This document shows positions 1 to 64,000 of a DNA stretch of 64,000 nt, piece after piece. Position 1 is the first letter of the stretch. Each line of letters begins with the position of its first letter. Source of the DNA: Bradyrhizobium erythrophlei (lineage in GTDB: Bacteria > Pseudomonadota > Alphaproteobacteria > Rhizobiales > Xanthobacteraceae). Both the position numbers and the translations under genes were made by a program. The notes under the pieces were generated by a model, which did no database searches, was not told the origin of the DNA, and saw only the letters and a program-made list of their open reading frames with translations. The stretch spans positions 7,225,001 to 7,289,000 of the forward strand of contig NZ_LT670818.1 in the NCBI RefSeq assembly GCF_900129505.1, read 5' to 3'.

Positions 1-1036
1 ATGCTCCCGCCCCCCAGATACTCGAAGCGAGAAGGCCGTCACGGAACAAGATGTATTGAAGGCCGTGCTTGAGCGCCGCGAGGCCTTTATTTTGGCCGAG
101 CAAGCTGATCGATTCCTTGAGTCTGCAGTGGATCGGAACCTCGACGTGGTTTTGGAAATTCTGGCCAACTTCGGGAGCGTCGTGGACCACAGCAACGCCT
201 TTTTCCTTAAGGAGTTTAGTCGGTCCAATACCGGATAGTTGCAGGATCTTCGGTGAAGCCAGAGCACCGGCGGCCAAAATCACCTCACGACCGGCGTGCA
301 CTTGGCTAATTTTGCCAGAGCTTGACCGATATTCAACGCCGACGACCTCGCTGTCCTCCGTGATAAGGCGGAGAACGCGGCAGTCGGTAAGCACCGTCAA
401 ATTCGACATATTCTTCCTTGGCGCAAGAAACGCCACGGCGGTGCTGCTCCGCCGACCCTTAAACGCCGTGCATTGAAAGAGGCCTACGCCCTCTTGCGTC
501 GCCCCGTTGAAGTCGTGGTTATAAGGCAGACCAATCTCTTGGCCGGCCTTGATGAAGGCGAGATCTGTTGGCAGAGCGTGCCACGCGTTGCCAACTTTGA
601 GCGGACCATTGGTGCCATGATAAGGTTCTGAGAACGACGCATTACTCTCCGACTTTTTGAACGCCGGGAGAACATCGTCCCAACCCCACCCGTCACAGCC
701 GAGCTCTCGCCATCCATCATAGTCCTCCGCAGAGCCGCGGAGGTAAATCATGGCATTGACGGAACTCCCCCCGCCCAGAACGTTTGCTTGAGGAACGAAG
801 AGTGGTCTGGAATTAGCATGGCTTTGCGGTGTTGTTTTATAGGACACAACCCGTTTGGTGCCGAATAAGCGAAAGAATGCCCCGGGCATGTGGATGAATG
901 GCGTGTTGTCCCCGCTGCCCGCCTCAAGCAGTAGGACCTGGAGGCCCGCCTCTGCCAGCCGGCCAGCAATGACCGACCCAGCCGATCCACCGCCAACAAC
1001 GACAAATTCGTACGACGATTTCGCTTCTCGGCTCAT
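1..1036 (-). CDS. GMC-family FAD-dependent oxidoreductase, 3' end outside the window
   Basis: The reverse strand from the ATG at 1034-1036 stays open to the window edge (345 codons seen; family members are usually 530-550 residues). The N-terminus has a Rossmann FAD motif (VVGGGSAGSVIAGRL, about residues 12-26), then LPxLEAG-like and HMPGAFF segments. A GMC signature (GGGSSVNAMIYLRG, about residues 86-99) and the second GMC signature around GALASPKILQLSGIG follow. GMC enzymes oxidise alcohols such as choline or benzyl alcohols using FAD. The catalytic His/Asn region lies beyond the window. It appears to be the last visible gene of the operon beginning with the DapA-like gene at 4767, about 240 bases after the flavin reductase gene. 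The substrate is unknown; alcohol dehydrogenase or choline dehydrogenase-like is the safest label. Confidence 0.9.
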   Translation of the reverse strand, partial: MSREAKSSYEFVVVGGGSAGSVIAGRLAEAGLQVLLLEAGSGDNTPFIHMPGAFFRLFGTKRVVSYKTTPQSHANSRPLFVPQANVLGGGSSVNAMIYLRGSAEDYDGWRELGCDGWGWDDVLPAFKKSESNASFSEPYHGTNGPLKVGNAWHALPTDLAFIKAGQEIGLPYNHDFNGATQEGVGLFQCTAFKGRRSSTAVAFLAPRKNMSNLTVLTDCRVLRLITEDSEVVGVEYRSSSGKISQVHAGREVILAAGALASPKILQLSGIGPTKLLKEKGVAVVHDAPEVGQNFQNHVEVPIHCRLKESISLLGQNKGLAALKHGLQYILFRDGLLASSIWGAGA

Positions 1037-1277
1037 GGGCAATCCGCGGCTCCTGAATTGGCTCCTCAGAGAAGCCGTGAAGATCGACTGTCTCTGCAAA
1101 CCATCCCCTGCCACGGACGTGCCCTGTACTTTAGGCAGCAGATCGTGACGTCTTGACCGGTCTAGGCTAGTGAGGATTTTTCGAAACTGACAGAGCCACT
1201 TCGGACAACGGGGCAGGACTGGTTGGGCAGGTATCGGGGCCATCGCTAGGAGCGCAATTGGCTCTTCCGGGAGACGA

Positions 1278-1751
1278 CTACAGATAGTGACCACGAAAGT
1301 GAACCAAAGGCGCGAGCGTGGGATTGTCCGACAATCCGACCACTCGTCCCAAGAGAATTTCCGTTTCAAATCTCGTAATTGCCTCGATCAGTTCGCAATC
1401 AACGGCAGCCACGGCGCGTTCGAGGATCGGTGCTCCCGTGACCAGCTTGGTCCAAGCGACTGTTTTAAACCGATCGGATCCGCTTATTTTTGTCTTTCCT
1501 CCAAAAATGTCAGCAAGTTCAATAAGATCATCGGGAACAAAGTTCAGCGCAAAATGCCGAGCATCTAGGATTGCTGGAAGGGCAGACGTAGGTTTACTCA
1601 CGCTCACCATCATAGTCGGTGGGTCCGCGCAAAGATGGGTAGCCGATAAGCCAAGAAAGCCCGCCGGTCCATGTTCGGAGCACGCGGTGACAATAGTGCT
1701 GCCTGACGCTCGCTGACCAACAGATTGCCAGAATGCCCTTTGATCAATCAT
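1278..1751 (-). CDS. Flavin reductase-like domain protein (RutF/HpaC type), short
   Basis: This is a 157-residue single-domain protein. It shows the FMN-binding split-barrel pattern of flavin:NAD(P)H reductases: FWQSVGQRASGSTIVTA near the N-terminus, a GFLGLSATHLCADPPTMMVSV strand pair, and HFALNFVPDDLIELADIFGGK in the middle. Such proteins supply reduced FMN to a partner monooxygenase. It is the second reductase of this type in the cluster (the other is at 6639-7250) and is shorter than typical members (160-190 residues). It lies 71 bases after the hydrolase gene in the same direction. Its monooxygenase partner could be the RutA-like enzyme at 7280-8362. The family is well supported; the physiological partner is inferred. 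Confidence 0.85.
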   Translation of the reverse strand: MIDQRAFWQSVGQRASGSTIVTACSEHGPAGFLGLSATHLCADPPTMMVSVSKPTSALPAILDARHFALNFVPDDLIELADIFGGKTKISGSDRFKTVAWTKLVTGAPILERAVAAVDCELIEAITRFETEILLGRVVGLSDNPTLAPLVHFRGHYL

Positions 1752-1822
1752 ATCGACCCATCCCTCTCGGGTGATATCGGAGTTTGGTAAGGTCAGACTG
1801 ACGCGGGCGTGAAGCGAACATT

Positions 1823-2617
1823 TCAGTGTCGCTGGCTTAAAAAGAACTTTAGCACCGTCTCATTGAATTCATCCGGTTCCGTCTGGGCATAGGCATGACC
1901 CCCGCGAGGCACGAGCATCAGTTTCGCGTGTGGAATGAGGTTGGCATATTCACGAGAAAAGTAACTTGGGGTCAGGACGTCATCCTCGCAGCAGACAACG
2001 AGAGTTGGAAGATTTAATCTGCCAAGCTCTTTGCGGCGATCGAACTTAAGTATGGCATCAAGCCGACTACCTTGAACTTTGGCATCGCCGAGTTGCTTCG
2101 ATGTTGAAAGCTCAAGTTCACGCAATTTTGCGTCGTTGCCGTTTATCCAGTAAGGCGGATAGAGCAGCAACGTGGTGTACTTCGCGTAGGCGAGCAAGCC
2201 GAGATGTGATAATAAGTGGAGGCGTAAATCGAAAATGCGTTGCCTGTAGGTATCGCCGCACGTTGTGCTTGCGTAGATCACGAGAGATGAGATGCGATCG
2301 GGATAGTCTAGAGCGGTAGCGACGCCGATCGCGCCGCCTGTCGAGTGGCCAAGATAAGCCGCGCGCTCGATGCCGGCGGCATCGAGGATAGCGATCAGAT
2401 CCGCCGACATCTCCTCAACAGACTCGACCTCGACGCGAGAGGAACGACCCGTTCCGCGCTGATCAAACGCGAGAACAGTGAAATGTTTTGCTAAGGCAGG
2501 GATATTGGCGTGCCAGAATGTTGCTGTTCCTCCTAGTCCCGCTGCGAGCACAAGCGGCGGTCCCGAACCGTCAACATACCAGTGCAGACGAGCACCGTTC
2601 CTCACTGTCTCTGGCAT
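1823..2617 (-). CDS. Alpha/beta hydrolase, RutD-like
   Basis: The 264-residue alpha/beta hydrolase begins at an ATG at 2615-2617. It has the oxyanion region PPLVLAAGLGGTATFW (about residues 19-34), FDQRGTGRS (about 51-59) and the nucleophile elbow GHSTGG (about residues 90-95, Ser nucleophile). An acidic residue sits in VVCCEDDVLTP and the catalytic His in RGGHAYAQTEPDEF near the C-terminus. The overall pattern resembles RutD, the aminoacrylate hydrolase of pyrimidine breakdown, and 3-oxoadipate enol-lactonases. It follows the VOC gene by 16 bases. With a RutA-like oxygenase and RutF-like reductases nearby, a ring-cleavage product hydrolase is plausible, but the substrate cannot be read from sequence. 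Confidence 0.9.
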   Translation of the reverse strand: MPETVRNGARLHWYVDGSGPPLVLAAGLGGTATFWHANIPALAKHFTVLAFDQRGTGRSSRVEVESVEEMSADLIAILDAAGIERAAYLGHSTGGAIGVATALDYPDRISSLVIYASTTCGDTYRQRIFDLRLHLLSHLGLLAYAKYTTLLLYPPYWINGNDAKLRELELSTSKQLGDAKVQGSRLDAILKFDRRKELGRLNLPTLVVCCEDDVLTPSYFSREYANLIPHAKLMLVPRGGHAYAQTEPDEFNETVLKFFLSQRH

Positions 2618-2633
2618 TATCGCTTACGCCTTC

Positions 2634-3119
2634 CTAGAAACTTTCATATGCGCTGTACCAGTTTGTATCCTTCGAGGGACCTGGGCCCGCCTCGTTTGAT
2701 CCGTCATATGTCAGTTCGATCAAGACCCCGTTTGGGTCACGGACGAACAGCTGCCACAGTTGAGTTCCGGGCGGGATGTTTTGCCGCCATGGCTTGCCGG
2801 CGGCCATCAGTTTTTGACGCATTTCTTGGAATCCCGCGCCGCCGATAGCGACGTGATCGATTGCTCCACCGCCGGTCGGAACGACACCATTGACATTCAG
2901 GGCAGATTCGCCGCCATACAGATGAATAAGGATTCCGCCTGCCGGCGGCGGAGTGGCGAGCCAAGCGCCCGGGAAATCGAAGGCGGGGCGATCGACCTCA
3001 GTCATGCCAAGCACGTCACGATAAAATTCCACAGTCGCCGGCACGTCTGCGGTTTTGAGCGAGATGTGCAAGATGTTCTGCAATGAAGGCGTCGTGGCCG
3101 TGGTGGATTCGAGTCTCAT
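2634..3119 (-). CDS. VOC family protein (glyoxalase/extradiol dioxygenase fold)
   Basis: The 161-residue protein starts at an ATG preceded by AAGGGGTGA. It has the two beta-alpha-beta-beta-beta modules of the vicinal oxygen chelate superfamily: ILHISLKTADVPATVEFYRDVLGM at the N-terminus, and IDHVAIGGAGFQEMRQKL followed by FVRDPNGVLIELTYDG in the second half. A metal site is suggested by H (HISL), H (IDHVA) and E (LIELTY). Members include glyoxalases, dioxygenases and isomerases. Its start codon overlaps the stop of the upstream isomerase-like gene by four bases (ATGA), so the two are probably translationally coupled. The last 15-20 residues (GPSKDTNWYSAYESF) look like a private tail. Confidence 0.9.
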   Translation of the reverse strand: MRLESTTATTPSLQNILHISLKTADVPATVEFYRDVLGMTEVDRPAFDFPGAWLATPPPAGGILIHLYGGESALNVNGVVPTGGGAIDHVAIGGAGFQEMRQKLMAAGKPWRQNIPPGTQLWQLFVRDPNGVLIELTYDGSNEAGPGPSKDTNWYSAYESF

Positions 3120-3763
3120 CGGGTCACCCCTTGTGATTCCGGGATTAGTCGCGAAAATCGAGCCTTGCCGGTCGCTTTCGCTAGGACATCTTCAAGAAAT
3201 TGAAGTCGATCCTGCCCCCAGTACATTTCCTTTTCAAAGAAATAGAACGGGGAGCCGAAGACGCCCCGGTCCTGCGCCTCCTGTGTATTGCGATCAAACT
3301 GTGCAATCGCATCTTGGCTCTTAGCGGCCTCTATCAGACGAGTTCCATCAAAGCCTAAGCCATCCACGATCTTGATCAGAGTGCGCTCGTCTGAAATGTC
3401 CTGCTCAAGTGCCCAGATCGCACGCAAAAAGGCGTTCGCCAAAAGGCCTGTCTCGTAGCCGAGCCCCTTGGATGCGATGAGAGCGCATGATGCAAGCTCA
3501 TCGCTAATCGGATAGTGCTTTGGGAAGAGCTTAACGGGTATCCCGAGATACTCTGACCACCGCTTCAGCTCGACCAGTCGATAATCCTGCCGTTGCTGGG
3601 ATCGCTTCTGCAAGAGGATCCCACCCGTTCCGGCATAAATTGCGGCAAGGCGCATGGGTTTGTGGTTGATGCGGACGCCGTAACTGCGTCCGAGTCGCTC
3701 CAGACGCACGCCTCCCATGTAGGCCCAATCGGACAACACGGAAAAAAAGTAATCGATCTCCAT
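3116..3763 (-). CDS. 2-hydroxychromene-2-carboxylate isomerase-like DsbA-fold protein
   Basis: The preferred start is the ATG at 3761-3763, preceded by a GAGAG Shine-Dalgarno-like run; this gives 215 residues. An upstream in-frame start at 3811 adds a poor leader. The thioredoxin/GST-kappa fold is recognisable: IDYFFSVLSDWAYMGG at the start (Ser in place of the thioredoxin Cys, as in HCCA isomerases), a helical insert with YPISDELASCALIASKGLG, and DRGVFGSPFYFFEKEMYWGQDRLQFLEDVL at the end, including the cis-Pro GSPFY motif. NahD, the known family member, isomerises hydroxychromene carboxylate in naphthalene breakdown and works just before NahE, a DapA-superfamily aldolase. Here the upstream neighbour is also of the DapA superfamily, so a NahD/NahE-like pair is an attractive but unproven reading. 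Confidence 0.88.
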   Translation of the reverse strand: MEIDYFFSVLSDWAYMGGVRLERLGRSYGVRINHKPMRLAAIYAGTGGILLQKRSQQRQDYRLVELKRWSEYLGIPVKLFPKHYPISDELASCALIASKGLGYETGLLANAFLRAIWALEQDISDERTLIKIVDGLGFDGTRLIEAAKSQDAIAQFDRNTQEAQDRGVFGSPFYFFEKEMYWGQDRLQFLEDVLAKATGKARFSRLIPESQGVTR

Positions 3764-3840
3764 CGCGGGTTCTCTCACTTTAGGTGCGGCGCTCTTAAAG
3801 ACGCACCGCACCGGCTCATCAGGCTTAAACGAAACAGCGG

Positions 3841-4767
3841 CTAGGCGAGAGCCGTCGCGGCCTCGGCTTTCATCAGCCCAGCGTTCTCGAGCAGCGCCTG
3901 CAGATATCTCCGATCAGCGGCATTGAGCATACGTAGCGGCCGCCGTGTCTGACCGACCGAGCGCCCCAGTAAATCGCAGGCTGTGTGCGCTACTCGAATA
4001 TAACCCTTGACGCCCATATATTCGCAAATGGGAAACATCGGTTGAAAGTATTCGCGCATGGCTTCGATGTTCTTTTCATCGTGGCCGATCCGGAAGAGTT
4101 CGACACACCGACGCGGCATGATATTGCAACTACCCGCGAACCAGCCATCCGCACCGGCCGCAATGGCTTCAGGTGTGCAGGCATCATTGCCGTTCAGAAC
4201 CGTGATCTGACGGTTTGTCAGCTGCCGGATAGCCGAGATGCGACTCATATCGCCCGAGCTCTCTTTGACAAAACCGACATTATCGATCTCAGCAATTCGA
4301 GCAATGAGGGCAGGTCTCATGTCGACCGCCGTGGTTCCGGGGTTATTATAGATTCCGACGGGGATCTTAACAGCACCTGCTATGGCTCGGTAATGTTCGT
4401 AAAGCTCATCTTCCGTAGCGCGCCAATAATTGATCGGAACAACAAGAACACCATCGGCGCCGTTATCTTCGGAGAATTTCGACAGTCGGATGGCTTCAGC
4501 CGTCGACATTGCGCCGGTGCCCGGCAAAACCGGCACACGCCCAGCCGTGTGCTTTACTGCCTTCAAAATAACCGCTCGGCGCTCGTCTTCGGTAAATGAG
4601 CCAATACCACCCGTGCTGCCGAAGACTGTGATTCCAGCGACACCGGATGCGATCTGGTGATCGATGACGCGCGCAAGGCAAGCGTCATCGATCTCTTCAC
4701 CATCGCTTTTTGTCGGGGTTACGACGAATGCAAACACTCCCTGAAACTTCTTCGCTGCGGCCTTCAT
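3841..4767 (-). CDS. Dihydrodipicolinate synthase-family lyase/aldolase
   Basis: The protein is 308 residues, the normal family length, with an ATG at 4765-4767 preceded by AGGAGAAAAA. The TIM-barrel features are FAFVVTPTKSDGEEID at the N-terminus, GSTGGIGSFTEDERR (about residues 50-64), YNNPGTTAVDM (containing the conserved Tyr, about residue 138) and VGFVKESSGD with the Schiff-base Lys (about residue 166). DapA-superfamily enzymes are pyruvate-Schiff-base aldolases, dehydratases or hydratase-aldolases. It is the first gene of the operon leading into the isomerase-like, VOC, hydrolase, flavin reductase and GMC genes, and is divergent from the MocR gene across 189 bases. It is unlikely to be the housekeeping lysine enzyme, given this setting. 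Confidence 0.92.
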   Translation of the reverse strand: MKAAAKKFQGVFAFVVTPTKSDGEEIDDACLARVIDHQIASGVAGITVFGSTGGIGSFTEDERRAVILKAVKHTAGRVPVLPGTGAMSTAEAIRLSKFSEDNGADGVLVVPINYWRATEDELYEHYRAIAGAVKIPVGIYNNPGTTAVDMRPALIARIAEIDNVGFVKESSGDMSRISAIRQLTNRQITVLNGNDACTPEAIAAGADGWFAGSCNIMPRRCVELFRIGHDEKNIEAMREYFQPMFPICEYMGVKGYIRVAHTACDLLGRSVGQTRRPLRMLNAADRRYLQALLENAGLMKAEAATALA

Positions 4768-4935
4768 TTTTTCTCCTCACTAACCAGCTGCTGAGCTTGT
4801 CTAAATGTCGCGATAAGCGGGCGAAAGTGCCGCTTCAAACAACGGGATAGGACCGCTTGGATGGATGTGGACGGCGTGCGATTTGCTGGGCCAGCTTAAT
4901 ATGCGGCTCAGCTCGGCGGCCGCGAGGCCAAACCC

Positions 4936-4952
4936 TTGGCACGATACTTGCA
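4936..4952 (+). promoter_or_regulatory. Sigma-54 (-24/-12) promoter consensus
   Basis: The 17 bases TTGGCACGATACTTGCA match the RpoN consensus YTGGCACGRNNNTTGCW at every defined position, with GG and GC at the required spacing. It points toward the MocR gene. Transcription would be expected to begin near 4963, just inside the annotated ATG at 4957. The regulator's real start might therefore be the ATG at 4993, or the site could be fortuitous. No enhancer-binding protein gene is visible nearby. Confidence 0.55.
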
Positions 4953-4956
4953 GTAA

Positions 4957-6528
4957 ATGTCTATCTTCCCTGACGGTTGCGTTGGTACAGAAATGCTTGA
5001 CGAAGATTCAAAGGAAACGGCGCTGAAAGGTCGCAGTAAGCGCGCGAGTCTGGCCGTTCTCAGTGACTTTGTACTCAATCCGCAGGCGCCTATTCCTTTG
5101 TGGCAACAGCTTTATCAGCAGCTGCGTGACGCGATGATATCGCGCCGACTACCGCCGGGCACTCAATTGCGGGCAACCCGTATTCTTGCACAGGAGCTCG
5201 GCTGCTCACGCAACACTGTTTTGGGTGCATTCGAACAGCTCATTGCTGAGGGCTATCTTGAAGGAAGAATTGGATCCGGCACATACGTGGCTAATATTTT
5301 GCCAGATGACGTAATGTGTGCCGACGACGCGTCGGCGGGTCAATCATCGCGGGCAGCGCGAAGGAGTCACTGTACTTTAGGACTGTCGCAGCGTGGCAGT
5401 CAGCTGGCGCAGATGATCCAAGATCGTGTGCCTTACAAGGCTTTTGCGCCTTGCCGACCGGACGTCTCACTGTTCCCGTTTGAGATTTGGGAGAAACTCG
5501 CGCGCGTTTGGGGGGCACCATCCCAGTCGCTTTTGACGCAGGCAGACCCATGTGGATATTGGCCTCTGCGCGAGACAATCTGCACGTATCTCCGCGCCGC
5601 GCGGATGATTGAATGTAAGCCTGAGCAAGTTATCATAACAGGAGGCGCGCAAAACGGTGTCGACATGGCCGCGCGCTTGCTCCTGGATCCTGGAGATGCC
5701 GTGTGGGTCGAGGATCCTGGGTATCCTGGCTTGCAGGCGGCGTTCTGTGCTGCCGATACCACTGTGGTGCCGGTTCCCGTGGACCAGGAGGGATTGTCGA
5801 TCGCTGAGGGAAAAGCGACCGGCCAGGTCCCTCGAATGATAGCAGTCGCTCCCTCACACCAGTACCCGCTTGGCGTGACCATGTCATTGCAACGCCGGTT
5901 GGAGCTGCTCTCGTTTGCAGCGGAGGTCGATAGTTGGATTATTGAGGACGATTACGATAACGAATTTCGGTATGAGGGCCGGCCTTTGGCGGCGCTCAGG
6001 AGCCTCGATAGTGATGACCGGGTCATCTATGTCGGGACGTTCTCAAAGGTTTTATTTCCCTCGTTACGGCTTGGATACTTAGTCGTGCCTTCGCGGATTT
6101 CCGAGCGTTTTGCGCAAGCGCGGGTCGGCATCGACGTGCAACCGTCGCTTCTGTCACAGCCTATTGTGGATTCCTTTATCCGCGAAGGTTATTTTTTCTC
6201 GCACGTGCGGCGTATGCGGACCATCTATCGCGATCGTCAAGCTGTGCTTGTGGATGCTGCCGAGAAGAATTTATCCGGCCTTCTTCACGTTCATCCTGAT
6301 GCCTCAGGCCTTCATCTCCTGGGACGCTTTACACCGGAAGTAAGTGCTCGTCTTGACGATGCGTCTGCCTCGCGCCGCGCCGCGGACTCTCGCATTTTTG
6401 CTCCGCCCTTATCGAGCTTTTATGCGGATCGTCGCGATCGCGGCGCGCTTGTTCTGGGTTACGCCGCAGTTGATGAAAGATCGATCATTTCTGCGACGCA
6501 AGCACTTTCGCGAGCACTACGCCTCTAG
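4957..6528 (+). CDS. MocR-type regulator: GntR winged helix fused to PLP aminotransferase domain
   Basis: This is a 523-residue two-domain protein. Residues about 35-115 form a GntR winged helix: PIPLWQQLYQQLRDAMISRR, then LAQELGCSRNTVLGAFEQLIAEGY. After a linker comes a fold-type-I aminotransferase domain with ITGGAQNGVDMAARLL, EDPGYPG, SHQYPLG, IIEDDYDNEFRY (binds the pyridine N) and the cofactor Lys in GTFSKVLFPSLRLGY (about residue 360). MocR proteins use PLP adducts of amino compounds as the signal. The gene is divergent from the DapA-like operon and convergent with the flavin reductase gene, so it probably controls one or both arms. The start is uncertain: the ATG at 4957 overlaps a sigma-54 promoter match and the ATG at 4993 is the alternative. 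A paralogue lies at 37664. Confidence 0.93.
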   Translation: MSIFPDGCVGTEMLDEDSKETALKGRSKRASLAVLSDFVLNPQAPIPLWQQLYQQLRDAMISRRLPPGTQLRATRILAQELGCSRNTVLGAFEQLIAEGYLEGRIGSGTYVANILPDDVMCADDASAGQSSRAARRSHCTLGLSQRGSQLAQMIQDRVPYKAFAPCRPDVSLFPFEIWEKLARVWGAPSQSLLTQADPCGYWPLRETICTYLRAARMIECKPEQVIITGGAQNGVDMAARLLLDPGDAVWVEDPGYPGLQAAFCAADTTVVPVPVDQEGLSIAEGKATGQVPRMIAVAPSHQYPLGVTMSLQRRLELLSFAAEVDSWIIEDDYDNEFRYEGRPLAALRSLDSDDRVIYVGTFSKVLFPSLRLGYLVVPSRISERFAQARVGIDVQPSLLSQPIVDSFIREGYFFSHVRRMRTIYRDRQAVLVDAAEKNLSGLLHVHPDASGLHLLGRFTPEVSARLDDASASRRAADSRIFAPPLSSFYADRRDRGALVLGYAAVDERSIISATQALSRALRL

Positions 6529-6638
6529 AGTGCGGTCGATTTATTGTTGATCTAGCTGTCCATCGGATCGTCCGGGAACGCGCCGGAGCGATGTGCAGCG
6601 ATCGAACTACCCTGCCAATCGAGGTCTTCGCACCGCGT

Positions 6639-7250
6639 TCAGACGGATGTTGGTTGAGACTTCGCGAGCACTTCGTGGAAATTGGTGACATACGTACGTC
6701 CGTGATAGAGCAACGGGACACCGCCGCCAAATCGAACGGCTTCGACGGCACCGAAGATAATATTGTGAGAGGCGAGCTCTTTCACCTCGATCGTTCGGCA
6801 ATCGAACGCAATCACGGCTGAGGTGAGAACCGGCGATCCACTTTTCAGGGTCATCCAGTCCCCAGTTGCAAATCGCTCGTCGAGGTGAAGGCCAGTGCGG
6901 CTCGCGAAAATGTCCGCAAGCTTCGTCTCGTTGGGGCCGATCGTGTTCACGCAAAAAGCGCCATTTTGCGAGAATAATGGCGCACTGTTACTTCGCTTAT
7001 TGACGCAAACCAGCAACATAGCTGGATCGTCGGAAACCGAACACACAGCAGTCGCTGTAAAGCCGGTCTTACCGGCTGGTCCGGCCGACGTAACAATGTG
7101 TACGGCGGCTGTCAGGTGGCTCATCGATTCACGAAATAGCGCGGGTTCAATGTACGACAATATCCCGCTCTTTCGATCATCCGGCATCGTAGCGTCCGTG
7201 TTTGCTCGCGCGACCCATGCCAGACCTAGATCTGTTTGCTTGATCGGCAT
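6639..7250 (-). CDS. Flavin reductase (RutF/HpaC family)
   Basis: Starting at the ATG at 7248-7250 it is 203 residues; an alternative ATG lies at 7187 and neither has a convincing ribosome site. The domain runs from FRESMSHLTAAVHIVTSAGPAG through FTATAVCSVSDDPAMLLVCVNKRS, GAFCVNTIGPNETKLADIFASR, and the C-terminal PLLYHGRTYVTNFHEV segment. This is the classic flavin reductase order, with the Tyr/His-rich end seen in HpaC and RutF. It lies 29 bases after the RutA-like monooxygenase gene. The pair is the standard two-component FMN monooxygenase arrangement, in which this protein makes reduced FMN for the oxygenase. Confidence 0.93.
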   Translation of the reverse strand: MPIKQTDLGLAWVARANTDATMPDDRKSGILSYIEPALFRESMSHLTAAVHIVTSAGPAGKTGFTATAVCSVSDDPAMLLVCVNKRSNSAPLFSQNGAFCVNTIGPNETKLADIFASRTGLHLDERFATGDWMTLKSGSPVLTSAVIAFDCRTIEVKELASHNIIFGAVEAVRFGGGVPLLYHGRTYVTNFHEVLAKSQPTSV

Positions 7251-7279
7251 CGCGAAGTACGAGTTGCGCGCGGCACAAG

Positions 7280-8362
7280 TCAGGCACTCTTTTTGGTGAG
7301 CCGGACGTCGTTGCCGAGTAGAGCAGCATCGACCAGCGGAATAACGTTTTCTCCGAACTTTTTGACGTCGCGGCCCCAATTCGGAAAGACCATTGCCGCG
7401 CCGCCGAGACCTTGGGCGTGCAGTTCACAGAACCGATCGGCGACAGTCTTATAGGAGCCCACGATCGGCAGAACTCCCATGAAGGCGTCGGCTCTATGGC
7501 GCTGAGCGGACGATCCAGTTGCGTCGGCCTGTCCGAGGCGACGCCACGTCTCGACTGCTTCGACATCGACAGTCTCGTTGATATGGTCGAGCACAGCTTC
7601 GGCCTTGGCATCAGTTTCCTCTGCAATTACAACGAGCAGTGCGTAACTGCGGACGCTCCTGCCGACTTGGCGCGCGAAGGTTTGCGTTCGTGTGCTGAGA
7701 TCGAGCGTTGTAAGTTCGGCATTGGGCATGATGAAATTGTAGTCGGCCCATAGAGCCGCTGCTTTCATGCCGGCGTCTGACTGCCCGGCCCCACACAAGG
7801 GAATCGATCGCTTAGGCAGGGGCTGACAAATGCAATCGTCCAGATTGAAATACTTGCCTTTATGGGTCAAACGGCCCTTCTCCCATAGCCCGCGCAGCAC
7901 TTCCACGTATTCGACTGCGTATTCATACCGGTAGCGGTAGTAATCGTCGCCTGGCCATAAACCCATGGGGGCATATTCCATCTTGTTCCAGCCGGCAACG
8001 ATATTCAGGATCAGCCGCCCGTTGCTGATGCCATCGATGGTTGCGGCCATGCGTGCGCAAACGCCGGGGTGCAGAAGGGGCAACGAGACGGAGGCGATGA
8101 GTTCGATCCTCTTGGTCGAGGCCGCAATGCCGCTCATCAATGTCAACGATTCCGTGGCGTAGTCCCACAGTTCCGTCTTGCCTCCGTAACCACGCCATTT
8201 AGTTTGGGCCAAAGCGAATGAATACCCGGTGTTTTCGGCATCTACACAAGCATCGCGGTTAAGCTCGAAAGTGGGCATGTATTGGTACTCGGGCGCCGTG
8301 GACGCGATCATCCCATTATTTGTAACTGGCAAGAACATTCCAAAATCGAATTTATCAACCAC
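7280..8362 (-). CDS. LLM-class flavin-dependent monooxygenase, RutA-like
   Basis: I place the start at the GTG at 8360-8362 because GGAAGGAG lies 8 bases upstream; a TTG at 8431 would add 23 unlikely residues. The 360-residue luciferase-like TIM barrel carries FGMFLPVTNNGM, YMPTFELNRDACVDAENTGYSFAL, GGKTELWDYATESLTLM, ARMAATIDGISNGRLILNIVAGWN, GLWPGDDYYRYRYEYAVEYVEVLRGLW and CGAGQSDAGM. These segments align closely with what I recall of RutA, which opens the uracil ring using FMN and oxygen. No RutB, RutC or RutE gene is visible, so another N-heterocycle or related substrate is possible. It probably works with the reductase just downstream. Confidence 0.9.
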   Translation of the reverse strand: MVDKFDFGMFLPVTNNGMIASTAPEYQYMPTFELNRDACVDAENTGYSFALAQTKWRGYGGKTELWDYATESLTLMSGIAASTKRIELIASVSLPLLHPGVCARMAATIDGISNGRLILNIVAGWNKMEYAPMGLWPGDDYYRYRYEYAVEYVEVLRGLWEKGRLTHKGKYFNLDDCICQPLPKRSIPLCGAGQSDAGMKAAALWADYNFIMPNAELTTLDLSTRTQTFARQVGRSVRSYALLVVIAEETDAKAEAVLDHINETVDVEAVETWRRLGQADATGSSAQRHRADAFMGVLPIVGSYKTVADRFCELHAQGLGGAAMVFPNWGRDVKKFGENVIPLVDAALLGNDVRLTKKSA

Positions 8363-8463
8363 GTCTCGAACTCCTTCCGTCCAGCATCCTCCGTTTAGTC
8401 CGGAGGAAAGCAGTTCTTTCGATAACGCCAATCTAGATTTCTGGCTTTGTAGAACGAAAGGTC

Positions 8464-8496
8464 CATTCCGGCGAGTTCAGTGGTGCCACCGGAATG
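8464..8496. promoter_or_regulatory. Inverted repeat upstream of the RutA-like gene
   Basis: CATTCCGG at 8464-8471 is repeated as its exact reverse complement CCGGAATG at 8489-8496, with 17 bases between. It lies about 100 bases upstream of the monooxygenase GTG. The long spacer fits two half-sites of a dimeric regulator better than a transcription terminator, but a weak hairpin cannot be excluded. Confidence 0.4.
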
Positions 8497-8626
8497 ATCA
8501 TGTGAAGAGAACGCCTGAATAGAAGGCAAAGCAGCTAATCGCTTAGGCAGTTGCGCCTGTGGCCGAAGGCGCTACCCGCGAAGTCAAACGCGTGAGCGGT
8601 GTTAACCTAATGCGCGTGCGGGGCAG

Positions 8627-9700
8627 TCAGCTCGATGTTAGCGTTTCTTGCTCACTCCGGGAGGGACGCATGGACAATCGCGAGAACGGACAGGGTATTT
8701 CAGAGCCGTTCGTTAGTCCGCTAGGACGAAGCACGAGAACCAGCGCGAGCACAATGCCGAGCCCAATTTCTTGCGAATATCTCGGTAACCCAAGTATGTG
8801 GCTTTGGATCGTAACCCCAGCCTCGAACTTTCGCAGTATTTCAACAATTAAGGTAACGAATAGAGTGCCGATAACTGCTCCGCTCAAGCTCCCGGAGCCA
8901 CCGATGATCAGCATGGCCAGCGTAAGGAACGTAAGGTTGAGATAAAACACGTCGACAGAGATGACACCCAAGAAGTGCGCATATAAACCGCCCCCAAGGC
9001 CGACAAGAAATGCACTCAGTACGAAAGCACTCAGCCGGACGTGGACGACGTTTATAGCGACGGATTTTGCCGCGATCTCGTCGTCACGCGATGCCCGCAC
9101 CATAAGGCCCACCCGCGATTGCTGAAAGAGCGCGGCGCAAATGATTGCAAATGCGACATACGCGAAGAACACCCACGAATTTGCGACGGTTGGAATGCCA
9201 ATAATGGAGCTCGCACCGGCAGTCACCGAATCCCAGTTTGAATAGAGGCTGTTAACAGCGGCTAGAAATGCAAACGTAGCGATTGAGGCCGCGATGCCCG
9301 TGAGACGGATGATTGCTGCGCCAAATAGAGCCGCTATGACCGTGGCCAATAGGCCGCCACCTAAGACCGCAACGATAAAAGGATATTGGGTCTCGTTGAG
9401 AAATGCGGGAAGCCCCGTCAACATCAACTGTTTCCACGCGGGTGGTCCCGCGGCCCATCCTGCCGCATAGGCGCCAATGCACATGAAAGCGACTTGGCCG
9501 AATGAAAGGATGCCCGTATTTCCGACGAAAGTATAAACTCCGATGACGACTACCATACGAATAAGCATTTCGTTGATAGTCAATGTGACGCTCTCAGCGC
9601 CGCTAAACTGACCGAGCGCAACAACCACAGCGACGATGGCGATCAGTACGATGGGGCTCCAAATCGTTTCAAGCCGCCGTCGATGCGGTTCCATTGTCAT
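8627..9700 (-). CDS. Branched-chain amino acid-type ABC transporter permease (LivM family)
   Basis: The 357-residue polytopic membrane protein starts at an ATG preceded by AAAGGAGCACC. It shows LivM-type features: YTFVGNTGILSFGQVAFMCIGAYAAGW in the first third, then a series of hydrophobic helices. The conserved loop GLMVRASRDDEIAAKSVAINVVHVRLSAFVLSAFLVGLGGGLYAHFLG and LAMLIIGGSGSLSGAVIGTLFVT follow. With LivH it forms the channel of an importer for amino acids, urea or aromatic acids. It lies 9 bases after the LivH-like gene. The C-terminal 25 residues after LRPSGL are unusually long. Confidence 0.93.
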   Translation of the reverse strand: MTMEPHRRRLETIWSPIVLIAIVAVVVALGQFSGAESVTLTINEMLIRMVVVIGVYTFVGNTGILSFGQVAFMCIGAYAAGWAAGPPAWKQLMLTGLPAFLNETQYPFIVAVLGGGLLATVIAALFGAAIIRLTGIAASIATFAFLAAVNSLYSNWDSVTAGASSIIGIPTVANSWVFFAYVAFAIICAALFQQSRVGLMVRASRDDEIAAKSVAINVVHVRLSAFVLSAFLVGLGGGLYAHFLGVISVDVFYLNLTFLTLAMLIIGGSGSLSGAVIGTLFVTLIVEILRKFEAGVTIQSHILGLPRYSQEIGLGIVLALVLVLRPSGLTNGSEIPCPFSRLSMRPSRSEQETLTSS

Positions 9701-9709
9701 GGTGCTCCT

Positions 9710-10636
9710 TTAGACCCGTTCAGTGAACGCTCTTGTGGGAAACAGGCCAGTTGGTCGGACGATTAGGATCAGAATGACCAGCGTAAAAACAAACGCATCC
9801 CGAAAACTTCGCATCTCCCCTGGCAGATACGCCTGTAGCAAGGATGCGGCGAGGCCTACAGCCATGCCGCCCACAGCAGCGCCGACCAAGCTGCCCATTC
9901 CGCCGATCACCGTGCCAATAAAGGCGAACAGCATGAGTGGAACACCCATCTGAAACGTAAGGGTGCCGGTCTGTGCTACGAACAAAAGTGAGACGGCGAC
10001 AGCAAGTACGCCAGAGACGGCGAACGCAACGCTGATTACGTAGTTCGAGCGCACACCAAGATATTGCGCCATCCGAAAATCTTCTGCCGCGGCGCGCATT
10101 TGCACACCTAAGGGGGTTAAGCGCAAAATAGCCGTCAAAAGCAGCATCAAGATCATTGTCGCGCCGATCGTTACCAGCTGTAGCTTACCTACATGTAGAG
10201 CGCCGATATCGACCTGTTGGATGAGACTTGGCCAGAGATTGACGGACTTCTCGCGCGCTCCGTAAACTATCAAAAGCACGTTCTGAATCACGTAGCTGGC
10301 CGCAAAAGACGCGATCATCAAGGTTGGCGGCGAGGAACTTTTTAGATAGCGAAATAGAAGGAAATAGCAAAGGACAGCGAGTGCGATCACAATAGTACTC
10401 GTAGCGACGAGCATGAAGGGCAGCGGCCAACGCCCGATGAACATTTGCGCGGTGACATCGGCACTTGCTTGGAGTGGTGGAACGATGAGCGCATAAGCGC
10501 CGACCGATATAAAATCTCCATGCGCGAAGTTGATCAGCCGCAAGACCCCAAACAGAAGGCCTATGCCAAGAGCGGCAAGTGCATAAAGGCTGCCAAGACT
10601 AATGGCGTCGATGACATTTTGTAGGAACCCAATCAT
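9710..10636 (-). CDS. Branched-chain amino acid-type ABC transporter permease (LivH family)
   Basis: The 308-residue permease begins at the ATG at 10634-10636, which overlaps the LivF-like stop codon by four bases. The LivH pattern is clear: FLQNVIDAISLGSLYALAALGIGLLFGVLRLINFAHGD at the N-terminus, the EAA-like loop VQMRAAAEDFRMAQYLGVR, and LLFAFIGTVIGGMGSLVGAAVGGMAVGL near the end. About eight membrane segments can be seen. It forms the transmembrane pore with the LivM-like protein. Confidence 0.94.
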   Translation of the reverse strand: MIGFLQNVIDAISLGSLYALAALGIGLLFGVLRLINFAHGDFISVGAYALIVPPLQASADVTAQMFIGRWPLPFMLVATSTIVIALAVLCYFLLFRYLKSSSPPTLMIASFAASYVIQNVLLIVYGAREKSVNLWPSLIQQVDIGALHVGKLQLVTIGATMILMLLLTAILRLTPLGVQMRAAAEDFRMAQYLGVRSNYVISVAFAVSGVLAVAVSLLFVAQTGTLTFQMGVPLMLFAFIGTVIGGMGSLVGAAVGGMAVGLAASLLQAYLPGEMRSFRDAFVFTLVILILIVRPTGLFPTRAFTERV

Positions 10637-11385
10637 TGTTGTGCGCCCTCTTGCAGAGTCTCTTGGGGCTCATCGAAGCCGAAGTATGCGCTTTTTAAGG
10701 ATCGCCCGTCGGCTATGTCCGCAGGTCGGATGCATAACCGAATCACGCCGTTGCGCAGAACGTAAACGCGATCTGCTACTCTCATCACGCGTTCCGATGA
10801 TTGCTCATTGATAAGGAGCGTAACATTGTCGCGCCGGCGCATATCAAGCAAGATATCATAAACACGACCGATGATTTGCGGTGCGAGCCCCAACGATGGC
10901 TCATCGACGAGTATGATCCGGGGCCTAGTCATGAGCGCGCGGCAAATGACAAGCATTTGCTGCTCGCCGCCGGAAAGTTTTCCAGCTGGCTGCTTCAGCC
11001 GCTCTCGCAGCCTAGGGAAGAGCTCCAGCATGCGTTCGCGATCGGCATTTATGTTGGTTCGATCGCGCCGTTGGTAAGAACCGATGCGCAAGTTTTCATC
11101 GACCGACAACGTTGAAAATACATGCCGGCCCTCAGGAACGAACGAGAGGCCAAGGCGTGATATCGCTTCGGGTGCCTTTCCCATGAGCGCTACACCCGCA
11201 AAACGGATTGCTCCTAGGCGGGGCCGAACGCCGCCGGCTATAGCCTTGAGAATCGTCGATTTACCCGCGCCGTTTGGTCCGCATATGCAAACGATCTCGC
11301 CGTCCTCGACGTTAAGCGACACACCACGCAGCGCGCTAAGGCGGCCATAATTGACGTGGACATCATCAACCTCGATCAATGGCAT
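10633..11385 (-). CDS. ABC transporter ATP-binding protein (LivF family)
   Basis: The start at the ATG at 11383-11385 gives 250 residues; a GTG at 11397 is the alternative. The nucleotide-binding domain is complete: Walker A CGPNGAGKST, Q-loop FVPEGRHVFSTLSV, signature KLSGGEQQML, Walker B IILVDEPSLGLAP and switch NEQSSERVM. It is one of two ATPases in this importer and pairs with the LivG-like subunit. Its C-terminus overlaps the permease gene start, so the genes are tightly coupled. Confidence 0.94.
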   Translation of the reverse strand: MPLIEVDDVHVNYGRLSALRGVSLNVEDGEIVCICGPNGAGKSTILKAIAGGVRPRLGAIRFAGVALMGKAPEAISRLGLSFVPEGRHVFSTLSVDENLRIGSYQRRDRTNINADRERMLELFPRLRERLKQPAGKLSGGEQQMLVICRALMTRPRIILVDEPSLGLAPQIIGRVYDILLDMRRRDNVTLLINEQSSERVMRVADRVYVLRNGVIRLCIRPADIADGRSLKSAYFGFDEPQETLQEGAQQ

Positions 11386-11402
11386 AGCGCGTCCCACACA
11401 TT

Positions 11403-12146
11403 CTAAACGTAGTGTCCGAGATACGCTTCGATGACAGCCTCGTTCTGCTGAATTTCTTTCGGAGTCCCTTCAGCGATTGTTCGCCCACCATCAAGAACAT
11501 GGATGCGATGTGACACGCCCATGATGATACGCATGTTATGCTCGATCAAAAGCGCGCCGCAATTGAACGATTTGGGAATCCGTGAGATCAGTTGCATCAA
11601 TTCGTCGCACTCATGATCGGACATTCCCGCAGCGGGCTCATCCAGCAGGATAAATGCGGGTCGGGTCACAAGTGCGCGCGCAATACCTACTCGTCTTTCA
11701 TCCGTGTAAGCGAGGGTACCGGCGATCGCATCGGCCTTGTCGTCAATCGAGAGCCAAGCCATGGTCTCCATCGCGACGGAAGCTGCTTGCTTCCGAGCCA
11801 TTCCCATCGCAACGGCGGCGACCTCAACGTTCTGAAGCACGGTCATTCCTCGGAAGAGGCGACCGGCTTGGAAGGTTCGGCTAATCCCTGTTTTACGGAT
11901 GTGGTCAGGAGCTGACCCCACGACGTCAACGCCGCCGATAAGGATACTGCCTCCCGTGGGGATCTGGAACCCAGTGAGGCAGTTGACGAGCGTTGTTTTA
12001 CCGGCGCCGTTAGGCCCGATCAGCCCCAGGACCTCGTTGCGCTGCAGGCTGAGGCTGACATTCGAGACAGCCACCAAACCTCCAAAGCGCACCTCAAGGC
12101 CTGCTACGGACAACTCCCACAGATTATCCTTTGTCCTGCTTAGCAA
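11403..12146 (-). CDS. ABC transporter ATP-binding protein (LivG family)
   Basis: The open frame starts at a TTG at 12144-12146 (247 residues). No ATG gives a complete N-terminus, so the start is tentative. It has Walker A GLIGPNGAGKTT, the Q-loop region GISRTFQAGRLFRGMTV, Walker B FILLDEPAAGMS and the His switch LLIEHNMRIIMGVSHRIHVLDGG. The signature motif is unusual: where LivG proteins have LAYGQQRR this one has LAYTDERR, so the conserved Gly is Thr. The gene lies 17 bases upstream of the LivF-like gene. It should hydrolyse ATP together with LivF. Confidence 0.92.
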   Translation of the reverse strand: MLSRTKDNLWELSVAGLEVRFGGLVAVSNVSLSLQRNEVLGLIGPNGAGKTTLVNCLTGFQIPTGGSILIGGVDVVGSAPDHIRKTGISRTFQAGRLFRGMTVLQNVEVAAVAMGMARKQAASVAMETMAWLSIDDKADAIAGTLAYTDERRVGIARALVTRPAFILLDEPAAGMSDHECDELMQLISRIPKSFNCGALLIEHNMRIIMGVSHRIHVLDGGRTIAEGTPKEIQQNEAVIEAYLGHYV

Positions 12147-12219
12147 GATCGTTCACCCGCCCTGCTCATCGCGAACCTACCCGAGTCCGACGAGCGTGAT
12201 GCATAACGCCCTTTGTTGG

Positions 12220-13428
12220 TCATTTCTTCAAGCGATAGAGGACGTCGCTTGGGACGGCTTCGTCGATCCGCCAATCTTTGAGCACCTTCCCTTTGCCATC
12301 ATTGATTTCGACGATGAAATAGTTGGCCCGATCCTGCTCATGCAATTTTGCCGAAAAGGAGCGTGGACCAAGGATTGTTGGTTCGTCGCTAAGACTGTTC
12401 ATGACTGCGACAACTCTAGCGGCATCGAGTGTTCCCGCTTTCTCAACCGCCTTCTGCCACAGTTGGAGAAAAGCATAGATTGGAAAGGCATATTGTGTGA
12501 CGGGCGCTTCATTGAACTTTACCTTGTAGCGTTCGATGAGGGATTTCACCTCCGGACGCGGATCGTCGCCATAGACTGATGCCTGAACTGTCTCATAGAA
12601 ATTACTCAGGTTTGGCACCGAGTTGAGCCAGTATGTCCCGTCCATGCCGCTACCGTTCAGGATCGGCACATGAATGCCAGCGGCACGCATTTGACGGATG
12701 GCCGCCGGTCCGCCTGGTGTGATGGTACATAGCATCACCGCATCCAGTTTTCCGGCACTTATCGCGCTACGTATATGCGTGACTTGTGAGGCGATCGATG
12801 CGTCGGCGTTTTTGAACGTATCACGGTCGACGATTGTGCCGCCCAGCTTTGAGAACATCCAGTCAAAGCCAGCGCAAGTGGATTTATTATATTCAATGAA
12901 ATCATCGAGCAACACAAAGGCGTTGCGGACATTCTTCTCCTTGTACGCCCATTCCGCGATCGTAGCCCCCTGAACTTGGGCTGCGGCCGATGCAGAGAAA
13001 GAATATGGACCAACGCCGACGATGCCCGCTTTCGGATCCTCGGCGCATAGAAATACTGAGATCTTCCCAGCTTTTTGCGCTTGAAGAGCAGCGGGCGCAC
13101 CGAAGTCGTAATCGCAGGTGACAAAGACAAGGTCGGCACCCTCGCCGATGACCTCCTGCCCTGCCTTGGCACCTTCAGCGCGATCGCCTTTGGTATCGGC
13201 GAAAAGAGGCACGATTTTTCGACCAAGAATTCCGCCTTTAGCGTTGACGTCATCCATGAACACTTGTGCCATCTTGGTGCCGTCGCCATCGTAAGCGAGC
13301 CAAAATCCTGTCATCGCGACCGAAAAGCCAAATTTAATGGGAGGCTGCTCCTCGGCAATTGCATGAGACGTGGTCACGTAGGTAAGCAGGCCTAACCCGA
13401 GTATTCCAGCCCTCAGCCATCTCAGCAT
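12220..13428 (-). CDS. ABC transporter substrate-binding protein (type 1 periplasmic, Liv/urea type)
   Basis: The best start is the ATG at 13426-13428, preceded by GGAGACTAAA; upstream in-frame starts exist at 13440, 13449 and 13452. The 402-residue protein begins with a signal peptide (LRWLRAGILGLGLLTYV, then SHAIA). It continues with the peripla_BP_6 pattern: IKFGFSVAMTGFWLAYDGDGTKMAQVFMDDVNAKGGILGRKI, then DLVFVTCDYDFGAPAAL and DAVMLCTITPGGPAAIRQM. It binds the imported compound in the periplasm and begins the five-gene transporter operon. The ligand cannot be predicted; amino acids, amides and aromatic acids are all possible. Confidence 0.92.
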   Translation of the reverse strand: MLRWLRAGILGLGLLTYVTTSHAIAEEQPPIKFGFSVAMTGFWLAYDGDGTKMAQVFMDDVNAKGGILGRKIVPLFADTKGDRAEGAKAGQEVIGEGADLVFVTCDYDFGAPAALQAQKAGKISVFLCAEDPKAGIVGVGPYSFSASAAAQVQGATIAEWAYKEKNVRNAFVLLDDFIEYNKSTCAGFDWMFSKLGGTIVDRDTFKNADASIASQVTHIRSAISAGKLDAVMLCTITPGGPAAIRQMRAAGIHVPILNGSGMDGTYWLNSVPNLSNFYETVQASVYGDDPRPEVKSLIERYKVKFNEAPVTQYAFPIYAFLQLWQKAVEKAGTLDAARVVAVMNSLSDEPTILGPRSFSAKLHEQDRANYFIVEINDGKGKVLKDWRIDEAVPSDVLYRLKK

Positions 13429-13739
13429 TTTAGTCTCCATGCCATTCATCAACGCGAGAGTTATTCGCTTGTTCTAAGGCTTCACGCGCGAAATCTTTAG
13501 ACCCACTAAGCGAAAATGATTGGAGCCGATTAGCGTCATTAATAATGAACGGCCTGCTTCTGAAGGTGATTGCGTGGAGCGCAGGCAGATTTTGGACATT
13601 TTCTGCGCACTTGCGCATGACATGGTGCGACTCGTCGGAAAGATGGCCAGTGCGGCCTCTTTTGCGGCGACCGCGCCTGCGTGGCTTGTGCTGAGGTGCG
13701 CGAATGTCTCGTCAAAGATCGCGATTCTGGGTGCTCGGT
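13429..13739. other. Intergenic region with no recognisable gene
   Basis: This 310-base stretch separates the transporter operon from the IS91 remnant. Its first part must hold the promoter of the substrate-binding protein gene. No conserved promoter, terminator or coding sequence stands out. Open frames here look like chance or mobile-element debris. Confidence 0.4.
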
Positions 13740-14207
13740 TTATCTCGTGCCGCTGTGCAAGGCCGAGTGGGTCGTCTACGCAAAGCGGCCGTTCGGCGGG
13801 CCCGAGGCGGTGCTGGCCTATCTGTCGCGCTATACCCACCGCGTCGTCATCGCCAACAGCCGCCTGATCGCCTACGACCAGCAGCGTGTCACCTTCAAGT
13901 GGAAGGACTACCGCATCAAAGGGCGCGATCGATACAGAAGCATGAGGCTTGCCACCGACGAGTTCATCCGCCGTCTCCTCATCCACGTGTTGCCAAACGG
14001 CTTGCACCGCATCCGCCACTACGGCCTGTCGCTAAAGCCGCTTGCGCCGGCAACATCGCACGCGCCCGCGAGTTGCTCGCCGCCACAAAACCTCAGAGTA
14101 AATCCACCAGTTCCGTGGTCGATCCCGGCGATCCTCCTTGTCCATGCTGCGGCGGTTGCATGATTATCATCGAGGTCTTCGAGCGCGGTCGTACGCCCCG
14201 TCACTAA
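13740..14207 (+). pseudogene. IS91-family transposase, C-terminal fragment, frameshifted
   Basis: The segment encodes the diagnostic C-terminal half of IS91/IS801-type rolling-circle transposases: EWVVYAKRPFGGPEAVLAYLSRYTHRVVIAN, VTFKWKDYRIKGRDR and FIRRLLIHVLPNGLHRIRHYGL. After about 14030 the reading continues in another frame with ARARELLAATKPQSK and a CPCCGG Cys cluster, then CMIIIEVFERG, ending near 14207. The zinc-binding N-terminus is absent here, but a matching one lies on the opposite strand at 15750-15988. The copy is dead. The pieces sit in inverted relative orientation around 14.2-15.7 kb. Confidence 0.8.
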
Positions 14208-14265
14208 TGCGGCCGGCATCCGAAATCCTTCACAAAAAATGGAAATTCTAACCTCGTACCCGCGA

Positions 14266-14511
14266 TCACTTTGGCGCTGGTTTGGGAAGCGGCCTAAGCG
14301 CCATGATCGCTCCGCGCTCGACTTGAGTGACCTCTATGCGCAGTACCGGAAGCTCGATGGAGTCGCCGTCGTCCGGAATGCGGCGTGGCTGGTCGATCAC
14401 AAAGCCGCCCAGCGTCTTGTAAGTTGGAGTCGTAGGCTCTTGTAACGCGAAGATCTCGGCAACATGGTCGAGCGGTTCGACACCGGCGACCAGATAGCTT
14501 CGTCCGCCTCC
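14266..14511 (-). pseudogene. CorC/HlyC transporter-associated domain, fragment
   Basis: The roughly 80-residue stretch runs from GRSYLVAGVEPLDHVAEIFAL through TYKTLGGFVIDQPRRIPDDGDSIEL to LRIEVTQVERGAIMALRP. This is the C-terminal CorC_HlyC domain that follows CBS domains in hemolysin-related membrane proteins. The DUF21 membrane part and CBS domains are missing, and the upstream reading is unrelated. It is a leftover of a larger gene cut by the surrounding mobile elements. Confidence 0.65.
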
Positions 14512-14806
14512 CGTGTCAGCGCAGTCGTGGACGCCTAGGAGGCAGCATGCCCCCCGGTAAGTCGCCGGCGAGCGGTTCGACGACCGACTCGGCGCCAGAC
14601 TGGAGCGCCTGCCGCTGATTCTCCCCCAATCAAAACGCCAAACGCTTCCCAAACTGCATCAAAAGTGCGTCAGAGCCAAATTTGAACGCCGATTGACGGG
14701 CACCCATACTTCGAGAAAAGGATAAGAGCGAACCTGCTGGATATAAAGCGTCGGGCTCTTCGCCCGAAGGATCAGTGCTCGCGAATGTGGACAGAATCGA
14801 ACACCG

Positions 14807-15481
14807 CTACTTCAAGTATCGAAAATCCTCGACGAAGCTCGGCGCCCTTATTCCTTCTCTTAACTTCGGATCCGGGACAGGCTTGAGTTGCTCCAACCGC
14901 AGACCAATTGAGCCTGCCCACAGGTCAGTTTTAAGATCATCCGGCTCCTCATCCGGCAAACCGTCACTCACCTTAGCCGAGACTTCATTTAGCTTCATTC
15001 GGATAACCTTAGTCGCTTTCCACTCCTGGTCCGTTGGCTTACGCGCATAGTCCCACAAGCCCGGCGCCAATCGATCAACGAAGACGGGTAATGCCTCGCG
15101 CTTCACCTCTTCGCTACAAAGCTCGGCATTTCCGAACGCTATGACGGATCGAAAGTTAACGTTGTGGTTAAATGCAGCGCGCGAGAAAACGATACCGTCG
15201 AGATGCGTAACTGTGAAGCATACCGGGATTCCGCTTTGCTGCGCCTTCAGCATGCGACTGGCGGATGACCCATGCCAATACAAGTAATCATCAATGCGCC
15301 AATGGTTCGTGGGGGTGACATAGGGCGCTCCATCGATCACATAGCCAACCTGACAAACTATGCCGACGTCGATGATCGCATTGATAGTATCCCGGTCGTA
15401 TTTAGCCAACCAATGATACCGCTTTAGGCGCGTCCGTTCACTCGCTGGCTCTACATGAAGCGTATCTTTGTTGATCGTCAT
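14807..15481 (-). CDS. Pyridoxamine 5'-phosphate oxidase-family (FMN-binding split barrel) protein, copy 1
   Basis: I start at the ATG at 15479-15481 (224 residues), which has GGAG nine bases upstream and matches the start of its paralogue. A further ATG lies at 15517. The PPOX-like barrel shows RTRLKRYHWLAKYDRDTINAIID, GYVIDGAPYVTPTNHWRIDDYLYWHGSSASRML, CFTVTHLDGIVFSRAAFNHNVNFRSV and LAPGLWDYARKP. Such proteins bind FMN, F420 or heme; several are encoded next to MocR regulators. It is closely similar along its whole length to the protein at 39285-39962. It is flanked by IS91 fragments, so it may have been separated from an original operon. Confidence 0.88.
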   Translation of the reverse strand: MTINKDTLHVEPASERTRLKRYHWLAKYDRDTINAIIDVGIVCQVGYVIDGAPYVTPTNHWRIDDYLYWHGSSASRMLKAQQSGIPVCFTVTHLDGIVFSRAAFNHNVNFRSVIAFGNAELCSEEVKREALPVFVDRLAPGLWDYARKPTDQEWKATKVIRMKLNEVSAKVSDGLPDEEPDDLKTDLWAGSIGLRLEQLKPVPDPKLREGIRAPSFVEDFRYLK

Positions 15482-15749
15482 CGCGCTAAACTCCGGGGAA
15501 GTACATCGTTCGAGCATTCAGTTGAGTATTGGTTTGACGGGGGATTCCCGGCGCTTGGCGTCTTTTTTTGAAAGTTGGCAGGTCCATTATTGGTCCAGGT
15601 CGAGGGATCAACAGCCGCGCCACACCTCGAAGTATGCCTAATCCAAGCCAAGCTCCAAATCGTGTCGTATCGCCGAGCACTTATAGAGGTTACGACGTAA
15701 ACTTGCGCGAGCCATTGCGAAAAACTGGATGGAGCCAATTATCTTTTTT

Positions 15750-15988
15750 TGCGCCGCCGCGCCCTGGCACTTCGGGCAGTGCCGGTTGCGGCAGCTGTTG
15801 TAGGCGATCGTGGTGTGGGCGCAATCCTCGCAGCGCGCGACGTGTCCGCCCAGCGCCGCCGTGCGGCAGTTCTCGATGGCGCTCATCACCTTGAGTTGGA
15901 GCAGGCTCACGTGACCGCGGTTGGCATGACGCCACGCGGCCCCGTGGTCGCGGAAGACGTCGGCGACCTCCAGAGCTGGACGGGCCAT
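15750..15988 (-). pseudogene. IS91-family transposase, N-terminal zinc-binding fragment
   Basis: Reading from the ATG at 15988, the protein has LEVADVFRDHGAAWR, LKVMSAIENCRTAALGGHVARCEDC and AYNSCRNRHCPKCQ, the CxxC...CxxxCPxCQ zinc-binding head of IS91 transposases. Homology stops at about 15750, after CQGAAA. The continuation is unrelated. It is directly downstream of the integrase fragment at 15998, the usual order in this IS group. Confidence 0.8.
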
Positions 15989-15997
15989 GTGGGCCCG

Positions 15998-16129
15998 TTA
16001 GGCTGGCGGCTCGTTCTTCTTCGGCGCTGGTGGCGTGAGCCTGTCCAGCGGGCTCATGACCTCACGGATGATGTTGGTGGCCACTTGAGTGTAACGAGCC
16101 GTGGTGTCGAGCTTGGAATGCCCGAGGGG
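15998..16129 (-). pseudogene. IS91-associated tyrosine recombinase, C-terminal scrap
   Basis: The frame ends with PLGHSKLDTTARYTQVA followed by REVMSPLDRL. This is the C-terminal active-site helix of a tyrosine recombinase, with the LGHxxLxTTxxYT motif and the catalytic Tyr. Only about 43 residues remain. In complete elements such a recombinase gene precedes the IS91 transposase, as it does here. The rest was replaced at the junction near 16130. Confidence 0.75.
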
Positions 16130-16139
16130 GAACTGGCCA

Positions 16140-16657
16140 GGGCAGTGATCCCCGTTCAGGTTGATATTGGCTTTGGCGATCACGTCTATCCACCGCCGGA
16201 GCGTAGGATGTTCCCGTGCCTTCTGCCAAACCTTCCGGCGGCGAACATCCTCATGTATCCGCCCGAAACTGTGATCGCAGAGAAGTTCGAAGCGATGATC
16301 CGCTTCGAGACAGCGAATGGGCGGATCAAGGATTTTTACGACATTTGGGTCACGCTCCGCACATTTGGGTTCGAACTGCCCGAACTGGTGCAGGCCGTCG
16401 GCGGTACGCTCCGGTGCCGAGAGACTGCTATCCCGACCGAGATGCCCGTGGGATTGACCGAGGCGTTCGCAAAGATCGCCGTCGATCGTGGTCTGTGGAC
16501 GGGCTTTCTTCGTAGGAATCCACCGACTATTCAGCCGCCTCCTTTCCCAGAGCTTCAGGTGGAATTGCAACGGTTTCTGGGCCGTGTGATCGCCGGTCTC
16601 GCGGTGCCGGAAGGGGCCAAGGGCCGATGGGACCCAGATGGCGGGGCCTGGAGTTGA
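16140..16657 (+). pseudogene. AbiEii/AbiGii nucleotidyltransferase toxin, C-terminal fragment
   Basis: The segment encodes IPVQVDIGFGDHVYPPP, then YPPETVIAEKFEAMIRFE, GRIKDFYDIWVTLRTF and a C-terminal helix bundle ending near GRWDPDGGAWS. This is the AbiEii pattern, a nucleotidyltransferase toxin of type IV toxin-antitoxin/abortive infection systems, whose DxxD-type substrate loop and ETVIAEKF helix are conserved. The N-terminal nucleotidyltransferase core with the GS motif is missing, cut at the IS91 junction near 16135. No antitoxin gene is visible. Confidence 0.75.
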
Positions 16658-16689
16658 GGTGCCATTCGGCGTTTCCAACCAGGTCCGGT

Positions 16690-17190
16690 TCAGCGCGCGT
16701 TGGCAATGGATTGTACCAGCACTGCTGATCCGGCCGCGATCGCACCGCTCTGACGCGCTATCGCCATGTTGAGCTGCCGGACAGGGCGTTCATCGACTGT
16801 ATGGTGCAAGCTCACGCTCCCGTCGCCTTGGCCTACTCCCACAGCAACATCTGCGGCGATCGGAAGCCACATCTCCACGTTCGGATCGTTAAGGTCGGTG
16901 CGATCGTGCCTGGTGAGTTTCACAACCGGCCGACTACCGATGATGAAGCTTTTCTTGGGCTGCGTAATCCGCAGTATGGCGATGCCGCGCCGTTCGAGCA
17001 CGCGCATCACCTCCGCGCTGGGTTCTCCCAGTGTCTGAACTCTGACGTTGCGCAGTGTTCGAGCCTTGGCTTTGGGTGTCGCCAACGCTTCGATTTCGTC
17101 AAGCCGATGGGGTACGGCTTGGCGCAACTCGTCGAGTGTATAGATGCCGTGCATCTTGTTCTTGTCGCCCTTACCAAGCTGGCGCCGTAC
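16690..17190 (-). CDS. DUF4238-like hypothetical protein, probably 5'-truncated
   Basis: The frame ending at 16690 contains RGIAILRITQPKKSFIIGSRPVV followed by EMWLPIAADVAVG. That resembles the C-terminal half of DUF4238 proteins (SFIxGDxPV, then LPIxPDxxV). The frame's first residues (GNIVEAQLAH) instead belong to an integrase remnant, so the two parts are fused by a deletion. Whether anything is still made is unclear. The function of DUF4238 is unknown to me. Confidence 0.45.
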   Translation of the reverse strand, partial: VRRQLGKGDKNKMHGIYTLDELRQAVPHRLDEIEALATPKAKARTLRNVRVQTLGEPSAEVMRVLERRGIAILRITQPKKSFIIGSRPVVKLTRHDRTDLNDPNVEMWLPIAADVAVGVGQGDGSVSLHHTVDERPVRQLNMAIARQSGAIAAGSAVLVQSIANAR

Positions 17191-17383
17191 CACCCGCCGC
17201 GCCGCCGGCACATTTTTTTTCTCCGTGTCGTGGGCGAGTTGGGCTTCCACTATATTGCCGTCGAAACGCGCCCTCCTCATTGAGCAGGGTCGACGCAGCC
17301 GTGCGCGCAGTGGTCGCCGCCGGGCCAGTATCGCACCCCATGATCCGCAGCGCCTTGTTCAGTGTGTTGACGGACATTGGCAC
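17190..17383 (-). pseudogene. P4-type tyrosine integrase, C-terminal fragment with frameshifts
   Basis: MSVNTLNKALRIMGCDTGP, then TAASTLLNEEGAF, then in another frame FDGNIVEAQLAH, reproduce in order the catalytic-domain segments of P4-like integrases (usual form SxNTLNxALxxMGYDT, HGFRxxASTLLNE, DVIEAQLAH). The Arg/His box between the first two segments is deleted. Such integrases insert into tRNA genes, so this remnant fits with the tRNA-Gly scar at 60354. Confidence 0.75.
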
Positions 17384-17430
17384 GCCATCGTCATTGGACG
17401 TCCAGCAGATCGCGAATCAGCGTCGCGCGA

Positions 17431-18684
17431 TCAGCGCTGTTGGCGTCGGTCTCGCGCCAAGCCGCAACGGAGTCGACCCCGGAAGTCGTCCAGCACGAGG
17501 TAAGTGTCTCGCTCGCATCGTGGGGCACAATGGATGGGGGTTACAATGCATTCCGCAATCTGAATGGACAGATTATTGCCAACATTTCGACGCCGCGGCC
17601 GCGTCCTGCCGAAATACATCAGTTCCCAGATCGCGTGATCTTCGAAGATCTCGGTCCTCGCATCCCCTTCGAATTTCTCGATCGTGACCTTGCCGGTAAA
17701 GCGGTGATAGGCGCCGTCAAAGCTAATCAGCCGGGCGATGATCCGCTTGAGCAGCGGCGCGCGGTCGGTGAAGATCGCTTGCAGGATCGTCTTCTGCCGA
17801 GCGAATGACACGACATAGCGTGTATCGGTATCTTGGTAAGTATAGCGCGTGACATCTCCCACTGGCTTGCCGGTCTTGCCATCGGTCTCGACGCGCTCTG
17901 CATCAAAGGCGACCTTGGTCTCGTCGTCGGCGATGATCTGGCCGTCTTTGGCCAGCATATAGACGATCTGCGTTTCATAGCCGTAGGCGGCGGTGGCGGT
18001 GATATGGGATGCGATGACCGTATAGGGTCCGACGCTGGCACGCGCCCAATACCAGTTGTGCATCAGCGTCTGCATGGGGACGTCGCCCCAATTATGATCG
18101 TGATATCCGCTGCCGGAGACGCGGTGTTCTTCAGGGCCGATCGTGTAGCGGACGCTTGCCCGTCCGTGGGGCACGGAGGGAAGCCACGCAAACAGTTTTT
18201 CTCGCCCCTCAGTACCAAAATAGAGATGACCGGATTTGGGACGCCAGGCGGGGACCTCTCCGGTCAATTCGATGTCGACCGATATCTCCTCGATGGTCGC
18301 GGTGATGTAGTAGCGATGGAGATCTCCGACAAAGCGATTTGCGCCGATCCTGACGTCGCAGCCGGATTTCGATGCGCTGAACAATTCCGGCTTGGTGTCG
18401 AGAAACTTCTCGAAGGTTCGCCCATCCGGCAAAGTGAGGTTGATGGTGATCCGTGGCGCGAGAGGACCGTTGGGGCTGACATTGGGCTTGGTGTAGAACA
18501 CGACAACGACGGTCGCGCCATCATCGAGATGGGCGTCGAAATACCACCATTCGTAGCGGCCCTTTTCCGTGCCGATGCGCTGACCGTCCTCGAACGGCAC
18601 GACAGAGACAGGGTCGATGCCGAGCCGCGCATAATCAGCGAGACGCCCTGCCAGGCGAAAGTGAGGGTTGTTGTCGTTGTCCAT
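17431..18684 (-). CDS. CrtC/hydroxyneurosporene synthase-like lipocalin protein
   Basis: The protein is 417 residues, starting at an ATG after GGAGAGAAGACG. Key segments are GRYEWWYFDAHLDDGATVVVVFYTKP (about residues 42-67), SGSGYHDHNWGDVPMQTLMHNWYWARAS (about 211-238) and TIEKFEGDARTEIFEDHAIWELMYFGR near the end. These are marks of the CrtC/AttH lipocalin-like superfamily, which includes carotenoid 1,2-hydratase. No other carotenoid gene is nearby. The last 45-50 residues look foreign and probably come from the adjoining mobile DNA, so the original stop may be lost. It lies 28 bases after the FAD oxidoreductase gene. Confidence 0.75.
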   Translation of the reverse strand: MDNDNNPHFRLAGRLADYARLGIDPVSVVPFEDGQRIGTEKGRYEWWYFDAHLDDGATVVVVFYTKPNVSPNGPLAPRITINLTLPDGRTFEKFLDTKPELFSASKSGCDVRIGANRFVGDLHRYYITATIEEISVDIELTGEVPAWRPKSGHLYFGTEGREKLFAWLPSVPHGRASVRYTIGPEEHRVSGSGYHDHNWGDVPMQTLMHNWYWARASVGPYTVIASHITATAAYGYETQIVYMLAKDGQIIADDETKVAFDAERVETDGKTGKPVGDVTRYTYQDTDTRYVVSFARQKTILQAIFTDRAPLLKRIIARLISFDGAYHRFTGKVTIEKFEGDARTEIFEDHAIWELMYFGRTRPRRRNVGNNLSIQIAECIVTPIHCAPRCERDTYLVLDDFRGRLRCGLARDRRQQR

Positions 18685-18712
18685 CGTCTTCTCTCCAGTG
18701 GCAGTTGCGGCG

Positions 18713-19819
18713 TCAGGCCGACAGGCCGAGCTGCTTGCGATATTTTGGCACCAGCATGGTTTCCGCCTTCACTTTCCGGTTCAGCCAGGGCGACCGAAGC
18801 GTTCCGACCGGCGGAGCGAAGATGACACCGGCCCGACTGCCCAGGGTGACCGCCATCATGAGGTTTCCGGTCTTGGCCTTGTAAGTCTTGGGCGGCGTTC
18901 GCCCCGATGCTATCGCGCGGATGTTCGCTTCCGCGACGCTGACCTGGCCGGCGATATGCAGCGCCATCTTGTTTTCCTTGAGGTCGGTAATGTCGCCAAG
19001 GGCGAACACATCGTTCTCGCCCTCCATCAAGAGCTGGGGTGTCACACTGACACGCCCCTCGGCATCGAGGCGGTCGGAGAAATGGGCGCGTAGATATTCG
19101 GTATTGGGACGGCCTCCGATGCAGCACAGCATGACGTCATAGGCGATGTGCTTGCCGCTGGCGGTGCGGGCCTCGCCCGGCTCCGCGGTGTAACCGTTCC
19201 GTGGCAATGGGCTCTCGATCCGTTCCCCGGTCAGCAACGTCACCCCGTGCTCGGTCAGGAATCTTGCCGCAACGGCAGAGGCCGAACCTCCTGTCCCAGC
19301 CAAAATGCGCGCCCCGGACTGGACAATGGTCACGGAGCGTCCCGGCCAAGTCTCGACGATCTCGCCGGCCATCTCGACACCCACCGGGCCACCGCCGACG
19401 ATCAGGATGCGCCGCGCAGAGGCGAGCGATGCCTCCAGTCGATAAAAGCTCGCTTTGCGCTCTTCGATTGAGCCGCTGGACGATCGGATGAACGGACCGG
19501 AGAAACGGCTGCCGGTCGCCAGCACGGTGATGTCGGCCGTCACCATCCGTTGGCCGCCGTCATCACCCTCAACGCGCCCGCCAGCGCGGCTTAGCTCGAC
19601 GAGACGCCCGCGGACGTACTGCGCTTTCGGCAGGGCTTCGGCGATCGGCACAATCGCCTTTTCGGCGTAGCTGGGCTCGACTATCAACCGGGGCATCGCC
19701 ATCGGCACTTCGAAATAATCGGTCGGTGCGATCACCGTCACGTCGAAGTCGTCGGCGAGATGGCTCGCCAGCACAGCGCCGGCCATACCGGCTCCGTAAA
19801 TCACTATTTTACTTTTCAT
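18713..19819 (-). CDS. FAD/NAD(P)-dependent oxidoreductase (AIF/FSP1, NDH-2-like)
   Basis: The ATG at 19817-19819 gives 368 residues. The FAD motif IVIYGAGMAGAVLASHL lies at residues 4-20. A second Rossmann motif for NAD(P)H, RILIVGGGPVGVEMAGEI, lies near residue 140. The second FAD contact is NDVFALGDITDLKENKMALHIAGQ. The order matches two-dinucleotide-binding-domain flavoproteins of the AIF2/FSP1 type, which reduce quinones, rather than thioredoxin reductases: no CxxC is seen. The gene is divergent from the LysR gene at 19928 and is followed by the CrtC-like gene. Confidence 0.88.
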   Translation of the reverse strand: MKSKIVIYGAGMAGAVLASHLADDFDVTVIAPTDYFEVPMAMPRLIVEPSYAEKAIVPIAEALPKAQYVRGRLVELSRAGGRVEGDDGGQRMVTADITVLATGSRFSGPFIRSSSGSIEERKASFYRLEASLASARRILIVGGGPVGVEMAGEIVETWPGRSVTIVQSGARILAGTGGSASAVAARFLTEHGVTLLTGERIESPLPRNGYTAEPGEARTASGKHIAYDVMLCCIGGRPNTEYLRAHFSDRLDAEGRVSVTPQLLMEGENDVFALGDITDLKENKMALHIAGQVSVAEANIRAIASGRTPPKTYKAKTGNLMMAVTLGSRAGVIFAPPVGTLRSPWLNRKVKAETMLVPKYRKQLGLSA

Positions 19820-19891
19820 CGTTTGCGCCGCTTTCAAGCGTTGGATCGACCCAATCGCAATCTGGCGTTTTCAGACCCATCGGAATAGACT

Positions 19892-19905
19892 ATATCTTTC
19901 GATAT
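19892..19905. promoter_or_regulatory. AT-rich inverted repeat, candidate LysR site
   Basis: ATATC and GATAT flank TTTC in the 108-base space between the oxidoreductase and LysR genes. An overlapping CGAT-N7-ATCG also fits the T-N11-A pattern of LysR operators. The site lies 23 bases before the LysR ATG, so it could serve autoregulation and control of the divergent pair. Confidence 0.3.
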
Positions 19906-19927
19906 TTATCATCGTACGGCACTATAC

Positions 19928-20830
19928 ATGCTGGATGGCGTTACACTTGATCAGTTCCGCACCTTCGTCGCCGCTGCCGATGAGGGCAGCTTTTCGGCGG
20001 CTGGCCGCCGCCTCGGGCGAGCGCAATCCGTGGTCAGCCAGACGCTGGCCAATATGGAAGGGCAGTTGGGCATCAAGCTCTTCGACAGGAGCGGACGGAT
20101 ACCGGTTCTGACCGAATCCGGACGCGCGCTCTTAGCCGATGCGCGTGCGGTCACGGGCACAGTCGACACGTTCAAGGCCCGGGCGCGCGGACTGGCCGGG
20201 GGCCTGGAGGCCGAGCTCCCGGTCGTCGTCGACGTCATGCTGCCCACGCCCGTCCTGACGCATGCAGTGGCCGAATTCTCGCTGCGCTTTCCAGACGTTC
20301 CCCTGCGCCTCTACGTTGAAGCGCTTGGCGCGGTTCTCAAAATGGTACTCGAAGGGACTTGCGCGTTCGGGATCGTCGGCACGTTGCCCGATGTGCCTGA
20401 AGATGTCATTCGCGAGCATTTGATGGAGGTGCAGATCGTGCCGGTCGCCTCGCCGTCCCATCCGCTCGGCCTTCATCCCACGCCGCTAACGATCAATGAT
20501 CTGGCGGCACATGTTCAACTCGTCCTGACCGATCGCTCCAGCCTATCGAACGGAACGGAGATCGGCGTCGTGTCGACGAAACCGTGGCGGCTGGCAGATT
20601 TGGGAGCAAAGCACGCCTTCCTTAGGGCGGGCATGGGTTGGGGAGGCATGCCACTTCACCTTGTCCAAACCGACATTGACGCCGGCACGCTGGTTGTCCT
20701 CGACGTCGTCGAAATGCCGAAAAGAGGCGCATGGGTGGCGTTGTCCGCCGTATTCAAGGCGGACGCACCGCCTGGCCCGGCCGGGCGATGGTTGATCGAA
20801 CGAATCAAGGCGAGGGCTGAAAAGGAATGA
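19928..20830 (+). CDS. LysR-family transcriptional regulator
   Basis: The 300-residue protein has the N-terminal winged helix VTLDQFRTFVAAADEGSFSAAGRRLGRAQSVVSQTLANMEGQLGIKLFDRSGR (residues 4-56, with helix-turn-helix around 20-40). It is followed by a periplasmic-binding-like effector domain (PVVVDVMLPTPVLTHAV; LGLHPTPLTINDLAAHVQLVL). It is divergent from the FAD oxidoreductase/CrtC-like pair, its most likely target. The effector is unknown. Confidence 0.93.
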   Translation: MLDGVTLDQFRTFVAAADEGSFSAAGRRLGRAQSVVSQTLANMEGQLGIKLFDRSGRIPVLTESGRALLADARAVTGTVDTFKARARGLAGGLEAELPVVVDVMLPTPVLTHAVAEFSLRFPDVPLRLYVEALGAVLKMVLEGTCAFGIVGTLPDVPEDVIREHLMEVQIVPVASPSHPLGLHPTPLTINDLAAHVQLVLTDRSSLSNGTEIGVVSTKPWRLADLGAKHAFLRAGMGWGGMPLHLVQTDIDAGTLVVLDVVEMPKRGAWVALSAVFKADAPPGPAGRWLIERIKARAEKE

Positions 20831-21068
20831 CGCGGCGTCATTTGCAGTCGAACGTCGAGAGGGGCAACGCAGCGCAATCGGGCATCTCAAGGTCCGGCGG
20901 CTGGCAATTACAGCGTCAGCAATAGTGCCGGTTCGCAAAATGGCGTGGCTGTGGGGATAGCAGAGCAAGAGAACTTGCGTACGGCGGAATGATGCGGCGA
21001 CACCTCTCCGTCTTGAAGAACATACCAGCGCCGACGCGGATAAAAGTGTCGTCCCTAAACGTAGCCGG

Positions 21069-22382
21069 TCAATTTAACCTGGCCATTTCTGCTGGAGATT
21101 GCCTGAACCCCAATACTAGCGTCAGCATGGTTCCTGCCGCAGTTAAAAGCGCGAGAGGCAAAAGGCCAAGCGCATAACTGCCAGTAGCTTCTTTGATAAC
21201 CCCCAGTGAGTACGTCCCAACGAAACCGCCGAGGTTGCCGATCGCGTTGATCTGAGCGATCCCGACCGCGGCCGCGCTGGTCGACATCCATTCCGTCGAA
21301 AGCGCCCAGAAAGGCCCCTTGATTGCGTAGGTTCCGACAATCGCCACAAAGAGAATAGCAACCGTTGGCAGGAGAGACTGGGCGGTAAACGCTAACAGCA
21401 GACTGAGCGACGTTGCCGCCAAAGGAATTGCAAGGTGCCAGACGCGCTCTCCTGTCCGATCCGAGTGCTTAGCCCACAACACCATCAGGACGGCGGCAAC
21501 ACCGAATGGAGCCGAATTCAGAAGACCCGTTTCCATATTTGAGAGACCGAAGGATTTCAGGATCTGCGGCTGCCAAATGGATAGGCATGCGCTTGCCCCG
21601 GTGCTTCCGGCAAAGATCAGTCCGGCGGCAAGTACATGCTTGTCGATCAGCACCCTCCAGGTAGAGCGCCGGCTTGAGCTTCGACCGCCATCCCGTTCGC
21701 GTTTAATGCGATCGGTAAGCCACCGGCGTTGTTCCGCAGTGAGCCACTTGGCTTGAAGCGGGGTGTCGGGCAAAACAAAAAACGCCAATCCTCCAAGAAG
21801 GATCGCGGGAGCGGCCTCTACGATGGACATCCATTGCCAACCGTGGAGGCCAAGCCAGCCATCGAGCCGGAGCAGAGCAGCGGAGATCGGCGAGCCGATG
21901 AAGCTCGCGGCGGGCACAGAAACCATGAAAAGCGCCACCACGCGCGCGCGGTACGATTTGGGAAACCAAAACGTCAAATAGAGCAGCACGCCGGGATAAA
22001 AGCCTGCCTCGGCGGCTCCCAACAAGAACCGCACCAGATAAAAAGAATAAGGGCCCACGACGAGAGCCGTTGCGGCCGAGACCAACCCCCAGGTGATCAT
22101 AATGCGAGCGATCCAAAGACGCGCTCCAACCTTCTCAAGGACAAGATTGCTCGGTACTTCAAATATAAAGTAAGTGACGAAGAAAAGACCGCTACCCAAA
22201 CCGAACATGGACGCCGTGAGGCCGACGTCCTTGTTCATCTGCAAGGCGGCAAAGCCGACGTTCACGCGGTCGATGAAAGAGACGAGATAGCACGCCATCA
22301 AAAACGGAAGCAGGCGACGCGTTACGCGCCTCATCGTCGCCCTCTCGAGGTCAGAGGGCATACCATCATTCGTCATCGCCAT
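21069..22382 (-). CDS. MFS transporter, anion:cation symporter (ACS) type
   Basis: The ATG at 22380-22382 is preceded by CGGAGAAAAGAC and gives 437 residues; a TTG at 22406 is less likely. Twelve membrane helices are apparent. The features are those of the ACS family (phthalate, tartrate and hexuronate carriers): FLMACYLVSFIDRVNVGFAALQMNKDVGL at the start, YFIFEVPSNLVLEKVGARLWIARIMITWG, and RFLLGAAEAGFYPGVLLYLTFWFP. It is the third gene of an operon after the aspartate dehydrogenase-like and RraA-like genes (53 bases after the latter), so it probably imports their organic acid or amino acid substrate. Confidence 0.92.
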   Translation of the reverse strand: MAMTNDGMPSDLERATMRRVTRRLLPFLMACYLVSFIDRVNVGFAALQMNKDVGLTASMFGLGSGLFFVTYFIFEVPSNLVLEKVGARLWIARIMITWGLVSAATALVVGPYSFYLVRFLLGAAEAGFYPGVLLYLTFWFPKSYRARVVALFMVSVPAASFIGSPISAALLRLDGWLGLHGWQWMSIVEAAPAILLGGLAFFVLPDTPLQAKWLTAEQRRWLTDRIKRERDGGRSSSRRSTWRVLIDKHVLAAGLIFAGSTGASACLSIWQPQILKSFGLSNMETGLLNSAPFGVAAVLMVLWAKHSDRTGERVWHLAIPLAATSLSLLLAFTAQSLLPTVAILFVAIVGTYAIKGPFWALSTEWMSTSAAAVGIAQINAIGNLGGFVGTYSLGVIKEATGSYALGLLPLALLTAAGTMLTLVLGFRQSPAEMARLN

Positions 22383-22435
22383 GTCTTTTCTCCGAAAGAC
22401 GCACAAACAGTTGTTTCGGACGTGCTCGAGCTCAA

Positions 22436-23125
22436 CTAGACGTGCCCGTATTTTGCGAGCGCTTCTGCGAGTGTGAGCCCTTCGGAGAGTTGTGTTCGGA
22501 TCGCGGCCTCGGTCGCAGTGAGGCGCTCTGATTCAGCGAGCACCTGTTCGACAAGTGGTGCAGGGATGACAATCGCTCCATCGTCGTCGCCAAGAATGAA
22601 GTCTCCCGGCTTGACCGACACAAAATTGGACGTCGCGCCGCGCAACACAACCGGAACTTGCCAGGCGTTTACCTTCCAGCGACCAATGGACTGAACCGGC
22701 GTGCGGTATCTCGCGAAAACCGGAAATCCGTGCTGACCGATCCACCTCACGTCGCGAATACCACCGTCAAGCACCGCTCCGACGCAGCCACGCTCTTTCA
22801 TCCCGAGCGCGATCAGCTCGCCGAAATAGCAGATGCCCTCGCCATCGCCGGACCAGACCGAGATCTCACCCGCAGACAATCCCTGACATGCCTGCATCTT
22901 GTCGTCGTCTCCGCCGAGCGGGAACGCTGTCATCTGCCCGCGAATTGTGTAGGCCCAGCCAGCCAGTTTGATTCCGTCGCGTCGGATCGGGAACGGTGCG
23001 AAATCCGAACTCAGACCCTGGTCCAGGTAGTCGAGGGTGTCGAGGACATCGGCAACGTTCGATGTATCGACTGCCAGGTATCGTTGCCGAATCTCGTCCT
23101 TGTTCGCCTGTTTCATGTCATTCAT
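22436..23125 (-). CDS. RraA-family aldolase/decarboxylase-like protein
   Basis: The start at the ATG at 23123-23125 gives 229 residues; an ATG at 23116 is also possible. The fold is marked by TSNVADVLDTLDYLDQGL, IKLAGWAYTIRGQM, GMKERGCVGAVLDGGIRDVRWIGQHGFPVFAR (containing the conserved G-G-x-x-R-D that binds metal-substrate) and PGDFILGDDDGAIVIPAPLVEQVL. Family members include the RNase E inhibitor RraA and 4-hydroxy-4-methyl-2-oxoglutarate/oxaloacetate aldolases. Its setting between a dehydrogenase and a transporter favours a catabolic aldolase or oxaloacetate decarboxylase. Confidence 0.88.
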   Translation of the reverse strand: MNDMKQANKDEIRQRYLAVDTSNVADVLDTLDYLDQGLSSDFAPFPIRRDGIKLAGWAYTIRGQMTAFPLGGDDDKMQACQGLSAGEISVWSGDGEGICYFGELIALGMKERGCVGAVLDGGIRDVRWIGQHGFPVFARYRTPVQSIGRWKVNAWQVPVVLRGATSNFVSVKPGDFILGDDDGAIVIPAPLVEQVLAESERLTATEAAIRTQLSEGLTLAEALAKYGHV

Positions 23126-23154
23126 GATCTCGTTGCTGAGCCGCAAGATTGGTC

Positions 23155-24006
23155 TCAGGAGCCCACTCGTAGGGGAGCCTTGAGCTTCCGAAGATAAGAG
23201 ATCACCGAGAGTGCCGTGATGCGGCCTGTTTTGGGGTTTGTGTCAGTCGGCACGTTCTCGATTGACATCGAGAAACTGGCGGAGTCGGCCTCGACCTCTA
23301 TGCGGTGGGTATTCCGCTCGAGAGCCGGGTCGGCCCAGATCTCGAGCACGGTCCTGTCTGCGCCAATCCCGGCAAGGGACAGCGCTACCGCGACGTTCAG
23401 ATTTGCTGGAAAACCCTTAGCGGCCTCACGAGGTGTACCGCGAAAGATAAGCCGGGCTTCACGGATATCAGCAATCTCTATGTTATGCTCCACCAGATAG
23501 GGGGCTCCAAGGAGGCCCCGCACCGGCTTGCGGGTGACCATGCGAACAGAGCGGATTGTCCCTTCCGCGGCAGCAGCCACGGCATCGAGGCCGATAAGGG
23601 CCCCCGTTGGAACGACGATTTGACCGCCATTCACCCGCGCCAAATCGATGAGATCCTCGTTGTCGAGAAGCGCACCGGAGCTTAGAACGATAGCTGTTTT
23701 ACCCGCTTCCAGAAATGGTTCGACAATGCTCCGAAGATGATGAGCCGGCGCGCACTCCACCACCAAGTCTGCATGCGCTTCGAGGGCACCAAGCGACGCA
23801 ACGATCGCTGGCGGAAAGCTTAAGGTCGAAAGCTCCCGTGTCGCCTTCTCAACGTCCCGAACCGCTACGGCGGCAAGGATGCAGCCCTCGATGGCGCCCC
23901 GGTCAAGGGCCTGGGCTATCGTCCAACCGACAGTCCCCAGGCCTGCAAGAGCAACACGCTGCGGCTGGGGCTCTTTCTTCTGAACTTGGTGAGATATGTC
24001 AGTCAT
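23155..24006 (-). CDS. Aspartate dehydrogenase-like NAD(P)-dependent oxidoreductase
   Basis: The protein is 283 residues. The Rossmann motif RVALAGLGTVGWTIAQAL lies near residues 17-34. It is followed by the aspartate dehydrogenase/NadX pattern: HADLVVECAPAHHLRSIVEPFLEAGKTAIVLSSGALLD, IVVPTGALIGLDAVAAAAEG, and FPANLNVAVALSLAGIGADRTVLEIWADPALERNTHRIEVEADS. Such enzymes interconvert L-aspartate with iminosuccinate or oxaloacetate using NAD(P). No NadA/NadC genes accompany it, so NAD biosynthesis is unlikely. It is the first gene of the operon with the RraA-like and MFS genes and is divergent from the LysR gene at 24175. Confidence 0.88.
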   Translation of the reverse strand: MTDISHQVQKKEPQPQRVALAGLGTVGWTIAQALDRGAIEGCILAAVAVRDVEKATRELSTLSFPPAIVASLGALEAHADLVVECAPAHHLRSIVEPFLEAGKTAIVLSSGALLDNEDLIDLARVNGGQIVVPTGALIGLDAVAAAAEGTIRSVRMVTRKPVRGLLGAPYLVEHNIEIADIREARLIFRGTPREAAKGFPANLNVAVALSLAGIGADRTVLEIWADPALERNTHRIEVEADSASFSMSIENVPTDTNPKTGRITALSVISYLRKLKAPLRVGS

Positions 24007-24174
24007 TGGCTTCTTGTTCGACTGTTGAGTAAACCTTGAGCAATCCTTTGAGGAAAGTCAGAGAGCTGGACAAACTATATATTGGCTCGGTTAGCATGAG
24101 CCGGTATCATGCATGACAATTGCTGGTGGAATTGCGCCGCGTTAGGAAAATCCTGCCGGCCTCAGATTGAACTC

Positions 24175-25167
24175 ATGCCGAAGCGACGACTTCCGAACCT
24201 CTCCACGCTACCGGGCTTTGAGGCAGCGGCGCGCCACCTGTCCTTCACGCTTGCGGCAGCCGAATTGCATCTCACGCAGGGTGCGATAAGCCGCCAGGTA
24301 CGAGACCTTGAGCTCTTTCTGGGCCGCCAGTTATTCCGCCGCTTCACACGCCGCATCGAGCTGACCGAAGACGGCGTGGCCTATGCTCGCGTCACGCGCG
24401 ACATCCTTGCTGAACTCGAAAGAGCGACGGCACGGTTCGGAGATCGCGCGCCGTCGTCCCGCAAAATCGTCGTATCAATCCTGCCCACGCTCGCCTCACT
24501 CTGGCTCATGCCTCGGCTACACCTTTTCGCCCAGAGTCATCGCGAAATAGAGGTCCGGGTGGTGACCTCAATTGAACCGGTCGATCTCATGTCTGGAGCT
24601 GTGGACGTCGCAGTCCGTGTCGGATCGCTTCCCGGCCAGAATTGTACGCCCTTGCAGCCGCGAATCGACCTGAAGATGGTGAATGACTGGACCGATGTGC
24701 AAGCCTTTGAGTTGTTTCCCGACATTCTATGTCCGGTCTGCTCGCCGATCCTGCTCGCAGGCCAGTCGATCGATGATGTCCGAAGTCTGCTACGCTTGCC
24801 GCTCATCCATACCTCGACGCGCCGTTTCGCATGGCCGGACTGGTTAGCCGCCAACGGTGTCCCGAACGTCGACACTCTCCCGGGTTCGGATGCAATTGAG
24901 TTCGGCCACTTCTTTATGTCCCTTGAGGCCGCTAGAAAAGGTCAAGGTGTCGCCATTGTCCCTGACATTATGCTGGCTCACTATGAGGGTCGGCGCGACC
25001 TTGTTTCGGTCGCTCCGGCCGTGATAGCGAGCGCCGGGACATACTGCTTGCTCGTGCGCAAGTCCCGCTCGGAAGACCCGGAAATCAGGGCATTTCGATC
25101 CTGGGTGATTGCTCAATCCGTCGACGCGAGAAGTCCACTGATCTTGGACCGGTCCCCGCGCCCCTAG
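24175..25167 (+). CDS. LysR-family regulator, GcvA-like
   Basis: The likely start is the ATG at 24175 (330 residues); a frame extension to 24109 lacks homology. The winged helix reads LPNLSTLPGFEAAARHLSFTLAAAELHLTQGAISRQVRDLELFLGRQLFRRFTRRIELTEDG, the GcvA pattern. The effector domain follows with FPDILCPVCSPILL and the GQGVAIVPDIML segment. Only 168 bases separate it from the divergent aspartate dehydrogenase-like operon, its probable target. Confidence 0.93.
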   Translation: MPKRRLPNLSTLPGFEAAARHLSFTLAAAELHLTQGAISRQVRDLELFLGRQLFRRFTRRIELTEDGVAYARVTRDILAELERATARFGDRAPSSRKIVVSILPTLASLWLMPRLHLFAQSHREIEVRVVTSIEPVDLMSGAVDVAVRVGSLPGQNCTPLQPRIDLKMVNDWTDVQAFELFPDILCPVCSPILLAGQSIDDVRSLLRLPLIHTSTRRFAWPDWLAANGVPNVDTLPGSDAIEFGHFFMSLEAARKGQGVAIVPDIMLAHYEGRRDLVSVAPAVIASAGTYCLLVRKSRSEDPEIRAFRSWVIAQSVDARSPLILDRSPRP

Positions 25168-25353
25168 CGACGCGACGGAACCATACAGCGAACGTTGCCG
25201 ATGTCGCGGGTCTGGGGACTATCGGTTGGACGCGCGCCTTGGATCGTTCCAGGTACATGCATGATGCTAGCTCATGCTAACCGGGCCAATATATAATTTG
25301 TCGGGCTCTCCACTTTCCCCAAGGTTCTGTCCCCCAGGTATGGAGAAGATCGC

Positions 25354-26160
25354 ATGATCGGGAAGACAACCCGTCGCGAAGCGCTGACTGTAGCCGCTGC
25401 GGCGCTCGGAGCTGCAGCACTCGCCAACGGCACGCAGCCTGCAAGCGCGCAAACAACGCCCAAGACATTTGTGCTCGTCCACGGCTCATGGCATGGCGGC
25501 TGGTGCTGGCGGCGCGTCGCCGACCGCCTCGAAAAGCAGGGCCACAAGGTCTTCGCGCCAACATTGACGGGACTGGGCGAGCGCGCTCACTTGATCAGCG
25601 CGCAAGTTGACATCAACACGCACGTCACCGACATCGTCAGCGTCATCAAGTTCGAGAACCTCGATAATATCGTTCTGGTGGGCCACTCATATGCTGGTCT
25701 GATCATCACGGGCGTGGCCGAGCAAATCGGTTCCGCGATCTCGTCGATCGTCTATCTCGATGCGTTCCTGCCGAACGATGGCGATACGCTCGTGAACTCT
25801 TCGCCCGAGACAGTAAGAGCCGCAACGTTGGCTGCGCGCGATAGAGGCGATATTTCGCGCCCCTTCCCTCCCGCCTCCGTTTTCGGCGTGAACGAGAAGG
25901 ACCAGGCCTGGGTCAACTCCAAGCTGACGCCCCACCCTTTGGGGACGTCCTTTACGCCCATCAAGATGACTGGCGCTCGCGAGAAGATTGCCAAGAAAAC
26001 CTTCATTCGCCTCACAGGCTATCAGTCGCCGTTTTTCGACAAGGCTTTGGCGCAATGCCGGGGCGACAAAACCTGGCGGACGTTCGAAATCGCAACGGGT
26101 CACGACATCATGGTCAACATGCCGGACGAACTGACGAACCTGATTCTTGAGGCGGCGTGA
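25354..26160 (+). CDS. Tat-exported alpha/beta hydrolase (EstC/salicylate esterase-like)
   Basis: The 268-residue protein follows a GGAGAAGATCGC ribosome site. A twin-arginine signal (TTRREALTVAAAALGAAAL, then ASAQ) covers residues 1-33. The hydrolase has the oxyanion region VLVHGSWHGGWCW, FAPTLTGLGERAHL, the nucleophile GHSYAG (Ser about residue 112) and a catalytic His in ATGHDIMVNMPDELTNLI. The LTGLGERAHL segment is typical of the EstC, methyl-salicylate esterase and hydroxynitrile lyase group. It probably acts in the periplasm on small esters or amides. It stands alone, between a LysR gene and IS debris. Confidence 0.9.
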   Translation: MIGKTTRREALTVAAAALGAAALANGTQPASAQTTPKTFVLVHGSWHGGWCWRRVADRLEKQGHKVFAPTLTGLGERAHLISAQVDINTHVTDIVSVIKFENLDNIVLVGHSYAGLIITGVAEQIGSAISSIVYLDAFLPNDGDTLVNSSPETVRAATLAARDRGDISRPFPPASVFGVNEKDQAWVNSKLTPHPLGTSFTPIKMTGAREKIAKKTFIRLTGYQSPFFDKALAQCRGDKTWRTFEIATGHDIMVNMPDELTNLILEAA

Positions 26161-26772
26161 ATTTTGGCCTCCGACGCTCAGTTCACAAAACGATTGGACC
26201 AAGACCGATCATCAAATGTCGTAGCTTTCCGGCTACATTGGCGTAGTACACGGGAACATGCTGCGGCCGCCAAACGACGGTGGAAATCATTCGTTCGCAG
26301 AGGCCCGTTAACAGCATCGGTACAGCATTTGGTACTGCACGGCTAACCGCGACCGCACTTAAGTGCTGATTGCGCTCCGTTTTTCCCGCTCAGTCGGTCC
26401 AGTCCATCATGAGGAAGCTTGATCTAGGTCCAGCCAGCGAGAGCCAGCTAGATCTCCGATCCACACGTCAACGGCCGCTTCGCGCCAGAAGGGGTCATGT
26501 GTGGACGACGCCCGCGTTGCAAGAAGAATCTGACGTTCGGCTTGCGGTCGGGTGCAAGTCATGTGTCCGGCCTGTTTGCGCGGCACCATGACCGCTGGCC
26601 CTGATGTAGTCCGCGGATCGGGTCCCAATCATTCGCACGGGCTTTTACGCCCATGACCCAGAAGCGGGTTGTCCCAATCGACGGCTCGACCGTTTGGCAT
26701 CACGCCATCATCACCCTCGCAATTCGATTGTCTCGCTCTGCCGTCGCCTCACGCTCCCATTGCCAAGCCTCT
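26161..26772. other. Non-coding or degenerate stretch between the esterase and the IS remnants
   Basis: No open frame here has a convincing domain, ribosome site or length. The frame on the reverse strand at 26407-26628 contains segments that read like decayed repeat-derived sequence. Nothing can be assigned. Confidence 0.4.
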
Positions 26773-26922
26773 TCAGGCGGCTGCAGCAAGCTCCGGCGCT
26801 CGATAGTATCCTCCCTTGGCCATGATCGCCCAAGCGATGCGCGCCATCTTGTTGGCAACGGCAACGGCGACGAGCTTGGCCGGCTTCTTGGCCAGCAGCC
26901 TCATGACCCAGGGATGCTTTTG
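26773..26922 (-). pseudogene. IS110-like transposase C-terminal scrap
   Basis: The frame ending at 26773 reads KHPWVMRLLAKKPAKLVAVA, then ANKMARIAWAIMAKGGYYR. This resembles the C-terminus of IS110-family transposases (RKPxKLVAVALANKxARIAWAMM). It is joined directly to the interior of an IS481 transposase at about 26922, which marks a recombination junction. Confidence 0.65.
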
Positions 26923-27648
26923 CGGATGGCCGGGCTTGATGCGTTCGATGGCGATGCCGAGCCTGAGCCACCAGACCGAGAGCTTTGAGAGATTGAACAG
27001 GGCATTGGGACTGGCAAAGGGCACGCCATTGTCGGAGCGGATGGCAAGCCGCGCTCGCGGAACAGCCGTTCGAAGGCCGTGCAAGCGGTGTCTTCACGGG
27101 TCGAATCGAGCGCCTCGCATAACAGCAGGAAGCGCGAAGCATGGTCGGTGACGGTCAGCGGATAGCAGTACCGCCCATTGCCGAGCTTGAACTCGCCCTT
27201 GAAGTCGGCGCACCACAGATCAATGGGTCCAGTGCCCGCAGACAGCGGCGTGCCGCGCGCGCGGTGGCGCGGCCCGCCGGCGCGCTTGACCAGGCCATGG
27301 CGGTCGAGGACCGCATGGATGGTACTTTTGCCCGGAACCCGGATATCGCCGTCGAGCCTCCTGACCAGCAATTCCCGGATCTTGCGCGCGCCCCAGTGCG
27401 GCTTCTCGGCCTTGAGGCGGACAATCAGGCTCTCGATCTGCTCCGGCAGCTGGTTGGCATAGCGCACCGGCCGCCTCGAGCGATCGCTCAGGGCCTCAAG
27501 CCCGTGCTCCTTGTAGCGATCGAGAATCTTGTATCCGGTCTTGCGGGACACGCCGAATTCCCGGCACGTCCGTCATAGCCTCCCCGTCGAGCAGGCGGGC
27601 GACAAAGCGAAGGCGTTCTTCCATAACCGAACTCGCTTTCCACGGCAT
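26923..27648 (-). pseudogene. IS481-family transposase, frameshifted and 3'-truncated
   Basis: Reading starts at the ATG at 27646-27648 (PWKASSVMEERLRFVARLLDGEAMTD). After a two-base loss near 27570 it continues in another frame with SRKTGYKILDRYKEHGLEAL, ADFKGEFKLGNGRYCYPLTVTDHASRF (integrase-core DDE motif) and FERLFRERGLP. A second frameshift near 27045 moves to RSDNGVPFASPNALFNLSKLSVWWLRLGI. The final Glu-containing part is replaced by IS110 sequence. The 5' terminus with TGTAACCCATGTGTCCGG lies near 27683. The element is inactive. Confidence 0.85.
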
Positions 27649-27730
27649 CCACACCTCCCGCTTGCAAAAAAGCGAAAAGTGTAACCCATGTGTCCGGTAC
27701 GAAATGTCACCTATGTCTCGGGCCGCTCAC

Positions 27731-27760
27731 GACATTCCTTGATGGTGGCCATTTGAAGTG
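27731..27760 (+). repeat. Dispersed 30-base repeat, copy 1
   Basis: The 30 bases starting GACATTCCTTGATGGTGGCC match a second copy at 40071-40100 at 25 of 30 positions. It lies just outside the IS481 remnant and upstream of the amidase end. The two copies bracket the amidase-GS-ABC-MocR-PPOX block. Confidence 0.5.
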
Positions 27761-27839
27761 TGATCGGTCTTCATTCGACGACCTTTGACGGTGTCGAGTT
27801 GGGGCAAGATGTCCTAACGTGACTTGAATTGCCGCGGGG

Positions 27840-29282
27840 TCATTTGGCAATGGACCTGCGCCGCTCTATTGCGGCGGCGGCGCGGAGAACGTTCTCTTCT
27901 CCGCCCCACGGCCCAACAATCTGGACGCCGACAGGAAGTCCGGCCGCGGTGAAGCCGACCGGAACCGACGCCGCAGGCTGTCCCGTCATATTCCAGGGAA
28001 ACGTGTATGGACACCATCGCCAGTCGTCGTCGGCAAATCCTTCGGGAACATCGTACGCCACAGGCCACGCGGCAGTCGCAACGACTGGACAGACAAGCAG
28101 GTCGAAACGATTGAAGAACGCTCGCGACGCGGCGGTTATTTCGAGTCTCTGTTCCATCGCACGCTGATAGGCCGAAATAGTCACCTTCCGCCCGGCTTCC
28201 GCGGCCTTCAGGATAGTCGGGTCGAGCAATGACCGCTTCTCCACGGCGAAGCCGTCGAGCGTCGCTGCGCAACCGGCATCCCAGAATATCTGGAAGGGTT
28301 CGACGGGATCGACTGGCCATGCTGGATCTTCTGCAAGGACCCGGGCGCCGGCGCGGGTGAGCGGAGGTATCGCCTCGAGCACGAGTTCGTCGACCTCGCG
28401 ATCTTCCAGCGGAGCCTTGCAGCCCATGCGCGGAGAGATTGCCACGGCCAGCTCACGCAAATCAGGATCAGCCAAGTCGTCCGGCACGAAGAACGGGACG
28501 GGCCAGGCGAAAGGATCCCGTCGCTCCGGCCGACACATCACAGCCAACATCACGGCCGCATCCCGCACTGAACGCGACATCGGACCGACGACCGAATGGG
28601 GCATGTCGATATCTGGCGGGAAAGCCGGCACGCGGCCGAAGCCCGGTTTCAGTCCAAAGACGTTGGTAAGTGACGCCGGAATACGTATCGAACCGGCTCC
28701 GTCGCTCCCGACAGCGAGCGGGCCAAAGCCCATGGCAAGGGCAGCTGAAGCGCCTCCGGATGATCCTCCGGGTGTTTTCGTGAGATCATAAGGATTCAGA
28801 GTGACGCCATGCACTGCGCTCCGCGTTACAACCTTGCACCCAGAATCAGGAGTAGCGGTCTTGCCGAGAAGCACCGCGCCGGCTTCGCGCAAACGAGCAA
28901 CACACGGCGTGTCCTCAGCGCAGGGAGATAGCCCATCAAATGCAAGTGAGCCGCGCCTTCGCGGCCAGCCTGCTATGGATGATAGGTCCTTCACCGTGAC
29001 CGGAACGCCGTCCAGTGGAGAGAGCACGTTTCCAGCAGCATAACGTCGCTCAGCAGCCCGCGCCATTTCAAGCGTCTTCTCACGGTCGAGATGGACAATC
29101 GCATTAATTCGTGAATTGAGCCTTTCGATGCGATCCAATAGCGAACCGGCGACTTCGACCGGCGAGAGGTCACGATTGATGTAGGCTCTGGCGAGAGCGA
29201 GCGCGTCGAGAAAGGCGATTTCATCGTCTTCGTGAGTCGCACAAAGAGCCCCGAGAGCGCCCACTGTTTCCGTCTTTGCCAT
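27840..29282 (-). CDS. Amidase signature-family amidase
   Basis: The ATG at 29280-29282 shares a base with the stop codon of the glutamine-synthetase-like gene (TGATG), so translation is coupled. The 480 residues carry the amidase signature triad. The Lys is in GVPVTVKDLSSIAGWP (about residues 92-107), the cis-Ser in TPGGSSGGASAALAMGFGPL (about 172-191), and the nucleophile Ser in GSDGAGSIRIPASLTNVFGLKP. The C-terminus VPVGFTAAGLPVGVQIVGPWGGE is family-typical. The enzyme hydrolyses an amide to acid plus ammonia or amine. In this operon it could release a product from, or prepare, a gamma-glutamylated compound. Confidence 0.94.
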   Translation of the reverse strand: MAKTETVGALGALCATHEDDEIAFLDALALARAYINRDLSPVEVAGSLLDRIERLNSRINAIVHLDREKTLEMARAAERRYAAGNVLSPLDGVPVTVKDLSSIAGWPRRRGSLAFDGLSPCAEDTPCVARLREAGAVLLGKTATPDSGCKVVTRSAVHGVTLNPYDLTKTPGGSSGGASAALAMGFGPLAVGSDGAGSIRIPASLTNVFGLKPGFGRVPAFPPDIDMPHSVVGPMSRSVRDAAVMLAVMCRPERRDPFAWPVPFFVPDDLADPDLRELAVAISPRMGCKAPLEDREVDELVLEAIPPLTRAGARVLAEDPAWPVDPVEPFQIFWDAGCAATLDGFAVEKRSLLDPTILKAAEAGRKVTISAYQRAMEQRLEITAASRAFFNRFDLLVCPVVATAAWPVAYDVPEGFADDDWRWCPYTFPWNMTGQPAASVPVGFTAAGLPVGVQIVGPWGGEENVLRAAAAIERRRSIAK

Positions 29283-30667
29283 CAATAGAGCTCAAAATAC
29301 TCGTTTATTTCCGCGGGCGGGATTTCATCTCTTAGGCGCGCCACCTCCTGCCGCTTCATCGAAAGGTACACCTTCACGAATTCCTCACCCAGCATTTCCC
29401 GGAGCGCGGTATCAGATTCAAATGCGTCGAGAGCATCGTGCATTTCGGTCGGAAGCTTGGCGTAGCGGTCGTCGTCTTCCTTGGGACCGGTGCCGGCCGG
29501 CATCAATTGCCGTTGCTGCTCGATGCCGAGCAACCCCGCTGCTATCGTCGTGGCGGCCACAAGATAAGGATTTGACATGGCCGATGGGACACGGACCTCC
29601 ATGTGAGTCGATTGGTCACGGCTTGCCTTTACCCGAACGCTGGCGGAACGGTCCTGTACGCCCCAGGAAACATTCGATGGCGCGTAGGTCTTGGGACGAA
29701 TCCGGCGATAGCAGTTAGGCGTGGGATTCCAAACCGCCATCGCCGCGGGCATATGATCCAGCACCCCTTGAATGAAGCGTTTAAACGTCTCCGACATTCC
29801 GTTCTCATCTTCGGGATCGAGGAAAGCGTTCGATCCCGTTTTGCTATCGAGGAGCGAGATATGGAAATGCGAGCAACTTCCCGATAACCCCTTGTAAGGC
29901 TTGGTCATGAACGTCGCGAGCAAACCGTGTTTGATAAGATATTCCTTGACGGTACCCTTGAACACGAAAGCCCGGTCGGAAGCGGCAACACCGTCAAGTG
30001 CACCGTAATTGATCTCGACCTGACCTGGTCCGTGCTCGACATTGTAAGTGATGATATCGATACCCTGACTCTGCAGAACGCGAATGAGGTCGTCGATCGC
30101 CGGCACGTGATGAGTGCGAGACGTCACGAAGATCGGTTGTCCTCCGAATATGGGCTCGCGGGTCTTTGCATCGACAACATAGAACTCGTATTCGTGGCCT
30201 ATTTTTGCGGTGTAACCGAGCGCCGCCGCAAGGGAGAGCATCTTCTTGAGCAGAAGACGCGGCGAGGCCATTTGAAGCCGTCCGTCGTACCACATCGTAT
30301 CGCAAATCACGCGGCCGGTTTTCTCCAGCCAGGGCACCGGCGTCAGTGTGTCCTGGTCAACAACCATGACGCAGTCCTGGTAGTTCATTTCTTCATTGTA
30401 GCCGGAATCGCGCACAGGAATCGAATAACTGTCGAGAGCGACGGCGCCGCCATAGAGGTTCAGGCCTGATTTCATATATCCGGCTATATGACCAACCGGG
30501 ATCGTCTTTCCGCGGCTGAGACCAGCCATGTCCGGCAACTCAAAGCGGACGAACTCGAAGCCGCTGGATTTAACCTTTTCGACAAACGCATTTGCTTCCT
30601 CCGGCGAGGATAGCGCGAGTGTCGGCATCGCGTGATCGTGAGGTCCTTCTTCGACGACTTTCAGCAT
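29282..30667 (-). CDS. Glutamine synthetase-family ligase (gamma-glutamyl-amine synthetase type)
   Basis: The protein is 461 residues. The catalytic domain shows GHEYEFYVVDA (metal Glu residues), YNVEHGPGQVEINYG, GSCSHFHISLLDSKTG (in place of GSGMHxHxS), NPTPNCYRRIRP and DRSASVRVKASRD. The N-terminal beta-grasp holds FVRFELPDMAGLSRGKTIP. It lacks the adenylylation Tyr motif of housekeeping GlnA and resembles PuuA/GlnT-type enzymes that join glutamate to amines such as putrescine, ethanolamine or methylamine. The amidase and glutamine amidotransferase beside it fit a gamma-glutamyl pathway. The amine partner is unknown. Confidence 0.92.
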   Translation of the reverse strand: MLKVVEEGPHDHAMPTLALSSPEEANAFVEKVKSSGFEFVRFELPDMAGLSRGKTIPVGHIAGYMKSGLNLYGGAVALDSYSIPVRDSGYNEEMNYQDCVMVVDQDTLTPVPWLEKTGRVICDTMWYDGRLQMASPRLLLKKMLSLAAALGYTAKIGHEYEFYVVDAKTREPIFGGQPIFVTSRTHHVPAIDDLIRVLQSQGIDIITYNVEHGPGQVEINYGALDGVAASDRAFVFKGTVKEYLIKHGLLATFMTKPYKGLSGSCSHFHISLLDSKTGSNAFLDPEDENGMSETFKRFIQGVLDHMPAAMAVWNPTPNCYRRIRPKTYAPSNVSWGVQDRSASVRVKASRDQSTHMEVRVPSAMSNPYLVAATTIAAGLLGIEQQRQLMPAGTGPKEDDDRYAKLPTEMHDALDAFESDTALREMLGEEFVKVYLSMKRQEVARLRDEIPPAEINEYFELY

Positions 30668-30701
30668 GGCTAAACTCCGTATCAGTCTGTCTTCTTCGAC
30701 G

Positions 30702-31439
30702 TTATTTGTGAACCGTCGCGACCATGTCCTTCATGACCGCGAATAGATTTTGGCTGAGCAGCTCGGCGGAACCGCGAAAGTCAGGCAACCGCCGTGCGAC
30801 GACGTCCCCTAGCCTGTCAGCTTCTTCCTCGCCGAGAGCCTGGATCAGACTCGCCTTGTAGGCAGGAATACGCTCCCAGTCGCCGACGGTCGTCGAAACG
30901 ATCTCGCAATGATACTGAAAGCCGTAGGCATGGGGACCCCAGCGCATCGCCTGCACCGCGCAGGCTCCATTGGACGCGAGAACGACAGCGTCTTGCGGCA
31001 GCCGAGAAACTTCCGCGCCATGCCACTGGAAGGTATCAAAGCGCCGGTCGAAACAGGCGAGGAGCGCGTCCTGCCGACCGATCGCGGTAAGCTCGACTTC
31101 GGCGATCCCAACTTCGGGGCGCGACATCATCGTAACTTTGCCGCCGAGAGCTTCCGCAAGCAGTTGGTGGCCGAGGCAAATACCAAGATAGGGCCGCCTC
31201 AGCTCGACCACCCACCGGTGTATCGCGGCCTTTTCCGGCACCAGCCATGGATGGATATCCTCCTGCCAGACATCCATCGGCCCGCCCATCACGACCAGCA
31301 GATCATAAGGCAACAGATCGGGAATCCGGTCACCTTCGTCGAGTTCGATCTGCTTCAGAGAATGGCCGCCTCGCGACCACAGCTCCCGGAATACTCCAGG
31401 ATGCTCGACGGCGACGTGCTGAAAAACCAAAATGCGCAT
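30702..31439 (-). CDS. Class I glutamine amidotransferase-like protein
   Basis: The ATG at 31437-31439 gives 245 residues; an upstream GTG at 31454 is less likely. The domain shows LVVMGGPMDVWQED, the nucleophile elbow LGICLGHQLLAEALGG (Cys about residue 91) and FQYHCEI for the catalytic His and Glu. It resembles GMP-synthase-like GATases of unknown role rather than PuuD-type gamma-glutamyl hydrolases, although either could cleave a gamma-glutamyl bond. It precedes the glutamine-synthetase-like gene by 34 bases. Confidence 0.92.
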   Translation of the reverse strand: MRILVFQHVAVEHPGVFRELWSRGGHSLKQIELDEGDRIPDLLPYDLLVVMGGPMDVWQEDIHPWLVPEKAAIHRWVVELRRPYLGICLGHQLLAEALGGKVTMMSRPEVGIAEVELTAIGRQDALLACFDRRFDTFQWHGAEVSRLPQDAVVLASNGACAVQAMRWGPHAYGFQYHCEIVSTTVGDWERIPAYKASLIQALGEEEADRLGDVVARRLPDFRGSAELLSQNLFAVMKDMVATVHK

Positions 31440-31625
31440 GACTGCTGTCACCATCCTGTACAGATGGTCGACCGATGGTTAGTGGTCGGGCGCCAATCGG
31501 TTGTAGCGTTCTTTACTGCTCTCATCGTTTCCATCATCCTGATCTTGACCTCGGTGCCAGCGGGTTGAAAGGCCGTCTTGAATGTTTGAGGAAAAGCCAT
31601 CATCGCTGAACGCCTTTGCTTGCTT

Positions 31626-32759
31626 TCAACCCAGTCGGACGCCGGAGACGGCATCGAAAGCCAGGAGGCCTCGATCGACCAGGTCAAGTCCCACCACATC
31701 GCCGGCACCATATCGACCAGCGACATCGGTATCGACAATCAGGCGCATCTCAGACCCCTCGTTTATGACCGTTACCATTGATTTCAGGCCGAGCGGTTCG
31801 ATGTCGAAAACTCTGGCCTTGATCGGCGCTTCTTCTGGCGGCAACAATTTCAAATGCTCCGGGCGAATGCCGATCTCGAATGGGCCGCCGGCTTTGGGAA
31901 GCGCATTTCGCAGTTTTGTCAGCCCGGCGAACGACGCTCCGGCAACCCGGATCGACCCGAGGATTCCGGGTTCATAAAATGCCTTCAGCAGATTGATTTC
32001 CGGCGAGCCGACAAATCTCGCCACCTCCCGGTCCGCGGGATCATCATACAGCAATTGAGCCGTCGCGATCTGCACGATGTGACCGGCCCGCAACATGACG
32101 ACGGTATCGGCGACCGCCATCGCTTCGGCGAAGTCCGGCGTGGCGAGTAGGAATGTCGCACCAAGATCGCGCTGCAATCGCTTGAGCTCGGCGCGCAATT
32201 CGATACGCAACATCGCGTCAAGACTGGACAAGGGCTCGTCCAGCAGGAAAAGAGCCGGCTTGCGGATCAGCGCTCGTCCCAATGCTACCCGCTGCCGCTC
32301 TCCGCCGCTCATGGTTTTGGGCAGGCGATTGAGCACGTGAGCTATCCGCAACCTGCTCGAGACTTCCGCTACCCGCTGCTCGATCTCTGCCTTCGCCGTG
32401 CCGCGAATGGTCAGTGAGCTGGCGATGTTGGCAAATCCTGTCTTGTTCGGGTAAAGGGCGAGGTTGTCGAAGATCATCGCGATATCTCGATCCTTCGGCT
32501 CGCACTCCGTCACATCGCGCCCGCGCATCAGAACTCGGCCGGCATTCGGTCGGTCGACACCCGCGATCAAGCGAAGTGTGGTGGTCTTGCCAGCACCTGC
32601 CGATCCCAGCAGAACCGTCACCCCCCCCTCGGGAATCGCAAAACCGAGATCGCAGAGGGCTGCCTTGTCTCCAAAGGCTTTGCAAAGTCCGCGGACTTCG
32701 AGCGCCGCTGGAGCGAGCATGGAGTCGATGCGCAAGGGCTTCAAACCGGGCTCCCTCAA
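31626..32759 (-). CDS. ABC transporter ATP-binding protein (MalK/UgpC type), intact signature
   Basis: The frame starts at a TTG at 32757-32759 that overlaps the previous stop (TTGA); an ATG at 32720 is the alternative. It is up to 377 residues. Walker A is LLGSAGAGKTT, the signature TMSGGERQRVALGRAL, Walker B LFLLDEPLSSLDAM, and a TOBE/OB regulatory domain follows from about residue 250 (FEIGIRPEHLKLL). It is the fifth gene of the importer operon and should pair with the ATPase encoded just upstream. Confidence 0.92.
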   Translation of the reverse strand: MREPGLKPLRIDSMLAPAALEVRGLCKAFGDKAALCDLGFAIPEGGVTVLLGSAGAGKTTTLRLIAGVDRPNAGRVLMRGRDVTECEPKDRDIAMIFDNLALYPNKTGFANIASSLTIRGTAKAEIEQRVAEVSSRLRIAHVLNRLPKTMSGGERQRVALGRALIRKPALFLLDEPLSSLDAMLRIELRAELKRLQRDLGATFLLATPDFAEAMAVADTVVMLRAGHIVQIATAQLLYDDPADREVARFVGSPEINLLKAFYEPGILGSIRVAGASFAGLTKLRNALPKAGGPFEIGIRPEHLKLLPPEEAPIKARVFDIEPLGLKSMVTVINEGSEMRLIVDTDVAGRYGAGDVVGLDLVDRGLLAFDAVSGVRLG

Positions 32760-33853
32760 GACGCAAGCCGGCGACCAGTTTCGCCGCTGAAGAAAACGAA
32801 CGACGAGGGGTCAGCCAAGAGGCTGATGTCGGCACCTTCCTCGGGCCGCTCGGCGGTAGGGACAACGGCCTTGAGCGAGACGGTGCCGGCTTCAACGGTC
32901 ACGACGGCTTCCGGTCCACGCGGCTCAACAACCGCTACCTTTCCGCAGATCGTGGCGTTGTTGGCAGCCGCGAGCGTCAGCGATTCCGGTCTCAAGCCAA
33001 GAATGATCGGCTGACCGACGTAATCGGTGGCGAGCGCCTCGCTCGAAGGAAGCCGGATAAAAAGCCCGTCACGCCGGAAACCCAACGACGTGCCGTCTCC
33101 AATAATCTCGCCACGAAGGAGATTCATCGGTGGTGAGCCCATGAACCCCGCGACGAAGACGTGATCCGGCTTCTTGCAGATAACCGATGTCCGCTCGATT
33201 TGCTGCAGCTTTCCGGCATTCATCACCGCAATTCGGTCCGCCAGGGATAGCGCCTCGATCTGATCGTGGGTCACATAGATGATTGTGAGCCCAATCTCCG
33301 ACTGCAAACGCCTCAGCTCGCGGCGCATTGCGAGGCGCGCCGACGCCTCCAGGTTCGACAAGGGCTCGTCGAGCAACAGGATGGCCGGCTTGGTTACCAG
33401 CGTCCGTCCGATCGCCACTCTCTGCAGCTCGGAGCCGCCGAGCTCGGTAGCCGATAGGTTGAGGCTATTCCGCATGTCCAGCAATTCGGCAACGTCGTGA
33501 ACTGCCTTAGCGATCTCCGCCTTGGGTCGACCACGAATGACCAGACCGAACGCTAGATTTTCGAACACCGTCATGTGGGTAAAAACAGCGTAGTCCTGAA
33601 ACACCAGACCCACATTGCGCTTGCCGGGAGGAATACCGATGACCGAACGGCCGTCGATTCGGATATCGCCCGAGGTTGGCTGCTCCAGGCCGACGATCAT
33701 ATTGAGCGTTGTCGATTTGCCGCAACCGGAGGGCCCGAGCAGGGCGACGGTTTCGCCGGCCTCGACCGCGAAGTCGACGCCGTCCACAGCCACGAAGGAC
33801 TCATTGCCAAACAGCTTTCGCAGGTTGACGATCTCAACCTTGGGGACGGTCAT
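32756..33853 (-). CDS. ABC transporter ATP-binding protein (MalK/UgpC type), altered signature motif
   Basis: The 365-residue protein has Walker A LLGPSGCGKSTT, Q-loop VFQDYAVFTHM, Walker B ILLDEPLSNLEASA, His switch YVTHDQIEALSLADRI and a C-terminal TOBE domain. The signature reads ELGGSELQRVAIGR instead of LSGGQQQRVAIGR, so the Ser and a Gly are exchanged. With the intact partner encoded downstream, this suggests an asymmetric ATPase heterodimer. Its ATG overlaps the permease stop by four bases. Confidence 0.93.
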   Translation of the reverse strand: MTVPKVEIVNLRKLFGNESFVAVDGVDFAVEAGETVALLGPSGCGKSTTLNMIVGLEQPTSGDIRIDGRSVIGIPPGKRNVGLVFQDYAVFTHMTVFENLAFGLVIRGRPKAEIAKAVHDVAELLDMRNSLNLSATELGGSELQRVAIGRTLVTKPAILLLDEPLSNLEASARLAMRRELRRLQSEIGLTIIYVTHDQIEALSLADRIAVMNAGKLQQIERTSVICKKPDHVFVAGFMGSPPMNLLRGEIIGDGTSLGFRRDGLFIRLPSSEALATDYVGQPIILGLRPESLTLAAANNATICGKVAVVEPRGPEAVVTVEAGTVSLKAVVPTAERPEEGADISLLADPSSFVFFSGETGRRLAS

Positions 33854-34710
33854 CGCTTCACCGCGCCAAACGTCATTCCCCGAGCCAGATGCGACTGGAT
33901 GAGCAGGCCGGCCAGGATCAGAGGAATCATCGCCAGAACGGCAAGCGCCGCCTGAACACCGTAGAGCGTGCCCGCCGTCGCGGTGACGTATCGAGCGAGT
34001 TGAACCGGGATCGTCGTCACGTTGGAGTAGGACAGAACCAGCGCGAACATGAATTCCGACCAGTTCAAAATGAAGACAAACAAGGTCGTCGCCAACAGGC
34101 CGCCGCGAATGAGTGGAATGGTGACAAAAACATGCGCCATCAGCCGAGACCGCCCGTCAATCATGGCCGCCTCTTCGATTTCACGAGGCAGGTCATCGAC
34201 GAAGCTTTTCAGCATCCAGGTCGAAAACGGCAGCGTACCAGCAACGTAGATCGCGATCAGCCCCCGGTACGTATCGATCAATCCCACGTTCGAGTAGATT
34301 ATGACGAACGGCACCGCAATCGCCGCCGGAGGAAACATCCGTCCCGACAGGATAATCAAAGGCGTCGCCTTTCCCCCATTCGCGTACCGGGATATGCCGA
34401 TAGCCGCGAAGAGGCCTATCGTCACGGATAGCGCCGTTCCGACAACCGAGGCCAGAAGGGAGCCGAACACTGAATTTGTTGCGGCTTGGCTTACGCCGCC
34501 GACGCCATAGGCGCGGATCGCGTCCGGGTCGAACAGCGTCTTGAAATTGACCAGGGTGGGATGCGATGGAAGCCAGATCGCCGGCGAGGCGTTCCAATCC
34601 GTCGGCGGCTTAATCGAGGTCATGACGATCCAGAATACCGGAAAAAGACTGACGATCAATGCGCCGAACAATACAAATGCTAGCGGCCAAGTGAGCTTGC
34701 GTCCCGTCAT
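33850..34710 (-). CDS. ABC transporter permease (MalG-type)
   Basis: The 286-residue membrane protein has about six helices. Its binding-protein-dependent transport motif is FSTWMLKSFVDDLPREIEEAAMIDGRSRLMAHVFVTIPLIRGGL (EAA loop around residue 170). The N-terminus shows LTWPLAFVLFGALIVSLFPVFWIVMTSIK, common to MalG-like permeases. It is coupled by four-base overlaps to genes on both sides. Confidence 0.94.
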   Translation of the reverse strand: MTGRKLTWPLAFVLFGALIVSLFPVFWIVMTSIKPPTDWNASPAIWLPSHPTLVNFKTLFDPDAIRAYGVGGVSQAATNSVFGSLLASVVGTALSVTIGLFAAIGISRYANGGKATPLIILSGRMFPPAAIAVPFVIIYSNVGLIDTYRGLIAIYVAGTLPFSTWMLKSFVDDLPREIEEAAMIDGRSRLMAHVFVTIPLIRGGLLATTLFVFILNWSEFMFALVLSYSNVTTIPVQLARYVTATAGTLYGVQAALAVLAMIPLILAGLLIQSHLARGMTFGAVKR

Positions 34711-35684
34711 CGCCTCACCTCCAGCAGTTGGTTGCGGATCGGCGCAAGCAATAAGTGGATCAAGACAAGGGTACCGAGAAGAACGAGAAAGGCCGCAGCG
34801 GCACCGTAGGCAAGTTGAAAGTCCGCGAACGCGAGCTTGTAGATGTAGAGGCTAATGGTCTCGGTCGACGTTCCCGGTCCACCGCGTGTCAGCATGAACA
34901 CCTCGTCGAACAGTTTTACGATTTCCATCGTGCGTATGACAAAAGCAACGATGATGACCGGCTTGAGCATAGGCAGCACGATCCGCCAGAATACCTGACG
35001 CGGCGTGGCCCCGAGGATTACCGCGGCACGCACTGGATTTTCCGGTATTGCATTCAGCCCGGATAGCAGGATCAGAAAGAACAGCGGTGTCCAATGCCAG
35101 ACTTCCGTGATGATGACCGCCGAGATGGCGAGCGGCGCGCTCCTGAACCATTGCGGCCCTGCCCCTGATCCAAAGACAAGCATCAACAATTGATTGATCG
35201 GGCCGTTCGACTGGAACAGCATCCAGAAGGTATAGCCGACCACAACGGGAAGGATCATCATCGGCGTCAGAAAGGCTGAAAACAGGATTGCCTTGCCCCT
35301 GAATTCGCGAAGAAACAACACCGCCAACGAAAGACCCAATACGAATTCCAACGCCAAGCAGACCGTCGAGATAAGTAAGGTGCGCACGACCGCCTCAACG
35401 AACCTCGTGTCGTAAACCAGCAGTTCCTTGTAGTTGTCGAGTCCCACGAGCGTCGCCTGCCATAACGAGCCGTGGGTTGGCGTCCAGTCGGTGAAGCTCA
35501 TGTAAAAGGCGACAGCAAGCGGAACGACCAGCACTAATAGCGAGACAATCTGGCCGGGAAGCATCAAAAGCTGTCCAAGCCGGTTGCTAGGCAGGCTGCC
35601 GCGCGCCGAGGTAACCTCCTGCACGTCCTCTCGCGTGAGGTCGGAACTGCCCGATGCTACCCGCAACTCGCTCAATTCGTTCAC
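34707..35684 (-). CDS. ABC transporter permease (MalF/UgpA-type)
   Basis: The frame begins at a GTG at 35682-35684 (325 residues). After a charged 30-residue leader, the membrane part starts with LLMLPGQIVSLLVLVVPLAVAFYMSFTDW. The EAA loop reads NPVRAAVILGATPRQVFWRIVLPMLKPVIIVAFV. About six helices are present. It forms the pore with the MalG-type partner and lies 64 bases after the solute-binding protein gene. Confidence 0.93.
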   Translation of the reverse strand: MNELSELRVASGSSDLTREDVQEVTSARGSLPSNRLGQLLMLPGQIVSLLVLVVPLAVAFYMSFTDWTPTHGSLWQATLVGLDNYKELLVYDTRFVEAVVRTLLISTVCLALEFVLGLSLAVLFLREFRGKAILFSAFLTPMMILPVVVGYTFWMLFQSNGPINQLLMLVFGSGAGPQWFRSAPLAISAVIITEVWHWTPLFFLILLSGLNAIPENPVRAAVILGATPRQVFWRIVLPMLKPVIIVAFVIRTMEIVKLFDEVFMLTRGGPGTSTETISLYIYKLAFADFQLAYGAAAAFLVLLGTLVLIHLLLAPIRNQLLEVRR

Positions 35685-35748
35685 CGTGGCGGATCCGGGT
35701 AACGTTCACCGGCGCAAAACGGCACCGGTGAACGTTGTTGATGAAAAC

Positions 35749-37317
35749 TCAGCTCCACTTGCTCGCGCCACTGGCTTTTCTGATCGGCTCGGCGAGATTC
35801 TTTGTGAGCGCCAGCCAGGACTGCTTCACCTTGTCCTTGCCGATACGGCGGGTAATGCGGTCAAACGCACGTGAAGCGTCGTCGAGCGCGACCTTCGGCT
35901 TCTTGTCTCCGGTCATGCAGGCATGCACCTCCTTGTCGAGTGCGTCCTGGTATTCGAATCCACCCGGTAGACAGAAGTCAGGCACGGTGTTGACCATGTT
36001 GTCGTACAGGGTCTGCAGGTATTCCGGCGAATACGCATCCTTCAACCGCTGCGTGGGGGCCAGCATATGGTTCTTGCGGTAGGGATCGGAATAGCCGCCA
36101 AGATACGGAATGGCATCAGCTGAGATGGTCGGCGACGTCATCCACTGGGCGTAAGCGTAAGCGAGCTCGGGATTCGCCGAATACTTGGAGACCGCGTAGC
36201 CGTAGCCCCAACAGAATAGACCCGCATAGAGCAGACTGCCGTCCTTGAGCTTATCGGCCGGCATGACCGTGGCAGCAATTTTGCCTGTCGTAGCCGGTCC
36301 GGTCGACGGCGCCTTCGAATATTTGAAGCCCGACGGCCAGACAATATTCATGAAGCCCTCGCCACGGCCGAACGAATTGTAGTTCGACGACCAGATGAAG
36401 CTGAACGCATCGGGATGAAGATACTGATTGACCGCCAGCATATCTTCCAGGGCGGCCAGACCTTCATCCGAATTAAACGTCGGATTCATATCCTGGTCGA
36501 AGTACAGCCGTCCCTTCGAGATCAGCCGCTGCATGAACATCCATTTGACATAGTAGCGCGACCGATATTCCAGACTGCCGTAGAACTTGTTGGCGGGGTC
36601 ATGCATGAATTGTGCAAGATTGTAATACTCACCCCAGGTCTTCGGTACGCCCAGCGGATAGCCGAATTTGTCGGCAAACGCCTTCATTTTGGTCGGATTC
36701 TTCAGGTGATCGTCGCGGCACAATAGCGTGATCTGATCACCGTCGTTCAGAAGTCCGGCGACGCGACCGTTATAGAGTTGGGCATGATGACTAGCGGGAA
36801 AGACGACTCCCCATTCCTTATCGAAGATTTCGGGGTTGTGCTTCTCGACCCAGTCCGTCAGATCGAAAATGACACCAGAGTCGATCCAGTCCGGATAGGA
36901 CATCGCCGTCGGCATCATCACGTCGTAGCGGCCGGTCTTGGCAACAGCCTCCTGCATGCCCTTGGTATGAACGACTTCATCGGGCTCCTCGATGAACTCC
37001 AGCGTGATGCCCAGCTCGTTCTTCCACTTCTCGACATAGGGCGTCATGTTGCCGATCGAACCGGTCGGGATCAACAACGTCAGCGTCTTCTTGGTTGCCT
37101 TCGCGGCCGCTTCCTTGGCGAGCGCCCACGCCCTCTCTTCCGATCCGCCGATGGCTGCGAACGCCTTCGACGCTCCGAGTGGCGACTGCAGCACGGCGTT
37201 GGCGACAAACGTCGAGACGCCAAGCATGGTCAGCGAACGCACGAAACTGCGTCGATCGATTTCGCCGGCCTCATACTTTCCAATCGTAGTTTTGATCTCA
37301 TCAACGTTGCGGTTCAT
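35749..37317 (-). CDS. ABC transporter substrate-binding protein (family 1), Tat signal
   Basis: The ATG at 37315-37317 is preceded by AGGGGATGAC and gives 522 residues, larger than most family members (about 420). A twin-arginine-like leader (IDRRSFVRSLTMLGVSTFVANAV) lies near residues 22-44. The mature part contains LTLLIPTGSIGNMTPYVEKWKNELGITLEFIEEP, GRYDVMMPTAMSYPDWIDSGVIFDLTDW and WPSGFKYSK, a pattern of family 1 extracellular solute-binding proteins. It is the first gene of the importer operon and is divergent from the second MocR gene. The ligand is unknown. Confidence 0.92.
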   Translation of the reverse strand: MNRNVDEIKTTIGKYEAGEIDRRSFVRSLTMLGVSTFVANAVLQSPLGASKAFAAIGGSEERAWALAKEAAAKATKKTLTLLIPTGSIGNMTPYVEKWKNELGITLEFIEEPDEVVHTKGMQEAVAKTGRYDVMMPTAMSYPDWIDSGVIFDLTDWVEKHNPEIFDKEWGVVFPASHHAQLYNGRVAGLLNDGDQITLLCRDDHLKNPTKMKAFADKFGYPLGVPKTWGEYYNLAQFMHDPANKFYGSLEYRSRYYVKWMFMQRLISKGRLYFDQDMNPTFNSDEGLAALEDMLAVNQYLHPDAFSFIWSSNYNSFGRGEGFMNIVWPSGFKYSKAPSTGPATTGKIAATVMPADKLKDGSLLYAGLFCWGYGYAVSKYSANPELAYAYAQWMTSPTISADAIPYLGGYSDPYRKNHMLAPTQRLKDAYSPEYLQTLYDNMVNTVPDFCLPGGFEYQDALDKEVHACMTGDKKPKVALDDASRAFDRITRRIGKDKVKQSWLALTKNLAEPIRKASGASKWS

Positions 37318-37663
37318 GTCATCCCCTGTCGATAGACTTCCGATAGTGGTTTGCACAACTTAGTGGCAACATGCTCAAATCATCACACATCCCGGCGAAT
37401 GCGCCCATTTGATTATCCCGGCCGGAACACTTTCGGCCGAGCAACAGCTACGCTTCGGGCGCCGTGCCGGATCGCTCTCGATCAAAGCAAAATAAGTTGC
37501 TTGCGACAGGCCCTTAGCTCATCTTGTGAAGTCAACGTTAAGCGAAACAACAAACAGCGAGCAGAGCCATTTTGATTTTAAGATCGGTACCAATCAATTT
37601 GTACTCGCCGCCGATTTGCGGGGAAAGCACGATCGACGAGATTGATACGGTGGGATTTTCTTG
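37318..37663. promoter_or_regulatory. Divergent promoter region of the transporter operon and MocR gene 2
   Basis: The 346-base gap contains no gene. Near the MocR side, GGTAC and GTACT are spaced by nine AT-rich bases at about 37588-37606, a possible MocR direct-repeat site. Promoter boxes are not clear, and I found no sigma-54 consensus here. Confidence 0.35.
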
Positions 37664-39166
37664 ATGTCTAAGACAGCAGTCACTGGATCGTTGATCGGAT
37701 TTCAATTGGAAGACGGCTCTGCTCTTCCAAAGTATCAGCAGATCGCCGACCACCTGCGCGGTGCTATTGAGAGTGGACGCATACCGGCCGGCATTAAGTT
37801 GCCGTCGACTCGCGTTTTCGCCGAGGAGATCGGCGTATCGCGCAACGTGATCTTGCAGGCGTTCGATCGACTCATCGATGAGGGCTTCTTGTCCAGCCGT
37901 ATTGGCGACGGGACTTATGTGCTGGAGCCCACCGGCGGGCATGGTCGGTCGCCACTTGAAACAAAGACTTCATCCGTGGGACAACGATATCCGTTCAGAT
38001 CGTTGTCACGCAGGGGTAAGAGCCTTACGGCGTCGGCCACGGATGCTTTCCCGGAACGTCCCACGACATTCATGCCGGACCTTCCGGATCTGCGCGAGTT
38101 TCCGATCAAAACCTGGCTACGCCTGCTAAACGAGACGTCGGGTCGGCTTCGCGGTGAGATTCTCGCCGATACATCCAATGCTGGTTACGAGCCCCTGCGG
38201 CGGGCTATTGCGCGGCATCTCAACATCTTCCGCGGTATGACCTGCACGTCTGAGCAGATCATTATCACCACGGGTTCCCAGCAGAGTCTTGATCTGGTCA
38301 GCCGCATGCTGTTCGACCCTGGCGATCCGGTCTGGCTCGAAGAGCCCGGGTATGTCGGCACCCGTTCGATTTTTAAGGGCAATGGCGCTTCGCTGTGTCC
38401 TGTCGAGGTCGATGACCAAGGCCTCTGCATCGAAGAGGCACTTGCCAAACACCCATCGCCGCGCCTGATTTTTACGTCGTCTTCGCGTCACTATCCCTTG
38501 GGCGCAACGCTTTCGCTCCAACGACGCTCTGCCCTCATCGAACTCGCGAGCCGTTGCGGCGCCTGGATCGTCGAAGATGATTACGATAACGAATTTCGTT
38601 ATGTCGGTCATACCCCAACCTCGATTCACGGGCTGGACATTGGACAACGCACCATCCATCTGGGGACGTTCTCGAAGATTCTGCTTCCGTCATTCCGCTT
38701 AGGCTACGTCGTGGTGCCGCCCGATCTTGCCGAACCCTTTGCCAAGGCGCGGGCGGTGGTCGATCGCCACGCCTCGCTCATTGAGCAAATGGTGCTTTCG
38801 GAATTCATGCACCGTGGTCTGTTCGTCGCCCATATCCGACGGATGCGGAGCCTTTATAGAGCGCGCCAGGTTAGGCTGATTGGTGGACTAAACGAAATTT
38901 TCGACAATGGGCTTCGTCTTTCTTCAACCGACACCGGCATGCACGTCATCATACCGCTCGACCAGGCCGCTGACGATCAGGAGATCGCGCGCAAAGCTAT
39001 GGACTATGGCGTTGTGCTCCGTCCGCTGTCACCCTACTACGCAGGTCGAACGAAACGTCAGGGGCTTCTGCTTGGCTTTTCAGCTTACAACGTCGACGAA
39101 ATCGAACAGGGACTCGCGCGCTTGTCCAAACTAAGAACGACAATAAATCCCGTGCTTGCGACTTAA
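37664..39166 (+). CDS. MocR-type regulator (GntR + PLP aminotransferase), copy 2
   Basis: The ATG at 37664 directly follows an in-frame TTG at 37661; the protein is 500 residues. The GntR domain has LPKYQQIADHLRGAIESGRIPAG and FAEEIGVSRNVILQAFDRLIDEGFL. The aminotransferase domain has ITTGSQQSLDLVSRMLFDPGD, EEPGYVGTR, IVEDDYDNEFRY and the PLP Lys in GTFSKILLPSFRLGYVVVP. It is divergent from the ABC importer-GS-amidase operon, its likely target, and 118 bases upstream of the PPOX gene. A PLP-reactive amine or amino acid effector would match an amine-catabolic operon. Confidence 0.93.
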   Translation: MSKTAVTGSLIGFQLEDGSALPKYQQIADHLRGAIESGRIPAGIKLPSTRVFAEEIGVSRNVILQAFDRLIDEGFLSSRIGDGTYVLEPTGGHGRSPLETKTSSVGQRYPFRSLSRRGKSLTASATDAFPERPTTFMPDLPDLREFPIKTWLRLLNETSGRLRGEILADTSNAGYEPLRRAIARHLNIFRGMTCTSEQIIITTGSQQSLDLVSRMLFDPGDPVWLEEPGYVGTRSIFKGNGASLCPVEVDDQGLCIEEALAKHPSPRLIFTSSSRHYPLGATLSLQRRSALIELASRCGAWIVEDDYDNEFRYVGHTPTSIHGLDIGQRTIHLGTFSKILLPSFRLGYVVVPPDLAEPFAKARAVVDRHASLIEQMVLSEFMHRGLFVAHIRRMRSLYRARQVRLIGGLNEIFDNGLRLSSTDTGMHVIIPLDQAADDQEIARKAMDYGVVLRPLSPYYAGRTKRQGLLLGFSAYNVDEIEQGLARLSKLRTTINPVLAT

Positions 39167-39284
39167 TAATGAGCTCGGCATCAATTGGCCCCGTTCATTT
39201 TTTGTAAATGGCTCCAAGGGGCGGACCGTGTTCTAGGTATATCAGTTTCGCGGGAATCGGCCCGTGATGGTGGTGTAGAACAAG

Positions 39285-39962
39285 ATGAATGCCAGCAATG
39301 AAGCTTCCAAGCCCGTGGAACCATCGAGCGAGCGGACACGGCTGAAGAGGTATCATTGGTTAGCCAAGTACGATCGAGATACGATCAATGCGATTATCGA
39401 CGCTGGTATCGTCTGCCAGATCGGCTATGTGATCGACTCGATGCCTTATGTGACGCCGACCAATCACTGGCGTATTGATGACTACATTTATTGGCATGGC
39501 TCCTCTGCCAGCCGGATGCTGAAAACGCATCAGGAAGGCATTCCAGTCTGCTTCAGCGTCACGCATTTGGATGGGATCGTCTTCTCCCGCGCGGCATTCA
39601 ACCACAACGTCAATTTCCGTTCAGTGATGGCGTTCGGGAAGGCGGAATTCTGTGAGGACGAGGTCAAGCGTCATGCGCTCGAGATCTTTACCGACAGGCT
39701 GGCACCAGGTCTTTGGGACTATGCCCGAAAGCCAGCCGAGCAGGAATGGAAGGCGACCAAGGTGATCCGAATGAAACTGGATGAGGTATCGGCTAAGGTT
39801 AGCGACGGTCTTCCCGATGAGGAGCCAGAAGATTGCATTTCCAACAGGTGGGCCGGATCAGTCGGACTGCGGCTGGTACAGCTTCCGCCCGTTCCTGATC
39901 CGAAGCTGCGGAAAGGCATCGAAATGCCAAGCTTCATCAAGAACTTTCGCTATCTGAAATAG
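39285..39962 (+). CDS. Pyridoxamine 5'-phosphate oxidase-family (FMN-binding split barrel) protein, copy 2
   Basis: The 225-residue protein runs in parallel with the protein at 14807-15481, with long identical stretches such as RTRLKRYHWLAKYDRDTINA and YVTPTNHWRIDDY and only scattered substitutions. The C-terminus PSFIKNFRYLK is also shared. PPOX-fold proteins bind FMN or a related cofactor; many beside MocR genes are uncharacterised. It follows MocR copy 2 and may be co-transcribed with it. A terminator-like hairpin lies 33 bases after the stop. Confidence 0.9.
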   Translation: MNASNEASKPVEPSSERTRLKRYHWLAKYDRDTINAIIDAGIVCQIGYVIDSMPYVTPTNHWRIDDYIYWHGSSASRMLKTHQEGIPVCFSVTHLDGIVFSRAAFNHNVNFRSVMAFGKAEFCEDEVKRHALEIFTDRLAPGLWDYARKPAEQEWKATKVIRMKLDEVSAKVSDGLPDEEPEDCISNRWAGSVGLRLVQLPPVPDPKLRKGIEMPSFIKNFRYLK

Positions 39963-39994
39963 GCCCTGCCTGACGATTCGACCTTGAAAACAAA

Positions 39995-40024
39995 AACCCA
40001 ATAATCCGTTTAGATTGCTGGGTT
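39995..40024 (+). terminator. Intrinsic terminator-like hairpin
   Basis: AACCCA at 39995-40000 pairs with TGGGTT at 40019-40024, with AATC/GATT pairing inside. The downstream U-run is poor (CTTAGTATC). The position right after the PPOX gene supports a transcription end. Confidence 0.5.
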
Positions 40025-40039
40025 CTTAGTATCAATCTT

Positions 40040-40061
40040 GGTTGCGGGGGGACTCGCAACC
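40040..40061. repeat. GGTTGCG/CGCAACC hairpin repeat
   Basis: GGTTGCG at 40040-40046 and CGCAACC at 40055-40061 form a perfect seven-base stem. A near-identical segment occurs at 60213-60231 (TGGTTGCGGGGACTCGCAA). It looks like a dispersed intergenic repeat of this genome. Confidence 0.5.
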
Positions 40062-40070
40062 ACCGATACC

Positions 40071-40100
40071 GACATTCGCTGATGGTAGCCATTTGAGGTA
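40071..40100 (+). repeat. Dispersed 30-base repeat, copy 2
   Basis: This is the second copy of the repeat at 27731-27760 (25 of 30 bases identical, same orientation). It follows directly after the hairpin repeat at 40040. Confidence 0.5.
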
Positions 40101-40442
40101 ACGGCCGGGGTATATTCAGCTTGGAAGTCTAGAAATATTGTAGTGTTTCAGCGGCCATTCTGACATTTTCGGCATTTTTGGCCCATTGAGATCATTACAG
40201 AATTTCCCGTTGTCAGAATGGCGGTTGCAAGCCCGGTGGTCGCAGAACATTCGGCCCGGACGCGAGAAAGGTTCAAATCCCGGACCCGCAACAAACGCCT
40301 CCCTAGACTCGCCTCGTAATATCCCTGAGTCTTTGAGAGGGCGCCAACGGTGCCGTGACTCAGGAAATCCCAAGTCGTACGCTGGGGATGTCCGCTTGCC
40401 GGCACTTTTCCACGGCAAGCGTCGCCGGCGACCTGCCGCACG
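40101..40442. other. Intergenic stretch without a gene
   Basis: The sequence includes a tRNA-like T-loop string (GGTTCAAATCCCGG near 40269), but its stem does not pair and no tRNA can be drawn. No convincing coding frame is present. Confidence 0.4.
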
Positions 40443-41339
40443 TCAGTCGCGCGATACGGACAGCCCCGCGAGAAGCGGAGCGTGCGCGGCGAGACTGCGG
40501 GATACGAACTCCGTGAAGAGCCGCACGCGCTTCGTCTTGCGTGTCTCCCCCTGTGTGAGAAGCCAGAGCGTTCCATGCATGTGCAGGTCGGTGCCCGACA
40601 CCCTCACCAATAGGGGGTCGGCATCTCCGACGAAGCACGGCAGTGTCGTCATCCCGAGCCCTTGCCGTACTGCAACGATCTGCGCCTCGCCGTCCGTGGT
40701 CCTGAACGGAACTCCTGTGGCACGAACCTCACCCTCGCGGGCCCATTCCGGGATGCCATAAATGCTTATCACGATCCACCGGATGGGGTCCGGCGCGCCC
40801 GCACGCCACGCGGCCAGTCGATCGCGGGACATGTAGACGCCGCCGAACAGCTCCGGTCCCTTCAGGCCATGAAGATTGAGCGGCAGGGTTTTGCGGTCGT
40901 AGACGACGCGGATCGCGACATCGGCCTCCCGGTTGGTCAGATTTGCCAACTCGCCGGACGCCAGGATTTCCATCTCGATGTCCGGATGCTGACGCGCGAA
41001 ATCGGCGAGGTCCGGCATCAGCAGGTGTGTCGCGAGGGTGGGTGCCAATGTCACCCGCAGAAGTCCGCGCACGCTCTGGTCGCGACCCAAGACGCGCGTC
41101 TCCAATTTAAGCGACGACGCTTCCATCTGCTTCGCGAGTTCGAGGACCTCCTCGCCCGCAGCCGTCAGGCGGTAGCCCGCAGGCAGCTTTTCGAACATGA
41201 GCGCCCCAAGACGTTCCTCAAGCTGGGCGATGCGTCGCAGCACGGTCGCGTGGTTCACACCAAGGCTCTTGGCGGCAGCCCGAACAGAGCCTCCGCGCGA
41301 GACGGCAAGAAAGTAGCGAATGTCATCCCAGTCGATCAT
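40443..41339 (-). CDS. LysR-family transcriptional regulator
   Basis: The likely start is the ATG at 41337-41339 (298 residues); the frame is open up to 41489 but that leader has no homology. The winged helix is IDWDDIRYFLAVSRGGSVRAAAKSLGVNHATVLRRIAQLEERLGALMFEKLPAGYRLTAAGEE. The effector domain follows with LRVTLAPTLATHLLMPDLADFARQHPDIEMEIL. It is divergent from a truncated SDR gene 277 bases away, the normal target arrangement for this group. Confidence 0.93.
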   Translation of the reverse strand: MIDWDDIRYFLAVSRGGSVRAAAKSLGVNHATVLRRIAQLEERLGALMFEKLPAGYRLTAAGEEVLELAKQMEASSLKLETRVLGRDQSVRGLLRVTLAPTLATHLLMPDLADFARQHPDIEMEILASGELANLTNREADVAIRVVYDRKTLPLNLHGLKGPELFGGVYMSRDRLAAWRAGAPDPIRWIVISIYGIPEWAREGEVRATGVPFRTTDGEAQIVAVRQGLGMTTLPCFVGDADPLLVRVSGTDLHMHGTLWLLTQGETRKTKRVRLFTEFVSRSLAAHAPLLAGLSVSRD

Positions 41340-41615
41340 GGTGCAATCCAGCACCACGCGGTGCGCCTTCCAAAGCCCGTATCTAACGGATCGTATAGCA
41401 GTATTGGCGGAAATCATAGCTTGGGGCGACGAGCCCGGCCCAATTCCGACCGGCAACCACCGATCATCGCGGCCGGCATCAATCGTCACCCGGATCGTTT
41501 TCGCACCACCGATGTGCGCTTTTCCACACTCAACGCCTGACCCCGGCGGACCTATGTCGAGGTTCTCGGGGGCGTCCCCAAACGATTAGAGACGGAAGCC
41601 TGGAAGGAAGCAGTC

Positions 41616-41948
41616 ATGGGAAAGCTTGAAGGTAAGGTTGCAGTCATCACGGGTGGATCGAGCGGCATGGCGCTGGCGAGCGCCCAGCGGTTCGTTGAAG
41701 AAGGCGCCTATGTTTTCATCACGGGCCGGAAACAGGAGGCGCTGGACCAGGCCGTCAAACTGATCGGCCGGAACGTGACCGGCGTGCGCGGCGACGCGGC
41801 CAATCTCGACGACCTCGACCGTCTGTTCGACACGGTCAAGCGGGAAAAGGGCAGGATCGACATCCTGTATCCTCCCGAAAACAGACGTGTATCGGACGTC
41901 GTCCCAAGGTGGGCTTTTCGGATTGGCAGCCGGAAATTTTGCGTATGA
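41616..41948 (+). pseudogene. Short-chain dehydrogenase/reductase, 3'-truncated
   Basis: The start is clear: ATG at 41616 after GGAAGGAAGCAGTC. Residues 1-88 are a good SDR N-terminus with [34 protein letters not shown] and [27 protein letters not shown]. After DILY the homology ends where NxxG should follow, and about 20 unrelated residues lead to a stop. The catalytic Ser-Tyr-Lys part (about 150 residues) is gone. The gene is inactive as an oxidoreductase. Confidence 0.85.
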
Positions 41949-42162
41949 ACCAGGACCACCGGTCCGCAGGGAAAAGCGCCTAGAGATTTGAGCACCCCAC
42001 CCCTATTGATTGATGGTCGGCGGCAATATCGCGCGCTTTGTAAGCTGTTCCACAATGCAGGCGATCCCAGCGCCCCTTCGCTTCAATTCGGCTTCAGTGG
42101 CCGCGTTCTGAAGCTCCATGTCGAGAGCGTCGACTATGACGGCGTAAATCCAATTATACTCC
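41891..42162. other. Junction region after the truncated SDR gene
   Basis: This is about 270 bases with no recognisable gene or element. The break within the SDR gene near 41880 shows it is a rearrangement junction. Confidence 0.35.
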
Positions 42163-45100
42163 TCAGGTCAGCTCGTCGAGCAACGCCTTTGTAGCTCTTA
42201 GATCGGCGGTTTCGAAGCCCTCAGTGAACCAGCCGAAGGCGGGCGCGAGTAGCGCGCAGGCGTCACTGTGCCGCCCCAGATCATGCCAGAGGCGCGCCAA
42301 GTCGCGGGTGGCGCGGAGTTCGAGCGACCTGGCGCCTTGTGTGCGGGTTATCGCTATGGCCCGCGCAAAGCAGGTTTCGATCTCAGTGGCCGATGCACCT
42401 TGCACGTGCTTGAGCTCCCCCTCGATGCGGTCGAGCTCACCCTCCCACATGTGTTCGTCATTGGCCGCGACGAGGGCCTTCGCCTCGGCGATGGCGCGCA
42501 GCCCCGGTTCGGCCTGCCCAACTCGCGCGTAGGCCGCAGCGAGCATGCAGAGATACCGGGCTTGATACCAACCGACGCCGAGTGCTGCGCGATCAGCAGC
42601 ATTCTGGCGCATAAGCGCGATGCCTGCCTCTGTGGCACCCTGCTGCACCATCGCCCAGCCGCGAAGAATCAGGCCATTCACGCGCCAGTAGCCCAGGCTG
42701 TGCCGATCGGCCAGCTCAACGATCGCTTCGGCATGGGCTCGCACGCCCGGGACATCGCCGAGGAGTTCGTCCAAGCCCGCGCCGGCGAAATTGTGGACGT
42801 GCGCTGTTAGGTTCGCCTGATCCAACTCCGCCGCGCGGCGGAACGCCTCGTTACTCGAACGACGCGCTTGTTCGGGAAAGCCGAGGATCCAGAGGACGGG
42901 CGCGAGATAGGTGAGCGCCGAGACCTGCGGATCGTGAACGTAGTGCACCGGCTGTGATCGATGCTGGCGCGCGTCGTACAGCTGCAGGATCGCCTCGAAC
43001 TCGGACCGTGCCTCGGGAAATGCCCCGAAGTGCATGGCCGTGATCCCGGCCAAGCGGTGGCTGGCAAGGCCAATCACCGGATTCGGCAGGCGTTCGGATA
43101 CCTGCCGAGCCTCATCGGTCAGTCGCCGCATCATGCGATAGTCGCCGCGCACGAAGTAATAGACGAACTCGCCGCTGAGGGGCGCGACGAGAGGCTCCGC
43201 CTCGCCGAGACGCTCGCAGAGAACACGTGCCCGGCTGTAGGCGGCGCCCGTTTGCGCCGCGGAGTAGCCGTGCACGGCGATCAGGGGTGTGCCGACCGCG
43301 ATTTGAAATGAGAGTTCCCGCCGATCCCGCTCTAGGCTTTCCGGAAGCGTTTTCAATGCTTCCAACCCCCTGGTCAGATGCCGGATGGCTTCGAGATTGG
43401 CCGAGCGTTCGGCGGCGCGCTCGCCGGCTTTTAGCCAATAGCCGATGGCACGCTCGATCTGGCGAGCTTCCGTCAAATGATGTGCCAGGAGTTCAGGCTC
43501 ACGCGCGACCCGCTCGGAAAAGCGCCGCTCCACGACTTCGGCGATGCGTGCATGCAGCTGCTGCCGATCGCTGCGCAGAAGCGTGCTGTAGGCGGCATCC
43601 TGCACCAGAGCGTGCTTGAAGGTGTAAACGGACTCCGGCGGCGCTCCGCGTTGGAACACCAGTTCGGAAGTGACGAGCCGAGCCAGTTCGCTCTGAAGCT
43701 CCCGATCGTTTCGGCCGGCGACGGCGCCGAGCAACTCGTAAGAAAACTCACGGCCGATGACCGCTCCGGTCTGTGCCACCTGTTTGGCAGCCGGCCCGAG
43801 CCGGTCGAGCCGCGCCAGCAGGGACGCGTGCAGCGTCGCCGGCAGGGCGAGCGCTGATGTGGATGGCCCAGCGAGCGCGCCTTCGGCGTTGCTTCCGCCC
43901 GCGTGGGCCTCCAAAACAGCTTTTGTCAACTCTTCGACAAAGAGCGGCACGCCGTCGGTGCGCGTGACGATCTCTTCCACCGTATCGGCGGGCAGAGCCT
44001 TGTTGCCTGCGACCCGCTGCACGAGCATCGCGCCCTGGCGCCGGTCCAGCCGGCTGAGTGCCAACATCGTCACGTGCGATCGTCCGCTCCATGGCGGCTG
44101 AAACTCAGGCCGGAAGGTAATCAAAAGCAGCATTGGTAGTCCTGCCGCGCGGTCTATTACGCGATCCAACAGCTCGCGCGAGCTGGGGTCGATCCAGTGC
44201 ACATCCTCGGAGATCATCAAGACCGGCTGGTGCTGGGCCAAGGCTACGAGTTGCCGGAGCAGCGCCTCGAATGTCTCCTCCTTCTTTCGCTGCGGATTGA
44301 GTTGGCGTGGGGCGTACAGATCGCCGCCGGGAATGTTCAGCAATTCGGCAAGGAGGATCACGTCCGCGATTGGCGACGAAGTCCGTGTGAGCAGCGCCTC
44401 TAGCTTGTGAAGCTTGGTCTCGGGCGTGTCGTCCCGCTCAAACCCGGCGGCTCGTTCGAGCTGCACGATTGTCGGGTGGAGAGCGCTGTCCTGGTGGTAT
44501 GGCGAGCAGAAGTAGCGCAATCGGACGTGCGGCTCATCGAGCAGCCGCTCTTCGAGCGCAACGCTCAGGCGCGACTTTCCAATACCCGGCTCGCCCGTGA
44601 GCAACACGACCCGCCCTTCACCCTCCTTCGCCTGTGTCCAGCGCCGGAGCAGCAGCTGAATCTCCTCCCCGCGTCCGACGAGCGGGGCGAGGGCGGCGGC
44701 CGAATGCAAAGCCTCGAACCGGCTTTCGACTGCGCCTTCGCCTCGTACGCGCCACGCGGCCACTGGCGCGACGAAGCCTTTTAGCTCCACCTCGCCGAGT
44801 TCCTCGTACTCAAAGATCTCCCCTGTCAGCTTGTGCGTGCTTGCGGCGATTACGACGCTGCCTGGTTCCGCCAGGGTTTGCAGGCGTGCCGCGAGGTTGG
44901 GCGTCTCACCCACAACACCGCGCTCGTGGGCTTCGCCGGCACCGACAAGATCGCCCACAACGACGAGGCCTGTGGCAATCCCGACCCGCACCCGCAGTCT
45001 CCCGCCCGGCGCAACCTGCACCAGCCGCGCGGTCGTCACAATTTCCAGACCCGCGCGAATCGCCCGCTCGGCGTCGTCCTCATGTGCCTGCGGGTAGCCG

Positions 45101-45498
45101 AAGTAGGCCAATACCCCGTCGCCCATATACTTGGCGACGAAGCCATCGAAGCGGCCCACCACCCTCTCAACGTCTTTGTGGTAGTCGCCGATCACCTCGC
45201 GCAGGTCTTCCAGATCAAGCCGTGACGCGAGCGCGGTTGAGCCAACGAGGTCGCAGAACATGACCGTGAGTTGCCGACGCTCGGCACCTGGAGATACCGG
45301 CTTGGCAGGCGTGCCGACAGCTGATGATCTTTCCGGAAGAGCAGCACCGGTCAAAGGAGCGCCACAGTTGCCGCAGTAACTATTGCCACTCGGATTCTCG
45401 CGGCCGCAGGCGCGACAACACTGCGGCAGCGGCGATCCACAGTCCCCGCAGAATCGGCTGCCATCCTGATTGGCGCTTCCGCAGCTCGGGCACTCCAT
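42163..45498 (-). CDS. Multidomain adenylate/guanylate cyclase - AAA ATPase - TPR regulator with double zinc ribbon
   Basis: The protein is 1111 residues. Residues 1-50 hold two zinc ribbons (CPSCG-CGDCG and CRACG-CGNCG). Residues about 75-260 are a class III nucleotide cyclase domain (LTVMFCDLVGSTALASRL, with metal Asp; FVAKYMGDGVLAYFGYP, with second metal Asp). An AAA/STAND ATPase follows with VVLLTGEPGIGKSRLSVAL (Walker A) and VLMISEDVHWIDPSSRELLDRV (Walker B). The remaining 550 residues are TPR-like helices. Such proteins are common in Bradyrhizobium and actinobacteria; their signals are largely unknown. The cyclase metal Asp residues appear intact, so activity is plausible. The gene stands alone. 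Confidence 0.92.
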   Translation of the reverse strand: MECPSCGSANQDGSRFCGDCGSPLPQCCRACGRENPSGNSYCGNCGAPLTGAALPERSSAVGTPAKPVSPGAERRQLTVMFCDLVGSTALASRLDLEDLREVIGDYHKDVERVVGRFDGFVAKYMGDGVLAYFGYPQAHEDDAERAIRAGLEIVTTARLVQVAPGGRLRVRVGIATGLVVVGDLVGAGEAHERGVVGETPNLAARLQTLAEPGSVVIAASTHKLTGEIFEYEELGEVELKGFVAPVAAWRVRGEGAVESRFEALHSAAALAPLVGRGEEIQLLLRRWTQAKEGEGRVVLLTGEPGIGKSRLSVALEERLLDEPHVRLRYFCSPYHQDSALHPTIVQLERAAGFERDDTPETKLHKLEALLTRTSSPIADVILLAELLNIPGGDLYAPRQLNPQRKKEETFEALLRQLVALAQHQPVLMISEDVHWIDPSSRELLDRVIDRAAGLPMLLLITFRPEFQPPWSGRSHVTMLALSRLDRRQGAMLVQRVAGNKALPADTVEEIVTRTDGVPLFVEELTKAVLEAHAGGSNAEGALAGPSTSALALPATLHASLLARLDRLGPAAKQVAQTGAVIGREFSYELLGAVAGRNDRELQSELARLVTSELVFQRGAPPESVYTFKHALVQDAAYSTLLRSDRQQLHARIAEVVERRFSERVAREPELLAHHLTEARQIERAIGYWLKAGERAAERSANLEAIRHLTRGLEALKTLPESLERDRRELSFQIAVGTPLIAVHGYSAAQTGAAYSRARVLCERLGEAEPLVAPLSGEFVYYFVRGDYRMMRRLTDEARQVSERLPNPVIGLASHRLAGITAMHFGAFPEARSEFEAILQLYDARQHRSQPVHYVHDPQVSALTYLAPVLWILGFPEQARRSSNEAFRRAAELDQANLTAHVHNFAGAGLDELLGDVPGVRAHAEAIVELADRHSLGYWRVNGLILRGWAMVQQGATEAGIALMRQNAADRAALGVGWYQARYLCMLAAAYARVGQAEPGLRAIAEAKALVAANDEHMWEGELDRIEGELKHVQGASATEIETCFARAIAITRTQGARSLELRATRDLARLWHDLGRHSDACALLAPAFGWFTEGFETADLRATKALLDELT

Positions 45499-46114
45499 GC
45501 TCGCCCTCCCGCTCGGAACATCACAGCAGTCTAGACCAATATGCCGATGGCGGCGAGCATCGCCAAATGGGGTGCGACCGTCAGCGCGCGTCGCAATGCG
45601 CCGATGACCCGGGCCTACGCCATGCCGTCCAGTTGCCGTTGACGGTCGGACATCTCGGCCAGGTTCTCACGTTCCGTACAAGAGCCAGATTGAGCTTCGC
45701 GCCGCCTCCATGCCGGATGCCGCTTGGGCAGTCTCAGGACATCCCCCAAGCTAATCCCGGAGGAATGGCAATCCCCCGGTTTTGGTATCGCCTAATCCGC
45801 TTTCGACACGTCATCAGCGGTTCGCTTGCGCTCGCCTCTCTCAATCATGCCTGCCGAAATCTAGCTTCGACTTTTCCGCAACGTTCACCACCATCGTTTT
45901 TGACGACAGCAGCTTGCGGTGGCTTGAGATCAACACCTGATTGCCGACCTCGACGGGCCCTCCTTCATCTCTCATACAGTTGCGCACCGCGCGTGTGGAC
46001 CGGCGATACTCGTGACACAATGCCATAAGCGGAAGTGGCAAGCCTTTTGATCGCTTCGTCCCCCCTTATTCATCAAACTCGTTGAACATGCGCCGTTCTG
46101 CGTAGCAGCCGTCG
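45499..46114. other. Intergenic stretch upstream of the cyclase gene
   Basis: No supported gene is seen. A reverse-strand frame at 45841-46041 (66 codons) has no recognisable domain and weak start signals. The first bases must contain the promoter of the cyclase gene. Confidence 0.35.
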
Positions 46115-46303
46115 TCATTCAGGTTTGCTCATCGTCTTAATTGGGCCTTCGTACCCAACCAACTTCAATTTGTTGCCGCAGCTTGGGCACTCAAAATTGC
46201 GACGCTCATAGCCCGGAACTATTGGTTCGGCGATGCCGCGCAACATTTCGACGCTGCACTTCGAACAGGTTGGCCGGTCGTCGATGTTAGGGCTCATAGG
46301 CAT
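46115..46303 (-). CDS. Small zinc-ribbon protein, hypothetical
   Basis: The 62-residue protein starts at an ATG at 46301-46303; an in-frame GTG at 46384 would add 27 residues. It has two Cys pairs, CSKC (after DRPT) and CPSC (after RNFE), spaced about 28 residues apart. This makes a zinc-ribbon fold likely, with a basic C-terminal tail. It may bind nucleic acid or protein. I recognise the type as common in Bradyrhizobium but know no function. Confidence 0.6.
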   Translation of the reverse strand: MPMSPNIDDRPTCSKCSVEMLRGIAEPIVPGYERRNFECPSCGNKLKLVGYEGPIKTMSKPE

Positions 46304-46384
46304 CACTGCATAGGTGGATACCAGCCTGGCTATCTTTCCGTCGGTTCGTTTTCCGACAAATGCCGCTGTGGGTTTCGTTGTCAC

Positions 46385-46937
46385 AGGACGTCACTTAGAC
46401 ATGAATGCGTTGCCGACCGGAGGGATGGCCAGCCGTATCAAGCAGCCGTAAGCAGCGGTTACGTGGATCACGGCGCAAGTCACCCCGATTATCAAAAAAC
46501 TCCAATGCGAGAGTCGCAAACCGAACTGACGCCTCCGACTTTAGTCAGCCATATCTTGGTCGGACAGGTGCGAGGCGGTTAAGATCGGCACCTCGGAATT
46601 AGACCCGTTTCGCAGCTCAATACTTGGCCCGTGGTCTCCCCTGTGAACGCTTCACGTCGGCCCTCGCGGGACGCCGCGCATCACTCGGGGTCGGGGCGTT
46701 GGCTAGACCTTCTCCGTGGGGGACTTCCACCTCCTATTCTTTGCCAGCTTCCTGGCGCACTCCGAGTTGGGTCATCAACGGACCCGACCGCCCCGAAATC
46801 CAACGTCCGCTTCTACTGAGGACCAGCCCCCGCAATTGCTTCAGCGATTTTTGCAATTGCGTCAAAAAGCTAACTCTACCGAAACATCTCAAAACGTTAA
46901 GGCTAGCGCATCGGCAAAATGACTGAGAAGTTCGCTC
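46385..46937. other. Degenerate stretch without an intact gene
   Basis: Several short frames overlap here on the plus strand, including one around 46631-46819, but none has a domain or ribosome site. The sequence looks like decayed mobile DNA leading to the MBOAT fragment. Confidence 0.35.
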
Positions 46938-47108
46938 CGCCACAACCGCGACAGCCAGAAGCGGAAAAAGTTCGGGCTGGCCATAACCGTAAAAGAACAA
47001 GCTAGCGATAACCAGCAACTGGATATGAAGCGTTCTAAGCGGCGGGACATAATAGGCCCCAAATACGATACCAACGAATATGCCGAACTGCCAAGATGTA
47101 AATGTCAT
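46938..47108 (-). pseudogene. MBOAT O-acyltransferase (AlgI-like), N-terminal fragment
   Basis: From the ATG at 47106-47108 the reading gives TFTSWQFGIFVGIVFGAYY, then PPLRTLHIQLLVIASLFFYGYGQPELFPLLAVAVV. This is the first two membrane helices of AlgI/DltB-type acyltransferases (about 480 residues when complete). Homology ends near 46938 and the frame runs into unrelated sequence. Only about 57 residues remain. Confidence 0.75.
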
Positions 47109-47286
47109 GCCGCCCAAGCGCGCCGGCTGGGACGACTGCTTCCTCCTCGCCACGCTCGGTCATGTGCGATAGCCTTGGGGCAGAGGCGGCCCAAGACACC
47201 TGTTTGAACCAAGGCAACGAGAATTCTACGCGGCAGCAGCCTTGGCCGCCACAACCGGCTGAGGCGGGATATTCTGGAGTTGGAGA

Positions 47287-49809
47287 TCAAAACGAAGTCC
47301 CGCCACCGAACTTGAATTGCTGCACAATGTCGTATTTGCCCTTCGTGATCGGCACTGCGTAATCGAAACGCAGAGGTCCGAACGGCGATTGCCAGATCAG
47401 GCCGACGCCGACGGAGGTGCGGATGACATTGGTATCATCGTACACCATTCCGCACTTACAAGGACTGCCGTTGACCAGACCGTTGACTTCGCCTGTGGCT
47501 GCCCAAGTCGTCGGCCCCTGATAGTCCCAAAGCGACCCCGCATCGGCATAGACAGCGCCTTTAAGGCCGACCTCCTTCGGCAGGAACCAGAACGGCATCT
47601 GCAATTCAGCAGACGCACCCCAATATTTGGTGCCGCCCAACGCATCGCCGGTCCCGGTATAAGGGAAGAAGGTCAGATCGCGCGGACCTATCCCGTTCGA
47701 AGCAAAGCCACGAACAAGATTTGGACCCATCTGGAATTGGTCAAGCATTCGAAGCTGAGTGTTGCCGATACTGTTGAGGATGCCGCTCTGGACGTGAACC
47801 AGCCCGACGATATCGGCGACCAGCGGTGCGTAGTATTTCGCGTCGATCGCTGATTTCAGGTAGCTGACGTCACCTCCAACGCCGGCGAAGTCCTGCTTGA
47901 AGTCGACGAGCAGACCGTCCGTCGGATTCTTCGTGTTATCCAGCGTGTTGTAGTCGAGCGAATAGCCTAGCGACGAAGTCCATGTCGGACCATTTGCCAA
48001 TTCCTCCCGAACCGGCAACGAAGACTCACCATCGGACAAACAGCCCGGGAGCAGCCCGGCCTGGGCATTGCCGGTGGGGTCGACGCCACCCAAAACCGAA
48101 TTGATATACGTCGGCGTCGGTAAAAATGCCGGTCCCGCGAGGTTATTACAATTGCCGAGCGTGGTGGGCAGCGTGATTGACTGCTGATAGAGCGAATACC
48201 GAAGCTGCAGCGACAGATCTTCGCGAAGGGCGAATCCAAGCCGCGGGCTGAAGCCCAGCGTCGTGGTGCCGTACGAAATGTAATCGTTGGCAAGCTGCTC
48301 GCGATAGGTCACGTCAAGACCAAGCGCGACCCGATAGTCGAGCAGGTAAGGCTCAACGAACGACAGCGAGGCGCCGCGGGCATACTGGCCATAGGTCACC
48401 GACGCCTTCGCGAACAGACCGCGTCCGAGGAAGTTGCGTTCGGAAACACTGACCTCGGCCAGCGCGCCGTCGGTGGTCGAATAACCGCCCGACACCGAGA
48501 AATCGCCGGTCGACTTCTCTTCAAGCTCGACGTTGAGAATGACCCGATCGCTCGACGAGCCCGGTTCGGTCGCGATCTTCACGCTCTTGAAGTAATCGAG
48601 GTTCTTCAGGCGGCGCTCGGCCCGATCGACCAATGCGCGATTGTAGGCATCGCCTTCCGAAATATCGAATTCGCGGCGGATCACGTATTCCCGGGTGCGA
48701 GTGTTGCCGCGCACGTTGATGCGCTCGATATAGGTCCGCGGACCCTCGTCGATGGCATAGGTGATGGTAACGGTGTGGTTCTCGAAATTGCGATCGCCGC
48801 GCGGGCGCACCACCGCGAAGGCGTAGCCGCGCCGCGACGCCTCGATCTGCATCTCCTCGACCGACTTCTCCAGCGCTTCGGCGTTGTAGGTCGACCCGAC
48901 ACTGACGCGGGAGAAGCTGCGAAGCGTGTTGGCGTCAAAGCTCGGGATGCTGGATTCGAGGTTCACCGCAGCCACGCGGTATTGCTGGCCTTCCTCGATC
49001 TTGAAGGTCACCAGAAAGCCCTTTTGCTGCGGATCGTATTCCGTCAGGGCGGCCACCACCTGCACGTCGGCGAAACCGTGCTTCAGATAGAAGCGGCGAA
49101 TCAGATCGCGGTCGGCTTCGACCCGGTCCGGGTCGTAGACGTCGCCACCGCCGAGGAAGCTCAGCAGATTCGATTCGTGGGTCTTGATGATGTCCTTCAG
49201 CCGATACGACGAATAAGCGCTGTTACCGACGAACTCGACCGACCTGACCCCGGTCTTCTGGCCTTCGGTGATCTCGAAGACGAGATCGACGCGGTTGTTC
49301 GGTTGTTCAATGATCTGGGGATTGACGCTGACGTCATAGCGGCCGGCATGGCGGTAGATGTCGGCGATGCGCTGGGCGTCGGACTGCACCATGGGGCGCG
49401 ACAGCGTGCCACGCGGTTTGGACTGCACCTCCGCCGAGAGTTGTTCGTCCTTGACCTTCTTGTTGCCCTCGAAGGCGACGCGCCCGATCACCGGGTTTTC
49501 CACCACGGTCACCAGGATGCCGCCGCGGGTCTGGCTGATCTTCACGTCCTGGAACAGGCCGGTCTCGATCAGCGCCTTCAGGCCGTCGTCGATTTGCGCC
49601 TGATCCAGGCGCCCGCCGGGACCCGGCTTGAAATAGGACCGGATGGTTTCGATCTCGACGCGCCGGTTGCCGTCAACCTCAATCGAAGCGACAGACTGGG
49701 CGACGGCGGGCCAAGATACCAGCATGATGGCCAGCGTGCTGGCGACCGGCATGACGAACATCATCAGGGCAGCCACCAAGCCCCCCCGGACTCCTATTCC
49801 AACATTCAT
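47287..49809 (-). CDS. bamA: Outer membrane protein assembly factor BamA
   Basis: The start at the ATG at 49807-49809 gives 840 residues, preceded by AAGGCAAG; a TTG at 49815 is in frame. A signal peptide ends around WPAVAQS. Five POTRA domains follow (VASIEVDGNRRVEIETIRSYF; IGRVAFEGNKKVKDEQL; TGVRSVEFVGNSAYSSYRL; YRVAAVNLESSIPSFDANTL; TYIERINVRGNTRTREYVIRREF). Then comes a 16-strand barrel with the conserved loop-6 motif VRGF in GPNLVRGFASNGIGPRD and a C-terminal Phe. It inserts beta-barrel proteins into the outer membrane. Unlike the usual rseP-bamA-lpxD order, no partner genes are adjacent, so this may be a second copy. Confidence 0.95.
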   Translation of the reverse strand: MNVGIGVRGGLVAALMMFVMPVASTLAIMLVSWPAVAQSVASIEVDGNRRVEIETIRSYFKPGPGGRLDQAQIDDGLKALIETGLFQDVKISQTRGGILVTVVENPVIGRVAFEGNKKVKDEQLSAEVQSKPRGTLSRPMVQSDAQRIADIYRHAGRYDVSVNPQIIEQPNNRVDLVFEITEGQKTGVRSVEFVGNSAYSSYRLKDIIKTHESNLLSFLGGGDVYDPDRVEADRDLIRRFYLKHGFADVQVVAALTEYDPQQKGFLVTFKIEEGQQYRVAAVNLESSIPSFDANTLRSFSRVSVGSTYNAEALEKSVEEMQIEASRRGYAFAVVRPRGDRNFENHTVTITYAIDEGPRTYIERINVRGNTRTREYVIRREFDISEGDAYNRALVDRAERRLKNLDYFKSVKIATEPGSSSDRVILNVELEEKSTGDFSVSGGYSTTDGALAEVSVSERNFLGRGLFAKASVTYGQYARGASLSFVEPYLLDYRVALGLDVTYREQLANDYISYGTTTLGFSPRLGFALREDLSLQLRYSLYQQSITLPTTLGNCNNLAGPAFLPTPTYINSVLGGVDPTGNAQAGLLPGCLSDGESSLPVREELANGPTWTSSLGYSLDYNTLDNTKNPTDGLLVDFKQDFAGVGGDVSYLKSAIDAKYYAPLVADIVGLVHVQSGILNSIGNTQLRMLDQFQMGPNLVRGFASNGIGPRDLTFFPYTGTGDALGGTKYWGASAELQMPFWFLPKEVGLKGAVYADAGSLWDYQGPTTWAATGEVNGLVNGSPCKCGMVYDDTNVIRTSVGVGLIWQSPFGPLRFDYAVPITKGKYDIVQQFKFGGGTSF

Positions 49810-50048
49810 CCGCAACTTGCCTTGGTTATTCCGAGTGGCACTTACGGTGCGGATGTGGCTAAAAAACCTCGGAAGTGTTTCGCATCATTTTGAATCGTTG
49901 CTCGATGGTACCAAGGCACATTCCGCGTTGGGTTTGCAGGCGGCGTTCTTGATGCCGATCAGTCAGCTACCCGCTTTCCATCCGCTTCTTCACCTTGAAA
50001 TAGCATTCGAAACCAGGGGAGGGAAAACTATCCGAAGCGTTTCGCCCG

Positions 50049-50192
50049 TCACTCTACAAGTCCTATTTTGCGGAGACCTTCGAGATATGATTCAGAAAGT
50101 CGGGGACCCGCGTAGCATTTGTCGCAGTACTCAAATTCCTTGGAGTTTTTGCCATTTGTGATCTCGGGATTGTAACGGCATATTTCTGACAT
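50049..50192 (-). CDS. Small Cys-containing protein, hypothetical
   Basis: The 47-residue product from the ATG at 50190-50192 has a CRYNPEI start and the pair CDKC, then YAGPRLSESYLEGLRKIGL. Three cysteines could bind zinc. The gene is too short for certainty. It lies between the divergent BamA and EF-hand genes. Confidence 0.4.
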   Translation of the reverse strand: MSEICRYNPEITNGKNSKEFEYCDKCYAGPRLSESYLEGLRKIGLVE

Positions 50193-50266
50193 CGGACCTG
50201 TCCTTAATTCTGCCGGAAGCGACCGCGCTGATCGTAATTGCCACCGAGCGAAAACAGGGGAGAGAC

Positions 50267-50752
50267 TTGTTAAGCACAACGTCCGTTCGCGGCATGGGCA
50301 TCGCCGTGGGGTTGCTTCTCATGGTAGCATCCTATGCGTCAGCACAATCGGCTCCAGCTGGGGACGCCGCCCGTGGCACCCGATCAAGAGACGCCCCGTC
50401 GACGAACGGACTCGACACCTGGGACGCCAACCATGATGGCATCTACACTTGCGAGGAGTGGAAAAGTTACCTTGATCGACTCTTTACCCTGGCCGATCGC
50501 AACCGCGACGGGCATCTCGATCCATCCGAATTCCCAATAATCCGTCGGGCTGGAACAGCATTCGCCGACGCGGACTTCGGCTACTTTGACGAAAACCAGG
50601 ATGGAAAGATCACCCGCAGCGAGTTCGTTGACAAGCCGAGTGAGTTTATCTTGCAGTTCGACAAGAACGGTGACTGCCGCGTCACGCAGGACGAAATGAA
50701 AGGCCCAAGCACTGATCAGAAGCCGCCGAGCGGCAGAGGCAGGAAATTCTGA
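50267..50752 (+). CDS. Secreted EF-hand calcium-binding protein
   Basis: The TTG at 50267 has a strong AGGGGAGAGAC ribosome site; an ATG at 50294 is the alternative. The 161-residue protein has a signal peptide (GIAVGLLLMVASYASAQS, cut after residue 27). Four EF-hand loops follow: DANHDGIYTCEEW, DRNRDGHLDPSEF, DENQDGKITRSEF and DKNGDCRVTQDEM. All carry acidic residues at the metal positions. It probably binds calcium in the periplasm; no enzyme is attached. The gene is divergent from bamA. Confidence 0.88.
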   Translation: MLSTTSVRGMGIAVGLLLMVASYASAQSAPAGDAARGTRSRDAPSTNGLDTWDANHDGIYTCEEWKSYLDRLFTLADRNRDGHLDPSEFPIIRRAGTAFADADFGYFDENQDGKITRSEFVDKPSEFILQFDKNGDCRVTQDEMKGPSTDQKPPSGRGRKF

Positions 50753-51024
50753 CAGCGAAAGGCCTGCCGATGCATGATCATCTGGAAACCGAGCACGCGC
50801 GAGATTCACGAAATCAACTGATGCCATGGTGCATGGCTTCGAAAAGTTTCATAGCTCGCGCCGGACTCTCGTGCGCACCTGCTCAATGTAGCGTGACATG
50901 GAAAGCCCAACGGAAGGGCGCCACCACAGCAATGTTCGGAAGCATACTCACGGACGTGTCAAGTCGCGTCACAGGATTGTAGGTTGGCGTTTATAACGCG
51001 CAAGATATACTGAGCGACGGGGAA

Positions 51025-51186
51025 ATGACCCATGACTCCAAAGAGCCCCAATTTGATAATTTGGAAATCATGTCTCGTGAGCGCGGTACGCTTGCCAAAG
51101 GAAGCAGACGAATGGAAGCAACTCAGGGACTGATCCGGAAAGAATTGCGGACCCGCTGGCATCATGTTGCCGCGTTTTACGCGTGA
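51025..51186 (+). CDS. Small hypothetical protein
   Basis: The 53-codon frame has an ATG at 51025 with GGGGA just upstream. The product begins THDSKEPQFDNLEIMSRERG and is charged, with a predicted helix. It ends inside the region preceding the response-regulator fragment. No family is recognised, so this is a tentative gene. Confidence 0.35.
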   Translation: MTHDSKEPQFDNLEIMSRERGTLAKGSRRMEATQGLIRKELRTRWHHVAAFYA

Positions 51187-51253
51187 AGCGTCGGAAAATA
51201 CCCGAAAACAAAAATCCTCCGCCGAAACTCCCGAATCACTGACAAAGATCCGC

Positions 51254-51670
51254 ATGGCCATGGCAACGCCGAACATTCTTGTCGTTGAAGACGACCGCAA
51301 GACGCGGGCGCTGATCGCGAAATATCTGCGCACCAATTCCTGCTATGTGACGACCGCAAACGACGGACGCGAAATGTCGCGGCTCATGACCGACCATCGC
51401 GTCGATCTCCTGATCCTCGACGTCATGCTGCCGGGCGAAGACGGCCTCAGCCTGTGCCGCAAGGTCAGCGCCGAATCGCAGACGCCGATCATCATGCTGA
51501 CCGCGCGCGGCGAGGACGTCGACCGGATCCTCGGGCTTGAAATGGGAGCGGACGACTATCTCGCCAAGCCGTTCAACCCGCGCGAATTGCTGGCCCGGAT
51601 CAACGCGGTGCTGCGTGGTCACGCTTCATCCCGTTTGCGTCAGAATGCGCTTCATGGTGCCCCCAATTGA
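51254..51670 (+). CDS. Response regulator receiver domain, OmpR-like, truncated after the receiver
   Basis: The ATG at 51254 gives 138 residues. The receiver domain is complete: NILVVEDDRKTR (acidic pocket), LLILDVMLPGEDG (phospho-acceptor Asp about residue 55), IIMLTARGEDVDRILGLEMGADDYLAKPFNPRELLARI (conserved Thr and Lys). After VLRGHA, where an OmpR-family winged helix should follow, there are about 13 unrelated residues and a stop. The output domain is missing, so it is either a remnant or a stand-alone receiver. No histidine kinase gene is near. Confidence 0.85.
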   Translation: MAMATPNILVVEDDRKTRALIAKYLRTNSCYVTTANDGREMSRLMTDHRVDLLILDVMLPGEDGLSLCRKVSAESQTPIIMLTARGEDVDRILGLEMGADDYLAKPFNPRELLARINAVLRGHASSRLRQNALHGAPN

Positions 51671-51885
51671 TGGAAAGCTTAACGATGCGCCGCCTCGCGC
51701 GCGTCAATGAGTTGCGTTTTTTGGAGATGATAGTTCGACCGACAAAAATGGCGACCTGCTTCAAAAACAATGCCTGCCGAAGGCACCCACGTTACCGACC
51801 GGACGGTGATTGCGGCATATCCCGTCGTGAAAACTAAGGCTACTTTACTTTTGCGTGCTCTGTAAAGCTGCCCCCTGCGGCTGCT

Positions 51886-52169
51886 TTACCGCCCAATGAC
51901 CTCAGTTGTTTCGGGCGGGCGCAAAAATAGCGGCAGTTCTTCGTCGTGGTCCAGCCCGCTAAGTGGCTCAATCTCGGGCTCCGAAATAAGTGGTTCAATA
52001 TCAGGCTGTGGAATTTTGTAGGACTTGCATTCCAGACGTGCATTGCCTGAGAATAGCTCGGGCAGCGGAGAACCATTTCCTGGCCCCGAACCAAAACCAC
52101 GACGTCGCAAATCTCGGACGCTGTATGGCGTCGGATGAAAACCTGCGGGGGAGCGAACTTATCAATCAT
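51886..52169 (-). pseudogene. Small Bradyrhizobium-type hypothetical protein, frameshifted
   Basis: Two frames together make one plausible protein. From the ATG at 52167-52169 comes ICDVVVLVRGQEMVLRCPSYSQA; then, in the next frame, RLECKSYKIPQPDIEPL and DEELPLFLRPPETTEVIGR to the stop at 51886. The switch lies near 52040. I recognise the MVLRCP...ECKSYKIP...LPLFLRP order from small orphan proteins of Bradyrhizobium, so a one-base indel has probably broken this copy. Confidence 0.5.
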
Positions 52170-52464
52170 TTGCCGACGCCAAGCGCTACGACCCGTACAA
52201 TCAAGGCTTGCGTCATGTCGCGGGTGGCGGCTCAATGTCCAGCGCTAGCGGCGTTATATCGAGCGGCGCGGCCGGTTCGTCAACTTTCGATTTAAGATCA
52301 GCCGCCTTGTCCATTAGAGCGGCGGAAATCACCCCCGAATTGTCACGAGGCTCTTTTCAGAAACGGGTGGCTGCCTGCTTCTTTCGGCTTTCGTGCCGTT
52401 GCCATTGCCGGGTCATTTTGTTTTGCTCTGGCTTACTTAAGCTCGCGCAAAGTCGACGCAATAT

Positions 52465-52890
52465 TCAACGGAAGCGCGAGAACCTGATCGGGCACCTGTT
52501 AGCCACTGCCAGCGCGCCGTACTCGTAGGTCTCGAGAGCGATTTTTTGGGCAAGCATTACGTCGCCCACGACTAATGAACCTACTGGCATGAAGCACCAA
52601 CCGACCGAGGGAAGGTCATCATCGCCAATCTCGTGGACGTTTGTGGTCTCTCCATAGTGAATGCGGTATCGCTTCCCACTGTCACAACCGATTACGTCGA
52701 AATATCTTTTGGCATCGAACTGCGCTCGTTGCTCGGGCGATAACCACTCGCGCAGTAGGTTTACGCCGCGCTCTTCACGAGTAGCGAAGCGCGCTCGGTA
52801 ACGCTCGCGCGCGGCTTGGACTTCACGGAAATATTGAGCCAGCGAAGCACCAACCCGCCGCGACGCGATCAGCAAAGACCGCGCGGACAT
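52465..52890 (-). CDS. Hypothetical protein, conserved-looking orphan
   Basis: The 141-residue protein starts at the ATG at 52888-52890, 11 bases after the end of the preceding small gene. It has an Arg-rich N-terminal helix (YFREVQAARERYRARFATREERGVNLLREWLSPEQRAQFDAKRYFDV), then a beta-rich part with YRIHYGETTNVHEI and GWCFMPVGSLVVGDVMLAQKIALETYE. I recognise the type from Bradyrhizobium genomes but no domain name applies. It ends the three-gene unit 53438-52465. Confidence 0.7.
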   Translation of the reverse strand: MSARSLLIASRRVGASLAQYFREVQAARERYRARFATREERGVNLLREWLSPEQRAQFDAKRYFDVIGCDSGKRYRIHYGETTNVHEIGDDDLPSVGWCFMPVGSLVVGDVMLAQKIALETYEYGALAVANRCPIRFSRFR

Positions 52891-52901
52891 AGCGAGGACA
52901 A

Positions 52902-53123
52902 TCAGCCGCCGACGAGCCGGGGAAAGAATAATGTTTCTTCCGCAGTTGGGTCGAACGAACGAGTTACTGCTGCGTCACCCGGACCGGTGCGGACAGCTGC
53001 CGTGAAGCCAGCGCCGGTCAGTTGTCGAAATCGTTCTTCGGCGTCAGCGACCGCCTCCCGGTCAGTCGCGTCGAAATGATGCCGAGCATCGCCACTCTGG
53101 TTCATCACGATCTGAGTTGCCAT
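52902..53123 (-). CDS. Small hypothetical protein
   Basis: The 73-residue protein starts at the ATG at 53121-53123. It is acidic-helical in the middle (DREAVADAEERFRQLTGAGFTAAVR) and ends SFDPTAEETLFFPRLVGG. The C-terminal half resembles short proteins that carry a residue pattern for ring- or nucleotide-binding, but no family is certain. It is the middle gene of a three-gene unit. Confidence 0.6.
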   Translation of the reverse strand: MATQIVMNQSGDARHHFDATDREAVADAEERFRQLTGAGFTAAVRTGPGDAAVTRSFDPTAEETLFFPRLVGG

Positions 53124-53189
53124 TGCTTCGTTCCTTGGGTTTGGGCCAGCCCCCTCCAACAACCCGCTTGCGCAACGTTTCGTGCCAGA

Positions 53190-53438
53190 TCAGCGTTCCA
53201 AACTTTTATCGTATTCTTCGGAATAACCCACGAGCGTGATCTCACGCTCTTGCTGCAGCTCGATAATATGCACTGGCGGCGCGTGGGGAACTGCACAGAC
53301 AATAGCTTTTCGCGCGTCATTCCCCTGAGCGATAGCTTGTAGCTTCGCTCTTCGATTGCAAAGATTATCCACCCTGGCTCGCATCCTTGCAAGTAATAAT
53401 TCTGCGGATGACGTGCTGATGCCAGCGCGTCTGAGCAT
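53190..53438 (-). CDS. Small hypothetical protein
   Basis: The best start is the ATG at 53436-53438 (82 residues), with GAGATTGAG before it. It has a helical N-terminus (RRAGISTSSAELLLARMRARVDNLCNRRAKLQ) and a beta-like C-terminus (PVHIIELQQEREITLVGYSEEY). It is the first gene of the small three-gene unit running to 52465. No function is known to me. Confidence 0.55.
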   Translation of the reverse strand: MLRRAGISTSSAELLLARMRARVDNLCNRRAKLQAIAQGNDARKAIVCAVPHAPPVHIIELQQEREITLVGYSEEYDKSLER

Positions 53439-53660
53439 CTCAATCTCGTTTTGCTGGCGACGGTGAGCGACCCGGAACAATCGCGCGGAAAAGAGCCGTG
53501 AGCGTCACGTCCTCGCGCCCGTTCGGTAGCAAGGTGCAAAGGTAGAACGCCCTGCCCGCGTCTGGCCTCCCGATCTTTTGAAATGCCGTCAGAAGAAGTT
53601 AGCCTCTTCGAGATCGATCTTTCGATAGGCCACGGCATGCGTCCGGTGCATAATAGGTGT

Positions 53661-54117
53661 ATGACTGCCCTCATCTATTTTGGCGAAATGCTAGTGGCGT
53701 CCTTGATCGCGATCGTTCTGCTAAGGATGTCGCCACTCGAAATGGGTTCTGCCGCCGCGGTATTCGTCAGCGGTGTAGTCTCTTAGACGCTTGCAGAATA
53801 CGCAGTCCATCGCTTTGTGCTGCACGATCTCGCCCCAAGAGCACATGGGCTTCATCATGCCAACCCTGACGAGGCGGTCCTCACAATATTTTGGCAAATA
53901 TGGATTTGTTTCGCTCTGGTCTATATTATAGCCGGAGGTGCCTTCCTTGCGGGAGCGCTAGTTGCCTATGCTTGGTACCTGTTCGTACATCACTGCGCAC
54001 ATCACGGTCCCGATAGGTTCCTTAAGCATCACCGAAGCCATCATCAATTCGCGACGAGAAACTACGGCGTCAGCACGACGCTGTGGGAATCACATATTTG
54101 GGACGCTGTTGCGCTAA
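53661..54117 (+). pseudogene. Sterol desaturase/fatty acid hydroxylase-family gene with in-frame TAG and frameshift
   Basis: From the ATG at 53661 the reading gives TALIYFGEMLVASLIAIVLL, then a TAG at 53784-53786 in place of a codon between GVVS and TLAEYAVHRFVLHDL. The same frame continues with the histidine clusters HRFVLH, HGLHH, HHCAHH and HHRSHH expected for a di-iron membrane hydroxylase. Near 54085 one extra base shifts the frame; without it the protein would end HIFGTLLR at 54117. Two separate lesions make this a pseudogene rather than a suppressed stop. Confidence 0.85.
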
Positions 54118-54296
54118 ATAACCCGCGAGGTAGAGCGCCCTCCCCGCGCGAAATTTGGATTTTTTGCGGTAGTCACTGGCCCCAGCGAAAGTACGCGCTT
54201 CGCGTTTCATTCTCGCATCCTGCGCTAGTTGTTGCATTTTAGTAACTCCCATTCCGCGAGAAAGCGATATGTTTGGTGCGGGCTGAGGGAGGCTGC

Positions 54297-54494
54297 ATGT
54301 TCGACGTGTATCTCAACGAGAAGCGTGATCGCCTATTGGTGATCGCGAGAGGCCAACCGATCCCTGTCGTCGAGAACGCAAGAAGGTGGCGGAAGAAGAA
54401 AGCAACTGTAGCTGTAAGCGACGAGATCAAGTCTGCCATTCAAAGAGATGGCTTCTATTGGCGTAGACTGCGTCAGCAACTCGCTGCCGAGTAA
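54297..54494 (+). CDS. Small hypothetical protein
   Basis: The ATG at 54297 follows a strong GAGGGAGGCTGC ribosome site. The 65-residue product starts MFDVYLNEKRDRLLVIARGQPIP and has a basic middle (NARRWRKKKATVAVSDEIKSAIQRDGFYWRRLRQQL). The high ribosome-site quality and family resemblance to Bradyrhizobium orphans support a real gene. The function is unknown. Confidence 0.6.
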   Translation: MFDVYLNEKRDRLLVIARGQPIPVVENARRWRKKKATVAVSDEIKSAIQRDGFYWRRLRQQLAAE

Positions 54495-54914
54495 AAAACA
54501 ACATCGCCGTTTGTCGCGCGACCACCTTTCTCGAAGCGAGATCGGGTCCGTGGCAAGTGGAAGCTAGGGTCACCTTCCAGTAGCCGAAGGCTTCATTTGA
54601 GAAAATCTTGGACTCAGGGGTTTCCTTGAAATCGAGAAACGTACGGCTAATCCGATCGATGTCCTCGGGTGACAGTTCGCAATTCTTCTTGCCGCGCGCG
54701 GCGCGTCGAGCGATCGCGCTCCCGATCTACACGCTGGCGCTGATCCTTGACGTTGCCGCCGCCGGGCTCGGTCGCCTCGCCGCGTGGCTCGCCAGCGACG
54801 ACTGGCCGCAATAGCCCCTTTGCTGGCTCTACGGAGGCCGCTGGTGAGTCCGGCTTCGGCGGACAGCTGGTCAGTAAATCGATTTTACGAGCTGGTTGGA
54901 GTCCCCTAGGGCGT
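54495..54914. other. Intergenic stretch with a possible small membrane-protein end
   Basis: A plus-strand frame ending at 54814 contains RAIALPIYTLALILDVAAAGLGRLAAWLASDDW, which reads like a single-helix small membrane protein typical of this genus. Its start cannot be placed and upstream codons look unrelated, so it may be a 5'-truncated copy. Confidence 0.35.
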
Positions 54915-55103
54915 TCATTTGTCTATCCCTGCGGATAGCAAGCGGAATAGAGCACGATCACCCTCAATCTGGGCGCTTTCGCGCGAGGTCTCAAAGCCCG
55001 TCATCAGTGGCGTATCGCCTTCGTAAACTCGCCACTCCCATCGCGTTGGCTCCAAGGAGATTACCGTGACTTCAAGCAGGCGTGGGTGGGACTTCTTGGC
55101 CAT
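54915..55103 (-). CDS. Small hypothetical protein
   Basis: The 62-residue protein starts at the ATG at 55101-55103 and reads AKKSHPRLLEVTVISLEPTRWEWRVYEGDTPLMTGFETSRESAQIEGDRALFRLLSAG. The alternation of strands and a final helix, with WEWRVYEGDxPLxxGFExSRExAQ, recalls a widespread Bradyrhizobium orphan family. No function is known. Confidence 0.65.
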   Translation of the reverse strand: MAKKSHPRLLEVTVISLEPTRWEWRVYEGDTPLMTGFETSRESAQIEGDRALFRLLSAGIDK

Positions 55104-55702
55104 CCAAGGAATATGCAATGTGGATAGTCAACATTCCAGCCCGGAAGTCTGCAACAATCAAACAGATCACTACTAGAACGCCGATCGCGGGCCTGCGGGA
55201 CTCACCCACGCGGGTCCGGGAGTTGCGGGCTGCTTTGTGCCGGCCGATCGGCGCCGGCCCACAGGCGGACTCGCCTCGGCTTCCGTGAAACCATTTTGGC
55301 CGACCCGCGAAGTACTCCGGAAATAGAGGCGGCTTAGGATTGCGCCTGATCAGACAATGGAGTCGATCATGGCAACCTTGCTCAACGCGATTTACCGCGA
55401 ATTCCTCAGGGCCTCTCTTTCCGGAGCCAAGGTCGCCGGAGGCTGAACTGGTCCGATCAAAAAGATCGCAGCCGGAACCTACGGTAACTAGTTCGGTTAT
55501 GTTCAGATGATCAGCCCTGTAAACATCGCGATCTACGCGTTCGGCGGCTTTATGCTGTTCGCCCTCGCCATCGGCTTTTTCGCCGCACCGGTTTGAGAGG
55601 CGCGAACCTTGAGCCCCGCGCCCTTGGTTATCAGGGCGCTCTATACTGCTGCCCAGGCTCAAGACTTGGCGAACTGGTTGGGGTCTCTAGCGTGTTTGGA
55701 GG
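55104..55702. other. Mostly non-coding stretch
   Basis: The long reverse-strand frame at 55072-55662 is Arg/Pro-rich with no domain and is rejected. Only the tiny plus-strand membrane ORF at 55507-55596 is worth noting. Confidence 0.35.
55507..55596 (+). CDS. Tiny single-helix membrane peptide
   Basis: The 29-codon frame reads ISPVNIAIYAFGGFMLFAL, then AIGFFAAPV and a stop: a single hydrophobic helix. No clear ribosome site is present. It could be a real small membrane protein or a chance ORF. Confidence 0.25.
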   Translation: MISPVNIAIYAFGGFMLFALAIGFFAAPV

Positions 55703-55876
55703 TCATTTTTCCTCCCGGCCATGTTTCGGCCCGTATTCTCTCTCGGCTTCTCTAGCCTCTTCCTCAGCGTCTTCAAGTGACCCAGCGATGGCGAAGAGAT
55801 GGCGACGGCCATCTTGCTCGACCCAAACTTCGTAACTTGGACCGCGCCCTGTTATTATGATGCGGGCCTTTCCCAT
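55703..55876 (-). CDS. Small hypothetical protein, 57 residues
   Basis: The ATG lies at 55874-55876, and GGGAGC directly upstream could act as a ribosome site. The product reads GKARIIITGRGPSYEVWVEQ, then DGRRHLFAIAGSLEDAEEEAREAERE: beta strands followed by an acidic helix. The clean codon usage and clear amphipathic helix favour a real gene. It is too short for most gene finders. Confidence 0.6.
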   Translation of the reverse strand: MGKARIIITGRGPSYEVWVEQDGRRHLFAIAGSLEDAEEEAREAEREYGPKHGREEK

Positions 55877-56136
55877 GCTCCCAATATGCGCCCTAGGCCG
55901 CCACCCTTTCGAGTGAGGAAGGCTGCCATAATCAAACTAGCCCACTGCCGGAACTAGAGGGCCGATGGCCGGGCCACGCCGATCGATCCGGCTACCCCTA
56001 CTGTTCGCCAAGCGGGCTTGTCGCAAAGACCTCATTGGGGAAAGCGGAAATTAAAAAGGGATCTGTGACTAAGCTCGGTTTCGATCCTGACGGCATCGTG
56101 AACCGAAGCCGCCACCGTGCGAGAAGGGTCAAACGA

Positions 56137-56289
56137 TCAAAACGGGCGGTGCTTAGAGCGGTCTGGCCTTCGCTTTGCTTCTCGCACTTCCCGCAGCCCG
56201 CGCCAGATGCCTATCCCCCGTGCAATCACCATCGATGCAACGGCGATCACGGCTAATAAGGTTGCTACGATTTCCAAAGCTCGTCCCAT
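56137..56289 (-). CDS. Small membrane protein, 50 residues
   Basis: From the ATG at 56287-56289 the product reads GRALEIVATLLAVIAVASMV, then IARGIGIWRGLREVREAKRRPDR: one membrane helix followed by a basic tail. The hydrophobic segment and positive C-terminus fit a small inner-membrane protein. No strong ribosome site is present. Confidence 0.5.
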   Translation of the reverse strand: MGRALEIVATLLAVIAVASMVIARGIGIWRGLREVREAKRRPDRSKHRPF

Positions 56290-56370
56290 AAACTTCGCGC
56301 CGGGCGTCTGTGGCTTCTGGTAGAGCTATGATGCGCAGGGACGGAAAAGGTTCAAAGAAAACCCGCCGGG

Positions 56371-57294
56371 TTAAAGCGGCGGGCTTGAGGTCTGCACCGG
56401 GGGTGTGAGCGCGGGACCGAACCCGAGCTTGGTCATCACCGCCTTCGTCCACGCTAATGCCTCCGCCGCGCGACCGCGGCTGAGGATAACGAAGTCGTCA
56501 GCATAGGAGACGACGCGAGCATGGAACGTGTCGTTGCATCTAGTCAAACGCCAATGCTTCAGGAGCCGGTTCATGTAGATGTTAGCCAGCAGCGGACTTG
56601 CGACGCCGCCTTGCGGCGTGCCGCGCGTGTTTCCCTTGCCGCCACTCATCCGCCGGGCTCCGTCCGCGTCCCGTTCCTCGATCGGCGCCCTCAGCCACAT
56701 CTTGATGAGGCGCAGGACGTTTCGATCCACGACACGCCGGGCTACTGACTTCATTAGCTCGGAATGCGGAATCGTATCGAAGTACTTGGACAAATCAGCA
56801 TCAACTACATCTGCATAGCCCCGGCATAAATGCCGGTGCACTTCCTTGACCGCGTCTACCGCCCCGCGAGCGGGCCGGTAGCCGTAGGCATTGTCCTCGA
56901 AGTCAGCCTCGAAGATAGGTTCGATCACGATCTTGGCGGCAGTCTGAATCACACGATCACGAATGGTCGGAATGCCGAGCGGACGCTCGCCACCATTCGC
57001 TTTGGGGATCATCACCCGCCGCACCGGATCAGGTCGGTACGTCTTCGAGACCAGTTCCGCGCGCAAGCCCGCCAACCATGCTTCCAGACCCTGCTCCTCG
57101 ATCTGAGCAAACGTCATCCCATCCACACCCGGTGCACCCGCATTAACGCGGGCGAGCCGATAGGCGTGTAACAGGATGTCATCGCGACAGATCTTGTCGT
57201 AGAGCAGATAGAAGCGGAAGGTGGGCTCCGCCTTGGCTTTGCAGTAGAGCTTTCTCTGAAGGCTCCGGATTTTATCAGGCGTTGTCAGGCTCAT
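56371..57294 (-). pseudogene. Group II intron reverse transcriptase/maturase, C-terminally truncated
   Basis: The start is the ATG at 57292-57294 with AAGGTGA upstream; TTG and GTG codons at 57298-57300 and 57295-57297 are also in frame. The RT blocks are all present up to the catalytic site: [77 protein letters not shown] (catalytic Asp), [21 protein letters not shown] and [11 protein letters not shown]. After about residue 295 the reading is foreign. Complete proteins are about 420-480 residues with maturase and HNH domains. Confidence 0.9.
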
Positions 57295-57783
57295 CACCAA
57301 TCACCTTCACCTCACCATCTTCAAAAGCGCACCAGAAGTCGGGGCCCTTTGCTCCGCCGGCATTACCCGGCATCAACGCTCCTATTGCCCCGTCCGACTC
57401 CCGCCGTGACCACCGCCTGATGCGATGCTGAGGCCGCTACCCTCGTCCGCGACGGGTCTCCCCCTGTAACTACGAACCACCCTACCGACGTGCCGTACCC
57501 ACTACCCCGGCGGATCGCGTGGGTGCGCGTGTCGATTGCTTCCCCACGCGTGCAGCCTTCCCCAAATGACCGGAGGGTCGGCATCCGCATTAGAACTTTC
57601 GAGGCCTGCTCGGGCTTCACTTTGTTACGGCCCATCGGATCGCTCAGCGGCCCAAGGCCGCCTTTGTCGCAGGGCTCCGACCCAGCCAGTTACCCGACCG
57701 AGCCGCCTGCCAGCTTCCGGACCAATCGACAATTATCCGGGTGAGACCCTCCCTCACTGATGGTTCGCGCCCTCGGGGCGCAC
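56371..57783 (-). mobile_element. Group II intron, 5' portion, 3'-truncated
   Basis: On the reverse strand GTGCGCCCCGAGGGCGCGAA begins at 57783, matching the GUGCG start of bacterial group II introns. About 490 bases of ribozyme sequence (domain I onward) precede the RT gene, which is cut after the fifth RT block. The maturase X domain, the rest of domain IV, and domains V and VI are missing to the left of 56371. The element cannot splice or move. Confidence 0.7.
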
Positions 57784-58187
57784 GGTCACTCGCGTCATTT
57801 TGACCGCCGACCCGTCACTTCCGGTCTTCGCCGGATAACGTTGCAAAAGTCGAAAGTTGCACCAGTTCAACTTTTTGGTGAAACCTTAAAACGCGAAGCG
57901 ATCCACGATTCGGATAACCTCAGTCGAGCTACCGAAGTCGCCTATGAGTTTTGCGTGAGGCGACGAGGTCCCTCAGATCCCCACACGAAAACGCGTCTGC
58001 GGCCCTCAGAATTTTTGACACCTTCGGCAAGACGACTTTTGCAATACTATCCGCCGATAAGCAGACATGCCAGGCACCCGTCCGCCATCCGCTTGATGGC
58101 TTTCCCCGCGGCTAGATGAAAGCCCATCACGGAGATCGATGCGCCCGCGGTCTTTATTCATGGCGTAATCGACCTTATGTTTGCTGC
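57784..58187. other. Intergenic stretch between the intron and the HxlR gene
   Basis: No supported gene is seen in 400 bases. The left edge is the presumed intron insertion site; the right part must carry the HxlR promoter. Confidence 0.35.
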
Positions 58188-58580
58188 ATGAGCATTGAAC
58201 CACAACAACTTCCCGCTGATTGCCGCCGGGCCAGAGACATCCTGGCGCGGGTCGGTGACAAATGGACAATCCTGCTTCTGATGGTGCTCGGCGACCGCCG
58301 GATGCGCTTCACGGAATTGCACCGGGCGATCAATGGCATCTCCGAGCGCATGTTGACCGTTACGCTGCGAAATCTCGAGCACGACGGGATCCTGATCCGG
58401 ACAGTCTACCTCACGATTCCGCCGCGGGTCGAATACGAACTCTCCGACCGCGGACGCTCGTTCAAGCTTGCGCTGGCCCCGATCGGTAGGTGGGTGATGG
58501 AGAACCAGACCGACATCGAAGAGGCGCGCGAGCGAATCCGAGAGCGATCGCCCGAGGATAGCGCCGTCGTCGACGATTAA
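58188..58580 (+). CDS. HxlR-family winged-helix regulator
   Basis: The ATG at 58188 gives 130 residues. The HxlR pattern is CRRARDILARVGDKWTILLLMVLGDRRMRFTELHRAINGISERMLTVTLRNLEHDGILIRTVY, with PPRVEYELSDRGRSFKLAL after it and a conserved N-terminal Cys that often senses electrophiles or redox state. A charged C-terminal tail follows. It lies upstream of an FMN reductase gene in the same direction, a common pairing for HxlR sensors of quinones or aldehydes. Confidence 0.93.
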   Translation: MSIEPQQLPADCRRARDILARVGDKWTILLLMVLGDRRMRFTELHRAINGISERMLTVTLRNLEHDGILIRTVYLTIPPRVEYELSDRGRSFKLALAPIGRWVMENQTDIEEARERIRERSPEDSAVVDD

Positions 58581-58694
58581 AGCCGCGACCTCACTTACTG
58601 GCGGGTAAGTCACTGCGGAAAAAGTGCGATCTTGCGCCCACCGCGGTTACCGCTACATGGAGGCTTACCAATCGCAGTGTCTACGAAAGCGACT

Positions 58695-59294
58695 ATGCAA
58701 AAACGACCCAAAATCGGCATCATCATCAGCACAACCCGTCCCGGGCAGTTCGGCGAAGTCCCGACGAACTGGCTGTTCAATATCGCCAAGGAGCGCAATG
58801 ACGCCGATTTCGAGATTATCGATCTCCGCGATTATCCCATGCCGTTCTTCGAGGAAAAGGTGCCGTTGCACGTTGCGCCGCCGCAGAACGAAGTTGCACT
58901 GCGCTGGGGCGAGAAGATCACCAGCCTCGACGGCTACATCTTCGTCACCGGGGAATACAACCACAGTATTCCGGCCGTGCTGAAGAATGCCCTCGACTAT
59001 CTTTGGTCCGAGATTCACCGCAAGCCGGCGACCTTCCTGGGCTATGGCGGGGGCGGCGCAGCCCGCGCCGTCGAGCATTTACGGAATATTCTCGCCACGG
59101 CGCAAGTGGCCTCGCTCCCGCGCGCCGTTCATATCGGCATGATCGAGATGATGGGCATGATGCGCGAGGGCAAGTCCATGGCGGACTATCCCTACCTCGA
59201 CGACTACGCCAAGCCGATGCTGGACGAACTCGTCTGGTGGGCCAACACGCTCAAGGAAGGTCGCTCCAGCGACAGGGTCGCCGAGGCAGCCTGA
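58695..59294 (+). CDS. NADPH-dependent FMN reductase
   Basis: The ATG at 58695 gives 199 residues. The flavodoxin-like fold shows [22 protein letters not shown] (FMN phosphate loop), then [53 protein letters not shown]. The [16 protein letters not shown] motif is the family hallmark. It probably reduces FMN, quinones or azo compounds using NAD(P)H. It is placed 114 bases after the HxlR gene, which probably regulates it. Confidence 0.93.
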
Positions 59295-59446
59295 GTTCTG
59301 GCCACCATGGGATCGGCAAAAGTGCTACTGTGCTGATCCCGGCATATGGTTCACTGGTCTTTGCCGTTCTCGGCGGCTACGCGGGGTTCCGGGTTGGCCC
59401 ATGGTGTCTCCGCAAGCAAAAGGCGCGCACCTCCAGAATAGCGCCA

Positions 59447-59551
59447 AGCGAGTGGCCTTCCGTCTTCGGCGACGCCAAGATGACCAATGCGCTCCTCGAC
59501 CGGCTCACCCACGAGTGCGACATCGTCGAGACCGGCAACGATAGCTTCATC
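59447..59551 (+). pseudogene. IS21 helper ATPase IstB, C-terminal scrap
   Basis: The segment reads [20 protein letters not shown], then [13 protein letters not shown], the C-terminal end of IstB-type AAA ATPases of IS21 elements. Only about 35 residues remain and neighbouring sequence is unrelated. Confidence 0.7.
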
Positions 59552-59619
59552 CCTAGAGCATTTTCCACTTAATTTGCGGCATATCCTGAGTTGCGGAATT
59601 AGTCGGCGCATTCATCTGG

Positions 59620-60142
59620 TTGGAAGGCATCGAGAATGCATGCGATACGACTCCAGAGGCTCTCCACGGAGCGCTCGGCGGCCTACCGTGGAATAAAGGG
59701 ATTGCTAGTCGGCCAGAAAAGAAGCCTCTGCAACCAAAGCACGTTTGGTCCATTCGCGTTCGACTAGAGGTCGCGCACATGTGGCGCGACCTTGCGCTCT
59801 TTAATCTGGCGATAGATAGCAAACTTCGCGCGTGCGATTTCGTCAAACTTCGCATCGGCGAAATATGCTCTGGTGCGAAAGTCCGGGATCGTGCGACAGT
59901 CGTTCAAAAGAAGACCGGTCGGCCCGTACAATTCGAAATAACGGAGCGGTTGAGAAACTCCGTTGAAACCTAGTTACCAGCGCTCCGGGCCACTGGCTCC
60001 CGATATCTCTTCCCAAGTCGACTTCACGCAAGGCCCCACATATCCACCCGCCAATACGCCCGGCTGGTGCATCGCTGGGTTGAAAGCATCGGCTTAGAGT
60101 CGGCGCCTTACGGCACGCACTCGATGCAACGCACGAAGGCCG
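59620..60142 (+). pseudogene. Tyrosine recombinase (XerD-like), frameshifted
   Basis: The first part has PLQPKHVWSIRVRLEVAHMWRDLALFNLAIDSKLRACDFVKLRIGEI and TGRPVQFEITERLRNSV. A frameshift near 59973 moves to GSRYLFPSRLHARPHISTRQYARLVHRWVESIGL and YGTHSMQRTKAA, which includes the HxxR box. The last helix with LGH and the catalytic Tyr is missing. I recognise this integrase type from rhizobial genomic islands. It lies about 210 bases from the tRNA-Gly scar. Confidence 0.8.
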
Positions 60143-60212
60143 CCGCCTTCCCCAGAAAAGCGAAGCCCACCCCGGTCGTTAGACCGGGATGGTAAGCGAC
60201 TTATAATGAAAG

Positions 60213-60231
60213 TGGTTGCGGGGACTCGCAA
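60213..60231 (+). repeat. GGTTGCGGGGACTCGCAA repeat
   Basis: This is a near copy of the hairpin-forming sequence at 40039-40059. It lies between the integrase remnant and the tRNA-Gly fragment. Confidence 0.45.
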
Positions 60232-60353
60232 GCGCGTTTGTTATAACTCCAGGCCCGGGAGACCTCCGGCGGCCAGCGGCAAGATCGAGAATGCCCATCA
60301 ACTCGCCGCGTAGGATGGCATGGCTTTCACCCCGCTTCTCGCCGGGAGTTATC

Positions 60354-60401
60354 ACCTTGCCAAGGTCGGGGTCGAGGGTTCGAGCCCCTTCGCCCGCTCC
60401 A
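60354..60401 (+). tRNA. tRNA-Gly(GCC) 3' fragment, probable attachment-site scar
   Basis: From ACCTTGCCAAGGTC, with anticodon GCC, the sequence continues as GGGGTCGAGGGTTCGAGCCC and CTTCGCCCGCTCCA. These are the anticodon 3' stem, variable loop, T-arm (GAGGG/CCCTT pairing) and 3' acceptor strand of a tRNA-Gly including CCA. The D-arm and 5' acceptor are absent and the preceding bases do not pair. A 48-base 3' tRNA end is what tyrosine integrases leave at an attR/attL border. Confidence 0.8.
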
Positions 60402-60919
60402 GAATTTCCTAAAGTGGCGTACGCCAAGCAAAGGCGGCGCTTTCCAAACCCCACCCGGCAACCGCTCCAACCGGAAGCAATCGGAGCAGGTCATGGAGGT
60501 AACGAAGGGGCTGAAGCCTTTGATTAGCGTGTCACGACTCCCCACGTCCTATCGAAGCAATATCGACGAAGGTGTCGTGCCGGCGCCGAAATATCTGCAT
60601 TGTCAAACCCGCTTGGCTTAACGATCGCCGTCTGATCGACCACAAATCTGGGAATTGATATGTCAAAGCCACGCCTACGATTGATCCATTGCTCGAACGG
60701 CGTCCAACCGAGACCAAAGCACCGGCAGCACGGTGTCCCTGTCGTAAAGTTAACGTCCCTCGACGGAGGGAGACGCATCAATCGCCCGTGGCGTCGATTA
60801 CTCACAGGTTCGAGCAGACGGCCATCGCGCTGGTCCACGTGCAGGGCAGGTTCTGATTCGAGAAAGGACGGCAACGATCTCCGTCGCGTACAGGGGACGC
60901 TGTCCCTTTTGCATTCCGG
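60402..60919. other. Stretch without a recognisable intact gene
   Basis: A reverse-strand frame runs from the hydrolase remnant through to 60524, but after about 60920 its residues show no known domain. It probably marks a junction with foreign sequence. Confidence 0.35.
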
Positions 60920-61454
60920 TAATGGAAGCGCTGACGGCGCGAGGATCGCGACTCGGCCAGCGCTCGCTTTCGACCTGGGAAAGGAAATCGCCGACGATAC
61001 GATTGTATTCACCGGCTCTTCAATATTGATGGCATGACCCGCGTTAGGCATCACCACGAGGGCTGCCGATGGAATGCTTTGCTTCATGAGGATGCCCGGC
61101 AAAAGGCACGGCCAGTCCTCATCGCCGGTGATAATAAGCGTCGGCAGGATGATGCGCCGCATTTCTTCGACTAGCATATAAAGCGACGGGCGCTCCTTCT
61201 GAACACCCTGCTGAGTGTTAGCTGATCTGACCGCGGAATGCACGGCCAGCATCGCTTTAAACTCGGCGTGGCCGCGGGGATCCTTGTTTTCATACTGAAC
61301 GCGGGTCGGCCCATAAGCGTATCGTTCGGCGAATGCCGGCATGCCGTCGGTCCGTATCATGCCGGCGATCACGTCGGCTTCGGCCCGATCCGGTTTCCTC
61401 GAAATACAGGCGCACTCCGTCGTCCGTCGTCGCGTAAGGCATGTTGGTCTCCAT
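60920..61454 (-). pseudogene. Alpha/beta hydrolase with internal deletion
   Basis: The start at the ATG at 61452-61454 gives TNMPYATTDDGVRLYFEETGSG, a normal hydrolase N-terminus. Near 61390 the frame breaks and the homology resumes with DVIAGMIRTDGMPAFAERYAYGPTRVQ and PTLIITGDEDWPCLLPGILM, then ALVVMPNAGHAINIEEP with the catalytic Asp and His. About 80 residues, including the nucleophile elbow, are missing. The protein cannot be active. It lies directly after the hydantoinase remnant. Confidence 0.75.
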
Positions 61455-61470
61455 CCAGCTATGGCTTGGT

Positions 61471-62595
61471 TTATCGTTGCGCAGAGTCGGGGCGGCTCGG
61501 CGGTCTGGTCCGCTGCAAATAAGTGCCATAGCCTTTTGCGCCGACGAGAACGCCGTCATCGAACACGACGCGCCCGCGGACCATGGTCAGGACCGGCCAG
61601 CCCGTCACTTCGAGTCCTTCATACGGCGTATAGTCCGAACCGTCATGGATGAGGTCGTGGCGGATCGTGACCTTTCGTTTCGGATCCCATAGTGCGATGT
61701 CCGCGTCCGATCCCACCGCGATCGTTCCCTTGCGCGGATAGAGACCATAGATCTTGGCGTGATTGGTCGCGGTAAGCGCGACGAAAGCGTTGAGGTCAAT
61801 TCGGCCCTTCACGACGCCTTCCGAGAACAGGATCGGAAGACGTGTCGCCACGCCGGGAATTCCGTTCGGCACCCAGCGGAAACTAGTACGCCCTTTGGGC
61901 GCGAGCTTGCCGTGCGGATCGTCGTAGCGGAATGGACAATGGTCCGAAGAAAAGACCGAGAAAACGTTCTGCTTCAGGCCTTCCCAACACGCCTTCTGAC
62001 TGTCAACGTCGCGTGGCGGCGGCGAGCATACGTATTTGCTTCCTTCCATGTTCAGCTGGTCGAGGTCTTTCTCCGTCAGAACCAGGTATTGCGGGCAGGT
62101 CTCGCCCATCACATTGAGTCCGCGTTGCTGGGCGCGGCGGATTTCTTCCATCGCCCCGCGGTTCGATACGTGCACGATCATGATCGGCACGTCGACGAGT
62201 TCGGAAAGCGAAATGGCGCGATGCGTGGCCTCACGCTCGACCGGGATCGGCCGCGAGGTCGCATGAAAGCGCGGCGCGGTGTTGCCGGCACGTTCGAGGC
62301 GGTCGGTGAGGAAGCGGATGGCATCGAAATTTTCCGCATGCACCATCAGCACCGCGCCGGTCTCGCGCGCGACCGCCATCGTTTCGAGAAGCTCGCGGTC
62401 CGAAAGCGCCATGCCTTCATAAGTCATGAACACCTTGAGCGAGGTGTAGCCATCCTGCACCAGCGCCGGCAGTTCCTGCCCGAGCACCTGATCCGTCGGA
62501 TCGGTGACGATGAGATGAAAGGCAACGTCGACATGACATTCGCCGTCCGCCTGCGCGTGGTAATTCCGCAACGCCTCGCGGAGCGTTTGGCCTTT
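61471..62595 (-). pseudogene. Dihydropyrimidinase/D-hydantoinase, N-terminally truncated
   Basis: The homologous part begins with KGQTLREALRNYHAQADGECHVDVAFHLIV. It continues through GYTSLKVFMTYEGMALSD (carboxylated Lys), VLMVHAENFDAI (metal His), VPIMIVHVSNRGAMEEI (metal His), SSDHCPFRYDD (metal Asp) and GLYPRKGTIAVGSDADIALWDP. About 95 N-terminal residues with the HxH metal pair are missing; the frame starts in foreign sequence at 62616. The family opens hydantoins or dihydropyrimidines. As it stands the binuclear centre cannot form. The ancestral enzyme could have acted with the RutA-like system, but that is a guess. Confidence 0.85.
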
Positions 62596-62789
62596 CTGCT
62601 GAAGACAAAACGGCATCCTGCGTGCAGGCAGAGCTTCTGGCGCATGCCAAAGTCGACATCATTGCCTGGAACGGAACATCGGCAAGCTGGCTGGGGTTCG
62701 AGCGGGACGAGCGCTTGTGCGAACGTATAACCGAGGCGACCGGCATCCGCGCGTGCACCACCGTGCTCGCCTATCGCGATCCTTCTTAA
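62590..62789 (+). pseudogene. Asp/Glu racemase-family (maleate isomerase/arylmalonate decarboxylase) internal fragment
   Basis: The reading AHAKVDIIAWNGTSASWLGF followed by ERITEATGIRACTTVLAYRD matches the middle of maleate isomerase/arylmalonate decarboxylase-type proteins. The segment before the first active-site region and the C-terminal 100 residues with the second Cys are missing. Its left edge meets the hydantoinase remnant on the other strand, and its right edge meets the hypothetical gene ending at 62659. Confidence 0.7.
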
Positions 62790-63912
62790 GGGCCTTGCTT
62801 TCCGAATGATCGGCTAGTCCGAATGTAAGCGCCGCGCCGAGTGCAGCGCCGAGAACACCGCCAACTAATCCAGAGAAAAGCGTGGCGACGTTTTCAAAGT
62901 AGCCGCGCCGCCTCTCTTCCAACATCACGAGCAACTCTCGTATGTCCTCATCGGGCATTTGCGCTGCATCTCGCGTTCGTTCGAGCAGATGATATAAGGG
63001 ACCTGATCGCAGAATTGTTTCGTCTTCTTCGATCTCCAACGCGAGCTGGCCTTGGCTAACGCGATTCATTTTCTCGTTCAGCAGAGCTGTAAATACCTCG
63101 TCAACTCTGGCGCGATAGCCGCGCCAATGTTGAAACGTCGCCCAGCGCCCTGTTCGCTCGGGTGGTCGAAGTAGTTCGAGCGAACCGTCCGTCACAGCCC
63201 GTGCAAGCCGCTGAGCGTAATTCCTTCGCCTTATTACGGTGTAGAAAGCCCGACGAGTGCCGTGATTCTTCGCTACCAACTCAGCCAGCTGCGCGTTAGG
63301 TTTGATGGCGACAGTCGGAAAGTACAGCGTCCGGTAACCGCTTCCCGGTTTTGTTAGATCCTTAGGGGCTTCTATCGCGCCCCCCTGCGGTGATTGATCG
63401 AGAAAAATGTCCCCATGGAATGGGCTTGGGCCAAGAGACTGGAAGTCCACTTTCGTGTTGTCTCGGAGCTTTTCCTCAAGGTACTGCCGAACGATCATGG
63501 CCGCTGTCGAAGGAGAAAAGTCATTTACGTCGGCCTCGCCCCCGGCCACTGTGTAGTGAATGTGGGCAACCGGCATTGGGCGTTTACAAATGATCTTGAC
63601 GCAGAAGTTTTCAACCGCATCCAATCGAAAATCTAAGGGATTGTACTTCTGTTGAACGCGAACTGGCAGAAAGATATCGAACCCTATATAAAGAGAGTGA
63701 AACAACGGGAAAAACTTATTGTACTCGCTGTTCTCATCATCCCCGGGAATTGCAATAAAGTTTTCGTCAGCCTCTATCGTTAAATTCGAAAGGTTTTCGA
63801 CGCTTTTGGGCGCTCGCTTGATTTCGGCCACATGTGACGTCGGATCAAACGTTTTTTCGAGGTCTCTGTCTCGGCTTGCAAACCACCAACAGCTTATACC
63901 GACCGCCTCCAT
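62659..63912 (-). CDS. Hypothetical membrane-anchored protein
   Basis: The ATG at 63910-63912 follows CGGAGAGCAGAACT; a GTG at 63933 is also in frame. The 417-residue product starts EAVGISCWWFASRDRDLEKTF and has no domain I recognise. The middle (GSGYRTLYFPTVAIKPNAQLAELVAKNHGTRRAFYTVIRRRNYAQRL) is mixed alpha/beta. A coiled helical part (EDIRELLVMLEERRRGYFENVATL) precedes one membrane segment, FSGLVGGVLGAALGAALTFGLA (about residues 349-370). The last 45 residues overlap the racemase fragment in antisense and look foreign, so the original C-terminus has been replaced. Confidence 0.6.
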   Translation of the reverse strand: MEAVGISCWWFASRDRDLEKTFDPTSHVAEIKRAPKSVENLSNLTIEADENFIAIPGDDENSEYNKFFPLFHSLYIGFDIFLPVRVQQKYNPLDFRLDAVENFCVKIICKRPMPVAHIHYTVAGGEADVNDFSPSTAAMIVRQYLEEKLRDNTKVDFQSLGPSPFHGDIFLDQSPQGGAIEAPKDLTKPGSGYRTLYFPTVAIKPNAQLAELVAKNHGTRRAFYTVIRRRNYAQRLARAVTDGSLELLRPPERTGRWATFQHWRGYRARVDEVFTALLNEKMNRVSQGQLALEIEEDETILRSGPLYHLLERTRDAAQMPDEDIRELLVMLEERRRGYFENVATLFSGLVGGVLGAALGAALTFGLADHSESKALKKDRDRRARWCTRGCRSPRLYVRTSARPARTPASLPMFRSRQ

Positions 63913-64000
63913 AGTTCTGCTCTCCGTCCCCACGACGCCGGCTCATCCGACAGTTGAGCTCAGGTGTTTTTGATACTGCTGCTGCGAGCAATGTTCCGTT

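Follow-up and report, generated by a model that had tools for sequence, protein, structure and literature searches.

The question raised by this locus is whether two adjacent gene units, one joining an importer to a flavin monooxygenase and the other carrying a lyase and associated enzymes, serve a single catabolic pathway, and on what compound. The window analyzed is a 64,000-nucleotide stretch (G000:C1:7225001-7289000) of a single-contig genome of 9.18 Mb, probably that of a Bradyrhizobium. The original prediction described a combination of Rut-like and Nah-like enzymes that imports an N-heterocycle or heteroaromatic compound, opens it with an FMN oxygenase and cuts the resulting chain with a lyase.

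Organization of the Locus

Profile matches found all of the named gene families where they had been predicted, and the predictions were correct at the family level. The GMC oxidoreductase was right as to family but is not complete in the window, whose start cuts the gene; it continues 569 bases further left (L009). The features are:

1..1039, minus strand: GMC oxidoreductase (PF00732 and PF05199), cut by the window start; full gene L009:14432-16039
1278..1751, minus strand: flavin reductase 1 (PF01613, 102.3 bits)
1823..2617, minus strand: RutD-like alpha/beta hydrolase with a GHSTGG motif (TIGR03611, 205.8 bits, cut-off 238.5; alignment to 3v48)
2634..3119, minus strand: VOC/glyoxalase-fold protein (PF00903, 35.5 bits)
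3116..3811, minus strand: HCCA-isomerase-like (DSBA fold) protein (PF01323, 112.5 bits; 2imd, E 1.3e-22)
3841..4767, minus strand: DapA-superfamily (DHDPS-family) lyase (PF00701, 211.1 bits)
4768..4956, no strand: intergenic region between divergent genes, with a weak direct repeat of 13 nt (77%, spacing 23) that may be chance
4957..6528, plus strand: MocR-type regulator (PF00392 and PF00155; NF052281, 473.8 bits, cut-off 650)
6639..7250, minus strand: flavin reductase 2, RutF/HpaC-like (PF01613, 117.8 bits; TIGR03615, 168 bits, cut-off 254.75)
7280..8362, reading frame open to 8431, minus strand: RutA-like FMN (LLM) monooxygenase (TIGR03612, 328.7 bits, cut-off 498.3; tree, pocket and model)
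8627..9700, minus strand: LivM-type permease (PF02653)
9710..10636, minus strand: LivH-type permease (PF02653)
10633..11397, minus strand: LivF-type ATPase (best NCBIfam model LivF, below cut-off)
11403..12146, minus strand: LivG-type ATPase (best NCBIfam model LivG, below cut-off; PF00005 and PF12399)
12220..13452, minus strand: Liv-type (Peripla_BP_6) substrate-binding protein of a putative lactam-enzyme-linked clade (PF13458, 158.3 bits; neighbors of relatives)
13681..14163, plus strand: truncated Y2-type transposase at the right edge (PF04986, 120.5 bits, profile 83-175 of 183)

Unit A runs on the minus strand from 13452 downwards in the order binding protein, LivG, LivF, LivH, LivM, RutA-like monooxygenase and flavin reductase 2. 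Unit B, on the same strand, consists of the DapA-like lyase, the HCCA-isomerase-like protein, the VOC protein, the RutD-like hydrolase, flavin reductase 1 and the GMC oxidoreductase. The MocR gene lies between them on the plus strand, convergent to unit A and divergent from unit B. With the start codons chosen by the analyst, the gaps in unit B are at most 71 bases from the dapA-like gene through flavin reductase 1, and 238 bases then separate the latter from the GMC gene at its likely start. Those in unit A are at most 73 bases from the binding protein to LivM; the likely start of the RutA-like gene comes 264 bases later, and flavin reductase 2 follows that gene after 29 bases. This spacing fits two minus-strand units.

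The RutA-like Monooxygenase

Amide cleavage by flavin-N5 chemistry is typified by RutA, which is the closest solved relative of the unit A monooxygenase. The window protein nevertheless scores under the curated equivalog cut-off (328.7 vs 498.3 bits, TIGR03612), whereas two real RutA proteins score 694.9 and 725.8 bits, and it falls in a separate clade of the tree with support 1.0. Together the score and the tree rule out that the enzyme is RutA itself. The dioxygen/N5 pocket residues of RutA, L65, T105, N134, V136 and F224, align with L, S, N, V and F. Four of the five named residues are kept, and the exchange of Thr105 for Ser is one that RutA tolerates. A separate clade with the pocket conserved, and with an importer of its own as a clue to the substrate, would, if true, extend RutA chemistry beyond pyrimidines.

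A different RutA-like clade was seen in three genomes of the same genus (L036, L037 and L038), with an HpcH/HpaI aldolase gene less than 2 kb away in all three. L036 also has a nitroreductase and an HTH-cupin regulator near its RutA-like gene. L131, from another genus of the family, falls in this clade and has no HpcH/HpaI aldolase among the genes listed. The L036-L038 clade is apparently another undescribed RutA-like setting.

The Importer and its Relatives

Within its own genome, the importer's closest paralog, with 55% identity in the binding protein and 46-51% in the Liv parts, adjoins genes for LamB/YcsF (PxpA), for a biotin carboxylase of the AccC type and for the two proteins with carboxyltransferase domains that belong to the 5-oxoprolinase/urea-amidolyase family. 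The PxpC-like neighbor scores under the PxpC cut-off (226.7 of 500). A search of 117 genus genomes at E 1e-100 gave a binding-protein match in 12 besides its own, with PxpA and AccC adjoining in every one; these matches are orthologs and therefore count as one arrangement. Eight of 385 class-level genomes, besides its own, matched at E 1e-120. HyuA and HyuB adjoin the importer in L163, and HyuB does so in L166-L168, all of one genus, where L168 additionally has HyuA, a second HyuB and an AccC-like gene. By tblastn and inspection by eye, no hydantoinase/oxoprolinase-type neighbor was seen in L164 (a 7.4-kb contig), L165, L169 or L170, and PxpA was found at none of the eight class-level loci.

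The hydantoinase/oxoprolinase linkage thus holds for four of the eight class-level matches, from two other genera. Because matches within a genus are orthologs, the PxpA/HyuB linkage amounts to about three arrangements, not 16. As a background rate, which covers only the genome's own matches to the two families, 78 Peripla_BP_6 and 2 Hydantoinase_B matches gave no pair within 10 kb. The linked relatives in the neighborhoods surveyed are 47-56% identical to the window binding protein, and the matches listed include closer ones (67-73%, e.g. Reyranella). The PxpA or HyuA/HyuB genes beside its kin suggest that the importer carries a lactam or some other cyclic amide. The Liv clade found beside HyuA/HyuB or PxpA-AccC-PxpB-PxpC-like genes may be an importer family for lactams, hydantoins or oxoproline-like compounds. 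This linkage to lactam-opening genes is new in this analysis, and it would narrow the candidates for the window to lactams, hydantoins, oxoproline-like compounds and pyridones.

The Enzymes of Unit B

Alignment showed that the HCCA-like protein keeps the serine of 2imd, which we take to be catalytic in HCCA isomerase, and both the VFGxP and WGxDRL segments. With its DSBA/kappa-GST fold, this serine and both segments, it has the features of a NahD-like HCCA isomerase. The RutD-like hydrolase misses the curated RutD cut-off (205.8 of 238.5 bits, TIGR03611) and has GHSTGG in place of the GHALGA of 3v48, with Ser where 3v48 has Ala; it therefore resembles an ordinary serine hydrolase. In the lyase, Tyr140 and Lys168 are retained, and the DHDPS Arg after the YNVPS motif is replaced by Thr145; all three positions are presumably DHDPS active-site residues. 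A biosynthetic DapA activity is unlikely in view of this replacement, and the score against TIGR00674 (DapA), 196.9 bits, is under the cut-off of 206.15. The best solved match of the lyase is 3na8, and none named NahE occurs among the best 60 of 147 matched solved sequences. No solved structure is closely related to the VOC protein. The proposed parallel with naphthalene breakdown is weak overall: the HCCA-isomerase fold and aligned serine bear it out, and the best solved match of the lyase is 3na8.

An Apparently Acquired Island

The GC content is 0.551 at 1-13500, lower than the 0.587 of the window's remainder and the 0.618 of a single 19-kb stretch elsewhere in the genome; it is also low (0.54-0.59) in the 15 kb left of the window. 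Transposase remnants flank the cluster, with the truncated Y2-type gene at the right (13681-14163) and, at the left, IS630 pieces beyond a class-I glutamine-amidotransferase-like gene that follows the GMC gene (L009). The cluster is apparently a horizontally acquired island.

Relatives almost entirely lack it at the thresholds applied. The lyase has a match at E 1e-60 in 25 of 265 genus genomes and the RutA-like protein at E 1e-80 in 8 of 265 (own included in both), the best others being 48% and 46% identical, respectively. At E 1e-85 the lyase matched one of the 397 genomes of an order sample, namely its own. Co-occurrence across the genus had been offered as a check of the prediction, and this genus gives it nothing to compare: at these thresholds no ortholog of either unit's key enzyme was found in the 264 other species.

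Several genes near the edges were also recorded. To the right, a Pyridox_ox_2 family protein (14807-15517; PF12900, 140.6 bits) lies between the transposase remnant and an AbiEii-type nucleotidyltransferase gene (15749-16657; PF08843, 91 bits) near the island's right edge; the former is not clearly a member of the island. Further on (17431-18684) is a protein with weak Diels-Alderase/CrtC-domain matches (PF22903, 36 bits; PF24137, 33 bits). Left of the window, L009:4688-11332 encodes a monooxygenase of the HpaB type together with a second Liv system and a third flavin reductase; a UbiX-type gene and a receptor of the TctC type lie to the left of these. Judged by family, the L009:4688-11332 genes are further putative catabolic genes adjoining the island.

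Linkage of the Two Units

Relatives of the lyase, the RutA-like protein and the binding protein were compared in three lists, the best 120 of 343, 377 and 1370 matches, in which only the longest contig per cluster is given. That contig is 39,690 bases (source lgn) for P0002 (lyase, 85%), P0122 (RutA-like, 84%) and P0243 (binding protein, 81%); among the matches listed, the first two are the best relatives of their proteins and the third is the second-best. No other contig size of at least 5 kb is shared among the matches listed, and five shorter sizes are common to two lists each, probably by coincidence. From the equal listed size, both units probably lie together on one contig in a second organism. 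Among the matches listed, no linkage was seen beyond this contig.

None of 79 lyase-profile loci (at most 54% identity) has a RutA-like, HCCA-isomerase-like, VOC or GMC match. MocR is divergent from the lyase gene in four of the five loci at 52-54% (L044 differs), and three of these four (L045-L047; L048 is a 4-kb contig) have a Liv importer behind. That Liv system is a different one, 25-39% identical to the window's; the MocR-lyase-importer arrangement therefore recurs with another importer. No operator motif common to both units stood out against shuffles. Co-occurrence of the units elsewhere is thus backed by one contig, through its listed size, and not by the 79 lyase-relative loci.

Alternative Explanations

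A serious contender is that two unrelated units came to lie side by side through island assembly, with the importer, the RutA-like enzyme and flavin reductase 2 serving an N-heterocycle, and the MocR-controlled genes serving a different, aromatic or keto-acid compound. The units are separate, one convergent to MocR and the other divergent from it, the lyase relatives lack a RutA-like gene at all 79 loci, only the 39,690-base size is common to the lists at 5 kb or more among the matches listed, the units share no operator motif, and more catabolic genes and IS pieces adjoin on the left. Against this, a second organism apparently still has the two units together, 81-85% identical to those of the window. 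A single pathway of units A and B is plausible.

Two other readings concern the monooxygenase. An altered pyrimidine utilization by unit A, for uracil, thymine or close analogues, would agree with RutA as the closest solved relative and with a genome that has no other RutA above the cut-off. It is improbable given the sub-cut-off score and separate clade, a Liv importer in place of RutG, and Ser in the RutD-like hydrolase where 3v48 has Ala. As predicted, no RutB, RutC or RutE matched among the proteins scanned here (small open reading frames in part), and the gene order shows no rutABCDEFG-like operon around the RutA-like gene like that of E. coli. The enzyme might instead carry out other flavin-N5 chemistry, for which relatives of DszA, HcbA1 or SfnG, cleaving C-S or C-halogen bonds, are examples. 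By comparison with the structural model and by PMC8283759, such enzymes have the same fold and proposed chemistry, and SfnG equals RutA by Z against the model. There is little to expect of this, however, with 167.6 bits for the SfnG profile against 328.7 for RutA and lactam-opening genes beside the importer's relatives.

A Model for the Pathway

The reading tentatively preferred, at somewhat less than even confidence, is an acquired two-unit catabolic island working as a single pathway on a cyclic amide or lactam. The sequence itself establishes the gene families, pocket residues, gene order, rarity and importer-relative neighborhoods; the substrate class, the order of steps and the joining of both units are inferred. 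The Liv importer of unit A would take up a small cyclic amide or N-heterocycle, and flavin reductase 2 would supply FMNH2 to the RutA-like enzyme. There a flavin-N5-peroxide would attack the amide carbonyl and cut the C-N bond oxygenolytically, without ATP. Unit B would act on the opened chain. The HCCA-isomerase-like protein would carry out a cis-trans isomerization that depends on glutathione, and the DapA-like enzyme, as a Schiff-base lyase, would cut or deaminate the chain. Its breakdown would be completed by the VOC protein, the serine hydrolase and the GMC oxidase.

Uptake, N5-peroxide cleavage and then chain breakdown by MocR-linked enzymes would be the most economical mechanism. Its first half draws on pocket conservation and importer kinship, its second on gene families, and their union on the one contig deduced above. 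The originally predicted import of an N-heterocycle and its opening through an FMN oxygenase fit these data and gain an independent hint from the importer's relatives; the single pathway fares less well, with none of 79 lyase loci and no shared motif in its favor. Bolder, and on balance unlikely, is an undescribed pathway in which a flavin-N5-peroxide opens a lactam or heteroaromatic cyclic amide in place of the ATP- or biotin-driven oxoprolinase/hydantoinase step that adjoins related importers, with an isomerase dependent on glutathione and a lyase of the DapA type then degrading the chain.

Comparison with Known Systems

The likeness to RutA/RutF lies in a two-component FMN monooxygenase and reductase, the fold and most of the dioxygen pocket, and a RutD-like hydrolase also recalls the Rut pathway. 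The window differs in its separate, sub-cut-off RutA-like clade, its Liv importer, the serine of the hydrolase and the lack of a RutB, RutC or RutE match in the scanned genes. It resembles NahD/NahE of naphthalene breakdown in an HCCA-isomerase fold with the aligned serine and a DHDPS-superfamily lyase in the adjacent gene, but has no ring-hydroxylating dioxygenase among the scanned genes, and its lyase best matches 3na8. The XRE/cupin-linked clade of L036-L038 also places a RutA-like gene near a lyase gene, there HpcH/HpaI, and differs in both RutA-like clade and lyase fold. The importers beside PxpA/B/C, AccC or HyuA/HyuB probably belong to the same binding-protein and Liv clade; in the window, the neighbor is a flavin monooxygenase instead of the oxoprolinase or hydantoinase.
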